Of a stretch of 64,000 bases of DNA, positions 1-64,000 are shown in pieces. The position numbers and the translations under genes are program-made. The notes below the pieces were generated by a model that had not been told where the DNA came from, did not search any database, and saw nothing but the letters and a program-made list of their open reading frames with translations. The stretch covers positions 1,612,001 to 1,676,000 of the forward strand of contig NZ_CP065138.1 in NCBI RefSeq assembly GCF_015693305.1. The letters run 5' to 3'. This DNA is from Sphingobium sp. Cam5-1. Its GTDB lineage: Bacteria; Pseudomonadota; Alphaproteobacteria; Sphingomonadales; Sphingomonadaceae. Position 1 is the stretch's first letter, and each line of letters begins with the position of its first letter.

Positions 1-260
1 GCGGCGATGGCCACCTCGTCCAGGTCGACCGCGCGGGCGTACGCGCGGGCAAAGCCGACCGCATAGGGAATTCCCGGCAGCGCGGAATAGTCGTCCCGCT
101 CTATCGCTTCCAACTGGCGCTGCGCGATGCGCGTGCGCGTCGCCACGTCCTGGATGGACAGGCCATGCGCCTCACGCGCCTCTCGCAGCTTTGCGCCCGG
201 AGTGCCCAATTGCACGTCCGGCACCGTAGCTCCGCTTTCCACTTCGGGTTGTTCTGCCAT
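1..260 (-). CDS. RodZ-like helix-turn-helix protein, N-terminal fragment
   Basis: The window edge cuts this gene; only the first 86 codons are present. It starts at ATG 260 with an acidic leader, then a helix-turn-helix of the RodZ/HTH_25 type: GAKLREAREAHGLSIQDVA, then RIAQRQLEAIERDDYSALPG, then YAVGFARAYARAVDLD. This pattern (scaffold helix, recognition helix, 'P-x-x-Y-x-x-G-F-x-R-x-Y') is typical of the cytoplasmic N-terminus of RodZ and related cell-shape or regulatory membrane proteins. The transmembrane and periplasmic parts would lie left of base 1. It is codirectional with ptsP, whose stop is 90 bp upstream. A soluble HTH regulator cannot be excluded. Confidence 0.75.
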   Translation of the reverse strand, partial: MAEQPEVESGATVPDVQLGTPGAKLREAREAHGLSIQDVATRTRIAQRQLEAIERDDYSALPGIPYAVGFARAYARAVDLDEVAIA

Positions 261-350
261 GCTGCTCCGCAATCGTATAAGCCGGTCTTGTCTCATTCCG
301 GCACAGGGATTGTCAACGCCGCCGGGGTCGTGCCTGACCCATTTTCCGGT

Positions 351-2627
351 TCAATTCAGTTCGATGCCCCGCTCATCCGCCCATTGCGTCAGCGCTCCAC
401 GAATATCCACAACCCCGTCGTCCAGCAGCTTGCGCATCAACGCCTGCAATTCGGTGGCATCGATAGCCCGGATCATGGCCTTGACCGGGCCAACCGACGC
501 GGGCGTAATCGACAGGCGCCGAACGCCCAGGCCAACCAGCGCCATCGCTTCCAGCGTCCGCCCGCCCATTTCCCCGCAGACGCCAACCGGCACCTGATAT
601 TCCTCGCAAGTCCGCACCACCCGGCTAAGGAAGCGCAAGATGGCGATGCTCAGCCAGTCATAACGCTCCGCCAGCTTGGGATGCGCCCGGTCGGCCGCGA
701 AGAGAAATTGCGTCAAATCATTGGTGCCGATCGACAGGAAATCGAGCTTGGGCAACAGCAGGTCCAGCACCTCCGCCAGCGCAGGCACCTCCAGCATCGC
801 GCCATAGCGGACCGCCGTCGGCACCTTCTTGCGCTGGGACAGCAACCATTCACGCTGATGCTCGACCAGAGCACGCGCCTTCTCATATTCCCACGGTTCC
901 GACACCATCGGGAACATGATGTTGAGCACCTTGCCCGCCGACGCTTCCAACAGGGCCCGCGCCTGCGCCTTCATCAACCCATCGCGGTCCAGCGCCAGCC
1001 GCAGCGCGCGCCAGCCCATCGCCGGATTGTCCTCCAGCTCTTCATCTTCGTCGCGCTGCATATAGGGCAGCGCCTTGTCACCCCCGATATCGACGGTGCG
1101 GAAGATAACCGGCCGGTCGCCCGCCGCGTCCAGCACATCCTTGTAAAGCCGCTGCTGCTTTTCCCGCTGCGGCAAAGTGGCGGACACGAGGAACTGAAAC
1201 TCGGTGCGGAACAGCCCGATGCCATCCGCGCCGACCAGGTCCAGCGCCTGCGCATCCTCACGCAGGCCGGCATTCACCATCAACTCGATACGCTGCCCGT
1301 CCGCCGTCACCGACGGCAGGTCGCGCATCGCGGCGAACTCCGCCCGGCGCTTCTGCGTGACATGCAGCTTGTTCTCGAACGCCTCATCCATGTCCACCGT
1401 CGGGCGGATCAACAGGTTGTTCGACACGACGTCCATCAGGATGAGGTCACCCTCATTCACCTTGTGCCGGATTTCGCGGACTCGCCCCAGCACCGGCACG
1501 CCCATGGCGCGCGCGACGATGGTGACATGCGCGGTCAGCGATCCTTCTTCCAGGATCACGCCCTTCAACCGCCGCCGGTCATATTCCAGCAGCTCCGCAG
1601 GACCCAGATTGCGCGCGATCAGGATGGCGTCCTGCCTCAGGCCCATGGTCGCGGCCGTCCCCAGCTGCCCCGACACGATCCGCAACAGGCGATTGGCCAT
1701 GTCCTCCAGATCGTGCATGCGATCCTGCAACAGAGCGTCATCGATCTGCCGCATGCGCATGCGGGTGCGCTGCTGCACGCGCTCGATCGCCGCCTCGGCG
1801 GTCAGGCCACTGTCGATCGCCTCATTGATGCGCCGTATCCAGCCTTCATCATAAGCGAACATCTTGTAGGTTTCGAGCACCTCCTGATGCTCACCCTCCA
1901 TCCCGAACTCGACCGCGCCCGTCATGCGGTCGATCTGCTCGCGCATCTTGGTGAAGGCGGAAATGACGCGCTGGCGCTCCGCTTCGGTATCCTCCGCGAC
2001 CGTATGTTCGACATGGACGCGCGGCTGGTGGAACACCGCGTGGCCACGCGCCATCCCCATGACCAGCTGCAAACCCTGCAACATGATCGTGCCCGTGTCC
2101 TGCACCCGCGAATCCGCCGGGCCGTCATCGGCCAGTTCGGCATTGGCGATCAGTTCTGACAACACCATGGCCACGGTCTGAAGCGCCTCAATCTCAACTT
2201 CTTCATAACGGCGCGGTTCCACATGCTGCACGCACAAGACGCCGATCGCGCGCTCGCGCCGTACAATCGGCACGCCTGCAAAGCTGTGGAACAATTCTTC
2301 GCCCGTTTCCGGCCGATAGCTATAGTCGGGATGCGCCGCGGCCTCGTCCAGGTTCAACGTCTCGACATTGGTGGCGATCAGGCCGACAAGCCCCTCGCCC
2401 ATCGCCATGCGGGTGACGTGGACGGCCTCCTGCTTCAAACCGCGCGTCGCGAACAGTTCCAGCAGCCCCTCGCGCACCAGATAGATGGAGCAAACCTCGC
2501 TCGACAGCGCCTGGCCGATAATGTCCACGACCTTGTTCAGCTTCGCCTGCGCGCTCGTTCGCGCAGCCATCACCTCCTGCAAACTGGTGAGGATGTGGCG
2601 GGCGGCTGCGGCGGGCGTCGTGGGCAT
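351..2627 (-). CDS. ptsP: phosphoenolpyruvate--protein phosphotransferase with GAF domain (EI-Ntr)
   Basis: First enzyme of the nitrogen-type phosphotransferase system: it autophosphorylates from PEP and passes phosphate to NPr. An N-terminal GAF sensor domain covers about residues 20-165. The EI N-domain follows, with the phosphoryl-accepting histidine in GSLTAHVTIVARAMGVP (about His367), then the PEP-utilising barrel with FRTVDIGGDKALPY and the late GVCGEMGG cysteine motif. About 758 residues is normal for PtsP. ATG 2627 is preferred over the in-frame TTG at 2633. PtsNtr proteins usually act as cytoplasmic regulators of K+, nitrogen or stress responses rather than sugar uptake. In many sphingomonads aspartokinase lies directly upstream; here it is 5.8 kb away, with a block of accessory-looking genes between (inference). 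Confidence 0.96.
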   Translation of the reverse strand: MPTTPAAAARHILTSLQEVMAARTSAQAKLNKVVDIIGQALSSEVCSIYLVREGLLELFATRGLKQEAVHVTRMAMGEGLVGLIATNVETLNLDEAAAHPDYSYRPETGEELFHSFAGVPIVRRERAIGVLCVQHVEPRRYEEVEIEALQTVAMVLSELIANAELADDGPADSRVQDTGTIMLQGLQLVMGMARGHAVFHQPRVHVEHTVAEDTEAERQRVISAFTKMREQIDRMTGAVEFGMEGEHQEVLETYKMFAYDEGWIRRINEAIDSGLTAEAAIERVQQRTRMRMRQIDDALLQDRMHDLEDMANRLLRIVSGQLGTAATMGLRQDAILIARNLGPAELLEYDRRRLKGVILEEGSLTAHVTIVARAMGVPVLGRVREIRHKVNEGDLILMDVVSNNLLIRPTVDMDEAFENKLHVTQKRRAEFAAMRDLPSVTADGQRIELMVNAGLREDAQALDLVGADGIGLFRTEFQFLVSATLPQREKQQRLYKDVLDAAGDRPVIFRTVDIGGDKALPYMQRDEDEELEDNPAMGWRALRLALDRDGLMKAQARALLEASAGKVLNIMFPMVSEPWEYEKARALVEHQREWLLSQRKKVPTAVRYGAMLEVPALAEVLDLLLPKLDFLSIGTNDLTQFLFAADRAHPKLAERYDWLSIAILRFLSRVVRTCEEYQVPVGVCGEMGGRTLEAMALVGLGVRRLSITPASVGPVKAMIRAIDATELQALMRKLLDDGVVDIRGALTQWADERGIELN

Positions 2628-2730
2628 GATCAAGCGCTAACAGATCGCAGCCCCCCTTTCCAAGAGGAAGTCAGGGTTAATCTGGAGAGAACCCCATCAA
2701 ATCTTCAAAAGACGAACGCCTTCTCCCAAA

Positions 2731-2781
2731 ATCCTCCCCATCGCCAGATGGGAAGGGGGACCGCCAAAGGCGGTGGAGGGG
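2731..2781. repeat. Palindromic intergenic repeat (double hairpin)
   Basis: Two small hairpins in tandem: CCCCATC/GATGGG followed by a G-run, then ACCGCC-aaa-GGCGGT. The form matches mobile palindromic repeats common between genes of sphingomonads. It lies in the 236-bp gap between ptsP and the SRPBCC gene, where no gene is seen. Confidence 0.6.
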
Positions 2782-2863
2782 AAAATGCGCAACATCAGCC
2801 CACATCCCTCCGTCTGCACTATGCGCTGCCACCTCCCACTCCCGATAGGAAGGAATTACCCCA

Positions 2864-3331
2864 TCAAGCCGTCGCCGCCGAAGTCTCACACAATTCCTTG
2901 AACTGCTGCGCCATCTGATCCCATCCCGGATGAAACCCCATTTCCTCATGCCGCTTCAGCGCTTCCTCGCTCCAGTGACGCGCCGTAGCGGTAAACCGCG
3001 TCCCCTCACCCTCTGCGACAAAGCTCCAGATCGACGTGAGAAACGGCTCCTGCGGTATCCAGCCGGAAGCATAAGCATCGGTCGACACAACCCGCTCGCC
3101 TGGCACGACCTCAAGGAAGATGCCCTCCATCGGCCCGGTATCCTCGCCATCGGGGCCGAACATCCGCACGGCGCTCCGCCCACCGGCGCGCAAATCTTCC
3201 TCGATCACTTCAGCCCGCCACGGCTTGGGGCAAAACCATTGGTCCTTCAGGTCCGTCCACACCTTCCACACGATCTCGCGGGGGGCGGCGATGTGACAGC
3301 TGACCGACAGCTCATGTTGCGCGCCGCTCAT
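2864..3331 (-). CDS. SRPBCC (AHSA1/START-like) domain protein
   Basis: A 155-residue protein with the Activator-of-Hsp90-ATPase-like (AHSA1) fold signature: an early 'CHIAAPREIVWKVWTDLKD', the central 'GPMEGIFLEVVPGERVVSTD', 'EGTRFTATARHWSEEALKRH' and the final 'GWDQMAQQFKEL'. Such proteins form a hydrophobic ligand-binding cavity; the ligand here is unknown. It is the last gene of a five-gene minus-strand operon (5488 to 2864). Its ATG overlaps the stop of the upstream PhnB-like gene as ATGA, which implies translational coupling. The position with VOC and DUF1428 genes suggests handling of a small organic molecule; no specific substrate can be assigned. Confidence 0.88.
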   Translation of the reverse strand: MSGAQHELSVSCHIAAPREIVWKVWTDLKDQWFCPKPWRAEVIEEDLRAGGRSAVRMFGPDGEDTGPMEGIFLEVVPGERVVSTDAYASGWIPQEPFLTSIWSFVAEGEGTRFTATARHWSEEALKRHEEMGFHPGWDQMAQQFKELCETSAATA

Positions 3332-3816
3332 ACCGTAGCTCCCTCATAAGCCGCCTTCATCCGGGCAAGGTCCAGCTTCTGCATGGTCATCATCACCGCC
3401 ATCATCGGCTGAATGCCGGGACCGCCCTTCCGGTGCATTTCCATCACTTCTTCGGGCACCAGCTGCCAGGAAAGGCCATATTTGTCCTTCACCCAACCAC
3501 AGGGACCGGGCGAGCCGCCATCCGCCGTCAGCGCGTCGAAATAGCGGTCCAGTTCCGCCTGATCCTCGCAGGACACCGACAAGGACACCGCTTCGGTAAA
3601 CGGAAATTTCGGCCCGCCGTTTAGGCCCTGATAGCTTTGCTCGAACAAGGTGAACTCCACCAGCAGCACATCGCCTTCCTTAAAAGGAGCAGGGCCAGGA
3701 ACATCATGCGGATAGCGGCTGATCGAATCCACCGAGCCGCCAAAGACGGAAACGTAGAAGCGCGCAGCTTCCTCTGCCTGTCCGTTGAACCACAGACAGG
3801 GTGAAATCTTTGACAT
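3328..3816 (-). CDS. VOC family protein, PhnB-like
   Basis: A 162-residue single vicinal-oxygen-chelate protein of the PhnB/3-demethylubiquinone-methyltransferase-like type: start MSKISPCLWFNGQAEEAARF, middle 'EFTLFEQSYQGLNGGPKFPF', then 'DRYFDALTADGG' and 'CGWVKDKYGLSWQLVP'. ATG 3816 is chosen because the homologous start is there and a purine-rich AGGAGAGGA ribosome site precedes it; the longer reading frame back to 4431 is only a shadow of the next gene. Despite the fold it need not be an enzyme; PhnB-like VOC proteins often lack a known reaction. Fourth gene of the operon, 11 bp after the two-domain VOC gene. Confidence 0.88.
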   Translation of the reverse strand: MSKISPCLWFNGQAEEAARFYVSVFGGSVDSISRYPHDVPGPAPFKEGDVLLVEFTLFEQSYQGLNGGPKFPFTEAVSLSVSCEDQAELDRYFDALTADGGSPGPCGWVKDKYGLSWQLVPEEVMEMHRKGGPGIQPMMAVMMTMQKLDLARMKAAYEGATV

Positions 3817-3827
3817 CGTTCCTCTCC

Positions 3828-4634
3828 TTACGCTGCGCCGGTGCGCATGCCGACCAGCGCGAACATCGCGCCTTGCGGGTCGGTAGCCTGGATGATCCAC
3901 GCGCCGCCCGGCACTTCGGCAGGACCATTGAGCACAGTGCCGCCGCCCGCCTTCACCTTCTCCACGCCCACATCGATGTCGGGCACCACGAAGTAGAACA
4001 GCCATTGCGGCACCGGCATTTGCTCGGGCTTGCGCATCATGCCGCCCTCCATCGCGTTGAACTCGGTGGCGCCGGACATGGAGAAAAGCTGATAGCTTCC
4101 CATCGGCCCCATATCCATCGCCTCGCCCTTCCCCCAGCCGAACTGGGACGTGTAAAAAGCCAGGTCCGCGTCGAAATTGCCGCTGTAAAGCTCGTGCCAG
4201 CCGACATGGCCGTTCGCCATCGGCGGCGCGGCGTCCATGCCATCGGGGCTGGAACCCTTGAGCAGCATGAAGATCGCCCCGCCCGGATCGCTCATCACGG
4301 CAAAGCGGCCGACGCCGGGAATATCTTCCGGCGGCCGCTTCACGCTTGCCCCCGCGCCGCTCAACCGCCCGGCATCCGCATCGACATCGGCCGATCCGAT
4401 ATAGCCGCCCCACCAGGGCGACATGCCGCAATCCTTTGCCTGCGCCGGAATGCGCATGATACCACCCACAGGACCCGCGCTGCCGGACACGACATTATAG
4501 GGATCGTCCGTCCGCTCGCCCCCAAAGGGCTGCGCCGTCCAGCCTACCACGTCGCCGTAGAAGGCGATCGCCGCGTCGGGATCGCTGGTCATCAGTTCAT
4601 ACCAGAAGAATTTGCCGGTGAGATCGGTCATCAT
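3828..4634 (-). CDS. VOC family protein, two tandem glyoxalase/bleomycin-resistance-like domains
   Basis: A 268-residue protein with two VOC modules, each opening with the same motif: 'GKFFWYELMTSDPDAAIAFY' (about residues 6-25) and 'GHVGWHELYSGNFDADLAFY' (about 142-161). Each ends with 'GGxIxxxxDPxGAxF'. Such double-VOC proteins are annotated as hydroxylase/glyoxalase-like and can bind metal and hydrophobic ligands; function is undetermined. A GGAG site lies 5-8 bases upstream of ATG 4634 (a second ATG follows directly). Third gene of the operon, 22 bp downstream of the DUF1428 gene. Confidence 0.88.
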   Translation of the reverse strand: MMTDLTGKFFWYELMTSDPDAAIAFYGDVVGWTAQPFGGERTDDPYNVVSGSAGPVGGIMRIPAQAKDCGMSPWWGGYIGSADVDADAGRLSGAGASVKRPPEDIPGVGRFAVMSDPGGAIFMLLKGSSPDGMDAAPPMANGHVGWHELYSGNFDADLAFYTSQFGWGKGEAMDMGPMGSYQLFSMSGATEFNAMEGGMMRKPEQMPVPQWLFYFVVPDIDVGVEKVKAGGGTVLNGPAEVPGGAWIIQATDPQGAMFALVGMRTGAA

Positions 4635-4656
4635 CCGTCTCCTCTAAAAGAAAATT

Positions 4657-5016
4657 TCAGGCCTTTTGGTCGAGCATCACGTCGAACCCGCCATAGATCA
4701 TCCGCGCGCCGGAAAAGGGCGGTTCCCCATCTTCCTGCATGCGGGGATCGTTCATCACCTTCTCCTGCCCTGCATCCCGCGTCGCCTTGTCAGGCCATTC
4801 GATCCAGGAAAAGACGACATCCTCGCCCTCTTCGGCGATCACGGACGTGCGGAAGTCATTGACCTTCCCCACAGGCACATCATTGCCCCAGCATTCCACC
4901 ATGCGCAGCGCGCCATGCTCCAGGAAGATCGGCGCCGCGCGGGCCGCAAGTTCCTGATAGCGCTCCTTGTTGCCCTTGGGCACGGGAACCACGAAACCGT
5001 CGATATAGCTCATCAT
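4657..5016 (-). CDS. DUF1428 domain-containing protein (YbaA-like)
   Basis: A 119-residue protein that matches DUF1428 throughout: 'SYIDGFVVPVPKGNKERYQE' at the start, 'HGALRMVECWGNDVPVGKVN' in the middle, then 'FSWIEWPDKATRD' and 'MNDPRM' and the final 'ARMIYGGFDVML'. DUF1428 proteins have a dimeric alpha-beta-barrel (ABM-like) fold and no established role; E. coli YbaA is one member. Two consecutive ATG codons (5016, 5013) follow an AAGGAGAG site, so the start may be either. Second gene of the operon, 28 bp after the first VOC gene. Confidence 0.9.
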   Translation of the reverse strand: MMSYIDGFVVPVPKGNKERYQELAARAAPIFLEHGALRMVECWGNDVPVGKVNDFRTSVIAEEGEDVVFSWIEWPDKATRDAGQEKVMNDPRMQEDGEPPFSGARMIYGGFDVMLDQKA

Positions 5017-5044
5017 CGCTCTCCTTATATCTGTCAGGACGAAG

Positions 5045-5488
5045 TCAGGCGGCCGTTACCGGCTGCTTGCCAGCCAAAGCCGCCTCCATGTCCATCCACG
5101 CGAGTTCCCAGATATGACCATCCAGATCGGCGAAATCGCGGCCGTACATGAAACCATGATCCTGCAACGGATTGGGTTCCGTTCCACCCGCCGCCAGCGC
5201 CCTGCCCATCGTCGCATCAACCGCCGCCCGGCTTTCCTCGCTGAGCGCGAGCAGCACCTGCGCCGTATCATGCGCATTGGGAATGCGGCGCGCCGTGAAG
5301 CTGGAAAAGCGTTCATGCGTCAGCAGCATGACGTGGATCGTGTCGGAAAAACTGACCATCTGCGCGCTGTCATCGGCAAAGTCATTGTTCCGCACAGCGC
5401 CAACCGCCTCGTAAAAGGCGATGGAAGCGGACAAGTCCTTCACCGGCAGGTTGACGAAAATCATCTTGGGCGCGGGGGCATCGGGCAT
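5045..5488 (-). CDS. VOC family protein (glyoxalase/bleomycin-resistance type)
   Basis: A 147-residue single VOC protein with 'KMIFVNLPVKDLSASIAFYE' at the start, then 'DTIHVMLLTHERF' and the terminal 'MYGRDFADLDGHIWELAWMD', a pattern of the extradiol-dioxygenase-like/lactoylglutathione-lyase-related group. ATG 5488 follows AAGGAG by seven bases, which decides it over the upstream frame to 5515. It heads the five-gene operon, and its 5' end faces the HxlR regulator, with only about 60-120 bp between the two starts, so the promoter region is shared. Confidence 0.9.
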   Translation of the reverse strand: MPDAPAPKMIFVNLPVKDLSASIAFYEAVGAVRNNDFADDSAQMVSFSDTIHVMLLTHERFSSFTARRIPNAHDTAQVLLALSEESRAAVDATMGRALAAGGTEPNPLQDHGFMYGRDFADLDGHIWELAWMDMEAALAGKQPVTAA

Positions 5489-5548
5489 CACGCATCTCCT
5501 TGAACATCGCGGCAAGGAGCTATCGCCCTCGACTCACCGCCTTGAACT

Positions 5549-6280
5549 TTGTGGACCCATAGATTATCTTATGCAACATATAAGTTAGAAAAAATAACTA
5601 AGGACTCGCAATTGAAAAAGCGCGCCTATCAGGATGGCTGTGCAGTCGCCCATGCTCTGGACCTTATCGGCGACCGCTGGGCCATGCCCATCATGCGGGA
5701 ATTGATGCTGGGGCCAAAGCGCTTCACCGATCTGCGCGCCAGCCTGCCCGGAATCAGCGCCAACGTGCTGACCCAGCGACTGGAGGAGCTGGAAGCCGCC
5801 AGCGTCGTCATCCGCCGCCGCCTGCCCCCACCCGCCGCCAGCCAGATTTACGAACTGACGCAATGGGGCCGCGAGTCGGAAATCCTATTCCAGGTCCTCG
5901 GCCGCTGGGCCTGCCGTTCACCCACGATGCAGCCCGGCCAGCCGATGAGCAACGTCTCGGTCGTCCTATCCATGCGCACGATGATCGACCGCAGCCGCAT
6001 TGGCGATCTGGACGCCGTGATCGGCTTCCGCTTCGGCGAGGAAGAATTTCGCGCTCTGCTAAAGGACGGCGACTTCACCATCGATCGCGGCCCGGTCGAG
6101 GGTGCAGACGTCGTCCTCAGCGGTGACCAGAACGCCTTGGCTGCCGTCGTCTATGGCGGAGTTAGCTTCAAAGACGTCGCCGACGCGCTGCAAGTCGAAG
6201 GCGAGCAGGCACTAGCGGAACGCTTCGTGCGCCTGTTCCCCCTGCCCGCCAAGGCCCCCGCGACCTACCCGCCGACTTAG
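5549..6280 (+). CDS. HxlR-family transcriptional regulator with C-terminal SCP2-like domain
   Basis: Winged helix-turn-helix of the HxlR type: 'GCAVAHALDLIGDRWAMPIM' then 'ELMLGPKRFTDLRASLPGIS' and 'NVLTQRLEELEAA'. After about residue 130 comes a second module, 'GFRFGEEEFRALLKDGDFTI' through 'EGEQALAERFVRLFPLP', resembling the SCP2 sterol-carrier fold found fused to some HxlR proteins, possibly a ligand sensor. The start is uncertain: TTG 5549 has no ribosome site but keeps the KLEKITKDS segment typical of relatives, whereas TTG 5612 has AAGGA seven bases upstream. Divergent from the VOC/DUF1428/SRPBCC operon, which it probably regulates (inference). Confidence 0.88.
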   Translation: MWTHRLSYATYKLEKITKDSQLKKRAYQDGCAVAHALDLIGDRWAMPIMRELMLGPKRFTDLRASLPGISANVLTQRLEELEAASVVIRRRLPPPAASQIYELTQWGRESEILFQVLGRWACRSPTMQPGQPMSNVSVVLSMRTMIDRSRIGDLDAVIGFRFGEEEFRALLKDGDFTIDRGPVEGADVVLSGDQNALAAVVYGGVSFKDVADALQVEGEQALAERFVRLFPLPAKAPATYPPT

Positions 6281-7104
6281 CGAGTAATCGGGAAAGTCGG
6301 CACAACCACACGCGGCGCAGACGTTGCGCCCGGCACCAGCGCCTGCCCGCTTTCCTCACGCAACCTTGGCAGCGCAGGCGGCGGCACAAAGCCCGCCCCG
6401 ATTTCCGCAGGCGGCTTGGGCGGCGGCGGCAAAGGCGTTGGCGATACAATCACCGTCACCGTTCCCCCAAAGCGCGACTGCCATTCCGCCAGCCGCCGCA
6501 GATAGTCGGCATAAGCCTCGTAAAATTCCTGGAACGGCTGCTCAAGCGCGGTCAATGCCTCCGGAGCATAGCCCAGCAGCTGGCTCGACGGCATCGCAAG
6601 CACCTTCGCCCCGACCTCGATCGCGGCCTTGCAGAAGGTCGGCTGAACCGGCGGCAGCGAGAAGAAATTATAGACGACCGTATTCAGCAACTCGCGCGAC
6701 TGAAGGCCCCCGCTCCCATAAGCGGCCGTATAGTTGCGATCGACTGCGGCATTGGCTTCCCGAAGAACGTCCTTATGCACCCGCAATATCTGATTATATT
6801 GCACCCGCGCCGGTTCGTTCACGCCATGGCAGGACAAAGCAGCGACATTCAAAGCCATCCGGACATGCCATAGCGCCGTATTAGCCGTCACCCCACGATT
6901 GGGCGTCAGATATTTGCCCTGCGGATCAACCTCGGGAATGCTCATATCCGCCACGGCCCCCATCGGCGGCAATGGCTTGATCGTCCGAACGACCGGCGGC
7001 GGAGGCGTCGGCGGCGCCTTGGGAGTCGAACAGCCTGCAACCAGCGCCAAGGTGGCTACGGAAGCGATTGTCCAGACGCGACATGAAGCAGCACGCAACG
7101 GCAA
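6277..7104 (-). CDS. Putative lipoprotein, proline-rich, function unknown
   Basis: About 275 residues with a lipoprotein signal: hydrophobic 'TIASVATLALVAGC' with the lipobox cysteine followed by S-T-P-K and a proline-rich linker (APPTPPPPVV). The body contains 'NTALWHVRMALNVAALSCHG' and 'NTVVYNFFSLPPVQPTFCKA', and a long helical part 'QEFYEAYADYLRRLAEWQSR'; the end is again proline-rich (PLPPPPKPP). This resembles an uncharacterised lipoprotein family of sphingomonads. TTG 7104 with AAGGGA upstream is preferred; the frame is open to TTG 7197 and the start is unsure. It ends 4 bp inside the HxlR gene's end (convergent). Confidence 0.7.
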   Translation of the reverse strand: MPLRAASCRVWTIASVATLALVAGCSTPKAPPTPPPPVVRTIKPLPPMGAVADMSIPEVDPQGKYLTPNRGVTANTALWHVRMALNVAALSCHGVNEPARVQYNQILRVHKDVLREANAAVDRNYTAAYGSGGLQSRELLNTVVYNFFSLPPVQPTFCKAAIEVGAKVLAMPSSQLLGYAPEALTALEQPFQEFYEAYADYLRRLAEWQSRFGGTVTVIVSPTPLPPPPKPPAEIGAGFVPPPALPRLREESGQALVPGATSAPRVVVPTFPITR

Positions 7105-7235
7105 CCCGATATCCCTTATGATGAACTGTCTGCGCAAAAACTCATGGCAAAGCCGCGCGTTCCTGGCGATGACCGCCCGGATCACTTCATCCCTCAAGAG
7201 ATTCGGCTCGTCCCGATATCGGGACCGGACGAGCC

Positions 7236-8249
7236 TCAGGCGCTACGCCGCTCCAGCGCAACCGCTGCTTCGGCCATCAATTGCGCGATGATCTCCGCGA
7301 CCGGCTCTTCTTTGGTGACCATGCCGACCGACTGTCCCGCCATCAGCGACCCGCCCTCGACATCACCATCGATCACCGCACGGCGCAGCGCACCTGCCCA
7401 ATAATGTTCGATCTGCAACTGCGCCTCGCCCATGTCCACAGAGCCACTGTCGAGCAGGTTGGCGACTTCACGCTGCTTGGCGGTGAATGCTTCCGTGCCA
7501 TTGTTCTTGAGCGCACGCACGGGGATGACGGGCAGGCGCGGGTCGATCTGCACACTCGCGATCGCGTCGCGAGCGGACGCGCGGAAGAAGGACTTTTTGA
7601 AATTCGGATGCGCGATGCTCTCGACAGCGCAAGCAAAACGGGTGCCCAGCTGCACGCCCGCCGCACCCATTTCCAGATAGGCGGCGATCGCCTCGCCGCG
7701 CCCGATGCCGCCCGCAACGAACACCGGCACCTGCGAAGCCATTTCGGGCAGGATTTCCTGCGCCAGCACGCTGGTCGCCACCGGGCCGATATGACCGCCC
7801 GCCTCCATGCCCTCGACCACCAGCGCGTCCACGCCCGAACGCACCAGCTTCTTCGCCAGGCTGAGCGCCGGGGCGAAGCAGATGAGCTTGGCGCCCTTCG
7901 CCTTGATCGCCTCGATGCTGCCCTTGGGCGGCAGGCCACCTGCCAGCACCACATGGCCAACTTCATGACGAGCGCACACTTCGATCAGGTCGAACAGCTG
8001 CGGATGCATGGTGATCAGGTTCACGCCAAAGGGCTTGGACGTCAGCGCCTTCGTCGCCGCGATTTCCTTGTCCAGCAATTCAGGCGTCATCGCACCACAG
8101 GCAATCACGCCGAACCCGCCTGCATTGGAGATGGCCGCCACCAAATTCCGCTCCGACACCCAACTCATCGCCCCACACATGATCGCGACCTGAGACCCAA
8201 GAAATTCGGTGCCGCGAGCCATCAGGGAAGTGAGTTTGGCGTTGGTCAT
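7236..8249 (-). CDS. NAD(P)H-dependent flavin oxidoreductase, nitronate monooxygenase family
   Basis: A 337-residue FMN-binding TIM-barrel protein of the 2-nitropropane dioxygenase/nitronate monooxygenase superfamily: 'QVAIMCGAMSWVSERNLVAA', 'SNAGGFGVIACGAMTPELLD', 'GGLPPKGSIEAIKAKGAKLI', the phosphate-binding 'VEGMEAGGHIGP', 'VPVFVAGGIGRGEAIAAYLE' and 'GAAGVQLGTRFACAVES'. Members oxidise alkyl nitronates or act as enoyl reductases or quinone reductases, so the exact substrate is open. The ATG at 8249 is the only good start. Transcribed in the same direction as aspartokinase but separated from it by palindromic repeats. Confidence 0.9.
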   Translation of the reverse strand: MTNAKLTSLMARGTEFLGSQVAIMCGAMSWVSERNLVAAISNAGGFGVIACGAMTPELLDKEIAATKALTSKPFGVNLITMHPQLFDLIEVCARHEVGHVVLAGGLPPKGSIEAIKAKGAKLICFAPALSLAKKLVRSGVDALVVEGMEAGGHIGPVATSVLAQEILPEMASQVPVFVAGGIGRGEAIAAYLEMGAAGVQLGTRFACAVESIAHPNFKKSFFRASARDAIASVQIDPRLPVIPVRALKNNGTEAFTAKQREVANLLDSGSVDMGEAQLQIEHYWAGALRRAVIDGDVEGGSLMAGQSVGMVTKEEPVAEIIAQLMAEAAVALERRSA

Positions 8250-8273
8250 ATGCAGAGCCTTTGAATCAAATAG

Positions 8274-8423
8274 CCCCTCCCGCAGGCGGGAGGGGTTGGG
8301 GTGGGCAGGCGCGTCAGCGCCCGCTCCGAGCGATCCCGACAGAGCAGAAGCTCGCTAACGCTCGCCCCCACCCTTGAACAGAGTCACGTGACTCTGTTCA
8401 ACCCCTCCCGCTTGCGGGAGGGG
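8274..8423. repeat. Composite palindromic repeat with two identical-arm hairpins
   Basis: Two 22-bp hairpins with the same arms, CCCCTCCCGC / GCGGGAGGGG (8274-8295 and 8402-8423), bracket the intergenic stretch. Just inside the second is a perfect 28-bp palindrome (8374-8401) that reads TTGAACAGAGTCAC and its complement. It fills the space between aspartokinase and the flavin oxidoreductase and could also end aspartokinase transcripts. Confidence 0.7.
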
Positions 8424-8434
8424 AATAGCTTTTG

Positions 8435-9700
8435 TCAAGCGACCGGCGCGTCCAGCCCGTAAGCCGTGTGCAACACACGCACCGCCAGTTCCGTCTCATC
8501 CTCGTCGATCAGCACCGAAACCTTGATCTCGCTGGTCGAGATGGCGAGGATATTGATCCCACGCTCCGCAAGCGACTTGAACATGGTCGAAGCAACACCC
8601 GCATGGCTCTTCATGCCGACGCCCACGACGCTGATCTTCGCGACCTTCGTATCGGGGATCACGCGATTGAAGCCGATCTCTTCCTTCTGGCTCTCCAACA
8701 CGTCCAGCGCCCGGGCAAGGTCTGCGCCCGGCACAGTGAAAGTCACGTCCGTCTCACCCTTATCGCGGCCGACATTCTGGATGATCATGTCGACGTTGAT
8801 CGCCGCATCGGCCAGCGGGCCGAAGATGTGCGCCACGGCGCCCGGACGATCCGGCACGCGGGTCAGGGTGATCTTCGCCTCATTCTTGTCATGGGCGATG
8901 CCGGTGATGAGCTGACGTTCCATCTTGTCTTCCTTGAGCTTGGCTTCCAGTTCCTCTTCGCTGACGATCAGCGTACCGGGGAGGTCGGTCTGGGTGGGAT
9001 CATCGAAGGAGGAAAGCACCTGCACGACCACGCCTTCCTTCATGGCGAGGCCGACCGAACGGGTCTGGAGCACCTTGGCGCCGACCGAGGCCAGTTCCAG
9101 CATTTCCTCATAGGTGACGAGGTCCAGCTTGCGCGCCCGCGCCACGATGCGGGGGTCGGTGGTGTAGACGCCGTCCACGTCGGTATAGATGTCGCAACGA
9201 TCGGCCTTCAGCGCCGCCGCCACGGCCACAGCAGACGTATCCGACCCGCCGCGACCCAAAGTCGAGATGCGGCCATCCTCCATCATGCCCTGAAAACCGG
9301 GGATGACCGCCACGGTGCCGCCGCGCATGGACGAAAGCAGGTCGATCGTGTCGATCTCACCAATGCGCGCCTTGGCATGGGCTTCATTGGTGCGAATGGG
9401 AAGCTGCCAGCCGAGCCAGCTGCGCGCGTCCACACCCATGGCCTTCAAAGTCATCGCCAGCAGACCGCTCGTAACCTGTTCGCCGCTCGCGACCACGACG
9501 TCATATTCGGCCGGGTCGTAAAGCGCGGATGCTTCCTTGCAGAAGCCCACCAGCCGGTCGGTCTCCCCCGCCATGGCCGACACGACGACGGCGACTTCAT
9601 GGCCTTGTTCGACGACATGTTTCACGCGCGCGGCCACGTTGCGAATTCGCTCCATCCCCGCCATGGAGGTGCCGCCGAATTTCATCACGATGCGCGCCAT
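8435..9700 (-). CDS. lysC: aspartate kinase
   Basis: First step of the aspartate pathway to lysine, threonine and methionine: phosphorylation of L-aspartate. The protein starts MARIVMKFGGTSMAG (kinase motif KFGGTS), then has 'VVVSAMAGETDRL', the ATP-site 'TLGRGGSDTSAVAVAAALKA' and 'CDIYTDVDGVYTTDPRI'. Two C-terminal ACT modules follow ('ITLTRVPDRPGAVAHIFGPL', 'ISVVGVGMKSHAGVASTMFK'), which bind allosteric amino acids. ATG 9700 gives 421 residues, the usual length; the longer frame to 9835 is unsupported. The 385-bp gap upstream to ubiG holds no gene but a palindromic repeat. Confidence 0.97.
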   Translation of the reverse strand: MARIVMKFGGTSMAGMERIRNVAARVKHVVEQGHEVAVVVSAMAGETDRLVGFCKEASALYDPAEYDVVVASGEQVTSGLLAMTLKAMGVDARSWLGWQLPIRTNEAHAKARIGEIDTIDLLSSMRGGTVAVIPGFQGMMEDGRISTLGRGGSDTSAVAVAAALKADRCDIYTDVDGVYTTDPRIVARARKLDLVTYEEMLELASVGAKVLQTRSVGLAMKEGVVVQVLSSFDDPTQTDLPGTLIVSEEELEAKLKEDKMERQLITGIAHDKNEAKITLTRVPDRPGAVAHIFGPLADAAINVDMIIQNVGRDKGETDVTFTVPGADLARALDVLESQKEEIGFNRVIPDTKVAKISVVGVGMKSHAGVASTMFKSLAERGINILAISTSEIKVSVLIDEDETELAVRVLHTAYGLDAPVA

Positions 9701-9893
9701 TTGCCTGTCAAACCTGTCTGCTGATCTGGAAAGCGTCCCTCCCCCTCCGGGGAAAAACGGCGCCGCTATAGCAGCAGCGGCGGATATGGCAAGCAAGCCA
9801 TCGGCCCGGCGGAACACCATGGTGCCGTCGCTCATGCATATCGCCGCCCCGCAAGACTTAGAGCTTCATACCTCTATCTGAATCACGCTACCC

Positions 9894-10013
9894 TGTTCGG
9901 GCTGAGCTTGTCGAAGCCCTCTTTTTCATGAAAAGAAACAGAGTCCCCTTCAACTACCTGCTTACAGCGCTCAGGACAGGCTTCGACAGGCTCACGGCGA
10001 ACGGAAGCAGGAG
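9894..10013. repeat. Palindromic repeat of the GTTCGGGCTGAGCTTGTCGAAG family
   Basis: Left arm GTTCGGGCTGAGCTTGTCGA and a right arm that ends GGCTTCGACAGGCTCACGG form a large imperfect inverted repeat with a central AT-richer loop. Sister copies or fragments occur at about 10870, 16108, 18541, 29154 and 34657 of this window. Such arms are widespread intergenic repeats of proteobacteria. Confidence 0.8.
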
Positions 10014-10085
10014 GCGGTGCTGGTTTAAAGCATGATGCTTTAAATGCCCGTGGCGCGTCGGCGCGCAGCTTGATAGTCAGGGCGC

Positions 10086-10820
10086 ATGGCCAATTCAGCG
10101 ACAAGCACGATCGATCCCCGCGAAGCCGCCCACTTCGGCGCGATGGCAGCCGACTGGTGGGATCCCAAGGGCAGCAGCGCAATGCTGCACAAGCTCAATC
10201 CGGTAAGGCTGCGCTATATTCGTAGCGCGATCGACCGGCACTGGCTTGGCGAGGAAAGCAGCTTCCACCCGCTTGAAGGCAAATCTGCGCTGGATGTCGG
10301 ATGCGGCGCGGGCCTGCTGTCCGAACCTCTGGCGCGGTTGGGCGCTGCCGTCACCGCGCTCGACGCGGCGGAAGAAAATATCGCCATCGCCCGCGCCCAT
10401 GCGGACGGTCAGGGTCTCCTGATCGACTATCGAGCGACGCCGGTCGAACAGCTCAACGCCGGAAGCTTCGATCTCGTCACCTCCATGGAGGTCGTGGAGC
10501 ATGTCACCGACCCCGCCGCCTTCGTCCGTGCGCTGGCGGGCAAGCTCAGTCCCAACGGCCTGCTCATCATGTCCACGCCAAACCGCACGCCCCTTTCACG
10601 CCTCGCCATGATCAGCATCGGCGAAGGTATCGGCGGCATTCCAAAGGGAACGCACGACTGGGACAAGTTCCTGACGCCCGATGAACTGACCGAGATGCTG
10701 GTCAAGGCCGGACTGGAGGTGACCGATGTAACCGGCCTCTCCTTCGACCCGCGCAAAGGCTTCACGCTTTCGTCGAACAAGGCGATCAACTATCTGCTGA
10801 CGGCGCGCCACGCTGGCTAG
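10086..10820 (+). CDS. ubiG: bifunctional 2-polyprenyl-6-hydroxyphenol methylase/3-demethylubiquinol 3-O-methyltransferase
   Basis: SAM-dependent O-methyltransferase that carries out both O-methylations in ubiquinone synthesis. The 244-residue protein has the UbiG N-terminus 'IDPREAAHFGAMAADWWDPK', 'LHKLNPVRLRYI', the SAM-binding motif I 'LDVGCGAGLLSEPLARLGA', 'DLVTSMEVVEHVTDPAAFVR', 'LIMSTPNRTPLSRLAMISIG' and 'KGTHDWDKFLTPDEL'. Length and motif order are standard. Divergent from lysC, with a shared upstream region that contains a palindromic repeat. Confidence 0.97.
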   Translation: MANSATSTIDPREAAHFGAMAADWWDPKGSSAMLHKLNPVRLRYIRSAIDRHWLGEESSFHPLEGKSALDVGCGAGLLSEPLARLGAAVTALDAAEENIAIARAHADGQGLLIDYRATPVEQLNAGSFDLVTSMEVVEHVTDPAAFVRALAGKLSPNGLLIMSTPNRTPLSRLAMISIGEGIGGIPKGTHDWDKFLTPDELTEMLVKAGLEVTDVTGLSFDPRKGFTLSSNKAINYLLTARHAG

Positions 10821-10869
10821 CCTCATTCCAAGCATCGAGGTGTAAATCGACACCACCTCTAAGGAACAC

Positions 10870-10996
10870 CGTTCGCCCTGAGCCTGTCGAGCCGAAGGTC
10901 GGCGACGCCAACGGCTTTACTTCCTTTGTCAAGAAAGAGGGCTTCGACATCCGAATGAGGCAAGTGACTCGTTCGGACAGCCCGAACGGGGTGAGG
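10870..10996. repeat. Palindromic repeat of the GTTCGCCCTGAGCCTGTCGA family (degenerate copy)
   Basis: CGTTCGCCCTGAGCCTGTCGA on the left and GAGGGCTTCGACA ... GTTCGGACAGCCCGAACGGG on the right form a long imperfect hairpin between ubiG and ahpF, which converge here. No gene is visible in the 280-bp gap. Confidence 0.7.
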
Positions 10997-11100
10997 CATT
11001 CAATCAAGAGGTACGGCCACCTCAACCCAACACACTAAGAAGCGGCCGCCACCGGGCCTGGGGGCGACCGCTTCCCAGCCCCCCGCTCGGGGCTGTCTCG

Positions 11101-12681
11101 TCAGGCTGCTTGCGCCGCCTCTTCCGAAGCGGGCAGGCGGATCAGGTAGTCGAATGCGGAAAGCGCCGCTGTCGATCCCGCGCCCATGGCGATCACGATC
11201 TGCTTGTAGGGCACGGTCGTGCAGTCACCCGCAGCGAATATCCCGGGCTGACTCGTTTCGCCCCTGGCGTCAATCTCGATCTCTCCGCGCGGCGACAATG
11301 CGATCGCGTCCTTCAGCCATTCCGTGTTCGGGACCAGCCCGATCTGCACGAAAATACCCTCCAACTCGACATCATGCTCCTCGCCACTGTTGCGGTCCTT
11401 GTAAGAGAGGCCCGTAACCTTGGCTCCATCGCCGTCCACCTTGGTGGTAAGCGCCGAAGTGATGATCCGCACATTGGGCAGGCTGGCGAGCTTGCGCTGC
11501 AACACTGCATCGGCGCGCAGCTGGCTGTCGAACTCGATCAGCGTCACATGGGCAACGATGCCGGCAAGATCGATGGCCGCTTCGACGCCGCTGTTGCCGC
11601 CGCCGATCACTGCCACGCGCTTGCCTTTGAACAAGGGACCATCGCAATGGGGGCAATAGGCCACGCCCTTGTTGCGATATTCCTCTTCGCCCGGCACGCC
11701 CATCTGCCGCCAGCGGGCGCCGGTCGACAGGATGACGGTGCGCCCCTTCAGCGACGCGCCATTTTCCAGCACGACCTCATGATAGCCGCCCTCGCTCTTG
11801 GCCGGGATCAACTTGGCCGCCTTTTGCAGGTTCATGATCTCGACATCATAATCCTTCACATGGGCTTCCAGCTGCGCGGCGAGCTTCGGTCCCTCCGTGT
11901 GGCTTACCGAGATGAAATTCTCGATCGCCATCGTGTCGAGCACCTGCCCGCCAAAGCGTTCCGCCGCGACACCCGTGCGGATCCCCTTGCGTGCCGCATA
12001 GATCGCCGCCGCCGCACCAGCGGGACCGCCGCCGACCACCAGCACCTCGAAAGGCTCCTGCGCCTTGATCCTCTCTGCCGCCCGATCCGCCGCGCCGCTG
12101 TCGATCTTCGCGACGATCTGCTCCAGCTCCATCCGGCCCGAAGCGAAAGGCTCGCCATTCAGGAACACGGTCGGCACCGCCATCACCTGACGCGCATCCA
12201 CCTCTTCCTTGAACAGCGCGCCGTCGATGGCGACGTGGCGGATCCGGGGATTGAGCACGCTCATCAGGTTCAGCGCCTGCACCACGTCGGGGCAGTTCTG
12301 GCACGACAACGAGAAGTAGGTTTCGAAACTGAAATCGCCGTCCAGCTCCTTGATCTGCTCGATCAACTCCTGCGCCGCCTTGGACGGATGCCCGCCCACC
12401 TGCAACAGCGCCAGCACCAGCGAGGTGAACTCGTGCCCCATCGGAATGCCCGCAAAGGTCACGCCGATATCGGTCCCCGCCCGCCGGATCATGAAGCTGG
12501 GCTTGCGCTTGTCATTGCCGGACGTGACCGTCACCTTGTCCGACAGCTCGGCAATCTCGTTCAGCAAGCCTTCCAGCTCGCGCGACTTCGCGCCTTCATC
12601 CAGCGACGCCACCAGCTCGATCGGCTGCGTGATGTTCGCCATATAGGTCTTCAGTTGACCCTTCAGATTTGCGTCCAACAT
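11101..12681 (-). CDS. ahpF: alkyl hydroperoxide reductase subunit F
   Basis: NADH- and FAD-dependent disulfide reductase that regenerates the peroxiredoxin AhpC. The 526-residue protein has a double thioredoxin-fold N-terminal domain with its active pair in [12 protein letters not shown], a FAD domain with '[20 protein letters not shown]' and the C-terminal redox pair '[10 protein letters not shown]', an NADH-binding '[20 protein letters not shown]' and the final FAD motif 'GIFAAGDCT'. All AhpF parts are intact. It lies 164 bp downstream of ahpC on the same strand, with a strong hairpin between them, so AhpF is probably made at a lower level than AhpC. Confidence 0.97.
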
Positions 12682-12793
12682 CTTCGTAGCTCCATTGAAT
12701 TGGCGCGCCGCCCGTGGGCACGCGGGTCCGCTTGCCGGACGATACGACCCGAAGGCCCGGCATGTCAGCGGTCAAATTGTCAGGTGAAACCCC

Positions 12794-12828
12794 CGCCGGG
12801 CCGGGGAGTTGCTCGACCCGGCCCGGCG
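12794..12828 (-). terminator. GC-rich hairpin between ahpC and ahpF (attenuator or partial terminator)
   Basis: A perfect 12-bp stem, CGCCGGGCCGGG / CCCGGCCCGGCG, with an 11-base loop lies 17 bp after the ahpC stop. There is only a weak T-run after it in the ahpC direction, so it may act as partial terminator or RNA-stabilising structure that sets the ahpC:ahpF ratio. Confidence 0.6.
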
Positions 12829-12844
12829 AAAGGTCAGGTTTTGC

Positions 12845-13408
12845 TTAGATCTTGCCGACGAGGTCAAGCGACGGGGCCAGGGTTTCTTCACCCTCTTCCC
12901 ACTTAGCCGGGCACACTTCACCGGGGTGAGCGGCGACATATTGCGCAGCCTTGACCTTGCGGAGCAGTTCGGTCGCGTTGCGGCCGACGCCTTCCGAAGT
13001 GATTTCCATGAACTGGATCACGCCTTCGGGATCTACCAGGAAGGTCGCGCGGTCAGCAAGACCCACGCCCGGACGCATCACGTCGAAATTGTTGGTGATC
13101 TGGCCCGACTGATCGCCCAGCATATAATAGTTGATCTTGCTGATCGCCGGAGATGTGTCGTGCCATGCCTTGTGGCTGAAATGCGTGTCGGTCGAAACCG
13201 AATAGACTTCGACGTTCAGCGACTGCAGCGTCGGGTAGATGCCGGCCAGGTCTTCCAGCTCGGTCGGACACACGAAAGTGAAGTCAGCGGGGTAGAAGAA
13301 GAAAATCGCCCACTTGCCCTTCACGTCCGCGTCAGTGACGTCGACAAACTTGCCTTCCTTGAACGCGGTGGCTTTGAACGGCTTGATGCTGGTGTTGATG
13401 AGAGCCAT
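12845..13408 (-). CDS. ahpC: alkyl hydroperoxide reductase subunit C (peroxiredoxin)
   Basis: 2-Cys peroxiredoxin that reduces H2O2 and organic peroxides; AhpF recycles it. The 187-residue protein has the peroxidatic cysteine in [12 protein letters not shown] (about Cys48), '[16 protein letters not shown]', and the resolving cysteine near the end in [16 protein letters not shown] stands upstream of ATG 13408. The upstream region holds an imperfect inverted repeat (13478-13486 with 13506-13514, ATTGCTTTT / AAAAGCGAT), which could be a LysR-type (for example OxyR) site, but this is only suggestive. Confidence 0.98.
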
Positions 13409-13525
13409 GGGCTTTCCAGTTCCTTCTTAGGGTTGCTGTTGCCCGGCCTATGTAGGGAGGTCGCTACCCAAGGGGAAATTGCTTTTATTCACACCTGTTA
13501 TTGAGAAAAGCGATCACCAGCCACA

Positions 13526-14230
13526 TCATTGATCGACGGTCTCGTCCCTTGGCTTCTGGATGACATAAGTCATGGCTTCCCTGGCCATCTCCAGCGCCTC
13601 ATCGATAGTGAAAGTCGAGGAATCCAGACAAAGCTCCAGCCACAGCCCATCCAGCATGGCGGTCAACCCGATAGCCGCGATCCGCGCAGCCGGACGCGGT
13701 ATCTGCGGCGCCGCCTCGCGCAGCAACACCTCCAACCGCTCGCGCGATCCGCCATAGGTTTCCGCATGCGTCGCGGCGATCTCGGGACTGGTCTTCACCA
13801 GGCTCCAAAAGGAAATCCACGTCGCCAGCAAATTGGGATCCAGCACCGGCGGCTGCAAATTCGCCCTTATATAAGCCCACAGCCGGTCAAGCGGATCTGG
13901 CCCCGCCTCTGCCACGGCCTGTTCCAGCGCCGCCGCCACCTTCTTGCCAACATCGCGGTAGGTGGCGAGGATCAGGGCATCGACACCATCGAAATAATGC
14001 GTCAGCAACCCTGCCGACACGCCCGCCCGCGCGCAGATGGCCCGGACGGAAGTCGCGGCTACGCCCTTCTCCGCAAGACACTGCGCCGTCGCTTCGATCA
14101 GCGCCTGACGCCTGACATCGGGCGACTCTCTGACAAAGCGTGCGCGCCCCTCTATTCTGCCAAGGCGGCCTGCAATCTTCTCCACGTCTCTTTTCCCGTC
14201 ACCATGCCGCACCCCATCGGAGCGGTCCAT
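13526..14230 (-). CDS. TetR-family transcriptional regulator, BetI-like
   Basis: A TetR/AcrR-type repressor: N-terminal helix-turn-helix 'RRQALIEATAQCLAEKGVAA' followed by 'TSVRAICARAGVSAGLLTHY' and 'FDGVDALILATYRDVG'. The C-terminal part ('WAYIRANLQPPVLDP', 'TWISFWSLVKTSPEIAATH', 'MLDGLWLELCLDSSTFTIDE') fits the BetI-like C-terminal domain group. About 234 residues from ATG 14230; the first 35 residues are unlike the family, and a GTG start nearer 14180 is possible. It is a single gene between ahpC and the ArsR regulator; the target is unknown. Confidence 0.87.
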   Translation of the reverse strand: MDRSDGVRHGDGKRDVEKIAGRLGRIEGRARFVRESPDVRRQALIEATAQCLAEKGVAATSVRAICARAGVSAGLLTHYFDGVDALILATYRDVGKKVAAALEQAVAEAGPDPLDRLWAYIRANLQPPVLDPNLLATWISFWSLVKTSPEIAATHAETYGGSRERLEVLLREAAPQIPRPAARIAAIGLTAMLDGLWLELCLDSSTFTIDEALEMAREAMTYVIQKPRDETVDQ

Positions 14231-14303
14231 CCCGCCACATGGACACCGCCTTCGATCACCATTTAGGCCAGCAATGCAAGGGGAATTATGGCGCGCAGCC
14301 CCG

Positions 14304-14648
14304 TCAGGCAGGCTCGCTCAATTCTTCCAAAGCGGTAAAGCGTTGCGACCACAGCGCCCCGTAAATCGCCATCCATTGCACGACCGGAGCCAGGCCCTTC
14401 ACCCGCGCCGCATAATAGGTCTCGCGCCCCGCCCGGCGAGCCGTCACCAGACGCGCACGCCTCAGCTTCCCCAGATGCCGCGACACCATCGGTTGCGACA
14501 CCTCAGATACGGCCGTCAGAGCATGGACGCTCTGCTCCCCCTCCTTCACCAGATATTCCAGCAGAGCCCGCCGCGTCCCGTCAGAAAGCGCCTTGAAAAG
14601 TTCATCACATGCCGCCGAGCGGTCGCCGCCTGAAAGTGTATCGTTCAT
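14304..14648 (-). CDS. ArsR-family transcriptional regulator
   Basis: A 114-residue winged helix-turn-helix repressor: 'CDELFKALSDGTRRALLEYL', 'EGEQSVHALTAVSEVSQPMV', 'SRHLGKLRRARLVTARRAGR' and 'ETYYAARVKGLAPVVQWMAI'. No metal-binding CxC pair is seen, so it belongs to the non-metal SdpR/SmtB-like autorepressor group that often pairs with AHSA1/SRPBCC genes; no such partner is adjacent here. ATG 14648 is clear. It is divergent from ccrM. Confidence 0.88.
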   Translation of the reverse strand: MNDTLSGGDRSAACDELFKALSDGTRRALLEYLVKEGEQSVHALTAVSEVSQPMVSRHLGKLRRARLVTARRAGRETYYAARVKGLAPVVQWMAIYGALWSQRFTALEELSEPA

Positions 14649-14749
14649 TGCGAAGTCATAACCAAATGATTATGAATAGATCAAGCGAAGACCGTTTTTG
14701 AGGGGTCGAAGCGACGTTAACCAAAAAAAGTTGGCGGGGTCCAGCAGCT

Positions 14750-16075
<1,326 letters not shown>

Positions 16076-16107
16076 GATAATCAGACCTCAAAATTCAAAT
16101 TAATCTC

Positions 16108-16181
16108 CGTTCGGGCTGAGCCTGTCGAAGCCCTTTCCTTTCTTTAATAGAAAAGACCCTTCGACAGGTTCAGAATGACCG
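16108..16181. repeat. Palindromic repeat of the GTTCGGGCTGAGCCTGTCGAAG family
   Basis: CGTTCGGGCTGAGCCTGTCGA and the facing CCCTTCGACAGGTTCAGAATG flank a short AT-rich loop (TTTCTTTAATAGAAAAG) between ccrM and folP, as in the other copies of this window. Confidence 0.8.
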
Positions 16182-16188
16182 GGAAAAT

Positions 16189-17312
16189 ATGACCCTTTCC
16201 ACTCTCCCCCAGGACGCCCGGCTTTACCTAAAGCCCACATGGTTCGTCCCCTCCCCCATCGGCCTGCCCGATGGGTCCGCCGCACGCATGGCCAACGGCC
16301 TCCTCTGGTTCCAGGCCTATGAGCTAACCGCCCTCCAAGGCTCCCAACGCCTGACCCGGACCACCATCCCGGTCGCCCAGTTCGCGCAAACCATCGCCAC
16401 CCTCCCCGACGCGCTCGCCGAACGAGCACAACGCCTCGCCACAAACATCTCCGCCCAACGGCAGCCACTCGCCCTAGGTGACCGCACCATCCGCTTCGAC
16501 GCGCCGCAAGTCATGGCGATCCTCAACGTCACGCCCGACAGCTTCTCCGATGGCGGCAAGCATATGGACGACCCGCAAGCCGCAGCCGACGCAGGCTTTG
16601 CCATGGCGGCCGCAGGCGCCGCCCTCATTGACATAGGTGGAGAATCCACGCGCCCCAAAGCGCCCAAGGTCTGGGAAGGCGACGAAATCGCCCGCGTCGT
16701 CCCCGTCATCGAAAAGCTGGCCGCCGCAGGCGTCCCGGTGTCCATCGACACCCGCAAGGCGGCGGTAATGGAAGCGGCTCTCGCAGCAGGCGCAAAGGTC
16801 ATCAACGACGTCAGCGCCCTCGCCCACGATCCCCGCGCGATGGAGGTCGCCGCGCGCGCTACCTGCCCCGTCATCCTGATGCATGCACCATCATCCGGCG
16901 ATGACCCGCACGACAATCCCGGCGGCTATGGCGATGTCGTCGCCGACGTGTTCGACATGCTCGAATCCCGCATCGAAGCCTGCGTGGCGGCAGGCATCGC
17001 TCGCGACCGGATCATGATCGATCCGGGCCTCGGCTTCGGCAAATCGCTCGCCGACAATCTCGCGCTGGTCAACGGCCTCGCCACCTTTCAGGGCCTCGGC
17101 GTACCCCTGCTCTTCGCCGGAAGCCGCAAGCGATTGATCGGCGCCCTCTCCAACGAAGCCCCCGCCCCGACCGCCTCGGCGGCTCCATCGCCCTCGCCTT
17201 CCGCGCCGCGCAATCCGGCGCGCAGATGGTCCGCGTCCATGATGTGAAGGAAAGCGTGCAAGCCCTGCACCTATGGCGCGGCCTAGCCGACGCAGGACTT
17301 AGTGCGGTCTGA
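16189..17312 (+). pseudogene. folP: dihydropteroate synthase, frameshifted near the 3' end
   Basis: DHPS joins para-aminobenzoate to the pterin diphosphate in folate synthesis. The first reading frame gives a 100-residue N-terminal extension, then the family motifs 'VMAILNVTPDSFSDGGKHMD', 'IDIGGESTRP', 'VPVSIDTRKAAVMEAAL', 'INDVSAL' and 'MIDPGLGFGKSLADNL', up to 'LFAGSRKRLIGALSNEAPA'. At the C-rich run 17158-17178 the frame is lost and the open frame runs on to 17247 with non-homologous sequence. The expected ending DRLGGSIALAFRAAQSGAQM and VRVHDVKESVQALHLW is intact in another frame from 17169 to a TGA at 17310. The lost part includes the R-V-H-D motif for pterin/diphosphate binding. Folate synthesis is usually essential, so a one-base sequence error, or a second folP elsewhere, should be considered. 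Confidence 0.88.
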
Positions 17313-17356
17313 AGCATGATCATGTTTGAGTGATGTCACCCCGGACTTGATCCGGG
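17313..17356. repeat. Left half of a palindromic repeat split by the IS30-type element
   Basis: AGCATGATCATGTTTGAGTG then GTCACCCCGGACTTGATCCGGG. The right half (GGGGTCCCGCTTCTTGACCC ... GACCCCGGGTCAAGCCCGGG) continues at 18376-18434. An uninterrupted relative stands at about 19411-19505, which shows where the break is. Confidence 0.8.
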
Positions 17357-18331
17357 TGTGGATTCACATTGGAAGTGCAACGGGATGAAGGTTTCGGCTG
17401 GAGTTTTGAAGCCGAGGCATTTTCGGGGTGTGTTGTTGTAGTTTGCGATGATGGCGTCGATGGCTGTGTGGGGCAAGGCTGCGAGATTGGTTTTGCGGGG
17501 GAGGTTGCGGCGGAGGCGGCCGATGGCGTTTTCGACGCCGCCTTTCTGCCATGGTGCGCGAGGATCGCAGAAGTAGGCGTCGAGGCCGAGTTGGCTGGCG
17601 ATGTGCTGATGGCGATTGAACTCTGTGCCATTGTCGAAGGTGATCGATTTTCGCAGTTCTGCGGGCATGGGTGCGAGCATCCGGACGAGGGCGGCTGCGA
17701 CGGGATCGGCCTTCAGACTGCCTTGCGGGACGGCGAAGGTGAGCCGCGAGTGCCTTTCGTGAGCGACGAGGACAGCCTGACCAGCAGTTGAGAAGAGCAT
17801 GGCGTCGGCTTCCCAGTGGCCTGCCTGCTCGCGGGTTGCGATGCTTTGGTGGCGGCCGTGAATCGAAGGACGGTCGGCATAGCGCGGCCATCCGCCCTTG
17901 GTGCGCCAGCCGCGCTTGTACTTGGCGCGGGGCAGGTAAAAGCGCCAGCGCCGGTCGTTGGTGCGTTTGAGCTGCGCATAGACGAAGCGATAGATCGTCT
18001 CGTGGCTGATGATCTTGCGCCCAGCCTCAAGGGTAAGGCGTCCGGCAACCTGCTCGGGCGACCACCCCTGTGCGAGGCGGTCGAGTATGGCCTCGCGCAA
18101 GGCATCCTCGCGCTCGAGCCTGGTGCCGGCCCAGCGTCGCGCCTCTGCTTGGGCTTGCGCGTAGGCTGGCTGATAGCCGACCTTCGCACCGGCATTGCGC
18201 TTCAACTCGCGCGCGACGGTCGACGGCTGGCGATCCAGAGTTGCAGCGATTTGCCGGATCGATTGCCCGGCTTCGCGAAGCCGGGCAATCGAACATCGCT
18301 CCTCGATCGATAACTGGCGGTAGTTCGACAT
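17336..18331 (-). CDS. IS30-family transposase
   Basis: A 331-residue DDE transposase. N-terminal HTH 'LSIEERCSIARLREAGQSIR' and 'QIAATLDRQPSTVARELKRN'; zinc-free IS30 linker 'QGWSPEQVAGRL' and 'ISHETIYRFVYAQLK'; catalytic acids in HWEADAML (first D), SITFDNGTEFNRH (second D) and GGVENAIGRLRRNLPRKTN (E). This spacing and the 'N-x-x-x-R-x-x-x-P-x-x-T/K' tail are IS30 signatures. The stop codon (17336) lies outside the apparent left end of the element, so the last few residues come from flanking DNA. Confidence 0.95.
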   Translation of the reverse strand: MSNYRQLSIEERCSIARLREAGQSIRQIAATLDRQPSTVARELKRNAGAKVGYQPAYAQAQAEARRWAGTRLEREDALREAILDRLAQGWSPEQVAGRLTLEAGRKIISHETIYRFVYAQLKRTNDRRWRFYLPRAKYKRGWRTKGGWPRYADRPSIHGRHQSIATREQAGHWEADAMLFSTAGQAVLVAHERHSRLTFAVPQGSLKADPVAAALVRMLAPMPAELRKSITFDNGTEFNRHQHIASQLGLDAYFCDPRAPWQKGGVENAIGRLRRNLPRKTNLAALPHTAIDAIIANYNNTPRKCLGFKTPAETFIPLHFQCESTPGSSPG

Positions 18332-18375
18332 GGCAACACCTGTCTGAGGTGTTGCACTTCGTTTGTGAACTCAGA
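17357..18375 (-). mobile_element. IS30-family insertion sequence, about 1.02 kb
   Basis: Imperfect terminal inverted repeats of 25 bp: TGTGGATTCACATTGGAAGT GCAAC at 17357-17381 against the complement of 18351-18375, with 19 of 25 positions matching (core TTCACA...GAAGTGCAAC). Flanking G-runs (GGG at 17354-17356 and 18376-18378) fit a 3-bp target duplication when compared with the uninterrupted repeat copy near 19450, which has four Gs at that spot. The element sits 44 bp after the folP end and interrupts no gene. Confidence 0.85.
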
Positions 18376-18434
18376 GGGGTCCCGCTTCTTGACCCTGCCG
18401 ATGCAGCGGGACCCCGGGTCAAGCCCGGGGTGAC
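18376..18434. repeat. Right half of the IS-split palindromic repeat
   Basis: GGGGTCCCGCTTCTTGACCC, a short loop GCCGATGCAGCGGGAC, then CCCGGGTCAAGCCCGGGGTG. Joined to 17313-17356 it rebuilds a large palindrome with complementary ends GTCACCCCGG / CCGGGGTGAC. Confidence 0.8.
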
Positions 18435-18540
18435 GGAAAATCAGCCTTAATGCGATGCTTCCGTGTAAAAAGATCAGCCTCTAAGGATCGCAAGCACTCT
18501 TAACCCGGTCGCCCTGAGCCTCGGGCCAACAACCCACCCC

Positions 18541-18568
18541 CGTTCGGGCTGAGCTTGTCGAAGCCCCT
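18541..18568. repeat. Single arm of the GTTCGGGCTGAGCTTGTCGAAG repeat
   Basis: CGTTCGGGCTGAGCTTGTCG then AAGCCCCT with no clear partner arm. It lies in the 273-bp space between the IS element and the L,D-transpeptidase gene, where no coding sequence is evident. Confidence 0.65.
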
Positions 18569-18648
18569 TCCTTCTCTTCAGCAATCAACCCGGAAAGCTG
18601 CAATGGGCTGCTATCAGCGCGAAGCCGTCCCGTAACCACCACACCAAC

Positions 18649-19338
18649 CTACCACCGCCGCAACCTTGGCCGAAACACACTCGGATCAATCGCCAGCACC
18701 GGTACATCCCTGGCCGCCAATTCAACCTTCGCCTGCTCCACCACCGGCGGCCTGGCACCGGGCGTGAAAGTCACCACCGCCGTCCCCGGATCATCCAGCA
18801 CCAGCCGGTCCAGCATCAACGCAGGCCCCAACTCATCCGCATTCACCCGAACCAGCGTCCCAAGCTGCGTCATCCCAAACAATGTCCGGGCAAAGGCGGT
18901 AGGCAGCCTTATGCAGCCATGGCTCGCCGGATAGCCCGGGTTATGCCCCGCATGCAGCGCCACCCCATCCCATGTCAGCCTTTGCATGAACGGCATGGGC
19001 GCATTGCTGTAGAGGTTCGAGCGATGCCATTCCCGCTTTTGCAGGATCGTAAACTCGCCGGTCGGCGTCCGATGCCCCGCCGTGCCCGTCGATACGCTCG
19101 CCACGCCCACCAGCCGGTCGCCGCTATAGACATGCATCATCTGCCGCTGAAGGCTGATGATCAGGTAAACCGGCCCATCGAACGGCCCTTCCTCCAACCA
19201 ACGATAGCCGCCCGGCCGCACCACCTCACCATCGGGAATCGCGGCCTCAGCAGCAGCTTCACGCATCGGCGAAAGAGAAGCTAGGGCGACCAGCGCCAGC
19301 AGGAACGGCATCACGCGCATTAAGTCTTTCTTAGTCAT
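18649..19338 (-). CDS. L,D-transpeptidase family protein (YkuD domain), secreted
   Basis: A 229-residue exported protein with a signal peptide (MTKKDLMRVMPFLLALVALA, cleavage near AAA-EAA). The YkuD domain runs from 'GPVYLIISLQRQMMHVYSGD' through 'STGTAGHRTPTGEFTILQKR' to the catalytic stretch 'ALHAGHNPGYPASHGCIRLP', which holds the H...SHGCIR nucleophile motif (catalytic Cys in HGC). Such enzymes make 3-3 peptidoglycan cross-links or attach proteins to peptidoglycan in the periplasm. The C-terminal 60 residues are not part of the domain. Transcribed alone, with the IS element downstream. Confidence 0.93.
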   Translation of the reverse strand: MTKKDLMRVMPFLLALVALASLSPMREAAAEAAIPDGEVVRPGGYRWLEEGPFDGPVYLIISLQRQMMHVYSGDRLVGVASVSTGTAGHRTPTGEFTILQKREWHRSNLYSNAPMPFMQRLTWDGVALHAGHNPGYPASHGCIRLPTAFARTLFGMTQLGTLVRVNADELGPALMLDRLVLDDPGTAVVTFTPGARPPVVEQAKVELAARDVPVLAIDPSVFRPRLRRW

Positions 19339-19410
19339 AATGCACGGAAACGCCAGCCAACAAGCGGCCTCCCACTCGCGTTTCTTAATCCCCCGGTGGC
19401 ACAGGTTAGA

Positions 19411-19505
19411 GCATGATCAGTTTGAGTGATCGTCACCCGGACTTGCTCCGGGGTCCCGCTTCTTATCCGATACTGCCGAGGCAGCGAGACCCCGGGTCAA
19501 GCCCG
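19411..19505. repeat. Uninterrupted palindromic repeat related to the IS-split copy
   Basis: AGCATGATCAGTTTGAGTGA, then CACCCGGACTTGCTCCGGGG, GTCCCGCTTCTTATCC and GACCCCGGGTCAAGCCCG. Same order as the copy at 17313-17356 plus 18376-18434 but without the insertion sequence, and somewhat decayed at its right end. Confidence 0.75.
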
Positions 19506-19612
19506 AAAGCCCGCTCCCAAGGATTGATCTTGTCACGGCAGAAACCAGCCGCCGCCGGGTTTACCCTCGAATGGCCAAAGTCGGCCTATCCGGCGGCCAT
19601 TCGGCCGAAGTC

Positions 19613-20212
19613 CTACAACAGCACCAACTGAGCCACCGGGGCAAAGCTGCGGCGGTGCAGCGGCGTCGGACCATGTTCCCGCAACGCCGCCAGATGCATC
19701 GGGCTGCCATAGCCCTTATTGCTTTCCCAGCCATAATGGGGGTGCACCACGGCCGCCTCCACCATCATGCGGTCGCGCGCTTCCTTGGCCAATATCGACG
19801 CAGCGGCGATCGACAGGCATTTGGCGTCGCCCTCCACCACGGCCGTTGATGCCCACCGCCATTTCGGGCAACGATTGCCGTCCACCAGCACATGCGCACA
19901 ATCATGCGCCAGCGCCTCCACCGCCCGCGTCATCGCCAACATCGTCGCCCACAGGATGTTGATCTCGTCAATCTCCTCGACCGACGCGACCCCAATCCCC
20001 CAGCACAACGCCCGCGCCTTGATCTCGACCTCCAGCACAGCGCGCCGCGCGGCGGTCAGCTGCTTGCTGTCGTTAAGGCCATCCGGGCAATCCTCCTGGC
20101 GCAGGATGACGGCAGCGGCCACCACCGGCCCCGCAAGCGGCCCCCTGCCCGCTTCGTCCACGCCCGCGACCAGGCCCGGATGATGCAACCGCTCATGCGC
20201 AAAATCAGGCAT
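19613..20212 (-). CDS. rnhB: ribonuclease HII
   Basis: Endonuclease that cleaves the RNA strand of RNA-DNA hybrids and single ribonucleotides in DNA. The 199-residue protein starts [13 protein letters not shown], then has the first catalytic motif '[20 protein letters not shown]', followed by '[12 protein letters not shown]', '[20 protein letters not shown]', 'VLVDGNRCP' (second acid), '[20 protein letters not shown]' and '[17 protein letters not shown]'. ATG 20212 matches family length and overlaps the end of thiD by 8 bp. Last gene of the glmM-DUF1272-thiD-rnhB unit. Confidence 0.96.
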
Positions 20213-20966
20213 GCTGGTGAAACCCCAACGGCGCCCCCATAGGCCCATGACCCTGCCCCAGCCCCGGCGCCAACATCAACGCTTCCCGGACATATTTACG
20301 AGCAAATTCAATAGCTTCTATCAGATTAGAGCCCTGCCCCAACCGAGCAGCAATAGCACTGGCCAAGGTACACCCGGTCCCATGCGTATGAATCGTTTCA
20401 ATTCGCGCATTGCTCCATGACTTCACCAACCCTTGCGGTCCAATCAGCCGATCGGTCAGCATTGCCCCCTCGCCATGCCCACCCTTCGCCAGCACATGCG
20501 TACCGAAACGGATCGCAATCTCCTCGCCCCCCAGCGCCTCCAGCTCCGGAATATTCGGCGTCACCAAAGTCGCCAGCGCCATCAGCCGCTCAAACGCCGC
20601 AATCGTCGCCTCATCCGCCAGCACCGATCCACTGGTAGCGACCATCACCGGATCGAATATGATCGGAACATCGACCAATTCGGCCAGTCGATCAGCAACG
20701 GCCTGCGCAGTTTCAGCCGAACCGATCATCCCGATCTTCACCGCATCCACGCCGATATCGCTGATGACGCTGTCCATCTGCCGCAACACCATATCGGTGG
20801 GCACCGCATGCACGCCCTGCACCCCCAGCGTATTCTGAGCAGTGATCGCCGTGATCGCCGTCATCGCGTGCCCGCCCAGCAGCGTAACTGTACGGATGTC
20901 CGCCTGCACGCCAGCCCCCCCGCCACTGTCCGACCCGGCGATGATCAAAATGCGCGCGGGTTTCAT
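20205..20966 (-). CDS. thiD: bifunctional hydroxymethylpyrimidine kinase/phosphomethylpyrimidine kinase
   Basis: Phosphorylates HMP and HMP-P in thiamine synthesis. The 253-residue ribokinase-like protein begins [20 protein letters not shown], then has '[20 protein letters not shown]', '[20 protein letters not shown]', '[15 protein letters not shown]', '[14 protein letters not shown]' and the anion hole/catalytic '[20 protein letters not shown]'. ATG 20966 is at the family start and overlaps the stop of the DUF1272 gene as ATGA. Its 3' end overlaps rnhB by 8 bp. No other thiamine gene or TPP riboswitch is seen nearby. Confidence 0.95.
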
Positions 20967-21187
20967 GCCTTGTAGTGACGCTCGGTAGAGGCGGGATGGC
21001 GCGCGAGCGCTTCGCCCGTGCGCGTCGGCCGGTCCATGAGTTCCCCGCCGCAATTAGGGCAACGATCATCAAGCGCCTCGGCACAGGCAGCGCAAAAGGT
21101 GCATTCGAATGAGCAGATGAACGCTCCCGGCTCCGCAGCTGGCAGATCCACGCCGCAGCGCTCGCAATCAGGACGCATGTCGAGCAT
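20963..21187 (-). CDS. DUF1272 small zinc-ribbon protein
   Basis: A 74-residue protein rich in cysteines: MRPDCERCGVDLP, then 'FICSFECTFCAACAEALDD', then CPNCGGEL. Four C-x-x-C or C-x-x-x-C type pairs indicate one or two structural zinc sites. This layout is DUF1272, a family without known function. It sits in a tightly coupled unit: its ATG overlaps the glmM stop (TGATG) and its stop overlaps the thiD start (ATGA), so it is surely translated. Confidence 0.9.
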   Translation of the reverse strand: MLDMRPDCERCGVDLPAAEPGAFICSFECTFCAACAEALDDRCPNCGGELMDRPTRTGEALARHPASTERHYKA

Positions 21188-22527
21188 CAGGCTGCCACCC
21201 GCGCCACTGCGTCACAGATTCGCTCGACGACATCCTTCACCTGATCTTCCCGATCGCCCTCGGCCATGACACGGATTACAGGCTCCGTGCCGGACGGACG
21301 AATTACCAATCGGCCGCAGCCATTGAGTTCACTTTGCGCCTGCGCAATCACCCGCTTAACCTCCTCATGCTCCAGCGGCCTGCCACCGGAAAAACGGACG
21401 TTCTTGAGCAGTTGCGGCACGGGATCGAACTGATGCAGCACTTCGCTGGCGGGCTTGCGCGCGCGGACAAGCGCAGCAAGCACCTGAAGCGCCGCCACGG
21501 TCCCATCGCCGGTCGTCGCATAGTCGGACAGGATCATGTGACCCGACTGTTCACCGCCGACATTGAAGCCACCCTCACGCATCCGCTCCAGCACATAGCG
21601 GTCACCAACCTTTGTGCGCTCGAGATTGATGCCCTGCGTAGCCAAAAAGCGCTCCAAGCCGAGGTTGGACATAACCGTCGCAACCAGTCCGCCCCCCCGC
21701 AGCAATCCATCGCGGGCGAAATTGCTGGCGATCAGCGCCATGATCTGATCGCCATCAACTATCTGGCCCTTCTCATCCACGACGATCAGCCGGTCGGCAT
21801 CGCCGTCAAGAGCGATCCCAATATCCGCACCGGACGACACGACTGTTTCCTGGCACAGAAGCGGAGAAGTAGATCCGCAACCATCGTTGATATTGATGCC
21901 ATTTGGCGTCACGCCAATCGCGATCACCTCAGCGCCCAATTCCCAAAGAGCCGAGGGCGCGACCTGATAAGCGGCGCCGTTCGCGCAATCGACGACGATC
22001 TTCAGCCCGTCGAGGCGAAGGTCGGCGGGAAAGCTGGATTTGACCGCATGGATGTAGCGGCCCCGAGCATCCTCGACCCGGCGCGCACGTCCGATTTCCG
22101 ATGATGCTGCAAGCGGAATATCCTGCTCCAGCATCGCTTCAATCTTCAGCTCGTCTTCGTCGGAAAGCTTGTAACCATCGGGTCCGAACAGCTTGATCCC
22201 GTTGTCGGCATAGGGATTGTGACTGGCCGAAATCATGACGCCCAAATCTGCCCGCATGGAATGAGCAAGCAGCGCCACGGCAGGCGTTGGAATCGGTCCG
22301 AACTGAACAACGTCCATCCCCACCGCAGTGAAGCCCGCGACCAGCGCGTTTTCGACCATGTAGCCGGACAGGCGCGTGTCCTTGCCGATCACAACCCGAT
22401 GCCTATGGCTCCCCCGCTGAAAATGCTTTCCGGCGGCCATGCCGACCTTCATCGCGAGTTCTGCGGTCATCGGCCATTGGTTCGTACGGCCCCTGATCCC
22501 GTCGGTGCCGAAATAACGCCTGCTCAT
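21187..22527 (-). CDS. glmM: phosphoglucosamine mutase
   Basis: Converts glucosamine-6-phosphate to glucosamine-1-phosphate on the way to UDP-GlcNAc for peptidoglycan and LPS. The 446-residue protein starts [20 protein letters not shown], has the phosphoserine loop '[20 protein letters not shown]', the metal-binding '[20 protein letters not shown]', the sugar-binding '[10 protein letters not shown]' and the phosphate-binding '[20 protein letters not shown]'. ATG 22527 is the family start; the frame is open five codons further. First gene of the unit that continues into DUF1272, thiD and rnhB. Confidence 0.97.
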
Positions 22528-22615
22528 GATTCTGTCCTGCAACGCGACCTAAGTTGCCGTCGTCCATAGCAATCTTTGTTCGACTTTCCACTGGCCAGCA
22601 GTCATCCCATAGCAG

Positions 22616-24013
22616 ATGGACGGTTTCAATGCAGCGGTGGACGCGCTTTCAAGTGCGGTCTTCTTCAAGGTGCCCGTCATGGGTGCCCGGATCGAACTGA
22701 TCGTCCTCTATCTTGCGATCCCGATGTTGTTTTTCACCATCTGGCTAGGCTTTCCCAATGTCCGCGCCGTGGGACGGGCACTACGGATATTGCGGACCCA
22801 GCCAAGCGCGGGCGAGGCCAAGGGCGACGTCAGTCAGTGGGGCGCTTTGACCACAGCGCTCGCCGGAACGATCGGCCTTGGCAACATCGCCGGGGTCGCG
22901 GTTGCGTTGACCATGGGCGGGCCGGGAGCGATCTTGTGGATGTTCGTGATCGGCTGGTTCGCAATGACCGTGAAGATGGCCGAAGTGACGCTCGGCCTCA
23001 AATACCGGACATTTGATCAGCGCGGCCATGTGCATGGTGGCCCCATGTATGTGCTCAAAGCCATAGGTGCGGCCCGAGGCTGGCCCCGTCTGGGACTTAC
23101 GCTTGGCGGCCTTTACGCCTTCTTCGCCCTATTTGGCGCGATCCCGATGGTGCAGGTTAATCAGAGCTTCGCGCAGGTGAAGGTCGTGACCGGTCTCTCT
23201 AACGGCTGGGCCTATGGCGTGCTTCTGGCCGCCGCCGTGGCGTTGGTGACACTGGGCGGCGCGGCATGGCTTGGCGAGGTCGCGAAACGGCTCACCCCAC
23301 TCAAGGTGGCCGTCTATCTCATTGGTGTCGCTGCCGTTCTCATCATCCATGCGCCAGCGATACCCGGCGCATTGGCCCAGATATGGCACGGCGCCTGGAA
23401 TGGCAGCGCGGCCATGGGAGGCGCCGTCGGGGCCTTTGTCTCGGGAATGAGGCGAGCGGTCTTTGCGAGCGAGGCCGGTGTAGGCTCCGCGGTCATGGCG
23501 CACAGCCTGGCACGAGTGCGCCATCCGGTTTCCGAAGGCCTGGTGGCCCTGCTCGAACCGCTGCTCGGCACAATGATCGTCTGTTCGGTGGGTGGTCTGG
23601 CGCTGGTGGTCGCGGGCACTTGGACATCAGGACTGGAAGGCATCGCCATCACGTCCGCCGCCTTCTCGCAGGTATCACCGTGGTTTCCATGGCTGCTAGC
23701 GATCGTCGTTGTGCTGTTCGCCTATTCCACGCTTGTCGCGTGGGGCTTTTACGGCCTTCAGGCTTGGGGATATCTGTTCGGTCATGGGCCAAAGGCGCAG
23801 TGGAGCTACAAGATCCTCTATATCGTCGCGCTGCCCCCTGCGGCCGCGATCGACCTAGGCCGGGTTGTGGACATCGTCGATAGCAGCTTCTTCCTGATGG
23901 CGATTCCCAACGTTATTGCGCTTTATCTCTGCGCGGGAGAGTTGCGGCGAGATGTGCGGGCCTATCTGAGCAAAACGGAAGAACATGCCTCAACAAGCGG
24001 ACTTAAGGACTAA
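22616..24013 (+). CDS. alanine/glycine:cation symporter family (AGCS) protein
   Basis: An inner-membrane sodium- or proton-coupled amino-acid carrier of 465 residues with about ten or more hydrophobic segments. AGCS signatures: 'GALTTALAGTIGLGNIAGVA' and 'VALTMGGPGAILWMFVIGWF', 'KMAEVTLGLKYR', 'HGGPMYVLKAIGAARGW', 'FVSGMRRAVFASEAGVGSAV' (the conserved A/N-E-A-G-x-G-S-A) and 'AFSTLVAWGFYGLQAWGYLF'-like region near residue 370. The substrate (Ala, Gly, Gln or D-Ala) cannot be told. Divergent from glmM. Confidence 0.93.
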   Translation: MDGFNAAVDALSSAVFFKVPVMGARIELIVLYLAIPMLFFTIWLGFPNVRAVGRALRILRTQPSAGEAKGDVSQWGALTTALAGTIGLGNIAGVAVALTMGGPGAILWMFVIGWFAMTVKMAEVTLGLKYRTFDQRGHVHGGPMYVLKAIGAARGWPRLGLTLGGLYAFFALFGAIPMVQVNQSFAQVKVVTGLSNGWAYGVLLAAAVALVTLGGAAWLGEVAKRLTPLKVAVYLIGVAAVLIIHAPAIPGALAQIWHGAWNGSAAMGGAVGAFVSGMRRAVFASEAGVGSAVMAHSLARVRHPVSEGLVALLEPLLGTMIVCSVGGLALVVAGTWTSGLEGIAITSAAFSQVSPWFPWLLAIVVVLFAYSTLVAWGFYGLQAWGYLFGHGPKAQWSYKILYIVALPPAAAIDLGRVVDIVDSSFFLMAIPNVIALYLCAGELRRDVRAYLSKTEEHASTSGLKD

Positions 24014-24077
24014 CCGATAAGCGAAAGGCCCCACCAGTTGGCGAGGCCTCTCTTAAATTATATCGGGTTGGGTTGGC

Positions 24078-24260
24078 TCAGATCTTGTCCCCCAACGCTC
24101 CCTTAACGGATCCTTTGACGTCCTGAGCAGTGCCCTTAGCCTTCTGCGCCTTTCCTTCTGCAATCAGATCTGCATCGTTCTGGTTTCGGCCCACGGCCTC
24201 CTTGGCCGCTCCGGCAATCTTATTGCCTGCCGCTTTAACCTTGTCAGTCATTTCACCCAT
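24078..24260 (-). CDS. CsbD family stress protein
   Basis: A 60-residue hydrophilic protein: MGEMTDKVKAAGNKIAGAAK, then 'EAVGRNQNDADLIAEGKAQK' and 'AKGTAQDVKGSVKGALGDKI'. The repeated K-G/A-K pattern and the E-x-x-G-K-x-x-x-x-G core are CsbD. Relatives are small stress-induced proteins, of unknown molecular action. An excellent AGGAGG site precedes ATG 24260. Convergent with the AGCS gene; between them an A/T-flanked GC hairpin near 24025-24048 may act as terminator. Confidence 0.92.
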   Translation of the reverse strand: MGEMTDKVKAAGNKIAGAAKEAVGRNQNDADLIAEGKAQKAKGTAQDVKGSVKGALGDKI

Positions 24261-24345
24261 AACGTCCTCCTGTCGAAAGCTACGATGGGTCAACAACCTG
24301 GAGTGACCGAAAGTTGCCGCCGGTACGATTGCGCAACGGTTGCAG

Positions 24346-24375
24346 AAAAAAAAGGGGCCGGAAAACCGGCCCCTT
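24346..24375 (-). terminator. Rho-independent terminator of rplM-rpsI
   Basis: A perfect 10-bp stem AAGGGGCCGG / CCGGCCCCTT with an AAAA loop, followed in the rpsI direction by a run of eight T (24346-24353 on the plus strand are A). It lies 23 bp after the rpsI stop. Confidence 0.95.
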
Positions 24376-24397
24376 CCAAAATATTGGTAGCTGACGC

Positions 24398-24931
24398 TTA
24401 GCGCTTCGAGAACTGGAAGCTGCGGCGAGCCTTGGCGCGACCGTACTTCTTACGCTCGACGGTACGGCTGTCGCGGGTCAGGAAGCCTTCGGCCTTGACC
24501 GCGCTACGAAGCGCCGGTTCATACTTCGACAGAGCCTGGGCAATGCCGTGCTTGACCGCACCAGCCTGGCCCGAGAGACCGCCGCCCTTGACGGTGGCAA
24601 TCACGTCATACTGGCCTTCGCGCTCAGTGATGCCGAAGGGCTGGTTGATCACCAGACGCAGGGTCGGGCGAGCGAAATATACTTCCTGATCGCGGCCGTT
24701 GACCGTGATCTTGCCGGTGCCGGGCTTCACCCAGACGCGGGCGACGGCATCCTTACGGCGGCCGGTCGCATAAGCGCGGCCGAGGCTGTCGATTTCCTGG
24801 GCGCGCAGCGGAGCCGAGGGCTGAACAGGAGCGATCGGCGCGTCGGCAGCGACGGCCTCACCAGCGGCGGGCGCGGGAGCGTTGGCGGTCAGCGACGCGA
24901 GGTCGGACAGGGACTGGCGGTTATCGGACAT
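24398..24931 (-). CDS. rpsI: 30S ribosomal protein S9
   Basis: Small-subunit protein whose C-terminal tail reaches the P-site tRNA. The S9 core starts with '[20 protein letters not shown]', then '[20 protein letters not shown]', '[20 protein letters not shown]' and the basic end '[20 protein letters not shown]' plus FQFSKR. The protein is 177 residues because of an Ala/Pro-rich N-terminal extension of about 45 residues, common in Sphingomonadales S9. Its ATG overlaps the rplM stop (TAATG), the usual coupled rplM-rpsI pair. Confidence 0.98.
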
Positions 24932-25410
24932 TATGCACCCACCTTGTTCTTGCGGTTGCGCGATGCGAAATCGAGCACTTCGGGGTTCTGCGCTTCGTGC
25001 GGATGTTCAGCACCGGCGAAGATGCGCAGGTTCCGCATCTGCTGACGGCCGAGCGGACCACGGGGGATCATGCGCTCAACAGCCTTTTCCAGGACGCGCT
25101 CGGGGAAACGGCCTTCCAGGATCTTGGCAGGCGTGGTTTCCTTGATGCCACCAGCATAGCCGGTGTGCTTGTAGTAGACCTTGTCGGTCAGCTTGCGGCC
25201 GGTGAACTTCACCTTGCCAGCGTTGATGATGATGACATTGTCACCGCAATCGACGTGGGGCGTGAAGCTGGTCTTGTGCTTGCCGCGAAGGATGTTCGCG
25301 ACGGTCGAGGCGAGGCGGCCGACGACGAGACCTTCCGCGTCGATCAGGATCCACTTCTTTTCGACCGTTGCCGGGGTTGCCGGCTTTGTGGTCTTCATCA
25401 GCGCCTTCAT
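24931..25410 (-). CDS. rplM: 50S ribosomal protein L13
   Basis: Early-assembling large-subunit protein. 159 residues from ATG 25410: [20 protein letters not shown], then '[20 protein letters not shown]', '[20 protein letters not shown]', '[20 protein letters not shown]', '[20 protein letters not shown]' and '[11 protein letters not shown]'. All L13 motifs are present. The frame is open to 25464 but the family start is 25410. It leads the rplM-rpsI operon. Confidence 0.98.
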
Positions 25411-25541
25411 GGTGCCAATCTCCAGAATGAAATAGTGAATTGAACGCGTTTTGAGGGCGATCAAAGATGGGCGCTAATGACCGGCGAGGTTCGAGAAGTC
25501 AAGAGATTCGGCGGGTTTCCTGACGGGTAAAATAATACCCG

Positions 25542-25862
25542 TCATTTTGCGATCTGTTCAGCGACCCATTTTGCATAGCTTAAGTTCGCGCTTTCCACCG
25601 GCAATGCGAGGATCGCGGGCACTTCATAGTCGTGAAGTTCCGCGATGCGCGCCATCAGCGCGTCGCGGCGTGAGAGCGTGGTCTTGAACAACACCGGAAA
25701 CTCCGCCGCGCTTTCCAGCACGCCGTTCCATTCATAGAGCGACGTCGCAGCCCCGAGCATGTTGGCGCAGGCGGCCAGCCCTTCCCCGATAAGCTGGCGC
25801 GCGACGCGGTCGGCGGCCTCCGCCGAGCCGAAGAGCGTGTAGACGAGCGCGACGCCGCTCAC
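25542..25862 (-). CDS. cutA: divalent cation tolerance protein CutA
   Basis: A 106-residue trimeric ferredoxin-like protein (CutA1 family): 'ALVYTLFGSAEAADRVARQL', 'IGEGLAACANMLGAATSLYE', 'WNGVLESAAEFPVLFKTTLS' and 'AELHDYEVPAILALPVESAN', then LSYAKWVAEQ. The conserved C-A-N and Y-E-V-P motifs are typical. Originally linked to copper tolerance in E. coli; its actual role is unsettled. Start is GTG 25862, which overlaps the stop of ctaA by 4 bp, so both genes are probably co-translated. Confidence 0.94.
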   Translation of the reverse strand: MSGVALVYTLFGSAEAADRVARQLIGEGLAACANMLGAATSLYEWNGVLESAAEFPVLFKTTLSRRDALMARIAELHDYEVPAILALPVESANLSYAKWVAEQIAK

Positions 25863-26902
25863 GCCCGACGCGACCCGACCGCATGCGCGCCCCAGGCGGC
25901 GGAAGCGACAACGAGGGCGCCGACCGCCTGATGCAGCACCGCTAGTGGCAAGGCGATGCCACTGACGACGGTGGCGATGCCCAGCGCGATCTGCGTGCCG
26001 ACGGCGGCATTGATGGCGATCGAGGGACCGCGCCGTCCCGCCCGCTTTGCCCTACGCGCAAGCAGGATCAACATCGCGGCGGCAACCCATGCCCACCAGC
26101 GATGGATGAAATGGACGAGATAAGGGTCGCTGGACAAGGTCGCCCAAAGCGATCCCAGCCACGAAATCCCCTCAGGCACGAGATGGTCGTTCATGAGCGG
26201 CCATGTGTTCGAGACATAACCGGCGTCGAGCCCGGCGGTGAAAGCGCCGAACATCAGCTGGACCAGCAGCACCAGCAGGGCGACCAGCGCAAAGGGCCTG
26301 AGCGCGGCCGGACGGGCGGCAGGGTTCCGCGCGAGGCCAAACAGATCAAGCGCGGTCCAGATGAGGCCACCCATGATGAAGAGCGCGGTCAGCAGATGAA
26401 CCGCAAGCCGGTAATGGCTGACGTCGGTGCGCACGGAGAGGCCAGAAGTCACCATCCACCAACCAATCGCACCCTGAAGTCCGCCGAGCGCCAGCAAAGC
26501 GACGAGACGCCAGCCATAGCCGTACGGGATAGTGCGGCGAAAGGCGAACCACAGGAGCGGCAGGGCAAAAGCCAGGCCTATCAATCGTCCAAGCAGCCGG
26601 TGCACCCATTCCCAGAAGAAGATGAATTGGAAATCGGACAGGGTCATGCCCTGCCGCAATTGCTGATATTCGGGGATCTGCTGATAGAGGCGGAACGCGT
26701 CCATCCACTGATCATGGGTCAGCGGCGGAATGGCGCCGGTGATCGGTTTCCACTGCGTTATCGACAGGCCCGATTCGGTAAGCCGGGTAATGCCGCCCAC
26801 CACCACCATGCAGAAAACGAGCGCTGCCACCGTGAGTAGCCAGCGGGCGATCGCGACGGGACGGGAAACATCCATGGCCGGGCGAAGGGCAAGTTCAGTC
26901 AT
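25859..26902 (-). CDS. ctaA: heme A synthase (COX15/CtaA)
   Basis: Inner-membrane enzyme that oxidises the methyl group of heme O to the formyl of heme A for aa3-type cytochrome oxidase. The 347-residue protein has eight predicted membrane segments and the COX15 motifs 'VVGGITRLTESGLSITQWKP', 'FQFIFFWEWVHRLLGRLIGL' (heme-ligating His), 'QGAIGWWMVTSGL', 'VSHYRLAVHLLTALFIMGGL' (His) and 'VHFIHRWWAWVAAAM', 'LAVLHQAVGALV' (His). ATG 26902 matches the family; the open frame to 26968 does not. Codirectional with cutA. Confidence 0.95.
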   Translation of the reverse strand: MTELALRPAMDVSRPVAIARWLLTVAALVFCMVVVGGITRLTESGLSITQWKPITGAIPPLTHDQWMDAFRLYQQIPEYQQLRQGMTLSDFQFIFFWEWVHRLLGRLIGLAFALPLLWFAFRRTIPYGYGWRLVALLALGGLQGAIGWWMVTSGLSVRTDVSHYRLAVHLLTALFIMGGLIWTALDLFGLARNPAARPAALRPFALVALLVLLVQLMFGAFTAGLDAGYVSNTWPLMNDHLVPEGISWLGSLWATLSSDPYLVHFIHRWWAWVAAAMLILLARRAKRAGRRGPSIAINAAVGTQIALGIATVVSGIALPLAVLHQAVGALVVASAAWGAHAVGSRRA

Positions 26903-27042
26903 GGCGCCGATCCATGCGCCGATGCCCGGATTGTTGCAAGAGGGCGCCCATAGGACAAAAGGTCGCAACGATCCGTAACGAGCGGATACAAATCAACGGA
27001 CAGGCGTATCCCGTCTATGCACTTCTTAACAGAGGATAATCG

Positions 27043-29079
27043 ATGAGCGCCCCGGCGACCGACATTGCCGGAATGATCGCTGCACAAGGTCCGATCGGGG
27101 GTCTGACGGCGCGCATCGGCGACGGGTCCCCTCTGGGGCCTGTCGGCCAATGGTCGCCTGCGCTGATTTCAACCGTACGGCTGATGCTGTCTTCCAAGGC
27201 GGAGATCGTGCTGTTTTGGGGGCCGCAACTCTGCGCGCTCTATAATGAAGCCTATGCGCCGACGATTGGCGACAAGCATCCGGGGGCACTGGGCCGTCCG
27301 GCGCGGGAGAATTGGGCCGAACTATGGGACGATCTGGAGCCTCTGCTGCTGTCGGTACTGGAAAAGGGTGAGACGGTGCATGCCAAGGACCGCCCCTTTT
27401 ACATCGAGCGGGACGGCGGCCGGGGCGAGGAAGTCTATTTCGACATCAGCTATTCCCCCGTGTTCGAAGCGGACGGGTCGATCGGCGGGGCGCTGTGCAT
27501 CGTCAGTGAGACAACGCAGCGCGTCCGAACCGAGCGAGAGATGCTGGCGGATCGCAACCGATTATGGACGCTGGCCCGCGACCCTTTTCTGATCGCCGAC
27601 ATGGACGGCGTGTGGCTGTCGGCCAGCCCTGCATGGACGGACATATTGGGATGGAGCCAGGAGGAACTGATCGGCCGCACGTCGGAGTGGATGGAGCATC
27701 CCGATGATGTCGCGCACGTCCGGAACGAGGTTGATATGCTCCAGCAAGGCATTCCCACGCGACGCTTTGAAAACAGGTTCCGAACAAAGGACGGCGATTA
27801 TCGTAACTTCAGCTGGACGGCGGTGCCCGACAATGGGCTGATTTATTGCGTGGCGCGCGATGTCACCGAACAGCGCGCCCATGCCCGCGCGCTGGCCGAG
27901 GCGGAGGCTGCGTTGCGGCAGGCGCAGAAGATGGAGACGCTGGGCCAGTTGACCGGCGGCGTGGCCCATGACTTCAACAATCTGCTACAGGTCGTGACGG
28001 GCAATCTTGAACTGCTCCAGCGCGGCCTCAAAGATAATGAGCGGATGCGGCGCGCGGCGGATAATGCGATGGCGGGCGCGGAACGTGCGGCGATGCTGAC
28101 GCAGCGGTTGCTCGCCTTTTCCCGCCGCCAGCCTTTGGCGCCCGAGCGCGTGGACCCCAATCGGCTGGTGAGCCGCATGTCGGAGTTGCTGATCCGCACA
28201 TTGGGCGAGCGGATTGAGGTTGAGACGATTCAGGCTGCACGGGCCTGGCCGATCGAAGTCGATCTTAATCAGATGGAAAATGCGCTGTTGAACCTGGCGG
28301 TCAATGCGCGCGATGCGATGCCCGAGGGCGGCAAGCTGACCATCGAGGTCGCCAATACACATATCGATGACCGTTACGCAGCGCAGGAAGAGGATGTGCA
28401 GCCCGGCCAATATGTGCTGATCAGCCTGTCGGATACGGGACAGGGCATGGATGCGGAGACATTGAGCCATGCGATCGAGCCGTTCTTCACCACCAAGGAG
28501 GTGGGCCGGGGCACCGGGCTTGGGCTGTCCATGGTCTATGGTTTCATCAAGCAATCCGGCGGCCATATCCGGGTTTATTCGGAGGTCGGCGAAGGGACGA
28601 GCGTCAAGATTTACCTCCCCCGTTTCCATGGCCTTGTTCCAGCCAATGATCAGTTGGAGGAGGCGCCGCGCCCGGTCGTGAGCGGGGGCGATGAGACGGT
28701 TCTGGTGTGCGAGGATGACGATAAAGTCCGCGCCTATGCTGTCGAGGTGCTGAACGAGCTAGGCTACCGGGTGATCGAAGCCAGCAACGGCGCGGCGGCG
28801 CTGGATGCGTTGGAGCAGGCCCCGGTGCCGGTCGATCTGCTATTTACAGATGTGGTGCTGCCCGGTGGGATGACAGGCGCGGACGTTGCGCGGGAAGCGG
28901 CGGCGAGGCGGCCGGAGCTTAAGATACTGTTCGCGACCGGATATGCACGCAATGCTATTTTCCACCATGGGCGGCTGGACCCGGGGGTGGAGTTGCTGAC
29001 CAAGCCTTTCACTTACGCGGAATTGGCGGGGAAGGTGCGTGAGGTGTTGGACCGGCGGGAAGAGCAGCGGGTGGGGTAG
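27043..29079 (+). CDS. hybrid sensor histidine kinase/response regulator with PAS domains
   Basis: A 678-residue soluble hybrid kinase. Residues about 40-165 form a PAS-like input domain ('EIVLFWGPQLCALYNEAYAP', 'SYSPVFEADGSIGGALCIVS'), about 175-290 a PAS/PAC ('DPFLIADMDGVWLSASPAWT', 'FSWTAVPDNGLIYCVARDVT'), then a coiled linker, HisKA with the phosphorylated His in LTGGVAHDFNNLLQVV, HATPase with 'LNLAVNARDAMPEGGKL' (N box), 'SLSDTGQGMDAETL' and 'TKEVGRGTGLGLSMVYGFIK', and a C-terminal receiver with D in LLFTDVVLPGG and K in LLTKPF. GAGG precedes ATG 27043. It has no transmembrane segment, so it senses a cytoplasmic signal. Confidence 0.93.
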   Translation: MSAPATDIAGMIAAQGPIGGLTARIGDGSPLGPVGQWSPALISTVRLMLSSKAEIVLFWGPQLCALYNEAYAPTIGDKHPGALGRPARENWAELWDDLEPLLLSVLEKGETVHAKDRPFYIERDGGRGEEVYFDISYSPVFEADGSIGGALCIVSETTQRVRTEREMLADRNRLWTLARDPFLIADMDGVWLSASPAWTDILGWSQEELIGRTSEWMEHPDDVAHVRNEVDMLQQGIPTRRFENRFRTKDGDYRNFSWTAVPDNGLIYCVARDVTEQRAHARALAEAEAALRQAQKMETLGQLTGGVAHDFNNLLQVVTGNLELLQRGLKDNERMRRAADNAMAGAERAAMLTQRLLAFSRRQPLAPERVDPNRLVSRMSELLIRTLGERIEVETIQAARAWPIEVDLNQMENALLNLAVNARDAMPEGGKLTIEVANTHIDDRYAAQEEDVQPGQYVLISLSDTGQGMDAETLSHAIEPFFTTKEVGRGTGLGLSMVYGFIKQSGGHIRVYSEVGEGTSVKIYLPRFHGLVPANDQLEEAPRPVVSGGDETVLVCEDDDKVRAYAVEVLNELGYRVIEASNGAAALDALEQAPVPVDLLFTDVVLPGGMTGADVAREAAARRPELKILFATGYARNAIFHHGRLDPGVELLTKPFTYAELAGKVREVLDRREEQRVG

Positions 29080-29153
29080 TGGATTGGGGATGGGCTTCGA
29101 CTTTGCTCAGCTGGGCTGGACGCAATTGAACGGAGAATTTTACATCCTAAACC

Positions 29154-29233
29154 CGTTCGGGCTGAGCTTGTCGAAGCCCACTTTTTTTAAAATGAAGAAA
29201 GTAGAGCCCTTCGACAAGCTCAGGGCGAACGGT
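29154..29233. repeat. Palindromic repeat of the GTTCGGGCTGAGCTTGTCGAAG family (best-preserved copy)
   Basis: CCGTTCGGGCTGAGCTTGTC GAAGCCC, an AT-rich loop CTTTTTTTAAAATGAAGAAA, then GCCCTTCGACAAGCTCAGGG CGAACGG. Arms are almost fully complementary over 25 bp. It separates the convergent sensor kinase and aldolase genes and could serve as a bidirectional terminator. Confidence 0.85.
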
Positions 29234-29253
29234 GGTGGGAGGGGTGGCGCACG

Positions 29254-29883
29254 TTAGCCCAGCGCTTGCCATGCCGCGACCAACGCCCTCGCGCGCTCCG
29301 CTACCGTCGAGGCATTGTCGCCGGGGCGGTATAGGGCGCCGCCGACGCCGATGCCTTCGCAACCTGCGCCGAGCCATTGGCCGATCGTGTCGGCGCCAGT
29401 GCCGCCCACTGCCCAGAGGCCGACTTGGCGCGGCAGCACTTCCTTGATGGCCTTTATATAGGCGGGGCCGAGGCTGGCGGCCGGGAACAGTTTCAGGCGG
29501 CGGGCGCCAGCGCGGACGGCGGCGAAGCCTTCGCTGGGGGTCATGAAGCCGGGCAGCATGTCGAAGCCATATTGCGCGCCACGGGCGATGACGGTTGGAT
29601 CGGTGTTGGGCGTCACCATGATGCGTCCGCCGGTGCGGCGGAGGTCGTCCACCGCCTCGACCGTCAGCACGGTGCCGCCGCCGATCAGCGCGGTCGCGCC
29701 GAACGCCTGTTGGAGCGCGGTGATGCTTTCGAAGGGTTCGGGCGAGTTCAGCGGTACTTCGATGATGCGGATGCCCGCGTCGATCAGGGCCGCGCCGATC
29801 TCCACCGCCTCTTCGGGGCGAAGGCCACGGAGGATAGCGGCGATGGGGGGTGCTCCGGCGGCAAGAAGGGAATCGAGGGTCAT
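29254..29883 (-). CDS. dgoA: 2-dehydro-3-deoxy-6-phosphogalactonate aldolase
   Basis: Class I aldolase that splits KDPGal to pyruvate and glyceraldehyde-3-phosphate, last step of the DeLey-Doudoroff D-galactose route. 209 residues: 'PPIAAILRGLRPEEAVEIGA' (catalytic Glu region), 'AGIRIIEVPLNSPEPFESIT', 'ALIGGGTVLTVEAVDDLRRT', 'GRIMVTPNTDPTVIARGAQY', the Schiff-base lysine in RRLKLFPAASLGPAYIKAI, and 'GGTGADTIGQWLGAGCEGIG'. The V-P-L-N-S-P motif favours the KDPGal over the KDPG aldolase type. Its ATG (29881-29883) overlaps the end of dgoK by 4 bp. Confidence 0.92.
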   Translation of the reverse strand: MTLDSLLAAGAPPIAAILRGLRPEEAVEIGAALIDAGIRIIEVPLNSPEPFESITALQQAFGATALIGGGTVLTVEAVDDLRRTGGRIMVTPNTDPTVIARGAQYGFDMLPGFMTPSEGFAAVRAGARRLKLFPAASLGPAYIKAIKEVLPRQVGLWAVGGTGADTIGQWLGAGCEGIGVGGALYRPGDNASTVAERARALVAAWQALG

Positions 29884-30788
29884 GCGGCATTCTCCGGAAG
29901 GGTGAGGCCAGCGAGGACGCAATCGTCGCCGCTTAAGGATCGGGAAGCGAGGCGCTGCGCCTCCAGCGCCTCTGCATAGCGGGCGCAAAGGCGCTGGTCG
30001 CCGATGAGGGTGATGCCGCCTACTTCGCCGAGCATGGCGCGCACTTCGGTTATTTCGCAGCTGATGAGAAGGCCGGAGAGATAGCCAGCGGTCCAATCCG
30101 GGGAACGTCCGTCGCGCAGGCGCTTGGCGCGGGCGGCGAAGAGGTTGGTGAGGAGGCGGCCCTGCCCTGCCGCGTCGAGACCTTCGGCGAAACCTTTCGC
30201 CTCTTCGGCGGCTTGGGTGGGGGCGGCTTTGGGGCCGAGGGTGGAGTGATCGCGCAGCAGGGCGAAGAGTTCGCCAGTGGGCACGGTGCGGAAGCTGACG
30301 ATGCGGCCATCCTCCACCAGCGACCATTTATTGTGGGTGCCGGGCAGGACGATGAGGTGGCGGCCCTCCGCAAGGTCAGGATTCCGATGCATCGCGCCGA
30401 AGATTTGCGTTTCTTCGCCGCGCATGACGTCGGGTATGCCGTCCTTGTCGGTGCAGGCCAGGCCCGCGAGGATCGTGACGGGCGTGCCTTGCCATTCGAA
30501 GCGGACGGCAACAGTGCGCCATTGCTGCGCGGTGGCGGGGCAGTCGGCATAGGGCGCCTCCACCCAGCCGTCGCGTGCGCCCGCCATGCCGCACAGGCGG
30601 ATACTGCCGGGCGTGCCGTCTTCCAGCCAGGGCGCGATGGTTTGGGCAAAGGCTTGCGCGGCGTTCGCGCCCGCTTCGGCAATGCCGGGACCTTCGCGGC
30701 GCGCGGTGACTTGCCCCTGCTCCATGCGGAAGAGGCGCAGGCGGCTGGTGCCCCAGTCGCCGACGACGTCGTAGCTGCTCATGCGCAC
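29880..30788 (-). CDS. dgoK: 2-dehydro-3-deoxygalactonokinase
   Basis: ATP-dependent kinase forming KDPGal from 2-keto-3-deoxygalactonate. The 302-residue protein opens with the DgoK signature 'VVGDWGTSRLRLFRMEQGQV', then 'IRLCGMAGARDGWVEAPYAD', 'CTDKDGIPDVMRGEETQIFG' and 'HLIVLPGTHNKWSLVEDGRI' with 'FRTVPTGELFALLRDHSTLG' and the late 'RSPDWTAGYLSGLLISCEI'. The start is either GTG 30788 (GGAA six bases before) or ATG 30782. Operon with dgoA; divergent from the dehydratase gene, so the 90-bp gap is probably a shared sugar-regulated promoter. Confidence 0.94.
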   Translation of the reverse strand: MRMSSYDVVGDWGTSRLRLFRMEQGQVTARREGPGIAEAGANAAQAFAQTIAPWLEDGTPGSIRLCGMAGARDGWVEAPYADCPATAQQWRTVAVRFEWQGTPVTILAGLACTDKDGIPDVMRGEETQIFGAMHRNPDLAEGRHLIVLPGTHNKWSLVEDGRIVSFRTVPTGELFALLRDHSTLGPKAAPTQAAEEAKGFAEGLDAAGQGRLLTNLFAARAKRLRDGRSPDWTAGYLSGLLISCEITEVRAMLGEVGGITLIGDQRLCARYAEALEAQRLASRSLSGDDCVLAGLTLPENAA

Positions 30789-30881
30789 GTCATTTCCGTT
30801 CTTGTCTGCTTATTTGTATGAGTATATGCAACGGCCGATAGCGTCAATGCGTCGCGCACCTCATGTCTTTCAGGAACCCTC

Positions 30882-32684
30882 ATGGCCGCTTCGTCTCAGC
30901 CCGACCGGAAATTGCGCAGCCGCGCCTGGTTCGACAATCCCGACAATATCGACATGACGGCGCTCTATGTGGAGCGTTACCTGAATTTCGGCCTGAGCCT
31001 GGAAGAGTTGCGCAGCGGCAAGCCGATCATCGGCATCGCGCAGACGGGGAGCGACCTGTCGCCCTGCAACCGCCATCATCTGGTGCTGGCCGAGCGCATC
31101 CGCGAGGGCATTCGCGAGATGGGCGGGATCGCGCTGGAATTTCCGGTGCATCCAATCCAGGAGACGGGCAAACGGCCGACGGCGGGGCTGGACCGCAACC
31201 TTGCCTATCTGGGGCTGGTCGAAGCGCTGTACGGCTATCCGATTGATGGCGTGGTTCTGACGACGGGGTGCGACAAGACGACGCCTGCGCTGTTGATGGC
31301 GGCGGCGACGGTGAATATTCCTGCGATCGCGCTTTCTGTCGGGCCGATGCTGAACGGCTGGTACAAGGGGCAGCGGACGGGGTCGGGCACGATCGTCTGG
31401 CATGCGCGGCAGCTGCTGGCGGCGGGTAAGATCGATGATGAGGGCTTCATCAAGCTGGTGGCGTCGTCGGCGCCCTCGACCGGCTATTGCAACACGATGG
31501 GCACGGCGACCACGATGAACTCGCTGGCCGAAGCGCTGGGGATGATGTTGCCGGGAACGGCGGCGATCCCCGCGCCCTATCGCGATCGGCAGGAAGCGGC
31601 GTGGCGTACCGGCAAGCGGATCGTGGAGATGGTGGCGGAGGATTTGAAGCCGTCCGACATATTGACGCTGGATGCCTTTCATAACGCGATCGTGGTCAAT
31701 TCGGCGATCGGGGGATCGACCAATGCGCCGATCCATCTGGCGGCGATTGCGCGGCATGTCGGTGTTGAACTTCCGCTGAAGGATTGGGAGACGGTGGGGC
31801 ATAGCGTGCCGCTGCTGGTGAACCTGCAACCTGCGGGCGAATATCTGGGCGAGGATTATTATCGCGCGGGTGGCGTGCCTGCGGTGGTGGGGCAGCTGAT
31901 CGCGCAGGGCCTGATCCGCGAGGGCGCGATGACTGTCAACGGGCGGACGATGGGGGAGAATTGCCGAGGGGTGGCGATCGAGGATGAGAATGTCATCCGG
32001 CCCTTTGCGCAGCCTTTGAAGGAGGAGGCGGGGTTTCTGGTGCTATCGGGCAATCTGTTCGACGCGGCGATCATGAAGACGAGCGTCATCAGTGAGGAAT
32101 TTCGCCAGCGCTATTTGTCCAACCCTGCCGATCCCAACGCCTTTGAGGGGCCAGCAGTCGTATTCGACGGGCCGGAGGATTATCATGCGCGCATCGATGA
32201 TCCGGCGGTGGGCATCACGCCAGACACGTTGATGTTCATGCGCGGCGCGGGGCCGATCGGCTATCCGGGCGCGGCGGAGGTCGTGAACATGCGGCCGCCT
32301 GCTTACCTCATCACCGAAGGCGTGTCCGCCCTGCCCTGCATCGGCGATGGGCGACAGTCGGGGACTTCGGGAAGCCCTTCGATCCTCAACGCGTCGCCGG
32401 AGGCTGCGGCGATGGGCGGGCTGGCGCTGCTGAAGACCGGGGACCGGGTGCGGATGGATTTGGAGGCGCGGAAGGTGAATGTGCTTATTCCCGACGAGGA
32501 GCTGGAGGCGCGGCGCGCGGCGCTGCGGGCAGAGGGGGGTTATGCCTATCCCGCTTCGCAGACGCCGTGGCAGGAAATCCAGCGGGCGCTGGTGGGGCAG
32601 CTGGACAAGGGCGCGATCCTGGAGGGTGCGGAGAAATTCCAGCGGATTGCGCAGACTCAAGGCCTGCCGCGCGACAATCATTAA
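30882..32684 (+). CDS. IlvD/Edd-family sugar acid dehydratase (galactonate/arabinonate type)
   Basis: A 600-residue iron-sulfur dehydratase that would turn D-galactonate (and perhaps L-arabinonate) into the 2-keto-3-deoxy acid. Cys62 in [12 protein letters not shown], Cys130 in [20 protein letters not shown] with Lys132, and Cys203 in [20 protein letters not shown] are the expected [2Fe-2S]/metal ligands of the pentonate dehydratase group. '[20 protein letters not shown]' and the catalytic-serine region '[20 protein letters not shown]' follow. Length fits L-arabinonate/D-xylonate dehydratases rather than 6-phosphogluconate dehydratase. The dgoKA genes next door point to galactonate as main substrate (inference). 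First gene of a plus-strand unit with the dehydrogenase and GntR regulator. Confidence 0.92.
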
Positions 32685-32700
32685 GAGCTAAGGAGACGCC

Positions 32701-33630
32701 ATGAGCGGGATCATCAAGGCGGGACTGGTTGGCTTGGGCAAGATCGCCCGCGATCAGCATCTGCCCGCTATCGAACAGACAAGCGGCATCGATCTGGTGG
32801 CGGTCGCCAGCCGCAACGCGCGGGCGGACGGGGTGAACAATTACCCTACGCTCGACGCGATGCTGGCGGGAGAGCCGGACATGAATGCGGTGATCCTGTG
32901 CCAGCCGCCGCAGGTGCGGTACGAGGCCGCGCGCAAGGCCATATTGGCGGGCAAGCATGTGTTTCTGGAAAAGCCCCCCGGCGCGACGGTGACGGAGGTC
33001 GAGGCGCTGATCGCTCTGGCGAAGGCGCAGGGCGTGACGCTCTATGCGAGTTGGCACAGTCGCCATGCCGGCGCCGTGGGGCAGGCAAAGGCATGGCTCG
33101 CCGTGCGCAAGGTCACGCGTGTTTCGATCGAATGGCGCGAAGATGTGCGGCACTGGCATCCGGGCCAGCCGTGGATTTGGGAAGCGGGCGGCTTTGGCGT
33201 GTTCGACCCCGGCATCAATGCGCTGTCGATCCTGACCGAAATCATGCCGGAGCCGGTGACGATGCTGTCCGCCAGCCTGGAAGTTCCATCCAATAAGGAC
33301 GCCCCCATCGCCGCCGCCCTGAAGATGGCGAGCGCGTCAGGCGCGCCGATCAATGCAGCGTTCGACTGGCGGCAGACCGGCCCGCAGACATGGGACATCG
33401 CGGTCGAGACAGACGATGGCGCGCTGATCCTGTCAGAGGGCGGAAACCGCCTGACGCTGAACGGGGACGTCATGGTGCAGGCACCCGACCATGAGTATCC
33501 CGATATGTACCGGCTGTTCGTCGAGCTGGTGGGGCAAGGCGCGATCAATGCGGATACCAGCCCGCTGCGACTGGTGGCTGACGCCTTCCTTTGCGGCAAG
33601 CATTGCCCTACGGCGGCGTTCGACGATTAG
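32701..33630 (+). CDS. Gfo/Idh/MocA-family D-galactose (aldose) 1-dehydrogenase
   Basis: A 309-residue NAD(P)-dependent dehydrogenase expected to oxidise D-galactose to galactonolactone. N-terminal Rossmann fold 'IKAGLVGLGKIARDQHLPAI', 'AVILCQPPQVRYEAARKAIL', the catalytic lysine in KHVFLEKPPGATVTEVEALI, and 'LYASWHSRHAGAVGQAKAWL'. The C-terminal sheet domain has 'EDVRHWHPGQPWIWEAGGFG' and 'VFDPGINALSILTEIMPEP', typical of the galactose/L-arabinose 1-dehydrogenase subgroup. An AGGAG site lies six bases before ATG 32701, 16 bp after the dehydratase stop. Some relatives also use L-arabinose or D-fucose. Confidence 0.9.
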   Translation: MSGIIKAGLVGLGKIARDQHLPAIEQTSGIDLVAVASRNARADGVNNYPTLDAMLAGEPDMNAVILCQPPQVRYEAARKAILAGKHVFLEKPPGATVTEVEALIALAKAQGVTLYASWHSRHAGAVGQAKAWLAVRKVTRVSIEWREDVRHWHPGQPWIWEAGGFGVFDPGINALSILTEIMPEPVTMLSASLEVPSNKDAPIAAALKMASASGAPINAAFDWRQTGPQTWDIAVETDDGALILSEGGNRLTLNGDVMVQAPDHEYPDMYRLFVELVGQGAINADTSPLRLVADAFLCGKHCPTAAFDD

Positions 33631-33647
33631 ACCAAAGGAGCAAGGCA

Positions 33648-34406
33648 TTGGGGAGCGAAGACCAGCGTCCAGCCGAACGCAAGTTCGGACATGAGGAAGG
33701 CGGGCTTCGCATCCATCAGGCCATCGCCCGGCAGCTGGGCACCGCCATCGTCGCGGGAGTCCACAAGCCCGGCGATATTTTCGAAGGCGAGATCGAGGCC
33801 GCCGAACGACTGGGCGTATCCCGCACCGCCTATCGGGAAGCGGTGCGCATTCTGGTGGCCAAGGGCATGCTGGAAAGCCGACCCAAGGCGGGCACGCGCG
33901 TCCTGCCGCGCAGCCGCTGGAATGTGCTGGACCCGGAAATGCTGGCCTGGATGTTCGCGGGAGAAGCCGACCCGGCCTTTGTCCGCGATCTGTTTGAACT
34001 GCGCGGCGTAATCGAACCGGCAGCGGCGGAGCTGGCGGCGCGGCGGCGCACCGATGAACAGCTTTCGGCGATGGAGCAGGCGTTGATGAGCATGCGCGAT
34101 CATGGCCTTTCGTCCGAAGAGGGACGTGCGGCCGACCAGCGTTTTCACCACGCTATCCTTGCCGCGACACAAAATGACGCTCTGGCTGCGCTGGCAAGTT
34201 CGGTGGGCGCGGCGGTCAGTTGGACCACGACATTCAAGCAGCGGAAGAAGTCGCCGCCGCGCGATCCTTTCGCGGATCATCGTGCGGTGTTCGATGCGAT
34301 TGCCTCGCGGGATGCGGACGGGGCGCGATCTGCGATGGCGGAGCTGTTGCGGCTGGCGCTGGCGGATATGGATGTTGCGCTTTCCGGGCCGGGGGCGGGT
34401 TCTTAG
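33648..34406 (+). CDS. FadR/GntR-family transcriptional regulator
   Basis: A 252-residue regulator with an N-terminal winged HTH ('IHQAIARQLGTAIVAGVHKP', 'GDIFEGEIEAAERLGVSRTA', 'YREAVRILVAKGMLESRPKA') and a C-terminal FCD ligand domain ('VRDLFELRGVIEPAAAELAA', 'DQRFHHAILAATQNDALAAL', 'DPFADHRAVFDAIASRDADG') with the metal-binding D...H...H residues. TTG 33648 is chosen because AAAGGAG stands seven bases before it and it avoids overlap with the dehydrogenase; the frame is open from 33591. Similar regulators respond to sugar acids such as galactonate; co-transcription with the dehydratase and dehydrogenase supports control of this cluster. Confidence 0.92.
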   Translation: MGSEDQRPAERKFGHEEGGLRIHQAIARQLGTAIVAGVHKPGDIFEGEIEAAERLGVSRTAYREAVRILVAKGMLESRPKAGTRVLPRSRWNVLDPEMLAWMFAGEADPAFVRDLFELRGVIEPAAAELAARRRTDEQLSAMEQALMSMRDHGLSSEEGRAADQRFHHAILAATQNDALAALASSVGAAVSWTTTFKQRKKSPPRDPFADHRAVFDAIASRDADGARSAMAELLRLALADMDVALSGPGAGS

Positions 34407-34656
34407 AGCATTGAGCGCCGCCGCATGGCGAGAGCAACCATCTTTGTTCGCGCAGAGGCGCAGAGATCGCAGAGGAATTCGAGACTTTTCGACCCACGCG
34501 CCTCCCGTCGGCGGCAAACCCCGATCCCGCTCGCTTTTCAACGCGCGGCACCGCCCAACCCGCAGCCCCTCTGCGCTTCTGCGCCAATAAAATGCTGATC
34601 CCCTGAATCCTGCTCCCCACATGCCGGGCCAAGCATGACCATTCTTATAAGAAGTA

Positions 34657-34685
34657 GAGCCCTTCGACAGGCTCAGGGCGAACGG
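34657..34685. repeat. Single arm of the GTTCGCCCTGAGCCTGTCGAAG repeat
   Basis: GAGCCCTTCGACAGGCTCAG then GGCGAACGG, without a clear partner arm, in the 315-bp gap between the convergent GntR and sensor kinase genes. The rest of that gap shows the low-complexity string CGCAGAGGCGCAGAGATCGC and no gene. Confidence 0.7.
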
Positions 34686-34700
34686 AGGTTGTAGGGCAAC

Positions 34701-34720
34701 CGGGAGCTTTTTGGCTCCCG
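34701..34720 (-). terminator. Hairpin directly after the GAF-PAS sensor kinase gene
   Basis: A perfect 7-bp stem CGGGAGC / GCTCCCG with a TTTTTG loop lies immediately next to the kinase stop codon at 34722. No T-run follows in the kinase direction, so strength as terminator is uncertain. Confidence 0.5.
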
Positions 34721-34721
34721 A

Positions 34722-37424
34722 TCAGCTTTGATCGATCAGGTCGCGTAGGCGGCTTGCCAGTTCCTGTAGTGTGAAGGGTTTTGCGAGCAGGGAGATACCC
34801 GGGTCCAGCTTTCCGTCGCGTAGGAAGCCGTCGCGGGTGTAGCCGCTGGTATAGAGGATTTTGAGATCAGGCCTTAATGCGCGGGCCTTTTCGCTTAACT
34901 CCTTGCCGGACATTCCCGGCATGACCACATCGGTGAAAAGCAGGTCGATCGGCTGATCCTCCGCTTCGATCAGGCGCAGTGCAGCGTTGCCGTCGGCTGC
35001 CTCCAGAGCCCGGTAGCCAAGTTCGCGCAAAGTCTCGACGGAATAGGCGCGCACGCCGTCGTCATCTTCCACCACCAATATGGTTTCGCCATTGGCTGAC
35101 AGGTCGTGCGCGGCGGCCTTTTCCTCCCGCGCCTCATCCGCCTCTCCGATAAAGCGCGGCAGGTAGATTTTGACGGTGGTCCCCTGCCCCTGTTTCGACA
35201 GCACTTCGACATGGCCGCCCGATTGCTTGACGAAGCCGTAGACCTGACTGAGGCCGAGCCCCGTACCCCGGCCGATTTCCTTTGTGGTAAAAAAGGGTTC
35301 GAAGATGCGCGTCAGAACAGGGGGCGCCATGCCGGTGCCGGTGTCGCTGACCGCGATCATCACATAATTGCCCGGCGTCACGTCACCACAAGCGGCGGTA
35401 TAGCCGCTGTCCAGATGCGCGTTGCCGGTTTCGATCGTCAGCGTTCCACCGTCCGCCATGGCATCGCGGGCATTGACCGCGAGGTTTAGCAGCGTACTTT
35501 CGATCTGGTTGGGATCAGCCTCTACCAGCCATAGATGCGGCCCGCTCACCGTTTTCAGCTCGATAAGCTCGCCAAGGGCACGCTTCAGCAGATCAGAAAG
35601 CCCGTCCACCACCCGGTCCAGATACAGCGGCTTGGGCGACAAGGGTTGCCGCCGGGAAAAGGCGAGCAGCCGCTGGGTGAGCGACGCCGCACGCTCCGCC
35701 CCCTGCCGCGCATTGGCGATCGCACGGCTGATCTTGGCCGGGTCCGATCCCGTTTCCAGATTGCGCTGCGCGAGTTCGATATTGCCGTTGATGACGGTCA
35801 GCAGGTTGTTGAAGTCGTGCGCGATGCCGCCGGTGAGTTGCCCCACCGCCTCCATTTTCTGCGCCTGACGCAGCTGTTCCTCGACCGCCCGTTTTTCGGT
35901 GAGGTCGCGCGTCACCTTTGCAAATCCGATCAGACGGCCCTGATCGTCATGAATGGCGTCGACGATGATACTGGCCCAGAATTCGGACCCATCCTTGCGC
36001 ACTCGCCAGCCTTCAGCCTCAAACCGTCCGGCGCTGGCCGCGACCTGAAGGGTGTGGGCAGGCATGCCCGCTTGCTGGTCCGGATCAGTGTAGAAGCAGG
36101 AGAAGTGACGCCCGACGATTTCATGGGCCGTATAGCCCTTGATCCGTTCCGCCCCGGCATTCCAGTTGGTGATCGTGCCGTTCGCGTCCAGCATGCACAT
36201 GGCGTAATCGGTCACGCCCTGAACCAGCAGGCCGAAGCGCCGTTCGCTTTGTTCCAGTTCGCTGAAGGCAGCGCGGATCTGCTCGGTACGCTGCTCGATC
36301 CGCTGTTCCAGCGTGGCGTTCAGCTGGCGCAATTCCCCTTCCGCCACCGTTCGCGCCGCGATTTCCCGCTGCGCCTTGTGGTGGAGGCGGGCATTATCGA
36401 TGGCGATCGACGCGTGCCCGGCAACCCCGGTCATGATCTTTTCATGTTCGGCGGTGAAGCGGCCGGGCAGATGATGACCGAAGAAGAGGCCGCCCTGCAC
36501 TTCGCCGCTTTGCGAGATGACCGGCACCGCGAGATAGCTGGTGACGGGCAAGTGGCCGGGCGGCATGCCCTTGTGCGGGGCATTGTGGCCGTAACGGGCG
36601 TCCTGCCGGATGTCATCGGATCGGACGATGCCCTCGCCCAGGAAAGTGGGCGCGAAAACGGCCGTGTTGCGCGGCATGGGAAAGTCGGCAAAGGCTTCCC
36701 TCGGAACGCCCGAAAGGCTGTAGAGCATGTAGCTCTCACCCTGCTGGCCGATCAGATTATAGAAAAAGGCGCCGAATTCAGCGCCGGTCAGTTCCACGGC
36801 GGCGTCGGTGATCGTCTGAACGACTATGTCCAGATTTGACTCGGCGGCGACAGCGGCGCCTATGCGATTGATGATCTCGAACGAGGTCTGCAACGACACG
36901 TTGCGCACGGCCGCCCCGACAAGCCGGGCAAGCTGGCCGAGCAAATCGACCGAAAAATCGTCCGGCGCATTTGCGCGCGACCAATAAGCGCCGATCGCCA
37001 TCGGCTGCGATCCGGTTTCGACCGGCGTCATCACCATGCTGCGAACGAAGGTGTCCGCATATAGTTGATGGGGAACGCGCGCGTCGGCGAAAATATCGGG
37101 GATGACCGCTGCCTCCCCATGCGCCATTACCCAGCCGGAAACACAGGCTGAACGCGGGAACCTTTGCCCCTTCCACAGGGGTTCGACGGCATCTTCGGCG
37201 ACGTAGATGCAGTCATCGCCTTCCGCCAGCACGACCGTGATGCCCTGCGCCCCTGCGATGACACGCGCCGCCGTCCGCACGACTTCCACCACATCCTCCA
37301 GCGAACGGGCGTTCGCCAGACGCTCTGCTGCCGCGAACAATGGCGTCCATCGGTGAGGAGCGTCTTGAGCGGGCAGCACCATGTCCAACAAAGCAGCTTT
37401 CGAAAAATTGGGACGCCCCAGCAT
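34722..37424 (-). CDS. GAF-GAF-PAS hybrid sensor histidine kinase/response regulator
   Basis: A soluble hybrid kinase of about 900 residues. Two GAF domains in the first 350 residues (around 'ACVSGWVMAHGEAAVIPDIF' and 'TSYLAVPVISQSGEVQGGLF'), a long helix, a PAS/PAC ('DYAMCMLDANGTITNWNAGA', 'EFWASIIVDAIHDDQGRLIG'), HisKA with phosphoacceptor in LTGGIAHDFNNLLTVI, HATPase ('LNLAVNARDAMADGGTLTIE', 'AVSDTGTGMAPPVL', 'GRGTGLGLSQVYGFVKQSGG') and receiver with D in LLFTDVVMPGMSG and K in LLAKPF. The kinase-receiver half resembles that of the 27043-29079 gene. ATG 37424 is chosen; TTG 37466 or ATG 37382 are alternatives, as no ribosome site decides it. Confidence 0.91.
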   Translation of the reverse strand: MLGRPNFSKAALLDMVLPAQDAPHRWTPLFAAAERLANARSLEDVVEVVRTAARVIAGAQGITVVLAEGDDCIYVAEDAVEPLWKGQRFPRSACVSGWVMAHGEAAVIPDIFADARVPHQLYADTFVRSMVMTPVETGSQPMAIGAYWSRANAPDDFSVDLLGQLARLVGAAVRNVSLQTSFEIINRIGAAVAAESNLDIVVQTITDAAVELTGAEFGAFFYNLIGQQGESYMLYSLSGVPREAFADFPMPRNTAVFAPTFLGEGIVRSDDIRQDARYGHNAPHKGMPPGHLPVTSYLAVPVISQSGEVQGGLFFGHHLPGRFTAEHEKIMTGVAGHASIAIDNARLHHKAQREIAARTVAEGELRQLNATLEQRIEQRTEQIRAAFSELEQSERRFGLLVQGVTDYAMCMLDANGTITNWNAGAERIKGYTAHEIVGRHFSCFYTDPDQQAGMPAHTLQVAASAGRFEAEGWRVRKDGSEFWASIIVDAIHDDQGRLIGFAKVTRDLTEKRAVEEQLRQAQKMEAVGQLTGGIAHDFNNLLTVINGNIELAQRNLETGSDPAKISRAIANARQGAERAASLTQRLLAFSRRQPLSPKPLYLDRVVDGLSDLLKRALGELIELKTVSGPHLWLVEADPNQIESTLLNLAVNARDAMADGGTLTIETGNAHLDSGYTAACGDVTPGNYVMIAVSDTGTGMAPPVLTRIFEPFFTTKEIGRGTGLGLSQVYGFVKQSGGHVEVLSKQGQGTTVKIYLPRFIGEADEAREEKAAAHDLSANGETILVVEDDDGVRAYSVETLRELGYRALEAADGNAALRLIEAEDQPIDLLFTDVVMPGMSGKELSEKARALRPDLKILYTSGYTRDGFLRDGKLDPGISLLAKPFTLQELASRLRDLIDQS

Positions 37425-37603
37425 AACGCTTTGTTTTTGAACCGCCAACCGCCCGAATTGCCGCAAGATGGTGAAAAGCTCTTAACCCTGGTTGCATAAA
37501 CGGGGTTGATGAAGGTCAGGGCGGCGAAGCGGGCAATCGGCTATGATCACGCCGAGGCAGAACGAGCGATTCGCATCGTTCAGCAAAATGGCCGGGAGGC
37601 GGC

Positions 37604-37705
37604 ATGGCGGACATGGATCGCCCGCGCCAGATGCCCGCCGAGCTTTTCGATGATGACGGGAAAGCGCATCCCGGACAGCCGCGTGCTCGTGCAGTTAGCC
37701 CGTAG
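37604..37705 (+). CDS. Possible 33-residue small protein
   Basis: In the 504-bp gap between the divergent sensor kinase and LacI-type genes, a short frame starts at ATG 37604, four bases after GGGAGG, and reads MADMDRPRQMPAELFDDDGK through to SP and a TAG. It is hydrophilic, has no membrane segment and no recognised family. The strong ribosome site is the only support; chance is a fair alternative. Nothing else coding is seen in this gap. Confidence 0.2.
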   Translation: MADMDRPRQMPAELFDDDGKAHPGQPRARAVSP

Positions 37706-37928
37706 CCGTCCGGGATGACCTCATCGCCATTCAGGGAATGACAACGCTGTCTTTCTTTAGACATTTGGCTTGATCGATCAAGTCCCTTTTTGCTTTGGAA
37801 GCCGAAAATCCGGCGCGATCCCGGGCTCCGTGCGCCTCAGCCTTGTGCCGGGCGGCCTTTCCGTGCCAAGGCCGGAAAGATGCAATGGGGCTGTCACACA
37901 GGATTGGGCGCAATTCGCCGGGAGTTTC

Positions 37929-38918
37929 ATGGCCAGCATCAATGACGTGGCGGCACTGGCGCGCGTTTCGATCAAGACGGTCTCGCGCGTGGTCAACAAG
38001 GCGCCCAATGTCAGCGAGGAACTGCGGGACCGGGTGACCGCGGCGATAGCAGAGCTGGACTATCGCCCGAACCAGTCCGCGCGGAGGCTGGCTGGCGGAC
38101 GATCGTTCATGATCGCCTTCCTCTACAATAATCCGGTGGCAAGCTACATCAGCGGCATTCAGGCGGGTGCCGTCAATCGGTGCCGGGAATTGGGATACCA
38201 TCTGGTGGTCGAGCTGATCCCGCTGGCGGGTGAAGAGCGGTTCGACATATTGGAGGGGCTGGCGGCGGCGCTACGCCCCGATGGCGTATTCCTGGCGCCT
38301 CCCCTGTCCGACGACCCCGCCGTGCTGGAATGGCTTGCTGGCAAGAAATTGCCCTGCGCGCGGATTGCGGGGCCGAATGGCGGACAGAGCCTGAATATCG
38401 TGACACCGGAATGGGCTGCGGGACGGATGGTGGCCGATCATCTGCTTGCCCTCGGCCATCGCCGGATCGGCGTCATCACGCCCCCGCCCGCGCATGAGGC
38501 GGCGACGCATCGCGTGGACGGGTTCCGTGAGGGGCTGGCGGCAGCGGGGCTGGCCGAGGAGCCTGAATTGTTCGTCGAGGGCGGGTTTGATTATCCGTCG
38601 GGGATCGCTGCGGGCGAGATGCTGTTGGGGCTGGCAGAGCCGCCGACTGCGATCTTTGCGACCAACGACGACATGGCGCTGGGCGTTCTGCAACTGGCGC
38701 GGCAGCGGGGCTTGAGGGTGCCGGACGATCTTTCGGTGGTCGGGTTCGACGATACGCCCGCCAGCGCGACGGCCTGGCCGCCGCTCACGACCGTGCGGCA
38801 ACCGCTGGCGCAGATGGGGGCGGCCGTGATCGACGCGCTGATCAACCGGCCCGCCAAGGCGCCGCAGTTCGATTTCGAGCTGGTGCGGCGGGAAAGCTCC
38901 GCCCCGCCCGCCGCCTAG
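37929..38918 (+). CDS. LacI-family transcriptional regulator
   Basis: A 329-residue sugar-responsive repressor: HTH and hinge 'MASINDVAALARVSIKTVSR', 'VVNKAPNVSEELRDRVTAAI', 'AELDYRPNQSARRLAGGRSF', then a periplasmic-binding-protein-like domain ('IAFLYNNPVASYISGIQAGA', 'MVADHLLALGHRRIGVITPP', 'PPTAIFATNDDMALGVLQLA', 'SVVGFDDTPASATAWPPLTT', 'VRQPLAQMGAAVIDAL'). ATG 37929 follows GGGAG by four bases; the open frame upstream to 37770 is not conserved-looking. Together with the lactonase, mutarotase and permease next to it, it probably controls the galactose genes. Confidence 0.93.
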   Translation: MASINDVAALARVSIKTVSRVVNKAPNVSEELRDRVTAAIAELDYRPNQSARRLAGGRSFMIAFLYNNPVASYISGIQAGAVNRCRELGYHLVVELIPLAGEERFDILEGLAAALRPDGVFLAPPLSDDPAVLEWLAGKKLPCARIAGPNGGQSLNIVTPEWAAGRMVADHLLALGHRRIGVITPPPAHEAATHRVDGFREGLAAAGLAEEPELFVEGGFDYPSGIAAGEMLLGLAEPPTAIFATNDDMALGVLQLARQRGLRVPDDLSVVGFDDTPASATAWPPLTTVRQPLAQMGAAVIDALINRPAKAPQFDFELVRRESSAPPAA

Positions 38919-39772
38919 CCTGCGTAGAGCGGCGTCGGCATGCCCTTCACGCCCGCATCGACCTCAAACAGGCCGCCGTCATAGTCGCTGTCCGGCAATC
39001 CAACGGCCGCCGAAGTCACGAACATGCGATCGAGCGCGGGGCCTGCAAAACAGATGTTCGTCACCTGCTGCGCGGGCAAGGCGATGGCACGGTCGAGCTT
39101 GCCATCCGGCGTGAAGCGGCTGATGCGGCTGCCGCCCCAATGCGCGATCCAGAGATGGCCGTCCGCATCCACCGTCATGCCGTCGGGATAGCCGTCCGCG
39201 TCGCCGAACTGGATGAAGACTTCCCGCGCGGAAAGGCCGCCGCCTTCGGTACGGGCAAAGCGGTAGACGATGCGGCGCGCGCTGTCGGTGTGATAAAGCC
39301 AGTTGCCGCAGGGCGAAAAGGCAGGACCGTTGGGCACGCGATAACCGCTGTCCATCTGAGTCCAGCGGCCGTCCGGATCAAGCCGGTAAAAGGCGCCGCT
39401 GTCCGCTTCCTGCTCCATATCCATCGTGCCACACCAGATGCGCCCTTGCGCATCCGCCTTGCCATCATTCATGCGGTTGCCGGGGAGATGCTGTTCGGGA
39501 TCACCGAACGGTTCGATCGTTAGCGGATCGAGGGAGAGCCGCACGAAACCGCTCTGCAATCCGGCGATGAAGCCGCGCCCCTGCCGCTCGGCGACCCAGC
39601 CGATCGGCTCCGGCATGGCCCAGCGGTCGATGCGGCCATCGGTCAGTGACAGGCGGTTGAGCGCGGGGGCGATGATGTCGGTCCAATAGACGGCATTGTC
39701 GCGCGCGGACCAGAGAGTGCCCTCGCCCAGCATGTCGCGCATGTCGCGTTTGATGAGTTGCCATTGCGCCAT
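38915..39772 (-). CDS. SMP-30/gluconolactonase/LRE-family sugar lactonase
   Basis: A 285-residue six-bladed propeller lactonase, expected to open galactono-lactone. Motifs: 'LGEGTLWSARDNAVYWTDII' (metal-binding Glu), 'NDGKADAQGRIWCGTMDMEQ' (Asn-Asp site), 'VPNGPAFSPCGNWLYHTDSA' (Asn site) and 'DGYPDGMTVDADGHLWIAHW' (catalytic Asp), then 'NICFAGPALDRMFVTSAAVG'. All four metal or catalytic positions of SMP-30 are present. It converges with the LacI gene (4-bp overlap of the ends) and is 3 bp downstream of the mutarotase gene, so both form one transcript. Confidence 0.93.
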   Translation of the reverse strand: MAQWQLIKRDMRDMLGEGTLWSARDNAVYWTDIIAPALNRLSLTDGRIDRWAMPEPIGWVAERQGRGFIAGLQSGFVRLSLDPLTIEPFGDPEQHLPGNRMNDGKADAQGRIWCGTMDMEQEADSGAFYRLDPDGRWTQMDSGYRVPNGPAFSPCGNWLYHTDSARRIVYRFARTEGGGLSAREVFIQFGDADGYPDGMTVDADGHLWIAHWGGSRISRFTPDGKLDRAIALPAQQVTNICFAGPALDRMFVTSAAVGLPDSDYDGGLFEVDAGVKGMPTPLYAG

Positions 39773-39775
39773 GGG

Positions 39776-40933
39776 TCAGCGCTTTACCGAGAGGCGATAG
39801 ATCATGACGTGGCGATAGGGTTTGCCGGGATCGACGCGGGCCGAAGGGAAGTTCGGATGATTGGGCGCATCGGGGAAATTCTGCGGCTCAAGCGCGAAGC
39901 CGTCGCCCATGCGGTAGAGATGACCATTTTTACCAAGGAATGTCCCGTCGAGAAAATTGCCGGAATAGAATTGAAGGCCAGGTTCCGTGCTCAGCACTTC
40001 AAGCACGCGCCCTGAGCCGGGGTCCTCAAGACGCGCAGCCAGTTCCGGCGTCGCCGTCTGCCCCTTGTCCAGCACCCAATTATGATCATAGCCGCGTCCG
40101 AATCTGATTTGCTGATCCCTACCATCGCGCACGGCATCGTCCGCGCGGCGAGGGACGCGGAAGTCGAACGGCGTTCCCGCGACCGGCCTGATCTCGCCAG
40201 TGGGAATGAGGCCCGCATCGACGGGCGTGTAGGCTTTGGCCGGTATCGTCAGCAAATGACCAAGGGCACCGCCCGGTGCGCCCTCGCCCGCCAGATTGAA
40301 TATGGCATGGTTGGTGAGGTTGACGATCGTGGGCTTGCTCGTCTTCGCCTCGAAACTGATGGTCAGGCCGCCGCTTTCGTCCAGTGCGTAGCTGATGCGC
40401 GTGTCAAGCTGGCCGGGATAGCCCGCCTCCCCATCCGGGCTGCTGTAGGAGAGGACGACTTCGGGCCGTGGTTCGCGGCGAACCGACACGACCTTCCATA
40501 CCTGCTTGTCGAACCCCTTGCCGCCGCCATGCAGCGTATTGCCCTTGTCATTGAGGGGCAACTGGTAGGTCTGACCATCCAGAGTGAAGCGACCCTGCCC
40601 GATGCGGTTGGCATAGCGGCCAACGGTCACGCCAAAATAATCGGGCCGAGCCAGATAGCCCGCCAGATCATCATAACCGAGCAGTATATCGGCCTGCTTC
40701 CCGTCCCGATCCGGCCCCGTCAGCGATTGCAAAGTCGCGCCATAGGTAAGAATGCGGGCCGAAACGCCGTGGTCGTTAGAGAGCGTGATCGCTTCGACCG
40801 CCGTGCCGTCTGGAAGCTGTCCTGCGGGAGCGCGGCTGGCTTCACCCGCCCACGCTGACGTGCTTGCCATCAGACATGCAAAATAATAGGACGACGATGT
40901 TCGAAAAGCATGGCTGATCCAGCCCCTGTGCAT
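39776..40933 (-). CDS. galM: aldose 1-epimerase (mutarotase)
   Basis: Interconverts alpha and beta anomers of aldohexoses, here presumably galactose. The 385-residue protein has 'ALTLSNDHGVSARILTYGAT'-like start of the domain (about residue 45), 'GRYANRIGQGRFTLDGQTYQ', 'LPLNDKGNTLHGGGKGFDKQ', the catalytic His in NLTNHAIFNLAGEGAPGGAL, and the catalytic Glu in EPGLQFYSGNFLDG. The N-terminal 35 residues (MHRGWISHAFRTSSSYYFAC ... STSAWA-GEAS) look like a signal peptide, so the enzyme may be periplasmic; an internal start at MASTSAWAG would remove it. First gene of a two-gene unit with the lactonase. Confidence 0.93.
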   Translation of the reverse strand: MHRGWISHAFRTSSSYYFACLMASTSAWAGEASRAPAGQLPDGTAVEAITLSNDHGVSARILTYGATLQSLTGPDRDGKQADILLGYDDLAGYLARPDYFGVTVGRYANRIGQGRFTLDGQTYQLPLNDKGNTLHGGGKGFDKQVWKVVSVRREPRPEVVLSYSSPDGEAGYPGQLDTRISYALDESGGLTISFEAKTSKPTIVNLTNHAIFNLAGEGAPGGALGHLLTIPAKAYTPVDAGLIPTGEIRPVAGTPFDFRVPRRADDAVRDGRDQQIRFGRGYDHNWVLDKGQTATPELAARLEDPGSGRVLEVLSTEPGLQFYSGNFLDGTFLGKNGHLYRMGDGFALEPQNFPDAPNHPNFPSARVDPGKPYRHVMIYRLSVKR

Positions 40934-41035
40934 AGGATCCCCCTATCGCCGGGGTATATTGACGCCCGACGGGCAGCTATATACTCGGACAAATTGAAGC
41001 AGCACAAGCCTGTTGGCGCCTGTTGGAGAAGATGA

Positions 41036-42340
41036 ATGCCTGCACTTCCATCATCATCAGCCACTCTGACGGCGGGCGACCACCCCACCGCCCGATACGG
41101 GCCTGCCCTCACGCTGCTGGCGAGCCTGTTCTTTATGTGGGGCTTCATCACCGTCATCAACAACACGTTGCTGCCGCACCTGCGCAGCGTGTTCGAACTG
41201 AACTACACCCAGACAACATTGATCGAGTCCGTCTGGTTTATCGCCTATTTCGTGGCATCGATCCCGTCGGCCAAGCTCATCGAACGCGTAGGCTACCAGA
41301 AATCGCTGGTCATCGGGCTGCTGATCATGGCGGCGGGATCATTGGGCATGATGTTGGCGGCCAGCCTGCCATCCTATGGCGTCACACTGGCCATGCTGTT
41401 CATCATCGCGAGCGGCATCACCCTGTTGCAGGTCGCGGCCAATCCCTATGTGGCCGTCGTCGGTAAGCCCGAGACGGCCTCTTCGCGCCTCAATCTGGTG
41501 CAGGCGATGAATTCGGCGGGCACGATGCTGGCTCCGCTGTTCGGCGCCTATCTGATCCTGGGACGTTCCAAGGGCGGCACATCGAGCGCCGACATCGTTC
41601 TGACCCCGGCGGAACGGCTGGCGGATGCCCAATCGGTGATCCTGCCCTACGCTCTGGTCGCCATGGTCCTGCTGGTCCTCGCGATCGTGATCGCCCGCTT
41701 TCCCCTGCCCGCCATGGGATCGTCGGCGACCCGGCTGGCCAAGGAAGAACGCAAGAAGCATTCGCTCTGGGCGCACCGCAACCTTGTCTTCGGCATCCCC
41801 GCCATCTTCATCTACCTGATCGCGGAAATTGGCGTCGCCAACCTGTTCGTGAACTTCGTCAGCCAGCCCGATATCGCCAACCTCACGCATGAGCAGGCAG
41901 GCCGTTACCTGAGCTTCCTGTGGGGCGGCATGATGGTCGGCCGCTTCGTCGGATCGGCGATCATGCAAAAGGTGGACGCGGGCAAGGTGCTGGCCTTCTT
42001 CGCGACGGGTGCCTTCATCGTGATGCTGGTTACGGTTTTCACCCACGGGCCGGTCGCCATGTGGTCGCTGATCCTGGTGGGCCTGGGCCATTCGATCATG
42101 TTCCCGACCATCTTTACCCTGGGCATCCGCGGCCTGGGGCCGCTGACCGAGGAAGGTTCGGGCCTGTTGATCATGGCGATCGCTGGCGGATCGCTGGTAG
42201 TGGTGCAGGGATGGCTGGCCGACAATTATGGCCTGCAAAACAGCTTCCTGCTGACGGCCGTCTGCGAACTCTACATCCTCTTCTACGCCCTTTGGGGTTC
42301 AAGGCCGACGCACGCGCTGCCTGATCAGCATCTGGAATGA
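41036..42340 (+). CDS. FHS-family sugar MFS transporter (glucose/galactose or fucose permease)
   Basis: A 434-residue 12-TM major facilitator. Family motifs: 'LTLLASLFFMWGFITVINNT' and 'LLPHLRSVFELNYTQTTLIE' near the start, 'AKLIERVGYQKSLVIGLLIM', 'LLQVAANPYVAVVGKPETAS' with 'SRLNLVQAMNSAGTMLAPLF', and 'FLWGGMMVGRFVGSAIMQKV'. The A-N-P-Y and N-S-x-G-T motifs are diagnostic for the FHS group (FucP, GluP). GGAGAAG lies just upstream of ATG 41036. Divergent from galM with 100 bp between, and probably the galactose uptake system of the cluster. Confidence 0.93.
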   Translation: MPALPSSSATLTAGDHPTARYGPALTLLASLFFMWGFITVINNTLLPHLRSVFELNYTQTTLIESVWFIAYFVASIPSAKLIERVGYQKSLVIGLLIMAAGSLGMMLAASLPSYGVTLAMLFIIASGITLLQVAANPYVAVVGKPETASSRLNLVQAMNSAGTMLAPLFGAYLILGRSKGGTSSADIVLTPAERLADAQSVILPYALVAMVLLVLAIVIARFPLPAMGSSATRLAKEERKKHSLWAHRNLVFGIPAIFIYLIAEIGVANLFVNFVSQPDIANLTHEQAGRYLSFLWGGMMVGRFVGSAIMQKVDAGKVLAFFATGAFIVMLVTVFTHGPVAMWSLILVGLGHSIMFPTIFTLGIRGLGPLTEEGSGLLIMAIAGGSLVVVQGWLADNYGLQNSFLLTAVCELYILFYALWGSRPTHALPDQHLE

Positions 42341-42410
42341 TGCGCGCATAGAGATGCAAGCAAGGCAAAGGCCGGGGCGCAGGTAGCGCCCTGGCCTTTT
42401 GCATATGTGG

Positions 42411-43304
42411 CTATTCAGCGGCGAGCGGATAGGCCGCGCGCGGCGCTTCGCTGGCCAGCGCGTCGATCAAGGATCTGATGGCTGTCTGAACCCTTGGCAG
42501 GCCGGGACCGGGGTTGTCCAAGGCGGCATCGAGATAAAGGCTGCGGTCAACCTCCACCTGCATGGCATAGAAGTCATGGGCCGGATGCCCATGGCGTTCG
42601 ATCATATGGTCGCCCGCATAGGGATGATTCTGCGCCACCGTCAGCCCATGGCCCTCCAGTACATCGGCCGCCAGCGTCATGAGCCGCGCCGACGCACCCC
42701 GGCCAAAGCGATCCCCCAGCACCACGCTGGGCGCAGGCTGTCCGGCAGCAGCAGCGGGGAGCGGCGGCATTGAATGGAGATCGATCAGTACGGCGTGGCC
42801 ATGGATTTCGCGCGCCGCACGCAGCATGCGCGTCAATGCATCATGGTAGGGCCGATGGATCGTGTCGATCCGGCGACGGACCTCGTCCCACCCGATGGGC
42901 CGCTGCCACAGTTCATAGGCGCCCGGCAGGCGGCGGGGTAGAAGGCCAAGGCCACCGCGCAGCTTGGCGCTGCTCTGAAGGGGGACATCGCGGGGCAGGC
43001 CCGTCACCATCGCGGGATCGATTTCCCGTTCATGGCGATTGAGGTCGATCATCGCGCGGGGCGCGCGCGCGACAAGCACATGATAGCCTCGCTCAATCAA
43101 CGGATGGGCGAGCAGGTCCACCCAGCGATCCTCCAGCCGTCGCAATATGTCCGGCGCGACTCTGGCGCTGCCCAGCAGAGCGGGGGAATATTCGCGCCCG
43201 GCATGGGGCACCGAAATAACCACCGGAGCGATCGGGCGGTCGGGTCCGTAAAGATCATGAGAGGCTGTGGATTGGGCCGGGGCGCACGGTGCGGGATAGC
43301 TCAA
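42411..43304 (-). CDS. N-formylglutamate amidohydrolase family protein
   Basis: A 297-residue metallohydrolase of the FGase family (HutG-like): 'APVVISVPHAGREYSPALLG', 'EDRWVDLLAHPLIERGYHVL', 'APRAMIDLNRHEREIDPAMV', 'HGHAVLIDLHSMPP' (metal His) and 'HPYAGDHMIERHGHPAHDFY', 'AMQVEVDRSLYLD'. The start is uncertain; TTG 43304 has GAAGGAG just before, while TTG 43331 extends the frame by nine codons. No histidine-degradation genes are near. The pairing with cpdR, divergently arranged, is often seen in alphaproteobacteria. Confidence 0.9.
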   Translation of the reverse strand: MSYPAPCAPAQSTASHDLYGPDRPIAPVVISVPHAGREYSPALLGSARVAPDILRRLEDRWVDLLAHPLIERGYHVLVARAPRAMIDLNRHEREIDPAMVTGLPRDVPLQSSAKLRGGLGLLPRRLPGAYELWQRPIGWDEVRRRIDTIHRPYHDALTRMLRAAREIHGHAVLIDLHSMPPLPAAAAGQPAPSVVLGDRFGRGASARLMTLAADVLEGHGLTVAQNHPYAGDHMIERHGHPAHDFYAMQVEVDRSLYLDAALDNPGPGLPRVQTAIRSLIDALASEAPRAAYPLAAE

Positions 43305-43451
43305 ATCATCTCCTTCCACAGGGCGCGGCAAAAATGGTTACCCGGCTGGATATATATGCCGGTTGTCGCATATAATGGCATACAGCGCCACCCGCGAGGG
43401 GTGCCGCACGAGATCGGCCGACACCGGCCAGAGACGAGATTGATCCAAGCG

Positions 43452-43829
43452 ATGGTTCGTATTTTGCTGGCCGAGGATGATGACAGCATGCGCGTCTATC
43501 TCGCCCGCGCGCTGGAGCGGTCGGGATATGAGGTGGTGGCGGTCGCCACCGGCGCGCAGGCCGTGCCGCATATCGACGACGATCATTTCGACCTGTTGCT
43601 GACCGACATCGTCATGCCCGAGATGGACGGGATTGAGCTGGCCCAGCATGCGGCCACGGTCGCGCCGGACATGCGGATCATGTTCATCACCGGCTTTGCG
43701 GCCGTGACGCTGAAGGCGGGAAAAGCTGTGCCGCAGGCCAAGGTGCTGTCCAAGCCGTTCCACCTGCGCGACCTGGTGATGGAGATCGACCGGCTTTTCG
43801 GCAGCACCAGCATGAGCGAGCTGAACTGA
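43452..43829 (+). CDS. cpdR: single-domain response regulator CpdR
   Basis: A 125-residue stand-alone receiver: MVRILLAEDDDSMRVYLARA, phosphorylated Asp in DLLLTDIVMPEMDGIELAQH (about Asp52), 'DMRIMFITGFAAVTLKAGKA' and Lys in KVLSKPFHLRDLV. In Caulobacter the unphosphorylated form directs ClpXP to the pole for cell-cycle proteolysis. The sequence and place next to an FGase gene both fit CpdR. ATG 43452 gives exactly one receiver domain; the frame is open further upstream without homology. Confidence 0.93.
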   Translation: MVRILLAEDDDSMRVYLARALERSGYEVVAVATGAQAVPHIDDDHFDLLLTDIVMPEMDGIELAQHAATVAPDMRIMFITGFAAVTLKAGKAVPQAKVLSKPFHLRDLVMEIDRLFGSTSMSELN

Positions 43830-43836
43830 AAGCCGC

Positions 43837-45171
43837 TTAGCCCGGGACGACTTCTTCCATGTCGGGGGTCGGCGGCAGTGGCTTGCCTGCCATGGCAGCC
43901 GCGAAACGCTCGCGGTCGAGGCCCTTCTCCCACGCCGACACGACCACCGTCGCGACCGCATTGCCGATGAAGTTGGTGAGGCTGCGGCATTCGCTCATGA
44001 ACCGATCGACGCCGAGGATCAGGGTCATGCCCGCGACCGGCACGGACGGGACGATCGAGAGCGTGGCGGCGAGCGTGATGAAACCTGCGCCCGTAACGCC
44101 CGCCGCGCCCTTACTGGACAACATAGCGACCAGCAGCAGCAGGATTTGGTCCCCGATGCTCAAATGGACGTTGGTCGCTTGCGCTATGAACAGCGCCGCC
44201 AGCGTCATGTAGATGTTGGTGCCGTCGAGGTTGAAGCTGTACCCCGTCGGCACCACCAGCCCGACGACTGACTTGCGGCACCCTGCCCTTTCCATTTTCT
44301 CAATCAGGCTGGGCAGCGCGGCTTCCGATGAAGATGTGCCGAGGACGAGCAGCAGTTCCGCCTTCAGATAGCGGATGAGGTGCAGGATATTGAAGCCGAT
44401 CAGCTTGGCGACAAGGCCCAGCACGACCAGCACGAACAACAAGGATGTGAGGTAGAAGGTCGCGACCAACTCCGCGAGGTTCGCCAGTGCGCCCACGCCA
44501 TATTTGCCGATGGTGAAGGCCATGGCGCCAAGCGCGCCTATAGGGGCCGCCTTCATCAGGATCGACACCAGCTTGAAAATGGCGTGGCTGGCCGATTCCA
44601 GTATCTGCATGAGCGGATCCGCCTTGTCACCGATCAGGGTCAGGGCGATGCCGAACAATATGGCCACGAACAGCACCTGAAGGATGTTGTGACCATCCGC
44701 GACGGCCGAGATCAACGTGGCGGGGATGATGTCCATGAGGAAGCCGATGAGCGACCGGTCATGCGCCTGCTGCTGATATTCCGCGACCTTGCCCGCGTCG
44801 AGTGTCGCCGGATCGACGTTCAGCCCCGCGCCCGGATGCACGACATTGGCGACGATCAGCCCGACGATCAGCGCAAGGGTGGAAAAGGTGAGAAAGTAAG
44901 CGAATGCCTTCGCCGCCACCCGCCCGATCGCGCCCAATTCCTTCATGCCCGCGATGCCGGTCACGATGGTGAGGAAGATGACCGGCGCGATGATCATCTT
45001 CACCAGCTTGATGAAGGCGTCGCCAAGCGGCTGGAGCGCAACGCCCGTTTGCGGGAAGAAATGGCCGATCAGTACCCCGATCGCGATGGCGGCGAGCACC
45101 TGCACGTAAAGCTGGCGGTAAAAGGGCAGCGGCGCGGCTGCTCCTCCCGCTGCGTTGTGGATGTCCTTCAT
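43837..45171 (-). CDS. dctA: C4-dicarboxylate:cation symporter
   Basis: A 444-residue DAACS-family inner-membrane carrier for succinate, fumarate and malate. It has '[20 protein letters not shown]', '[20 protein letters not shown]', '[20 protein letters not shown]', the serine-rich re-entrant loop '[20 protein letters not shown]', '[20 protein letters not shown]' and '[20 protein letters not shown]', and '[20 protein letters not shown]'. All DctA signatures are intact. ATG 45171 is the family start. Its end is 8 bp from cpdR (convergent). No dctB/dctD sensor genes are adjacent. Confidence 0.95.
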
Positions 45172-45296
45172 GCCGACGGCGCCCCCTGTTTTCCCCGCAC
45201 AATATGGGCTGCACACCCTCTGTCCAGAGAATTAGCTTTTAAGCGAATTTCGCGCTTGCACACCCCACCACCCCCCGCTATTGGCGCAACTCCCGT

Positions 45297-45371
45297 GGGC
45301 GTGTAGCTCAGTGGTAGAGCACTGTGTTGACATCGCAGGGGTCGCAAGTTCAATCCTTGCCACGCCCACCA
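45297..45371 (+). tRNA. tRNA-Val (anticodon GAC), CCA encoded
   Basis: Full cloverleaf: acceptor GGGCGTG / CACGCCC, D-stem GCTC/GAGC with loop AGTGGTA, anticodon stem CTGTG/CGCAG around loop TTGACAT with anticodon GAC, T-stem GCAAG/CTTGC with loop TTCAATC, then ACCA. It is followed by a terminator hairpin and then, 540 bp on, by an integrase gene, the classic layout of a tRNA used as attachment site. Confidence 0.95.
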
Positions 45372-45376
45372 TCGAA

Positions 45377-45410
45377 AACCCCGTCAAATCAACGGTTTGG
45401 CGGGGTTTTT
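45377..45410 (+). terminator. Rho-independent terminator after tRNA-Val
   Basis: Stem AACCCCGTCAAA / TTTGGCGGGGTT with a 7-base loop and a T-run ending at 45410. Confidence 0.88.
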
Positions 45411-45456
45411 GTTTGCCCGAAGACGGCGTTCAGTCCTGCCGTGCCCACGACTTTTC

Positions 45457-45505
45457 TGGGCAAATTTTGGGCAAATTGCACCCTGTTTGGGCAAATTCTG
45501 GGCAT
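45457..45505. repeat. Direct repeats TGGGCAAATT between tRNA-Val and integrase
   Basis: Three perfect copies of TGGGCAAATT (45457, 45468, 45488) and a partial fourth (TGGGCAT at 45499) lie in 49 bp. Position between attachment site and integrase fits arm-type binding sites of a tyrosine recombinase. The rest of the 542-bp gap up to the integrase shows no supported gene. Confidence 0.6.
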
Positions 45506-45913
45506 GGAAATGCCGGGCGAACCCCGCGAAATCCCGATTCGTTCGCGCCTCGCAGACGCGGTCGCGCAGAGCCGCATGATGCCTCATCATCGACCGACGG
45601 ACGGGTCGTTTCTACGGTTGCGCATCGGGCGCATATTACGCCAGCGAAACGGTGCTGCGTCACCACAAAGCAGGCAATCTCACCTGCAGGCAAAAGAAGA
45701 CACGCTGCCTTCGAGCTCCATAGAGCCCGCGATCCCCCAACACACACAAGCCTTCGAAGTCTCGTGGCACTCTTTCTTAGGCCAGCATGGCCGACGCCGT
45801 GCGTGCACCGGAATGTGCCACATCTTCACGAAACATGGCGTGTCTCGCCTTCAGGAATGCGGGTAAATCCGCGCGGCGGAGGCGCGACATCACATCCGAC
45901 TGGAAAAGATCAC

Positions 45914-46951
45914 ATGCTTTCAATCCGTACCCGTGGGAAGAAAGGCATCTACTATATTCGAGGTTCGGTCTCGCTTGGGGACAAGCATATCGAGGTCCAA
46001 GAGTTCAGCCTGAGGACAACCGATCGCGATGCGGCGGCCCATCTGATGGCGGAGCATGAAACGAAGCTGCGTCACCAGCTCATGTTCGGTCCCGCTGCGC
46101 TCGTCGCTCAAGGAACCATCGCCGACGCATTCGATAGCTATCTGTCAAAGGCCAAGCCTCCTTGCGCGTCCGACATCCTGCGCATCGGCAAACTGAATGG
46201 CATCATCGGCGACTTCAGCCTGCGCGAACCCAAACAGGCATGGGAGCATTTTCGCCGCGCTTACCTGACCGGCCATGACCCGGGTGGTCAGGATCGTTAT
46301 CGGTCGGTGTTTCAGGCAGCGATCAATGTCCATTACGATCTGCACGATCTTCCGCCGCTGCGGATCAAGGCAATCCCGTTCAACAATGAGCGGGTGCGCT
46401 TCCTTAGCAAGGAAGACCGCGATCGGCTGATCGCAGCCTATTCACCTCACATCCAGCCGATTATCATCATGCTGGCGTTCCAGGGTCCGCGGATCCAGAC
46501 AGCCTTGCAGATACAGTGGGGCGTCGACGGGATCGACATGAAGGAAAGATCGATCCGGCTCAATCACAGCAAGAACGCAGTCATCAAGTCGGTGCCGATG
46601 CATCCTCGCCTGTTCGATGTGCTTCGGCCGATCTGGGAAAAACGAGGACGGCCGACAAAGGGCCACGTCTTTCTCAACCGGTTTGGCAAACCATATTCGG
46701 ACACGCGCAAGTCGAAGATCCCCGGCGGCAATCCGATCAAGAACCAGCATGCGACGGCCTGCAAGCGCGCGGGGATCGAGGATTTCACCGTTCATGACTG
46801 GCGCCATCACTGGGCGTCTCACTGCGTCATGGCGGGCATCGATCTCATCACCATCATGAACATGGGCGGCTGGAAGTCACTGCGGATGGTCCAGCGCTAT
46901 TCCAGCGTCAGCGTGGATCACATGCGCGAGTCCATCAACAAATTGAGCTGA
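45914..46951 (+). CDS. tyrosine-type site-specific recombinase (integrase)
   Basis: A 345-residue integrase. The N-terminal half holds a short arm/core-binding part (MLSIRTRGKKGIYYIRGSVS, 'RTTDRDAAAHLMAEHETKLR'); the catalytic half has 'VRFLSKEDRDRLIAAYSP', box I arginine in MLAFQGPRIQTALQIQW, 'KNAVIKSVPMHPRL' (beta-hairpin Lys), 'FTVHDWRHHWASHCVMAGID' (H-x-x-R) and 'MNMGGWKSLRMVQRYSSV' with the nucleophilic Tyr. Box I is unusual (R-I-Q-T instead of R-x-x-E). ATG 45914 with GGAAAAG upstream is chosen; the frame upstream to 45281 crosses the tRNA and is not real. It would have inserted the following element at the tRNA-Val 3' end. Confidence 0.9.
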   Translation: MLSIRTRGKKGIYYIRGSVSLGDKHIEVQEFSLRTTDRDAAAHLMAEHETKLRHQLMFGPAALVAQGTIADAFDSYLSKAKPPCASDILRIGKLNGIIGDFSLREPKQAWEHFRRAYLTGHDPGGQDRYRSVFQAAINVHYDLHDLPPLRIKAIPFNNERVRFLSKEDRDRLIAAYSPHIQPIIIMLAFQGPRIQTALQIQWGVDGIDMKERSIRLNHSKNAVIKSVPMHPRLFDVLRPIWEKRGRPTKGHVFLNRFGKPYSDTRKSKIPGGNPIKNQHATACKRAGIEDFTVHDWRHHWASHCVMAGIDLITIMNMGGWKSLRMVQRYSSVSVDHMRESINKLS

Positions 46952-46963
46952 AGGGAGCGGGCC

Positions 46964-47002
46964 AAAAGGTGGAATCGGCGGCGGGAACCGGCTCCACTTT
47001 TT
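46964..47002 (+). terminator. Hairpin terminator after the integrase
   Basis: AAAAGGTGGA / TCCACTTTTT arms around a GC-rich inner loop, ending in a T-run, 13 bp after the integrase stop. Confidence 0.65.
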
Positions 47003-47049
47003 TGCTCCACTTGGAGAAGAATGGCCGCTCGGGATGGCATGACAGAGGG

Positions 47050-47337
47050 TCAGGCTGCAAGCAGCGGATCTATTTCCTTTATGTCCGCTGCGTCCGTCAC
47101 CAGTAGGTCATAATGCGCCTGAAGGTTTAGCCAGAACTCAGCGGTCGTGCCCAGCGCCCGCGCCAGCCGCATAGCGGTATCAGTGGTGACGGAAGTCTCC
47201 TCCGCACATAGGCGCTCGATCCGCGTGCGGGGTACATGGATATGCTTTGCCAGCTTCCCCGCGCTAATACCCATTTCCTCCAAAAATTCATGCTTCAGGA
47301 TTTCGCCGGGATGGACCGGCACTTGCAGCATGGTCAT
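47050..47337 (-). CDS. higA: HigA-family antitoxin (addiction-module Xre), partner toxin decayed
   Basis: A 95-residue antitoxin: 'VPVHPGEILKHEFLEEMGIS', 'AGKLAKHIHVPRTRIERLCA', 'EETSVTTDTAMRLARALGTT' and 'AEFWLNLQAHYDLLV' are textbook HigA/VapI. AAGGAG stands seven bases before ATG 47337. In normal loci higB precedes higA by a few bases; here only the last 32 codons of a higB remain (47351-47449). So the gene is an orphan antitoxin, which could still repress its promoter or protect from a related toxin elsewhere. Confidence 0.92.
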   Translation of the reverse strand: MTMLQVPVHPGEILKHEFLEEMGISAGKLAKHIHVPRTRIERLCAEETSVTTDTAMRLARALGTTAEFWLNLQAHYDLLVTDAADIKEIDPLLAA

Positions 47338-47350
47338 GAGCGTTCTCCTT

Positions 47351-47449
47351 TCAATGGTAGTCCACGATTTCAACATTGTCCGGGCCATTATCGCACCAAG
47401 TGAAACAGATGCGCCACTCGGCCCACTGAATTGGACGTACCCGTCCGCG
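47351..47449 (-). pseudogene. HigB toxin relic (C-terminal third only)
   Basis: Directly upstream of higA a frame reads RGRVRPIQWAEWRICF, then TWCDNGPDNVEIVDYH and TGA. This is the C-terminal part of HigB/RelE toxins (W-R-I-C-F ... V-E-I-V-D-Y-H). An in-frame stop precedes it and the Fic gene ends three bases further, so about two thirds of the toxin, including its start, are gone. Confidence 0.8.
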
Positions 47450-47452
47450 CCG

Positions 47453-48571
47453 TCACCGCCCTTTTTTGCTGGCGATCGTCAGATGATAGCGCGCGTAGCG
47501 CCGCTCGCCGACCCGATCCAGCGCGCCAAGTTCGACAAGTTCCGCTAGATCACGGGTTGCGGTCGCCGAGGCGGCATCGGTGATCGTACGATAATTGTGG
47601 GCGCTCAGGCCTCCGACGAAGCCGTCCGGTCCTTCCGCCATCATGCGGATCAACACCTTTTCCTGCCGTGCATTGATCCTGTCACGCAGACGGTCAAGCA
47701 GGCGGGTCTTTTCGATCAAGAACCGAATGCTCTCAATGGTACGCCCCTGCGCCTCCAGCACGATGTCGGCAAACCAGCCCATCCAGGCATCAATCTGGTT
47801 GGTCCGGCTAGCCTGATGCAGCTGCGAATAATAGGCCTTCTTGTGGCGGTTGATGGTGGTCGCCAAGGCGGTGAGCGTCGGCGCCTCCAGACTTTGCGCC
47901 AACGCCTTTTCCGCTATGGCGCGACCCAGGCGGCCATTGCCATCCTCGAAAGGGTGGACGGTCTCGAACCAGAGATGGGCTATCGCCGCCCGCGTGATCG
48001 CAGGCACGGGCAAGTTGGCCTGCGGCGCGCTATCGTTGAACCAAGTGATGAACCGCTCCATCTCTTCTGCCACCCGGCCTGACGGCGGCGCCTCGAAATG
48101 AACGCGGGGCGCATGCAGCGCGCCGAACACGATCTGCATGGGATTGGCATGGGTCCGATATGTGCCGATGGCTGCCAGATCGTGCCTCCCATTCATCAGC
48201 ATCTTATGCCAGTCGAACAGGAGCCGATCGGTCAACGGCTCGGCATAGCGCCTGTAGAGGTCAGCCATCAACTCGGCCGCACCGGCCTCAGCTGGATTGG
48301 AACGACGCTTGTCGGCCGCAAAGCCAAGTTGGCGGGCAATGGAGGACTGGACGCTGTAACGATCCAGAATCTCACCCTCAATGGCCGAGCTATCGACCAT
48401 TTCCTGCGAGATCAGCTCGATCACGATCCCTTGACGCGCCTCCCCATCGAGATGATGCATCGATCCGACGATGACACCGGCGCCCTTGAGAAACCGCGCC
48501 TCCCGATCGCGCAAGAGGGCCTCGTCGAAGCCGAATTGGGTCCAGTCAGAGAGTTGCCAGTTCCAAAGCAT
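47453..48571 (-). CDS. Fic family protein with N-terminal DUF4172-like and C-terminal winged-helix parts
   Basis: A 372-residue Fic enzyme that would transfer AMP or a related group to a target protein. The catalytic loop is complete: ETVHPFEDGNGRLGRAIAEK. An inhibitory motif lies N-terminal at MVDSSAIEGEILDRY ((S/T)xxxE(G/N)), which makes it a self-inhibited class II Fic. The first 100 residues ('NWQLSDWTQFGFDEALLRDR') fit DUF4172; the last 70 ('RQEKVLIRMMAEGPDGFVGG', 'TRDLAELVELGALDRVGERR') resemble a winged helix. An 8-bp inverted repeat upstream (ATAAATCA / TGATTTAT) may be its own operator. Confidence 0.93.
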   Translation of the reverse strand: MLWNWQLSDWTQFGFDEALLRDREARFLKGAGVIVGSMHHLDGEARQGIVIELISQEMVDSSAIEGEILDRYSVQSSIARQLGFAADKRRSNPAEAGAAELMADLYRRYAEPLTDRLLFDWHKMLMNGRHDLAAIGTYRTHANPMQIVFGALHAPRVHFEAPPSGRVAEEMERFITWFNDSAPQANLPVPAITRAAIAHLWFETVHPFEDGNGRLGRAIAEKALAQSLEAPTLTALATTINRHKKAYYSQLHQASRTNQIDAWMGWFADIVLEAQGRTIESIRFLIEKTRLLDRLRDRINARQEKVLIRMMAEGPDGFVGGLSAHNYRTITDAASATATRDLAELVELGALDRVGERRYARYHLTIASKKGR

Positions 48572-48591
48572 GATCGATGAAACGCCTTTCT

Positions 48592-48616
48592 ATAAATCAT
48601 GATATGCGTGATTTAT
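48592..48616 (-). promoter_or_regulatory. Inverted repeat upstream of the Fic gene, possible operator
   Basis: ATAAATCA (48592-48599) and TGATTTAT (48609-48616) are perfectly complementary with a 9-base spacer, and a further GATTTATGA follows as direct repeat. It lies 21 bp before the Fic start codon in an AT-rich stretch, as expected for an autoregulated promoter. Confidence 0.5.
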
Positions 48617-48723
48617 GATTTATGAAAGAGGCGACTATCGATCTAACGGTCGGGGCCCTCCCTCGCTTCTCTTCCACGGTTAACTCGCATCCACGATGCC
48701 CATGCCCACCGGGCAAGCCCGAT

Positions 48724-49744
48724 CTATTGGGCATCGCTCACGAGCATAGCGCAGCGCTCGCCGACGAGCGCCAACACTTGGCCTTGCGCAGTAGCAGCAG
48801 CCTCGGGGTCCGTCGCGAAGCCCGGAAGCCTGACGATTTCGACCGCGCTTGCAAGACGGTGGATCAGTTCGAAAATGGCCCTATCGGCATCGCCCTGAGG
48901 CAAGCCAATGGTGCGCGCGAGCGCCATGAAGTCTCGGCGTGCCAGTCGATCATCCTTGCCGTTGAGCTTGAGCGCCATCCGGTCGCCGCCAAGTCCGGGA
49001 AAGACTCGCGTCGTAACCGCATCATAAAGCGGCGCAAAGCGAACCGACGTGAAGGCTTCGCATCCGGTGCGGCGATCTTGAGAAGCGCGAGATTCTTGCG
49101 GTGCATATCGCCGTCAGCGATCAGCCAAGCGAACATCGCGCGACGAAACAGAGTGTCGAGGTCGGCAGCGGGATCCGTCGAGAGCGGCCGCAGCCCGCGT
49201 GCTATGCGCTCAATGATGCCCTGATATTTCGCCGATGCCGGAAGATCGAGGACCGAGCAGAAATCCTCCAGCGCGAGCCGGCGCTGATCGTCCGCGCCGT
49301 GTCGAATGTCGAAACGCTCGACAATGAGCGCGGGCGACATGCCGTCCGGCATCGGAGTGAGCACGATATTGGGCGTCGCAAAGCCGGCGGCGCGCCCCAG
49401 TTCCAGACAGAGCCATTCGATATCGGCAGCATCTCGAAGCCCGCGGTTCCGGCAGGCTTCAAAATATGAGTGAACGGTAGGTCAACGGCCGGGAGGAGAG
49501 CGCCATCGGGTGCGAGGTGCATCGGCGCCTTCATCTGGACGCCCGATAGGCGCGGCGTCTCGGCGCGGGCGAATATCCGCGCAAGGTTCTGCTCGAAGCT
49601 TTGCTCCATCGCGCCGCGCGCCGGCCCCTCGTAACGTCCGGTGAAGCAGCCGGCTTCGATGAAGCCCTCCAATCTCGTCGTCAGGATATCGGCTGGCAGG
49701 GCCGCAAGCTCATCGCAGGCTTCGACCACGGTGACATTGGACAT
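48724..49744 (-). pseudogene. HipA-family toxin kinase, inactivated by two frameshifts
   Basis: Three successive frames together read as one HipA protein. Part 1 (from ATG 49744): 'RLSGVQMKAPMHLAPDGALL', 'PFTHILKPAGTAGFEMLP'. Part 2: 'IEWLCLELGRAAGFATPNIV', 'LTPMPDGMSPALIVERFDIR', 'MFAWLIADGDMHRKNLALLK' (catalytic Asp region). Part 3: 'VRFAPLYDAVTTRVFPGLGG', 'MALKLNGKDDRLARRDFMAL'. Shifts occur near 49430 and near 49050; both are of the same sense. No hipB-like antitoxin gene is found in the 178 bp upstream, and the N-terminal subdomain also seems short. Likely a decayed toxin unless the reads are wrong twice. Confidence 0.82.
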
Positions 49745-49922
49745 ATAGCGCCGCCCGCGAAAGGATTATCTCGCTTCAAGCGCTTCGAGGATCTCAACAA
49801 TTACGAGCATCACGATCGCCTCGGCCCAGGGGGCGATCAACGCTCACGCGATCCGCCGGGATGGTTGAAGTAGGAGCAATTCTGCCCTTGCCGCCTAGGT
49901 GCGGATAAGTTATAACCGCCGT

Positions 49923-50150
49923 ATGAACAGCGCTCTCAAGATCACAAAGATTGGTAATAGCGCGGGCGTCATACTACCTCGCGATCTTTTGGCGCACCTC
50001 AATGTCCAGGTGGGTGAAACCCTTTCAGTGGTTACCACGCCCCGAGGCATAGAATTAAGTGCGGCTGCTTCCGATTTTGAAGCCCAGATGGCGACGGCGC
50101 GCGAGGTAATGCTTCGGCGCAAGCGCGCGCTCCGTGAGCTTGCCAAATAA
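49923..50150 (+). CDS. AbrB/MazE-type antitoxin (SpoVT-AbrB domain)
   Basis: A 75-residue protein with the swapped-hairpin DNA-binding domain 'LKITKIGNSAGVILPRDLLA' and 'HLNVQVGETLSVVTTPRGIE', then a hydrophilic tail ('EAQMATAREVMLRRKRALRE'), which would wrap the toxin. ATG 49923 is at the family start. The stop is 3 bp before the Doc-type toxin gene, so this is the antitoxin of that pair. Confidence 0.92.
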   Translation: MNSALKITKIGNSAGVILPRDLLAHLNVQVGETLSVVTTPRGIELSAAASDFEAQMATAREVMLRRKRALRELAK

Positions 50151-50153
50151 CCA

Positions 50154-50534
50154 ATGCAGGGTTGGATATGGGTTACTTCTGCAGTCGCCATCGCCGCTCA
50201 TGCCGAGCAGGTGGCCGAACATGGCGGGGACGGCGGCATACGGAACGAGGGGCTACTTGATAGTGCCTTGGCCCGTTCTATGAATCTCGCGGGATACGGC
50301 CAACCCGATGCCGCAGATTTAGCTGCTGCCTATGCCTTCGGCATCGCGCGGAACCATCCTTTTGTCGACGGCAACAAAAGGACCGCAGCAGTGGTGAGCG
50401 AAACATTTCTCATGCTCAATGGAAGCCAGCTGACCGCCACGGATGCCGAATTTGTGGTGGCCTTCGTCGCACTCGCGGGTGGCGAACTGTCAGAAGAAGA
50501 AATGGCTGACTGGTTCCGCCAGCACACCCGGTAG
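50154..50534 (+). CDS. doc: type II toxin, death-on-curing (Doc) family
   Basis: A 126-residue Fic-fold toxin: 'GGIRNEGLLDSALARSMNLA' and the Doc version of the Fic loop, 'FGIARNHPFVDGNKRTAAVV' (H-P-F-x-D-G-N-K-R), followed by 'ETFLMLNGSQLTATDAEFVV'. Doc proteins phosphorylate and inactivate EF-Tu. The motif is complete, so the toxin should be active and be neutralised by the AbrB-type protein, instead of the more usual Phd. No gene is evident in the 369 bp downstream. Confidence 0.94.
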   Translation: MQGWIWVTSAVAIAAHAEQVAEHGGDGGIRNEGLLDSALARSMNLAGYGQPDAADLAAAYAFGIARNHPFVDGNKRTAAVVSETFLMLNGSQLTATDAEFVVAFVALAGGELSEEEMADWFRQHTR

Positions 50535-50858
50535 GTTCCAACAGCGATCGAGATCGGTGTGCGATGAGGCTCCCGCTCAGTTCACGATTTACAGACGCTA
50601 TGATTGCTGGTCGACACTTGCGTCCCAGCCGATCATTTTCCTCATGACGATCGCTCTTTCCTATCACTTTAACCAACGGCAGGCCCTCTGCAATTCCTTC
50701 GTCATCGCGAGTTGGCGCTGGGCAGCCTTCAGTAACGAAATCTCATCTGGGGACCGCTTCGCGGATTGCCGTTAGCTCTCGCCCCCTACGATGAAGAGGT
50801 TCATGCCTTCACCTTCGCCCTTGCTAGGCGGCAGAATAGAAATCGGTCAATCTTGATA

Positions 50859-50881
50859 TTATGTACAGATATTATACATAA
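50859..50881 (+). promoter_or_regulatory. Inverted repeat before the Xre/RES genes, possible operator
   Basis: TTATGTA and TACATAA form 7-bp complementary arms around CAGATATTA, 22 bp before the antitoxin ATG and next to its ribosome site. It is a likely autoregulatory operator of the antitoxin. Its ATGTACAGATA core recurs at 52045. Confidence 0.55.
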
Positions 50882-50903
50882 GCAGCAAGAAGGAGATTGG
50901 CTA

Positions 50904-51302
50904 ATGGCGACAACAGTCCACGTCGGCACCCAAGCCACAGCCCATAGCCGCAAGGATCTCACAGGTCCGGCATTGCGCACATTCTTCCGCATTGCGGAGG
51001 CGTGGGGCCTCAAGGAAGCTGAGCAGATGAAACTTCTCGGGCTCGATAACCGCTCCACTTTTCAGACCTGGAAGCGTGGGGCGGTTGCAGCGATTCCCAA
51101 GGATGCGCTGGAGCGAATTTCCTACGTTTTGGGTATCTACAAGGGCCTGCAGATACTTCTGCCCCGCACCGCTGACGCATGGGTCCGCAAGCCCAATGAA
51201 GCTCCCTTGTTTGCTGGGCGTTCCGCGATCGAACGGATGACCTCGGGCAATGTCGCAGATCTCTATGTGGTGCGCCAATATATCGACGCTCAGCGCGGCT
51301 GA
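50904..51302 (+). CDS. MbcA/ParS/Xre-family antitoxin
   Basis: A 132-residue antitoxin of the RES-Xre type: N-terminal Xre-like helical domain ('GPALRTFFRIAEAWGLKEAE', 'QMKLLGLDNRSTFQTWKRGA', 'IPKDALERISYVLGIYKGLQ') and the MbcA/ParS C-terminal domain ('WVRKPNEAPLFAGRSAIERM', 'TSGNVADLYVVRQYIDAQRG'). AAGGAG lies nine bases before ATG 50904. Its stop overlaps the RES toxin start (TGATG). Confidence 0.94.
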   Translation: MATTVHVGTQATAHSRKDLTGPALRTFFRIAEAWGLKEAEQMKLLGLDNRSTFQTWKRGAVAAIPKDALERISYVLGIYKGLQILLPRTADAWVRKPNEAPLFAGRSAIERMTSGNVADLYVVRQYIDAQRG

Positions 51303-51985
51303 TGAAGGTCATTTCTACGGCGCTGGTGCGCTGGCAGCCGTGCTACCGGATCGTCGCAAGCCGCTTTCCCCCGATATCGCTGTTCGAGGACGTAACCGAT
51401 CCAGCCGATCTTGAGGCGGTGTACGCGATTGAAGCGCTGACTAATGATCGGCTGCGGGACGAGGTGGGGGACCTTACGCTAGTACCGCCGGAGGATCGTG
51501 TCTCGGGCCCGGGCGCCTCCGCGATCATGGCCGCCTTCACCCATCTCAATCCAGATGGAAGCCGGTTTTCCGATGGCAGCTTCGGCTCGTTCTATGCCGC
51601 CAGGGAGATCGAGACAGCGGTTGCGGAAACCAGCCATCACCGCGCGCGGTTCATGGCATACACTTCGGAACCTGCGCAGGAACTCGACATGCGCGTGTAT
51701 GCGGCCGATTTAGATGCGCTGCTGCACGACATCCGTAATCTACGTGAAGAGCATGCCGCTCTCTATGCTACGGACAGCTATGCCGCCAGCCAGGCTCTTG
51801 CGATGGAACTGCGCAGCCAAGGTTCAAACGGGATCGCCTACCAAAGCGTGCGCCACGATGGCGGCGAGTGCGTAGCGGTTTTCCGCCCTCGCCTGCTCGC
51901 CAACTGCCGCCAAGAGCGGCACCTGTGCTATGTGTGGGATGGGCGGGCGATCGTCACTGTCTACGAAAAGAAAGCATTTACCTGA
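51302..51985 (+). CDS. RES-domain toxin (NAD+-degrading type)
   Basis: A 227-residue RES protein: 'VRWQPCYRIVASRFPPISLF' at the start, then 'FTHLNPDGSRFSDGSFGSFY' with AAREIETAVAETSHHRARFM (R, S/Y and E residues of the ADP-ribosyl-like active site), and 'GSNGIAYQSVRHDGGECVAV' with FRPRLL near the end. Known RES toxins (e.g. MbcT, Res) deplete NAD+. Fully intact and translationally coupled to the antitoxin. Confidence 0.94.
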   Translation: MKVISTALVRWQPCYRIVASRFPPISLFEDVTDPADLEAVYAIEALTNDRLRDEVGDLTLVPPEDRVSGPGASAIMAAFTHLNPDGSRFSDGSFGSFYAAREIETAVAETSHHRARFMAYTSEPAQELDMRVYAADLDALLHDIRNLREEHAALYATDSYAASQALAMELRSQGSNGIAYQSVRHDGGECVAVFRPRLLANCRQERHLCYVWDGRAIVTVYEKKAFT

Positions 51986-52035
51986 ACCGGTCAGAGTTCT
52001 GGCGCAATATCGGCTAGCAATAGACCGATGAAAAG

Positions 52036-52055
52036 GTACATACGATGTACAGATA
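52036..52055. repeat. Palindrome GTACAT-ACG-ATGTAC with ATGTACAGATA core
   Basis: A 15-bp perfect palindrome lies between the convergent RES and glycosyltransferase genes. Its right part ATGTACAGATA (52045-52055) is identical to 50861-50871 in front of the Xre/RES pair, so this motif stands on both sides of the module. Confidence 0.5.
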
Positions 52056-52110
52056 CGGCTAAAGAAGGAACAGGCGGCAGATCAAGCGGAATTCCCCCGA
52101 TGATGGAGCC

Positions 52111-53235
52111 TCAACTTGACTTACGCCAGGTGAACAGGCTGCCCATCACATAGTTCCATACTGATCCCACCACTGCTCCGGCCAATCCCGCCAACCACCA
52201 GTCATAATGCGATCCAAATAGAATTTTGCCCACCCCGACGTTGGCGATCGCCCCCAGACCGCAAATCGCATAGAAACTGAGGAGGCCCGTCAGCATTCGT
52301 AGTCCCGCCAGCCTCTGATCGCGATAAGTAAAGCTGTTGTTCAATAGGAAGTTAAATGTCATAGCAGACAGTACTGCTACTGTTTGGGCGGTACCGAAAG
52401 AAAATCGCGATAATAAAGTGAACAATACCACCATGTGGATGCCCAAACCAATGGCACCTACGCAACTGAACTTGAGGAACTTGATGGGCACCAGATGGCC
52501 GATTTTTTTCTCTACAAGCATCTCCAGATATTGCAGAACAACTGTACTGTCCAGTTTACTTTCGCCATGCTGACGGGTGCGAAAGGTGTACGGAAACTCT
52601 GCAACGTCTAGCGGTCGTGATGCCGATGCCATAATGTCAAGCAAGATTTTATAGCCGATCCCGGACAAACGGGGCGCCAATTCCGTCAACGTGTCGCGTC
52701 TGACAGCAAAGAAACCGCTCATCGGATCACTGAGCGGCGTTCGTGCAATCACTTCAGCGAGCCTTGTCGCGAATGCGCTGATCCGCGCGCGCCTTTGATC
52801 CCATTTACCGATCGAGCCCTCACTCGAGTAGCGGGTTCCTACGGCCACCTCCTTGCGGTCCTCTGCGATGGCTCGATAGAGTTTTGGCAACAGCATCTCG
52901 TCATGTTGCAGATCGCCATCAATCACGGCGACAACCGGAGCTGTAGATGCCATCATCCCTTCAATCACAGCGGACGAAAGTCCGCGTCGGTTGAACCGTC
53001 GGATGAGGCGAATGCGCCGATCTGTGGCGGCTAGTTGACTAACAAGTTCCGGGGTACCGTCACGAGAGCCGTCATCGACAAACATGATCTCCCATTCGAT
53101 TTCAACTAAGGCATTGGCTACACGGTCGATCAGTTCGGTAATATTCGGGCGTTCATTAAGCACCGGCACAACGACGCACAACTCTAGCGGACGCAAGACA
53201 GTGCTAATGTCGGGCCGTTGTAGAGCGTGCTGCAT
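52111..53235 (-). CDS. GT2 polyprenyl-phosphate sugar transferase fused to GtrA flippase domain
   Basis: A 374-residue protein. Residues about 15-235 are a DPM1/GtrB-like GT2: 'LELCVVVPVLNERPNITELI', 'IMFVDDGSRDGTPELVSQLA', 'VVAVIDGDLQHDEMLLPKLY' (DXD-type), 'SDPMSGFFAVRRD' and 'YTFRTRQHGESKLD'. Residues about 250-370 are a four-helix GtrA domain ('KFLKFSCVGAIGLGIHMVVL', 'TFNFLLNNSFTYRDQRLAGL', 'WNYVMGSLFTWRK'). It would load a sugar onto undecaprenyl phosphate and flip it across the membrane. Last gene of a three-gene low-GC cassette. Confidence 0.92.
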   Translation of the reverse strand: MQHALQRPDISTVLRPLELCVVVPVLNERPNITELIDRVANALVEIEWEIMFVDDGSRDGTPELVSQLAATDRRIRLIRRFNRRGLSSAVIEGMMASTAPVVAVIDGDLQHDEMLLPKLYRAIAEDRKEVAVGTRYSSEGSIGKWDQRRARISAFATRLAEVIARTPLSDPMSGFFAVRRDTLTELAPRLSGIGYKILLDIMASASRPLDVAEFPYTFRTRQHGESKLDSTVVLQYLEMLVEKKIGHLVPIKFLKFSCVGAIGLGIHMVVLFTLLSRFSFGTAQTVAVLSAMTFNFLLNNSFTYRDQRLAGLRMLTGLLSFYAICGLGAIANVGVGKILFGSHYDWWLAGLAGAVVGSVWNYVMGSLFTWRKSS

Positions 53236-53309
53236 GAAATCCCCCCGGAGGTCGCTGCATCACCAATATACCGTACCGGTTAATGAAAGGAAAAGCAAAG
53301 ATCGCGAAA

Positions 53310-54773
53310 TCATTGATCATGTCTCAGGAGAACATTCTGAACGGCCCAATGCTCGGCTGCGTGCGGCTCGCACCCGCCCGGTCGAACGTACAGGCAAAGA
53401 TGACCATCTTCCGGACTCCATCCTGCTTCTGGGGGAGCGCATTCCAATCGACGAAAACCGTATCCATCCGGTATCGCGCCTTGAGGAGCAATAACCGCGT
53501 TGAACCCGCGCGCTGCATTTCTGAAATCGCGCAGACTCATTCGATCATCATCACTCCAGCCGGTAAGATAAGTAGGAATATCGCGATGGAGATAACTGTA
53601 TCCGCCAGTCTGCCAAAATGTGATTCGATGCAGTGCGATCCCACAACTCCCGGAGGACGTGCCATATTTCCTGGCAAGTTCCATGCCCGATCCGAAGGCC
53701 GTCCAACGCGATATCATCGGTTCGGCCAAACCCAAGCTGATTGAACTACCAAACCAAAGAAGAAGAAGCGCGAGCTTAACGAATTTTCGATTGGTCGCGT
53801 ATCGGGCAGCCAGCTCCGCGGTACCCATAGCAGCTAGAATGACAAGGATGGTAACGCTCAAAAATATGAAGCGGTATTCCTTGTGCCCTATAGCCATGTG
53901 AATCAAAATATTGATGAGAGCGGTATAAAAGATCACCCTGTTTTTCTCAATGACAGGAAGCAGAAACAAGAATATGGGCGCTGCGGTCCATCCCCAATAT
54001 TGCCAGATCATACTGAAAAAAGCTGTTGGGGGGTCGACGCCATAATTGGCCGAACGGTTCAAAAGTAGATTCTGCTGAACGTTCTCTATGATCCAACTGA
54101 AGGGTACCTGGCCCATCGTCAAATCCACCCCCGTTGAGAGGATCATTGCAACCAGGCCACCGGCAACAATATGTATCCAGCAGCGTCGGATGTGGGCGCC
54201 GCTGCTTAAAAGAAGCAAAAGTGCGATCGCCGGTGCATATTGGAAGCGCAATATGAACGCTAATCCGAGAAGAAATCCAGCCAACAGCCATTGCCGATGC
54301 GACACGTCCTTTCCTGTCAGAAGAACGGCGGCCGGCAAAATGCACCCGGTCGCCAGTACCTCAGTCAACAGATGGACCGAGAAGAATATCTGCTCAAACC
54401 AAGTCGCGGCTACAAATCCGGCGACCAGCCCTTGAAGCGGGCCCATGCGCCGGCCGAAAGTCCAAGCCGACCATGTGATCGACAGGCCTGATGCTATGGG
54501 AAGAAGCGCGGGTAACTTCGCGTACAAGATCGTCGATGGAGCCACGAAATGACCAAGTGCCACCAGCGGCGAGGCGAGTAACGGAACCAGCCAGCTTCGC
54601 ATCCCATATCGGTATTCCCAAGGCACTGTGCCATACCCGAATACGAGCCGGTGTGACTGTTCTAGATACTGAAATATCTCATCCGGATGATGCATTGAAA
54701 AGGGCAGGAGTGCCGCAACACGAACGAAAAAAGCCAAGAGCAGCAAAAGGCAAATCTGCGTTCGGCTGCTCAT
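53310..54773 (-). CDS. GT22-like membrane mannosyltransferase (GPI/Alg9-type GT-C)
   Basis: A 487-residue multi-pass GT-C glycosyltransferase. The loop after TM1 has 'MHHPDEIFQYLEQSHRLVFG' and 'YGTVPWEYRYGMRSWLVPLL', and a later loop 'MAIGHKEYRFIFLSVTILVI'; the H-P-D-E and H-K-E-x-R-F motifs are those of GT22 (Alg9, PIG-B/GPI mannosyltransferases). It would use a polyprenyl-phosphate sugar on the periplasmic side. Its ATG overlaps the stop of the upstream GT39-like gene (ATGA); a 74-bp gap separates it from the GT2-GtrA gene. AT-richer than the core genes. Confidence 0.85.
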   Translation of the reverse strand: MSSRTQICLLLLLAFFVRVAALLPFSMHHPDEIFQYLEQSHRLVFGYGTVPWEYRYGMRSWLVPLLASPLVALGHFVAPSTILYAKLPALLPIASGLSITWSAWTFGRRMGPLQGLVAGFVAATWFEQIFFSVHLLTEVLATGCILPAAVLLTGKDVSHRQWLLAGFLLGLAFILRFQYAPAIALLLLLSSGAHIRRCWIHIVAGGLVAMILSTGVDLTMGQVPFSWIIENVQQNLLLNRSANYGVDPPTAFFSMIWQYWGWTAAPIFLFLLPVIEKNRVIFYTALINILIHMAIGHKEYRFIFLSVTILVILAAMGTAELAARYATNRKFVKLALLLLWFGSSISLGLAEPMISRWTAFGSGMELARKYGTSSGSCGIALHRITFWQTGGYSYLHRDIPTYLTGWSDDDRMSLRDFRNAARGFNAVIAPQGAIPDGYGFRRLECAPPEAGWSPEDGHLCLYVRPGGCEPHAAEHWAVQNVLLRHDQ

Positions 54774-56320
54774 TTAAGATCGTTCCTGGCATATATGATT
54801 TGCTGCCTACCCGAAAACACGTCCGGCACGCGAGCGACCTTGTGATAATGTCTTCTGATGGTTTGCTCGACCATGCCAGCAGTGATCAGATTGCGGGGAT
54901 GATCCAATTCCCTATCCGCGAGCAGAATAGCTGCAGGAAGTGTCTGCAGCAGCTTTCTCATCTGCAAAGGTGCATCAACGGCGGCATTTTCGCCAGCATT
55001 GTTCAGATGCTCAGGGAAGATATATGGGGTCGGCAGACATGAAGACGTGAGCAGGTAGAGAACGGTAGGGCCGTCGTTTACATAGATGCATCCGTGTGCG
55101 GCGTAGGGGCGCAGGGCAGCGACCATCGTGTCTACACGGTGCCGACGTTCAACCGTTGCGCCCCAAATTACAAGTCCGAACAGGACTATGTACCACACGC
55201 CGCCCGCCACCAAACCGACAGCCGCACCTCCTCGCTTGAATAGAGTCCCGCTTAAGACACTCAACGGCATCAGGGCGGGCAGTGCATAATGCGGATAATT
55301 GTTGCCGACTGCAAAAAATCCGATGACCGCAGCTATCGTCCAAGATACGAGAAAGAGGTTTCTATTGTGGAACGGTCGATGAACAAGCGGTACTGCGGCG
55401 ATCAAGCCCATAATCAGCAAGGGCAGGATCGAATATATAGTACCGGCCAGAAATTGTAGTCTCAGAGCACCTTCAGGCAATACTACCCTGGTGATCGAGC
55501 GGAAGTTTGCATCAAAAAATTGGGGAAAATAGCCGATTGATGCATAGAAAAGGCCAACGGCCACCGTGGGCCCTACCGCGATACAAATTAGGAGAAACCC
55601 ATGTCGGATCACAGCAGCAGCTGAAGCACTTTCACGCCATTCTCTCCACAAAAGCCATAACCCAAAAGTTACTCCTTCGAAGACAACAGTATATTTGATC
55701 TGCAAGGCAACGCCGCAAAGCGCCATCGCCATATAAGAGCTAATGCGCGGCTGCCCGCCGCAGGAAGAATCTTGAACTCGCAGAACGAGTAATGCGGCGC
55801 ACCCCATCAGAAGATTATAAAAAACCGGTGCCTGGCCGCCCACCCCTCCCAGCAAAGGCATAAAGAGCAAATACAGGACACCGCTCAAGGTTGCGCAGAC
55901 ATTCTTGCAGAAATGCAGACAAATCCGCCTGACGATTAGTGCCGTCAGAAAAGCGCTCATCAAGGCCCCAAGTTGATAAGCGACCACCCCGTTAGGGCTA
56001 AACGGGCGCAGCAATGCGTAAACCAGAAACAGTCCGATAGGCTTACGATCCCAAATATCGACATAGGGGAGAACCCCGTGCCACATGCGATCGGCTACGA
56101 GCAGATAGAATTCTTCGTCCATATGGACCGCGGGATCAGCGATGCATGCTGCACGGGTGACCACCGCTACTGTCAAAAGGATAACCGCAGAGGGCAGCCG
56201 TCCTTCCAAAGAGAAATTCTTTTCCTTTATTTTAGAAGCGTGACCTGCCAAATGCCCCGGCATTACCGCCAATCTCCGCTTGGCATATAAATGCTTTTCA
56301 ATGATTTCTTGGTCGCCCAT
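54770..56320 (-). CDS. GT39-like multi-pass membrane glycosyltransferase
   Basis: A 516-residue GT-C protein with about 11 hydrophobic segments. The first periplasmic loop has 'ADPAVHMDEEFYLLVADRMW' and 'HGVLPYVDIWDRKPIGLFLV' (the D-E motif and D-x-K-P-P/I-G typical of ArnT/PMT-like GT39 enzymes), then 'YALLRPFSPNGVVAYQLGAL'. The C-terminal soluble part has 'HGCIYVNDGPTVLYLLTSSC' and 'PTPYIFPEHLNNAGE'. Acceptor and sugar unknown. ATG 56320 is the first start, with no clear ribosome site; MPGHLAGH, 19 codons on, is possible. First gene of the low-GC cassette. Confidence 0.87.
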   Translation of the reverse strand: MGDQEIIEKHLYAKRRLAVMPGHLAGHASKIKEKNFSLEGRLPSAVILLTVAVVTRAACIADPAVHMDEEFYLLVADRMWHGVLPYVDIWDRKPIGLFLVYALLRPFSPNGVVAYQLGALMSAFLTALIVRRICLHFCKNVCATLSGVLYLLFMPLLGGVGGQAPVFYNLLMGCAALLVLRVQDSSCGGQPRISSYMAMALCGVALQIKYTVVFEGVTFGLWLLWREWRESASAAAVIRHGFLLICIAVGPTVAVGLFYASIGYFPQFFDANFRSITRVVLPEGALRLQFLAGTIYSILPLLIMGLIAAVPLVHRPFHNRNLFLVSWTIAAVIGFFAVGNNYPHYALPALMPLSVLSGTLFKRGGAAVGLVAGGVWYIVLFGLVIWGATVERRHRVDTMVAALRPYAAHGCIYVNDGPTVLYLLTSSCLPTPYIFPEHLNNAGENAAVDAPLQMRKLLQTLPAAILLADRELDHPRNLITAGMVEQTIRRHYHKVARVPDVFSGRQQIIYARNDLK

Positions 56321-56452
56321 TGCTCTGCGTTACTTTATGATCGCACGCTAAAAAAGCTCGCTTTCCCCAAATGTGAAAAATATGGGAAAAAGGCGGGCCA
56401 ACACGCAGCATCAGAGCGGTTTGTCGGAAGCCGTAGCACGCCTTCTCAGATG

Positions 56453-58417
56453 TCAGGAGATTGTCGGCCCACTTCGCCCGCGCCCTAACCGCCACTCAGT
56501 CCCGTCCGCGCGCAATATCCCGACCGCATCCTTGCCTATATTGCGGTCGAACACATCGCGCCAAGGCACGAGCGTGAAATCGCGCGAGCGCTCGACCAGT
56601 GCATGAGCGCCGCTTTCCAGGTCCAAGCGCCGCGCAATGACGCCCTCGACGCGCTCGCCATTCCTGGCCGGCTCGAACGCCCTTCCCAGCTCCCGGCCAA
56701 GCCGCTCGCCGACGCTCTCCAACTCGCGCAAACGAAGGCTTTCCAAAGCCCCTCTCCGCAACCGGAAAGCGTGCCCGTCGCCATCGGCTAATTGCTGCTC
56801 GACAAGCCACTGCCGCCGGGTTGCCAATGCGTCCCGCACCTCGCGTCCGAACCCGGCGTTGCGCACCGCAACGGATGCGCCAGATGCCAGCTCCCGATCG
56901 AGCCAAGTAGCCGCTTCGACTCCCACCAGATCGCCGACTGGCTGCGGAGACAGGATCGCGAGCGCCACAGGGCGGTCGCGTTGTTGTCGTTGCGCGAAGC
57001 CTTCCGCCCGCGCCAAATGATCGCTTGGGATGGTCCAGCTTCCATCCTGCTGACGCTCCGGTCCGGCACCCGTGCGGCGCATTGCCTCCAAGCGCCGGAC
57101 ATGGCTTGTGGCGAAAGCTTCGCTGGCATGGGGATCATGCCGCAGATGCAAATCGACCGAATAGCGTCCGCCATTGGCGCGAGCAACCGCATCGACAGTT
57201 CGGTCAGCGGTCCTCGACTCGGCCTTCGTCGGCTCGATCCGCACCGTCGCGCCCTCAGGCACCAAAGGGGTCGCGTCCGCGCGTCCTATATCGATATAGT
57301 GGACCCGCCCATCGATGCCATCGACCATCATGTAATGGCGGTCGCGATGCTCGTCGGAAAAGCCCCGGCTGATCAACCGCCCGACGATCGGCTCGCGCAG
57401 ATCGGTGGCGACCACCTGCTCGACCCCAGCGCGGTCGAGCCGACGCGCGGTCAGTTCGCGTTGCATGAGTCGGATGATGTCGCCACGCTCACCCATGCGG
57501 CGGAGCGTGTCCTCCAGCCCTTCCGCGAGCCGATAGTGCCCGTCACCCATGTCCTCTGCGAGGTCCATCGCCTTGAGCTTACGCAGGCGCCCCGCCGCCA
57601 CCGATTGCTGGAGGGGGTCGTTGTCGGTCGCCGCCACCGAGCGATCGGCGTCCATCCGCCGGAGCAGACGCCGGTCGATCGCGGTCAGCCGTTCCTGATC
57701 CACATCGTGGCGGAGGCGGTCCTCGATCTCCCGATCGGTGCGCGGCCCAAGGTCGAGCGTGACCAGCTCGCACGCGCGCTCGCGTAGGCCATGAGAAATA
57801 TACTCCCGCGCGATGATCAGATTGTCGCCCCGGTCATCCACGCCGCGCAACACGATATGGGTGTGCGGGCGTTCGGTGTTGAAGTGGTCGACAGCGACCC
57901 ACTCGAGCCTGGTGCCGAGGTCCTGCTCGACCTGCGTCATGAGGCGACGGACATAGGGCTTGAGGTCCGGATATTCGGCACCGTCCTCGGCCGACACGAT
58001 GAAGCGAAACTGGTGTCGGTCGCCGGCGGTCCGCTTCAGGAAATCATCGCCGTCGGCGCGGTCGGTTTCCGGGCCGTAGAGTTCGCCCGGCAGGCCCTCG
58101 CGCGTGACCCCGTCGCGCTGAATGTAGCGCATGTGCGCGCGAGCGGCTTGGCCGGCCTTGCCCTGCAGCCGTATCAAGCTTGCCTTCACCATCGCGCGGC
58201 GACCGCGATAGCCACCTAGCCTGTCGCGACTGGAAAGGAGCCGCCCCATGCTCGCGCCGCGCCCGATGCGGCTGCCATCGAAGCGCCGCGACTTTATGCC
58301 CGTCTTCTTGCCGGCGAGCCGTGTCGCAGCCAGGATCCGCCCGCCATATTTGAGCGTCCGCTTGCCATCATTGCCGCGCGTATTACCGAGCTTTGGCGTG
58401 AGATCATCGTCAGACAT
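56453..58417 (-). CDS. VirD2/TraI-like relaxase (DUF3363-type)
   Basis: A 654-residue relaxase that would nick oriT and pilot DNA transfer. The N-terminal HUH domain has 'KASLIRLQGKAGQAARAHMR' and 'YIQRDGVTREGLPGELYGPE' (motif I, Tyr), 'HQFRFIVSAEDGAEYPDLKP', and the metal triad 'WVAVDHFNTERPHTHIVLRG' (H...H-x-H). The long C-terminal part from about residue 280 ('RLTAIDRRLLRRMDADRSVA', 'HLARAEGFAQRQQRDRPVAL', 'SGASVAVRNAGFGREVRDAL') matches DUF3363. ATG 58417 (MSDDDLTPKLG) is preferred; the frame is open to 58537. The inverted repeats just upstream are a candidate oriT. Confidence 0.92.
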   Translation of the reverse strand: MSDDDLTPKLGNTRGNDGKRTLKYGGRILAATRLAGKKTGIKSRRFDGSRIGRGASMGRLLSSRDRLGGYRGRRAMVKASLIRLQGKAGQAARAHMRYIQRDGVTREGLPGELYGPETDRADGDDFLKRTAGDRHQFRFIVSAEDGAEYPDLKPYVRRLMTQVEQDLGTRLEWVAVDHFNTERPHTHIVLRGVDDRGDNLIIAREYISHGLRERACELVTLDLGPRTDREIEDRLRHDVDQERLTAIDRRLLRRMDADRSVAATDNDPLQQSVAAGRLRKLKAMDLAEDMGDGHYRLAEGLEDTLRRMGERGDIIRLMQRELTARRLDRAGVEQVVATDLREPIVGRLISRGFSDEHRDRHYMMVDGIDGRVHYIDIGRADATPLVPEGATVRIEPTKAESRTADRTVDAVARANGGRYSVDLHLRHDPHASEAFATSHVRRLEAMRRTGAGPERQQDGSWTIPSDHLARAEGFAQRQQRDRPVALAILSPQPVGDLVGVEAATWLDRELASGASVAVRNAGFGREVRDALATRRQWLVEQQLADGDGHAFRLRRGALESLRLRELESVGERLGRELGRAFEPARNGERVEGVIARRLDLESGAHALVERSRDFTLVPWRDVFDRNIGKDAVGILRADGTEWRLGRGRSGPTIS

Positions 58418-58452
58418 CCGGACGCCCTCCGATCTCGCGATTTCGGGCAGGC

Positions 58453-58557
58453 AATGGCGGATTTCCGCCATTCCTGAGCAACATGTCTCGTGCCGACGCT
58501 CGCCTGTCTCGCGGAAAAAGGATGTGCAGACAATCACTTACGGAGTGTCGCGAGACA
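58453..58557. other. Candidate oriT region upstream of the relaxase gene
   Basis: Two perfect 9-bp inverted repeats: AATGGCGGA-TT-TCCGCCATT (58453-58472) and TGTCTCGCG (58505-58513) with CGCGAGACA (58549-58557). On the minus strand between the second pair reads GCACATCCTTTTTCCGCG, loosely like the MOBP nick motif ATCCTG. Position in front of a relaxase gene is typical for oriT; function is inference. No gene is seen in 58418-58668. Confidence 0.45.
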
Positions 58558-58668
58558 CTGCCTTTATCTTGTTTCCCCTTCTCCCCCTTTCCCTCACCAC
58601 TTCGCCCCAGCAAAAGGGAAAGGGCAGTGCCAGACCGACGCTGCCTCTCCCCGCCGATCGCGGCATCC

Positions 58669-59040
58669 TCAGCGCGCTTCGGCCATGGCATGTTGCGCAG
58701 ATTTTCGGCTACCACAGACCCGATGCGCGATTGTTCCCTGCGGCATCCCCTCGCCATCAACCAGCATGATTGCCATGAACCAGCAGCCATCGAGCCTGCC
58801 CCAGATCGCGATCCTGTCGAGCTCTTCGTCATCCGATCCAAACCCTTCATAGGCACCCAGCCAGCGTTCCCCGGCCCTCGCGTCCCACAGGAAATCGCTC
58901 TCCTCTGCCTCAAGAAATCTCTCCGCCAAAGCCTTACCGGCACTGCGGTCAAATTCGATTTCCAGTCCGGCGACCAGTGCTGCCATGATGTGATCCGACG
59001 CCGTTCCGATGCTCTGAACCATGTCCATGATGATCTCCAT
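58669..59040 (-). CDS. Hypothetical protein of the mobility region
   Basis: A 123-residue acidic protein: MEIIMDMVQSIGTASDHIMA, 'ALVAGLEIEFDRSAGKALAE', 'RFLEAEESDFLWDARAGERW', 'LGAYEGFGSDDEELDRIAIW', 'GRLDGCWFMAIMLVDGEGMP'. No domain recognised; the pattern resembles small proteins often found next to relaxases of sphingomonad plasmids and ICEs. ATG 59040 is chosen, as the upstream Arg/Ser/Pro-rich stretch to 59175 looks non-coding. It lies between the relaxase and the lytic transglycosylase genes on the same strand. Confidence 0.65.
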   Translation of the reverse strand: MEIIMDMVQSIGTASDHIMAALVAGLEIEFDRSAGKALAERFLEAEESDFLWDARAGERWLGAYEGFGSDDEELDRIAIWGRLDGCWFMAIMLVDGEGMPQGTIAHRVCGSRKSAQHAMAEAR

Positions 59041-59262
59041 TCGCTTCGCGTTCTCACCATCGAGAACGGCGTCATGGAGATGGGTGGCGGAGCGGCTGTC
59101 AGGGCCGCTGCGCGCAGGGCGGCGCCGCGAAGCGGACGTGGGGGGAACCGATTTGCGCAGCAAATTGGGGGGCACCCGCGGGCCTTGATGGCCGCTCCGC
59201 CACCCGTCATGCTGGGTCTATCGAGACGAGCCTCCCCCCTTTCGGTGATGTGGAACGGCGCC

Positions 59263-59871
59263 TCAGGGGACATGATTGCGCACCACGAAGAGCGATGATT
59301 GTAATGGCTCAGCGGTCACGTCCCGCGTGGTCACGGAGACCTGGCGCTGGATCGCGAACAGCCCCTCGCGCGCAGGGTTTGATGGCGAAACTGGCGCGCT
59401 CAAGGCCGAGCCCGTCACCTTGCCAAGATAGGCGATGGTTTCGCCCGGCAGCTTCCGACCGGTTGCAAGATGCGCGGCATAGCGGGCCGGACCGGCATTA
59501 TAGGCTGCAAACAGACCGGGGTAACCGAAGCGATCATACATCTGCCTGAGGTAGCAGCTGCCTGCCATGATGTTGTCGGCGGGGTCATCGGGATCACTAC
59601 CCAGACCGAGGCTTCGGCGCATCTCATCCCACGTGCCGGGCATCAATTGCATGAGCCCCATCGCACCGGCACGGCTGCGAATGGGCCCTCCGCCGAGCAT
59701 CGTGTCGCCATTGCTTTCCGCGCGCATCACGCGCTCGATCCAGGCGACCGGCACGCCGCACCGGTCCGATGCCTCATAGATTAGGTTTCGCCAGCGGACC
59801 GTCGGCTGTGCTGCCGATGGAACGGCCATGGCGAGCATCAGCGTGACGCAGGCGAGCCTCAGCGCCGCCAC
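59263..59871 (-). CDS. lytic transglycosylase (SLT domain), conjugation-associated
   Basis: A 202-residue exported muramidase-like enzyme that would open peptidoglycan locally for a secretion channel. Signal peptide (MAALRLACVTLMLAMAVPSA-AQ), then the SLT fold: 'WIERVMRAESNGDTMLGGGP' (catalytic Glu), 'SRAGAMGLMQLMPGTWDEMR', 'ADNIMAGSCYLRQMYDRFGY' and 'PGLFAAYNAGPARYAAHLAT'. The GTG start at 59871 overlaps the peptidase gene's end by 13 bp. Similar to TrbN/VirB1-type proteins of mobile elements. Confidence 0.92.
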   Translation of the reverse strand: MAALRLACVTLMLAMAVPSAAQPTVRWRNLIYEASDRCGVPVAWIERVMRAESNGDTMLGGGPIRSRAGAMGLMQLMPGTWDEMRRSLGLGSDPDDPADNIMAGSCYLRQMYDRFGYPGLFAAYNAGPARYAAHLATGRKLPGETIAYLGKVTGSALSAPVSPSNPAREGLFAIQRQVSVTTRDVTAEPLQSSLFVVRNHVP

Positions 59872-60440
59872 AGCAGCTCTGCCTTCCCCATGACGTCCTC
59901 ACCCTCGGTCGATCCGAAATAGCGGCCGTCGAAGGAGCGGCGATTGTTCATGAGGAGGAACAACTGGCGTCCTCGAAGACGCATGCATCCCTCCCAGAGC
60001 GGCATGGATCGCCCCCGAAGGTCGGTGCGTTGCCGATCGGCGATCCGGCGACCGTTGACGAGGATTACCATGCCCCAGGCGCAAACCTCATCGCCAGCAC
60101 TGGCCGCAACGCGCTTCACCAGCGGCACATTCAAGGGCAGATAGCGGCGCTCGGCGGCAAGTTGGCGATAGCGCCAAGGCACCCGCGCGATCACCATGTC
60201 GCCGACGCCGGGCAGCGCTGCGGGTGAGACGATATAGAGGCCCCTGGGCGCGCTGGCGCTCGCGTTCCAGACAAGCCGCGGCGCAGGCGGAAAGGCGGCG
60301 GAAACGAGAAGCAGCGCGGAACCCGCGCCGCCAAGTGCGAAGCGGCGAACGCGCCTTTTGCGATGCAATTTCTTTGCGCGAAGTTCATCACCCCAGGCCA
60401 GGAGTGGCGCATCCCCACCCACCTTGCGTGCCCGCGTCAC
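59859..60440 (-). CDS. traF: S26-family signal peptidase, TraF-like
   Basis: A 193-residue membrane peptidase: basic N-terminus, one TM (ALGGAGSALLLVSAAFPPAP), the nucleophile region 'NASASAPRGLYIVSPAALPG' (S-x-P-x-G-L-Y, as in TraF), and the general-base lysine in NVPLVKRVAASAGDEVCAWG, then 'LFLLMNNRRSFDGRYFGS'. TraF in RP4 matures the pilin TrbC. GTG 60440 follows GGAG by eight bases and overlaps the stop of the HTH gene (GTGA); ATG 60476 would overlap that gene by 40 bp. Confidence 0.9.
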   Translation of the reverse strand: MTRARKVGGDAPLLAWGDELRAKKLHRKRRVRRFALGGAGSALLLVSAAFPPAPRLVWNASASAPRGLYIVSPAALPGVGDMVIARVPWRYRQLAAERRYLPLNVPLVKRVAASAGDEVCAWGMVILVNGRRIADRQRTDLRGRSMPLWEGCMRLRGRQLFLLMNNRRSFDGRYFGSTEGEDVMGKAELLWRR

Positions 60441-60667
60441 GCGCCGATCTCCCGGCCGGAATGCTCGGCGGACCATGTATCGAGGTCGTCGATATGATAT
60501 TGGACGAAGCGGCTGTGGCGGCGGAAGACCGGGCCTTTTCCGTCGCGGCGCAGGCGTTTGAGGAGCCGGCTCGAAAGCTTCAAGTAAGCGGCTGCCTGAT
60601 CGGTATTGAGGAAAGGCGAGCCGCGTTTGGCGCGATTGGCACGGGCAATATCGTCATCGGTTTCCAT
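60437..60667 (-). CDS. small helix-turn-helix (excisionase/AlpA-like) protein
   Basis: A 76-residue protein: METDDDIARANRAKRGSPFL, then 'NTDQAAAYLKLSSRLLKRLR' and 'RDGKGPVFRRHSRFVQYHID' with DLDTWSAEHS. This is the MerR-like HTH_17 fold of excisionases and small regulators (first helix A-A-x-Y-L, then R-R-x-G-x-G-P, Y-x-x-x-D-L-x-x-W). It may act as recombination directionality factor or as regulator of the transfer genes. ATG 60667 is clear. Coupled with the traF-like gene through a GTGA overlap. The 152 bp upstream hold no gene. Confidence 0.85.
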   Translation of the reverse strand: METDDDIARANRAKRGSPFLNTDQAAAYLKLSSRLLKRLRRDGKGPVFRRHSRFVQYHIDDLDTWSAEHSGREIGA

Positions 60668-60819
60668 GGAACGGTATCCTGTGGCTGCGAACCGCAACAG
60701 CGCGATCGCTGCACTGAGGATGGCGGCCAAGACACCGCAGCATCAGTGTCGAAAACCATCGCCTTGAATTCGACACCCTTGGACGGCAACCCCGCGCCGA
60801 TCGGCGCGGGGCGCCTGGA

Positions 60820-61119
60820 TCAGCGGGACCAGATAAGCTTGTGCTCGCCGTCGTCCCCTTGGGTGAGCGTCGCATAGATGGGCGCGGGGAAGGATGGATC
60901 GTCGAGCTTGAGGCTCAGATATTCCGCCCCAGTCTCGCGCGCAGCCTTGGTCCAGCCAGCGCCAAACTCGACGGCCCCAGCGCTGACGCGGTGGTCTGGA
61001 GCCTTGTCATGCTCGCGATCAACGGGCCGGATCGTGGCTTTGACGCGAAGGGTAAGGGTGCGGATTTCGCCGGTGTAGACGCCGTCCTCGTTGCGGGTGA
61101 AGCTGCCGATCTGCGCCAT
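60820..61119 (-). CDS. DUF736 family protein
   Basis: A 99-residue protein: [20 protein letters not shown], '[20 protein letters not shown]', '[20 protein letters not shown]', '[20 protein letters not shown]' and '[19 protein letters not shown]'. DUF736 is very common on plasmids and ICEs of alphaproteobacteria; the I-G-x-F start and Y-L-S-V/L-K-L-D-D-P core are diagnostic. Possibly binds single-stranded nucleic acid, unproven. GGAGATTTTCC precedes ATG 61119. The 273-bp gap upstream shows nothing recognisable. Confidence 0.94.
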
Positions 61120-61392
61120 GGAAAATCTCCTTGTGCTTGCTCGAATGCCGCCCCGTGCGGCCTCGATGGCAGTCGATCAGGCGCGCGTACGACGCCGTGC
61201 ACCGTAGGCCGCAGCGCCAGCGAAGGACGGCCAGAGCCGGGTTTCTTGGTCCGCGAGGAAGCCCGCAGGGCGGGGAAGAAAGTCGGCGAAGCCGTTGCGC
61301 GGACAAGTCGTGCAGGCGCCAGACCTGCCATGAAGAGAGGCCGCCGGGCGCTGCTGCGCAGGCCTTCAGGGGATGCCCTGCGCCACGGTCTG

Positions 61393-61617
61393 CTATGCGG
61401 TCACGCGCCGGTAGTTGGCTACGCCATCTTCGAAACACGGCAACAGCTTCGCCGCGTCGAACGGGTTCACATAGTCGAACGAGCTGCGGTCAAAATGTGG
61501 ATCGAGCCCAGCATGGCAGCTCTGGCAGAGCGTCATGAGGTTGGGCATCTCCGTCGCTCCTCCCGTCGCCGAGGGGCGTATGTGATGGAACTTCCAGCAC
61601 GATATCGGCGGCGTCAT
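61393..61617 (-). pseudogene. HNH nuclease-like fragment
   Basis: The frame contains 'CWKFHHIRPSATGGATEMPN' and LMTLCQSCHAGLDPHFDR, the H-H...N...C-x-x-C core of an HNH nuclease, followed by 'VNPFDAAKLLPCFEDGVANY'. The expected first C-x-x-C pair is missing in this frame, and a nearby different frame reads GVLCRDKKALPDS, so the gene may be frameshifted or truncated. The longer frame up to 61959 is Arg/Pro-rich and looks non-coding. Lies between DUF736 and ParB genes. Confidence 0.4.
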
Positions 61618-61876
61618 CCGGCCTGCGTCCGCGAATCCGGCAACGCCTTTTTGTCCCGGCAGAGCACGCCATGCAAACCTTCGGCGTTGGCGCCCGTTTG
61701 TCTGCTCCCGCTTCGAGGAGGCCGGTATCGACGAACCCGCCGCGCCCTGGAATAGTGCGCTGGCGGCCTTCCTCTTGTCATTTGGAAACACCGCGCGCCG
61801 ACGCCGGGACGGCGGAGGCGCGCGGCCGATTTTTTCGCCGCAAGCGCGGGCGGGATAAATCCCGCCCGCTCTCTGT

Positions 61877-63640
61877 TCACGCGGCCTGCGCAAGCGGCGC
61901 GACCTCTTCTTCGGGTTCTGGTCCGGTGGCGGGGGCGCGCGTTGCAACCATCCTGGCATGAGCCATGACCGTGCCGACGCCGCCCCGCTGGGTGTAGGCG
62001 CTCGGCGGGAACCGCATCCAGCGAGGGACCCAGCGCTCTGCTTTCGTCCGCCCCTCAGCGCCGTTCAGATGATCGGACATGATCCGCTTCAGCGTCTGGG
62101 ACTTTTCTCCGGCGTTGGCGGTCGCGACCGTTTCGCCCGCCACTTCCGCAACCATCCGGCCTAGCAGTTCGCGGTCGCGGATCAGGCCGAACAAAGCCTC
62201 ATCGGCCTGCCACCAGTCGGCCATGTCGATGCCGATCTCGGTGCCCGCCGCCTCGACGGCGGCGCTGCCAGCGGAAAGCGTTTCGCCCATGACGACCGCG
62301 ACCACCTCCATGATCGCCGGATCGGGAAGCTCCAGCAGGCGGAAAAACAGGGCCACAAGACCATGTTCATCGCCATTGCCGCCGGTGACCGTGGGCTCCT
62401 CGGAAGAGAAGTCCAGCAGGGCGAGAACGGCGCGGCGACGTTCGTCAAAGACCGTCTCGCCGTGCGATGTCTCAACGCTTTCGCGCACACCATCATTGCG
62501 GGCCGTCTGTGGCTCCGGCCGCACGGTCCAGAGCGGCGATCCGGTGATGGCATGGGCCGCCATGAGCCGGAACGCGATGCCGGGATGACCCAGCATGGCG
62601 GCGCGGACGGCGGCGTGGCGGTGCAGATCGACATAGGTCTGCAAGGTCGAGGTAAGCTCAGGACGCTGCGGCTTGGCTGTGTCCGCCACCTCGCCGCGCT
62701 CGGCCTTGCGGGCTTCCTTTCGCGTTACATATCCTTCGTGGAAAACGACCTCGCCGCTCGCGCGGATATCGGCATAAACGCGACCACCCTTCCTCTTGGC
62801 CGCCTTCTCATATTCCCAACTTTGAAAGTGCTCTGATGGAGGAACGACGATGACATCGCTCCAGCCCTGCTCCAGATAGCAGGCACGGCGGGTTTCGATA
62901 GCTTCATTCTGCGCGGCCCAAAAAACGTCTGCATCGGCGAAATAGCGGTCGTCGCCGAACAGGTCGGCAACGGTCGCACCCTTGTAATCGTCGAGACTGA
63001 ACAGCGCGAAGCGCGCCGGAATGGACTGGCCGCCAAACAGCCACGCCTTCAACTGGTGCCCTGTGGGAACATAGCTGTCAGGATCATCATGAAGCGCGAG
63101 CCACGCCTTTTGCTGGCTTTTGCTCGCAAGGGTCAGGTGGCGGACGGTCGTGCGGTCGATCTGCTCGGCGCGGTAGAGCCCGCGAATGCGGGGCAGGAGA
63201 TTGCCGAGCGCGAGGACGCGGCGGATGGTGAGGTCTGGCAGGCCGAAGGTCGCGGCGATGTCATCCAGTTCGCGCCCCTCCTTCACCAGCCGGGTGAAGG
63301 TTTCCCATTGCGTCACCTCGTCCGCGTCAAGCCGGGCAAGATTTTCGATCATGGACGCCTCGATCGCGGCAGCATCGTCGGTTTCAGAGAGGATGCGGCA
63401 GGGCAACGGCTCCGCCTCGCCCGTTTCCTCCGCCACGATGCGGGCGGCATGAAAGCGCCGCGCGCCCGCTACAATCTCGAAATGGCCCTCGGCGCCATTG
63501 GGCCGGACGAGGAGCGTCTGGATGACCCCGCGCTTGCGTACGGTCGGCAGGATGTCGCTAACATCGGGAGCCTTCCGTCCAAAGCGCATGTTCATCTTGC
63601 TCACACAGAGCTTGTCTTGATCGATAAAAACGAGTGTCAT
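61877..63640 (-). CDS. ParB/RepB/Spo0J-type partition protein of mobile elements
   Basis: A 587-residue ParB-like protein. Residues about 1-110 hold the CTPase/nuclease-like ParB domain: 'RFGRKAPDVSDILPTVRKRG', 'VIQTLLVRPNGAEGHFEIVA', 'GARRFHAARIVAEETG' (G-x-R-R-x-x-A), 'AAAIEASMIENLARLDADEV'. An HTH follows ('TQWETFTRLVKEGRELDDIA', 'ATFGLPDLTIRRVLALGNLL'). The long C-terminal half ('DVFWAAQNEAIETRRACYLE', 'RWVPRWMRFPPSAYTQRGGV') is specific to plasmid/ICE ParB-like proteins. AAAGGAG precedes ATG 63640 by seven bases. Acts perhaps in element maintenance or regulation rather than chromosome partition. Confidence 0.93.
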   Translation of the reverse strand: MTLVFIDQDKLCVSKMNMRFGRKAPDVSDILPTVRKRGVIQTLLVRPNGAEGHFEIVAGARRFHAARIVAEETGEAEPLPCRILSETDDAAAIEASMIENLARLDADEVTQWETFTRLVKEGRELDDIAATFGLPDLTIRRVLALGNLLPRIRGLYRAEQIDRTTVRHLTLASKSQQKAWLALHDDPDSYVPTGHQLKAWLFGGQSIPARFALFSLDDYKGATVADLFGDDRYFADADVFWAAQNEAIETRRACYLEQGWSDVIVVPPSEHFQSWEYEKAAKRKGGRVYADIRASGEVVFHEGYVTRKEARKAERGEVADTAKPQRPELTSTLQTYVDLHRHAAVRAAMLGHPGIAFRLMAAHAITGSPLWTVRPEPQTARNDGVRESVETSHGETVFDERRRAVLALLDFSSEEPTVTGGNGDEHGLVALFFRLLELPDPAIMEVVAVVMGETLSAGSAAVEAAGTEIGIDMADWWQADEALFGLIRDRELLGRMVAEVAGETVATANAGEKSQTLKRIMSDHLNGAEGRTKAERWVPRWMRFPPSAYTQRGGVGTVMAHARMVATRAPATGPEPEEEVAPLAQAA

Positions 63641-63733
63641 GGCGTTGCTCCTTTGGAGTGCCGGCCCCTCACACTTCGCGGCGTCGGGGGGCCGGTTTTC
63701 ACTGGGGTGGCGGCGTGACGTGCCGCCTTCACG

Positions 63734-64000
63734 TCATCCCTTGTCCGGATCGGGCAAGGGAGAATTAGGGAGCGCGCCCGGCCGGGCGGCGCGGCGGATC
63801 AGGGTTTCGGCCCAGAGGATGGAACCAGCGCGGCGGGCCTGTTCCGCCCAGAGGGAGAGCGGCAAATTGCTCTCGAAGCCCAGATCGCGCTCGATGGAGA
63901 GGCCGTAGGGAAGCCGGACAGCGGCGATTTCGGCCAGGCTGAAATAGCCGAGTTCGGGACAGCCGAAGCCAAGATCGGCCAGCCCGAACAGAGCATCGCC
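63734..64000 (-). CDS. DUF2958 domain-containing protein, C-terminal fragment
   Basis: The window edge cuts this gene; the last 88 codons are present: 'GDALFGLADLGFGCPELGYF', 'SLAEIAAVRLPYGLSIERDL', 'GFESNLPLSLWAEQARRAGS', then an Ala/Arg/Pro tail and TGA at 63734. The G-L-x-D-L-G-x-G-x-P-E-L-G-Y motif is DUF2958, a small protein family typical of plasmids and ICEs, often found beside ParB-like genes. It is 94 bp upstream of the ParB-like gene, same strand. Confidence 0.85.
   Translation of the reverse strand, partial: GDALFGLADLGFGCPELGYFSLAEIAAVRLPYGLSIERDLGFESNLPLSLWAEQARRAGSILWAETLIRRAARPGALPNSPLPDPDKG

Follow-up and report, generated by a model that had tools for sequence, protein, structure and literature searches.

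A candidate polyprenyl-phosphate-mannose glycosylation cassette carried by an integrative and conjugative element of Sphingobium

Genes and features of the locus

The window analysed here is a stretch of 64,000 nucleotides from Sphingobium sp. Cam5-1, and positions given below refer to it. Three minus-strand open reading frames (ORFs) fill positions 52111-56320 in the ORF list: gene A (54770..56320), predicted to encode a 516-aa PMT/ArnT-like membrane glycosyltransferase with a GT-C fold; gene B (53310..54773), encoding a putative 487-aa GT22 (Alg9-like) membrane glycosyltransferase; and gene C (52111..53235), encoding a putative 374-aa GT2 synthase that would make a polyprenyl-phosphate sugar, likely mannose, and carries a fused GtrA/DPMS transmembrane domain. 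The stop codon of A and the start codon of B overlap in the motif ATGA (54770..54773, minus strand), identically in the two other copies of the trio described below, and B and C are 74 nt apart. A sequence-only reading of this DNA had described three same-strand genes with this overlap, and the ORF list confirms them. It had also described the block as richer in AT than its flanks, which agrees with a GC content per kb of 0.52–0.53, against 0.56–0.66 in the adjacent 1-kb bins. The individual genes have GC contents of 0.520, 0.526 and 0.529 here and of 0.51–0.56 in the two other genomes; low GC is a trait of the trio genes themselves, regardless of location. Matches to promoter and terminator consensus sequences were fewer than in shuffled sequences.

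The trio lies in a 75-kb integrative and conjugative element (ICE) at a tRNA-Val(gac) gene, the attachment site (45297..45371, plus strand). The element is bounded by a 25-bp direct repeat that is a piece of the tRNA, with a left copy at 45327-45351 and a right copy at window-equivalent positions 120253-120277. An ORF on the plus strand (45281..46951) carries a tyrosine integrase domain (PF00589, residues 375-544); as listed, it begins inside the tRNA gene, and the real start must be further in. A plus-strand feature with PF20432, PF09722 and PF08808 (50895..51985; 92.9% DNA identity in genome G337) precedes a cargo slot (51987..56475) that extends from the RES gene to rlxS and holds the trio here. 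The minus-strand gene rlxS (56453..58537) encodes the relaxase RlxS, part of the ICE-family backbone (NF041267, 935 bits for a cut-off of 850). Five ORFs at window-equivalent 86-98 kb encode conjugation proteins: a T4SS coupling protein, a TrbE-family protein, TrbL, TrbI and a T2SSE ATPase. The combination of integrase, RlxS, direct repeats at a tRNA gene and T4SS/Trb genes identifies the element, by gene content, as an ICE, in line with the carriage that had been proposed. The right end of the ICE contains a low-GC capsule-type cluster with genes for Poly_export, an ABC exporter, GT2 and UDP-galactopyranose mutase, and the trio is thus not the sole surface-glycan cargo. The description of the block as a self-contained surface-glycan cargo therefore holds insofar as it has its own synthase together with both GT-C genes, but must be tempered by the ABC-type capsule cluster in the same element.

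A sister ICE of 113.7 kb lies between the same repeats in G337. The two elements have in common the DNA at 45206-51987 (93–99% identity) and from 56491 to 64374 (93–95%), whereas the slot of G337 contains, instead of the trio, 14.3 kb of other glycan genes, encoding a nucleotidyl transferase, a GDP-Man dehydratase-like protein, DegT, NeuB, a TPP enzyme, an epimerase, a GT2 and two methyltransferases. A 516-aa protein without a Pfam match is also encoded there. RlxS was found in 50 of 94 genomes of the genus. None of the 14 RlxS loci fetched holds the trio, and A, B and C are absent from them, with the exception of a 33% GT2 match to C in one (L161). DNA similarity stops at or within the end of rlxS in these 14 loci, two of which extend less than 1.5 kb into the slot side. 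In two others of the 14, the slot cargo looks, by eye, unrelated to glycans, and glycan genes are therefore unlikely to be the only kind of cargo that the slot takes.

The synthase encoded by gene C

The predicted C protein combines Glycos_transf_2 (PF00535) with a fused GtrA-family part (GtrA_DPMS_TM, PF04138; 62.5 bits, cut-off 26.1), both over Pfam cut-offs, as expected for the GT2-GtrA fusion already recognized from the letters. Its best solved relative is the Dol-P-mannose synthase (DPMS) of Pyrococcus furiosus (5mlz; E 3.3e-50, residues 15-371), and ArnC (E 4.8e-13) and Synechocystis GtrB (E 2.3e-8) lie far behind. The earlier description of C as a lipid-sugar synthase with a GtrA domain is supported; the closest enzyme is by far the Dol-P-mannose synthase (E 3e-50), not GtrB or ArnC. 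This distance points to polyprenyl-phosphate-mannose as the likely donor made by C, as judged from sequence.

Thirteen residues that contact GDP-Man, the metal or the acceptor phosphate, or belong to the acceptor loop, are named for P. furiosus DPMS in PMC5526996. In an alignment read by hand, 12 of the 13 are identical in C: E12, D39, D89, D91, Q93 and H94 correspond to E28, D55, D106, D108, Q110 and H111, and R117, R131, S135, K178, R202 and K208 to R135, R149, S153, K196, R221 and K227. The sole substitution is F177, replaced by Y195. A script run on C and 36 relatives, a set that includes the window's own copy (L055), found these twelve residues to be invariant and the thirteenth to be Tyr or Phe. 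The membrane domain of P. furiosus DPMS is dispensable for synthesis, according to the same source (PMC5526996), so a flippase role for the membrane half of C would be suggested by its GtrA family. The host genome encodes two further GtrA proteins besides C, and a GMP_PMI gene over its cut-off makes a supply of GDP-mannose possible.

The two membrane glycosyltransferases

GT22 enzymes are familiar chiefly from the assembly of N-glycans and GPI in eukaryotes. Gene B encodes a member of this family (Glyco_transf_22, PF03901, 91.7 bits for a cut-off of 23.8). Searches of the PDB with the single sequence gave no match, and a profile search retrieved ALG12 (E 4e-10). The predicted model of B, compared by VIA-align, matches ALG12 and ALG9 over its whole length, at 14–17% identity to the solved chains. 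Residues D31, E32 and Q35 of B, together with H297-K298-E299 and R301-F302, are invariant; these DE..Q and HKE.RF motifs are typical of GT22. The use of polyprenyl-phosphate-mannose by B is suggested by the presence of C in the same operon. A relative with 36% identity lies on plasmid CP099622 near an HAD-UbiA protein, and GT22-like need not, therefore, mean mannose: an arrangement of the HAD-UbiA type makes polyprenyl-phosphate-ribofuranose in C. youngae (PMC11127046).

Gene A has no Pfam match at E 0.01 and no NCBIfam match, and neither its single sequence nor its profile gave a significant match in the PDB. Its predicted model, also compared by VIA-align, resembles PMT and ArnT, both of the GT-C fold, at 12–16% identity. 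D68 and E69 follow the first long helix, as in the GT-C enzymes PMT and ArnT, and D68, Y72 and R92-K93-P94 are invariant. Some relatives of A carry PF13231. The glycosyltransferase labels originally attached to the two genes thus fared differently: GT22 stands for B, and GT39 for A is unsupported by family models, although its predicted fold resembles that of PMT/ArnT. The make-up that had been suggested for the set, one synthase bearing a GtrA-type domain plus a pair of GT-C enzymes, is supported.

The trio in other genomes

Gene B is present in 3 of 94 genomes of the genus (the window's own included), and A and C adjoin it in every one. The two other genomes are S. vermicomposti (G382, locus L002), with identities to the window's trio of 82% for A, 85% for B and 91% for C, and G362, with identities of 67, 73 and 85%, respectively. 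Gene order, the 4-nt overlap and the 74-nt gap are the same in all three copies. Nei–Gojobori dN/dS ratios of 0.11–0.21 for A, 0.11–0.17 for B and 0.05–0.09 for C, with dS near saturation (>1.5) in comparisons with G362, indicate that the trio genes are under purifying selection. Taken together, the conserved order, overlap and gap and these ratios make a co-occurrence beyond chance.

Both further copies lie in tRNA-Val islands; the search for the trio in other mobile elements that the sequence-only reading had proposed thus found it in two, conserved together. By blastn, the DNA block in common with the S. vermicomposti island extends over 52115..56423 (minus strand; 85% identity), and similarity stops at the stop codon of C on one side and roughly 100 bp upstream of A on the other. 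The possibility that the copies of S. vermicomposti and G362 are plain chromosomal genes beside an SDF symporter gene was considered and rejected, because SDF is the left flank of the window's tRNA-Val site too and both copies adjoin that tRNA gene. The order SDF, tRNA-Val, mtnN represents the unoccupied site and was found in 7 of 30 loci around mtnN. The distance from the tRNA gene to mtnN is 75 kb in the window's genome, 114 kb in G337 and 183 kb in S. vermicomposti, and in all three there is a repeat copy next to mtnN (25/25 bases, except for 24/25 in S. vermicomposti), which places the S. vermicomposti trio 1.3 kb in from the left end of a repeat-bounded stretch of 183 kb. This stretch holds genes for a TrbE-family protein, TrbL, TrbI and T2SSE (L121), and its GalU gene is 90% identical to that of the window's ICE. 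Transposase genes flank the trio on both sides in S. vermicomposti, so IS elements may have contributed to its spread as much as the ICE did. A 102-aa ORF next to the tRNA-Val gene of this species (L002, 13642-13950) has no Pfam match and resembles, by eye, the start of an integrase. G362 has a TrbI gene roughly 1 kb past A (L119), in an island delimited on the left only, with mtnN on another contig. RlxS is absent from S. vermicomposti and G362 at a cut-off of E 1e-100. The orientation of mtnN in the window's genome is opposite to that at unoccupied sites; a rearrangement at the site is therefore likely, and the element ends given here are putative.

Relatives across the family, phages and plasmids

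In a scan of 298 sampled genomes of the family (own included), 12 had B, 61 had A and 172 had C at the search cut-offs applied. Metagenome contigs P0003-P0006 also contain relatives of B, at 63–76% identity. With the window's own genome excluded, C is present in 59 of 60 genomes with A, versus 171 of 297 overall, and in all 11 genomes with B, which are few and related. In the lone genome with A and without C, A is only a fragment, located where a contig ends. At least 19 of 85 places of A have C no more than 1 kb away (18 genomes); for the 12 places of B, the corresponding numbers are at least three for A and at least one for C. Many relatives of A and C sit between atpD and cpaF: the family scan showed atpD at 7 of its 29 A loci (L026-L054) and the genus scan at four of its nine (L109-L117), G274 has C alone at this place, and G021 has B after cpaF. 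The parts thus belong to a widespread sphingomonad stock, in which A/C pairs are common, and were combined into a trio here. Four genomes of genus g25 have B with neither A nor C within 1 kb; three of them carry C at a distance of 0.3–0.7 Mb, and the fourth has it on a separate contig. B need not, then, act together with A or share an operon with C. Twenty proteins scanned near B relatives, taken from one plasmid and eight genomes at one to three per locus, form a varied set by Pfam (T2SSE, phytase, OprB, pyruvate kinase, P450, ABC and others) and gave no clue to the acceptor.

The search of 50,697 phage records returned no match for B, one for A (35% identity) and 27 for C, all of them partial, and viral contigs were confirmed in none of 55 cases and in none of 11 pattern stretches. 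The parallel with phage gtr operons drawn at the outset is accordingly weak. Among plasmid records, B has three matches, at 36% identity, and A has 21; the nucleotide comparison recovered nothing beyond a 104-base stretch of A, in three records. A and B occur together in none of the nine plasmid regions examined, one of which (L006) has a C-like gene beside A. The trio was present in none of the phages or plasmids examined, and PADLOC gave no match for A, B or C.

Proposed mechanism and alternative explanations

We consider it reasonably probable that the trio is a portable periplasmic mannosylation cassette in which two GT-C enzymes draw on one lipid donor. C would use GDP-mannose to form polyprenyl-phosphate-mannose at the inner membrane face; its GtrA-type half, or another protein, may carry the lipid-mannose across; and A and B, whose acidic loop would face outwards, would each transfer one sugar, probably mannose, from this same donor to a candidate acceptor, which may be a glycan of the cell surface, a glycolipid or a protein. 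Of these steps, synthesis of the lipid donor has the strongest support, on sequence grounds, and we infer the sugar, flipping, acceptor and effect of the trio. The resemblance of C to DPMS, of the B model to ALG12/ALG9 and of the A model to PMT/ArnT makes mannose the likely sugar. Against this, A is about equally close to PMT and to ArnT, an aminoarabinose enzyme. Use of one donor by A and B is suggested by the operon and by the dependence on C in other genomes. The three genes would move together within integrative elements that target one tRNA-Val gene. In the RlxS-type ICE of the window they fill a variable slot beside the relaxase gene, so element transfer could change the surface of the recipient.

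Other explanations account for parts of these data. A could be a PMT-like protein O-mannosyltransferase and B could extend the protein-linked mannose, the outcome being protein glycosylation rather than modification of a polysaccharide or lipid. We regard this explanation as unlikely. We would give somewhat less credence still to a Gtr-like system with another sugar (e.g. glucose from UDP-Glc), in which C would be a GtrB-type synthase and A and B serotype-converting transferases. C does match PHROG 841 (GtrB-like O-antigen conversion), the sugar specificity of GT2 enzymes is hard to tell from sequence, and P. furiosus DPMS has weak activity with other donors too (PMC5526996); against this, DPMS is a near whole-length relative of C, mannose-contacting residues including H94 are kept, the acceptor loop of C aligns with DPMS without a gap whereas that of GtrB is three residues shorter, and B belongs to GT22.

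The acceptor might instead be the glycosphingolipid that replaces LPS in sphingomonads, with A and B adding outer hexoses. Some sphingomonad glycosphingolipids contain mannose. PMC13318209 describes sphingomonad glycosphingolipids with a uronic acid and further hexose, but none of the 20 proteins scanned near B relatives is a sphingolipid enzyme by Pfam and B occurs only sporadically (in 12 of the 298 genomes of the family, own included), and we consider such an acceptor rather improbable. Chance co-capture of three passenger genes with no joint function would fit the frequent separate occurrence of A and B relatives and the other kinds of cargo seen by eye in RlxS ICE slots; it is hard to reconcile with a gene order, an overlap of 4 nt and a gap of 74 nt that are identical in three genomes, each time in a different island, and with dN/dS values of 0.05–0.21 across all three genes, and we consider it very improbable.

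A broader extension of the mannosylation reading is offered tentatively, and is perhaps doubtful: tRNA-Val elements, and the RES-rlxS slot in those of the RlxS type, may exchange complete modules for surface glycans (the mannosyl trio in the window's ICE and the NeuB/DegT/nucleotide-sugar cluster of its sister), so that conjugation, not phage lysogeny, would drive serotype-like conversion in sphingomonads, with the GT22 and PMT/ArnT-like pair as one module. If the proposals made here are true, the trio would constitute a compact bacterial polyprenyl-phosphate-mannose pathway including a GT22 enzyme, conjugative elements would spread surface-sugar changes usually credited to phages, and a direct test would become possible of whether a GtrA-type domain flips the product of its fused DPM synthase.

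Comparison with known systems

Multi-component transmembrane glycosylation involves a polyprenyl-phosphate-sugar synthase, a GtrA-family membrane part and a GT-C transferase (PMC8035078 and PMC11127046). The trio has a GT2 synthase, a GtrA-family protein and GT-C enzymes in the same operon (two, by predicted fold), and is, on this sequence and model evidence, a variant of such glycosylation: a new combination of known enzyme types, not a new kind of system. No report of the trio, or of a bacterial GT22 with a DPMS-GtrA protein, was found in the open-licence literature. A phage gtr serotype-conversion operon was ruled out, the window copy being part of an ICE that has Trb genes and a relaxase, and no carriage of the trio having been found among the phage records examined. 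Like the GtrA/GtrB/Gtr* and Gram-positive CsbB/GtcA/YfhO-type systems, the trio encodes synthase, GtrA part and GT-C together; it differs in that the synthase and GtrA domain form one protein, closest to mannose enzymes, in having two GT-C genes of different families, and in being borne by an ICE or island instead of a phage.

C resembles the type-III DPMS of P. furiosus (5mlz) in its GT2 domain with a C-terminal membrane domain, its similar length and the active-site residues listed above, and differs, in a comparison by sequence only, in being bacterial and within a glycosyltransferase operon. B has PF03901, the DE..Q and HKE.RF motifs and a predicted whole-length fold match in common with ALG9, ALG12 and PIG-B, from which it differs in its low identity, its bacterial origin and an acceptor that is presumably no dolichyl-PP N-glycan. 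A resembles PMT (GT39) and ArnT (GT83) in its predicted GT-C fold and in the position of D68-E69, but matches no family model. Finally, the three-component systems for pentofuranose that Kelly et al. described in 2024 (PMC11127046) have the logic of a lipid-phosphate sugar and a GT-C enzyme in common with the trio, and the plasmid relative of B lies near an HAD-UbiA protein of this sort; the trio differs from them in having no UbiA gene and a GT2 as the maker of the donor.

The tRNA-Val integration site and its cargo

The SDF-tRNA-Val(gac)-mtnN place, the SDF-tRNA-Val(gac) part of which lies at 43837-45371 of the window, is a much-used integration site across the genus. The spacing between the tRNA and mtnN is below 0.5 kb in unoccupied genomes (G340, G339, G381, G338, G371, G375 and G342) and reaches 56-183 kb in five others: G000 (the genome of the window), G299, G337, G380 and G382 (Sphingobium vermicomposti). 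The site is occupied in G000, G337 and G382.

The left end of the window's ICE carries adjoining genes for a Fic protein, a second Fic/Doc protein and an Xre-RES pair (window 47453-51985), and the first of the two Fic proteins is a hit of PADLOC's SoFic model. The slot that holds the trio in the window is filled, in the sister ICE of G337, by a sugar cluster (719-13702 of L161, G337:C1:2545000-2563000) with genes for an NTP transferase, DegT, NeuB, a TPP enzyme, an epimerase, a GT2 and two methyltransferases. Near the right end of the window's ICE lie GalU and a low-GC capsule-type cluster (99588-116493 in window numbering continued past its end; L086, L087), encoding an ABC exporter, Poly_export, GT2s and UDP-galactopyranose mutase; one ORF in this region (110171-111007) has a GC content of just 40%. 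The GalU gene and a tRNA-Gly of this ICE are both matched in the S. vermicomposti island.

Relatives of the trio genes elsewhere

PMT/ArnT-like genes are present in the atpD-cpaF interval of many sphingomonads, with or without a DPMS-GtrA gene (L095, L096, L103, L122-L125 and others). On the Gluconobacter plasmid NZ_MZ127818 (L006), typed as mobilizable, a gene resembling C, annotated as a polyprenol monophosphomannose synthase, overlaps a relative of A (5331-7524).

In genus g25, with genomes of 2.1 Mb, B occurs without adjoining A or C (L098 in G170; also L099 and L102). An OprB porin gene adjoins B in G170, and L099 and L102 each contain an ORF of similar length.

B-like GT22 genes were found in three plasmid records from Arabidopsis-leaf sphingomonads. 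In one of these records, CP099622, from which the HAD-UbiA neighbourhood is known, the gene is followed by genes for an uncharacterised protein of 353 aa and for a HAD-UbiA fusion (L004, 5857-10049), and a relaxase and a RES/DUF2384 pair are encoded nearby, as in the window's ICE. The B-like gene beside the HAD-UbiA fusion perhaps encodes an enzyme of GT22 type whose sugar is a furanose.
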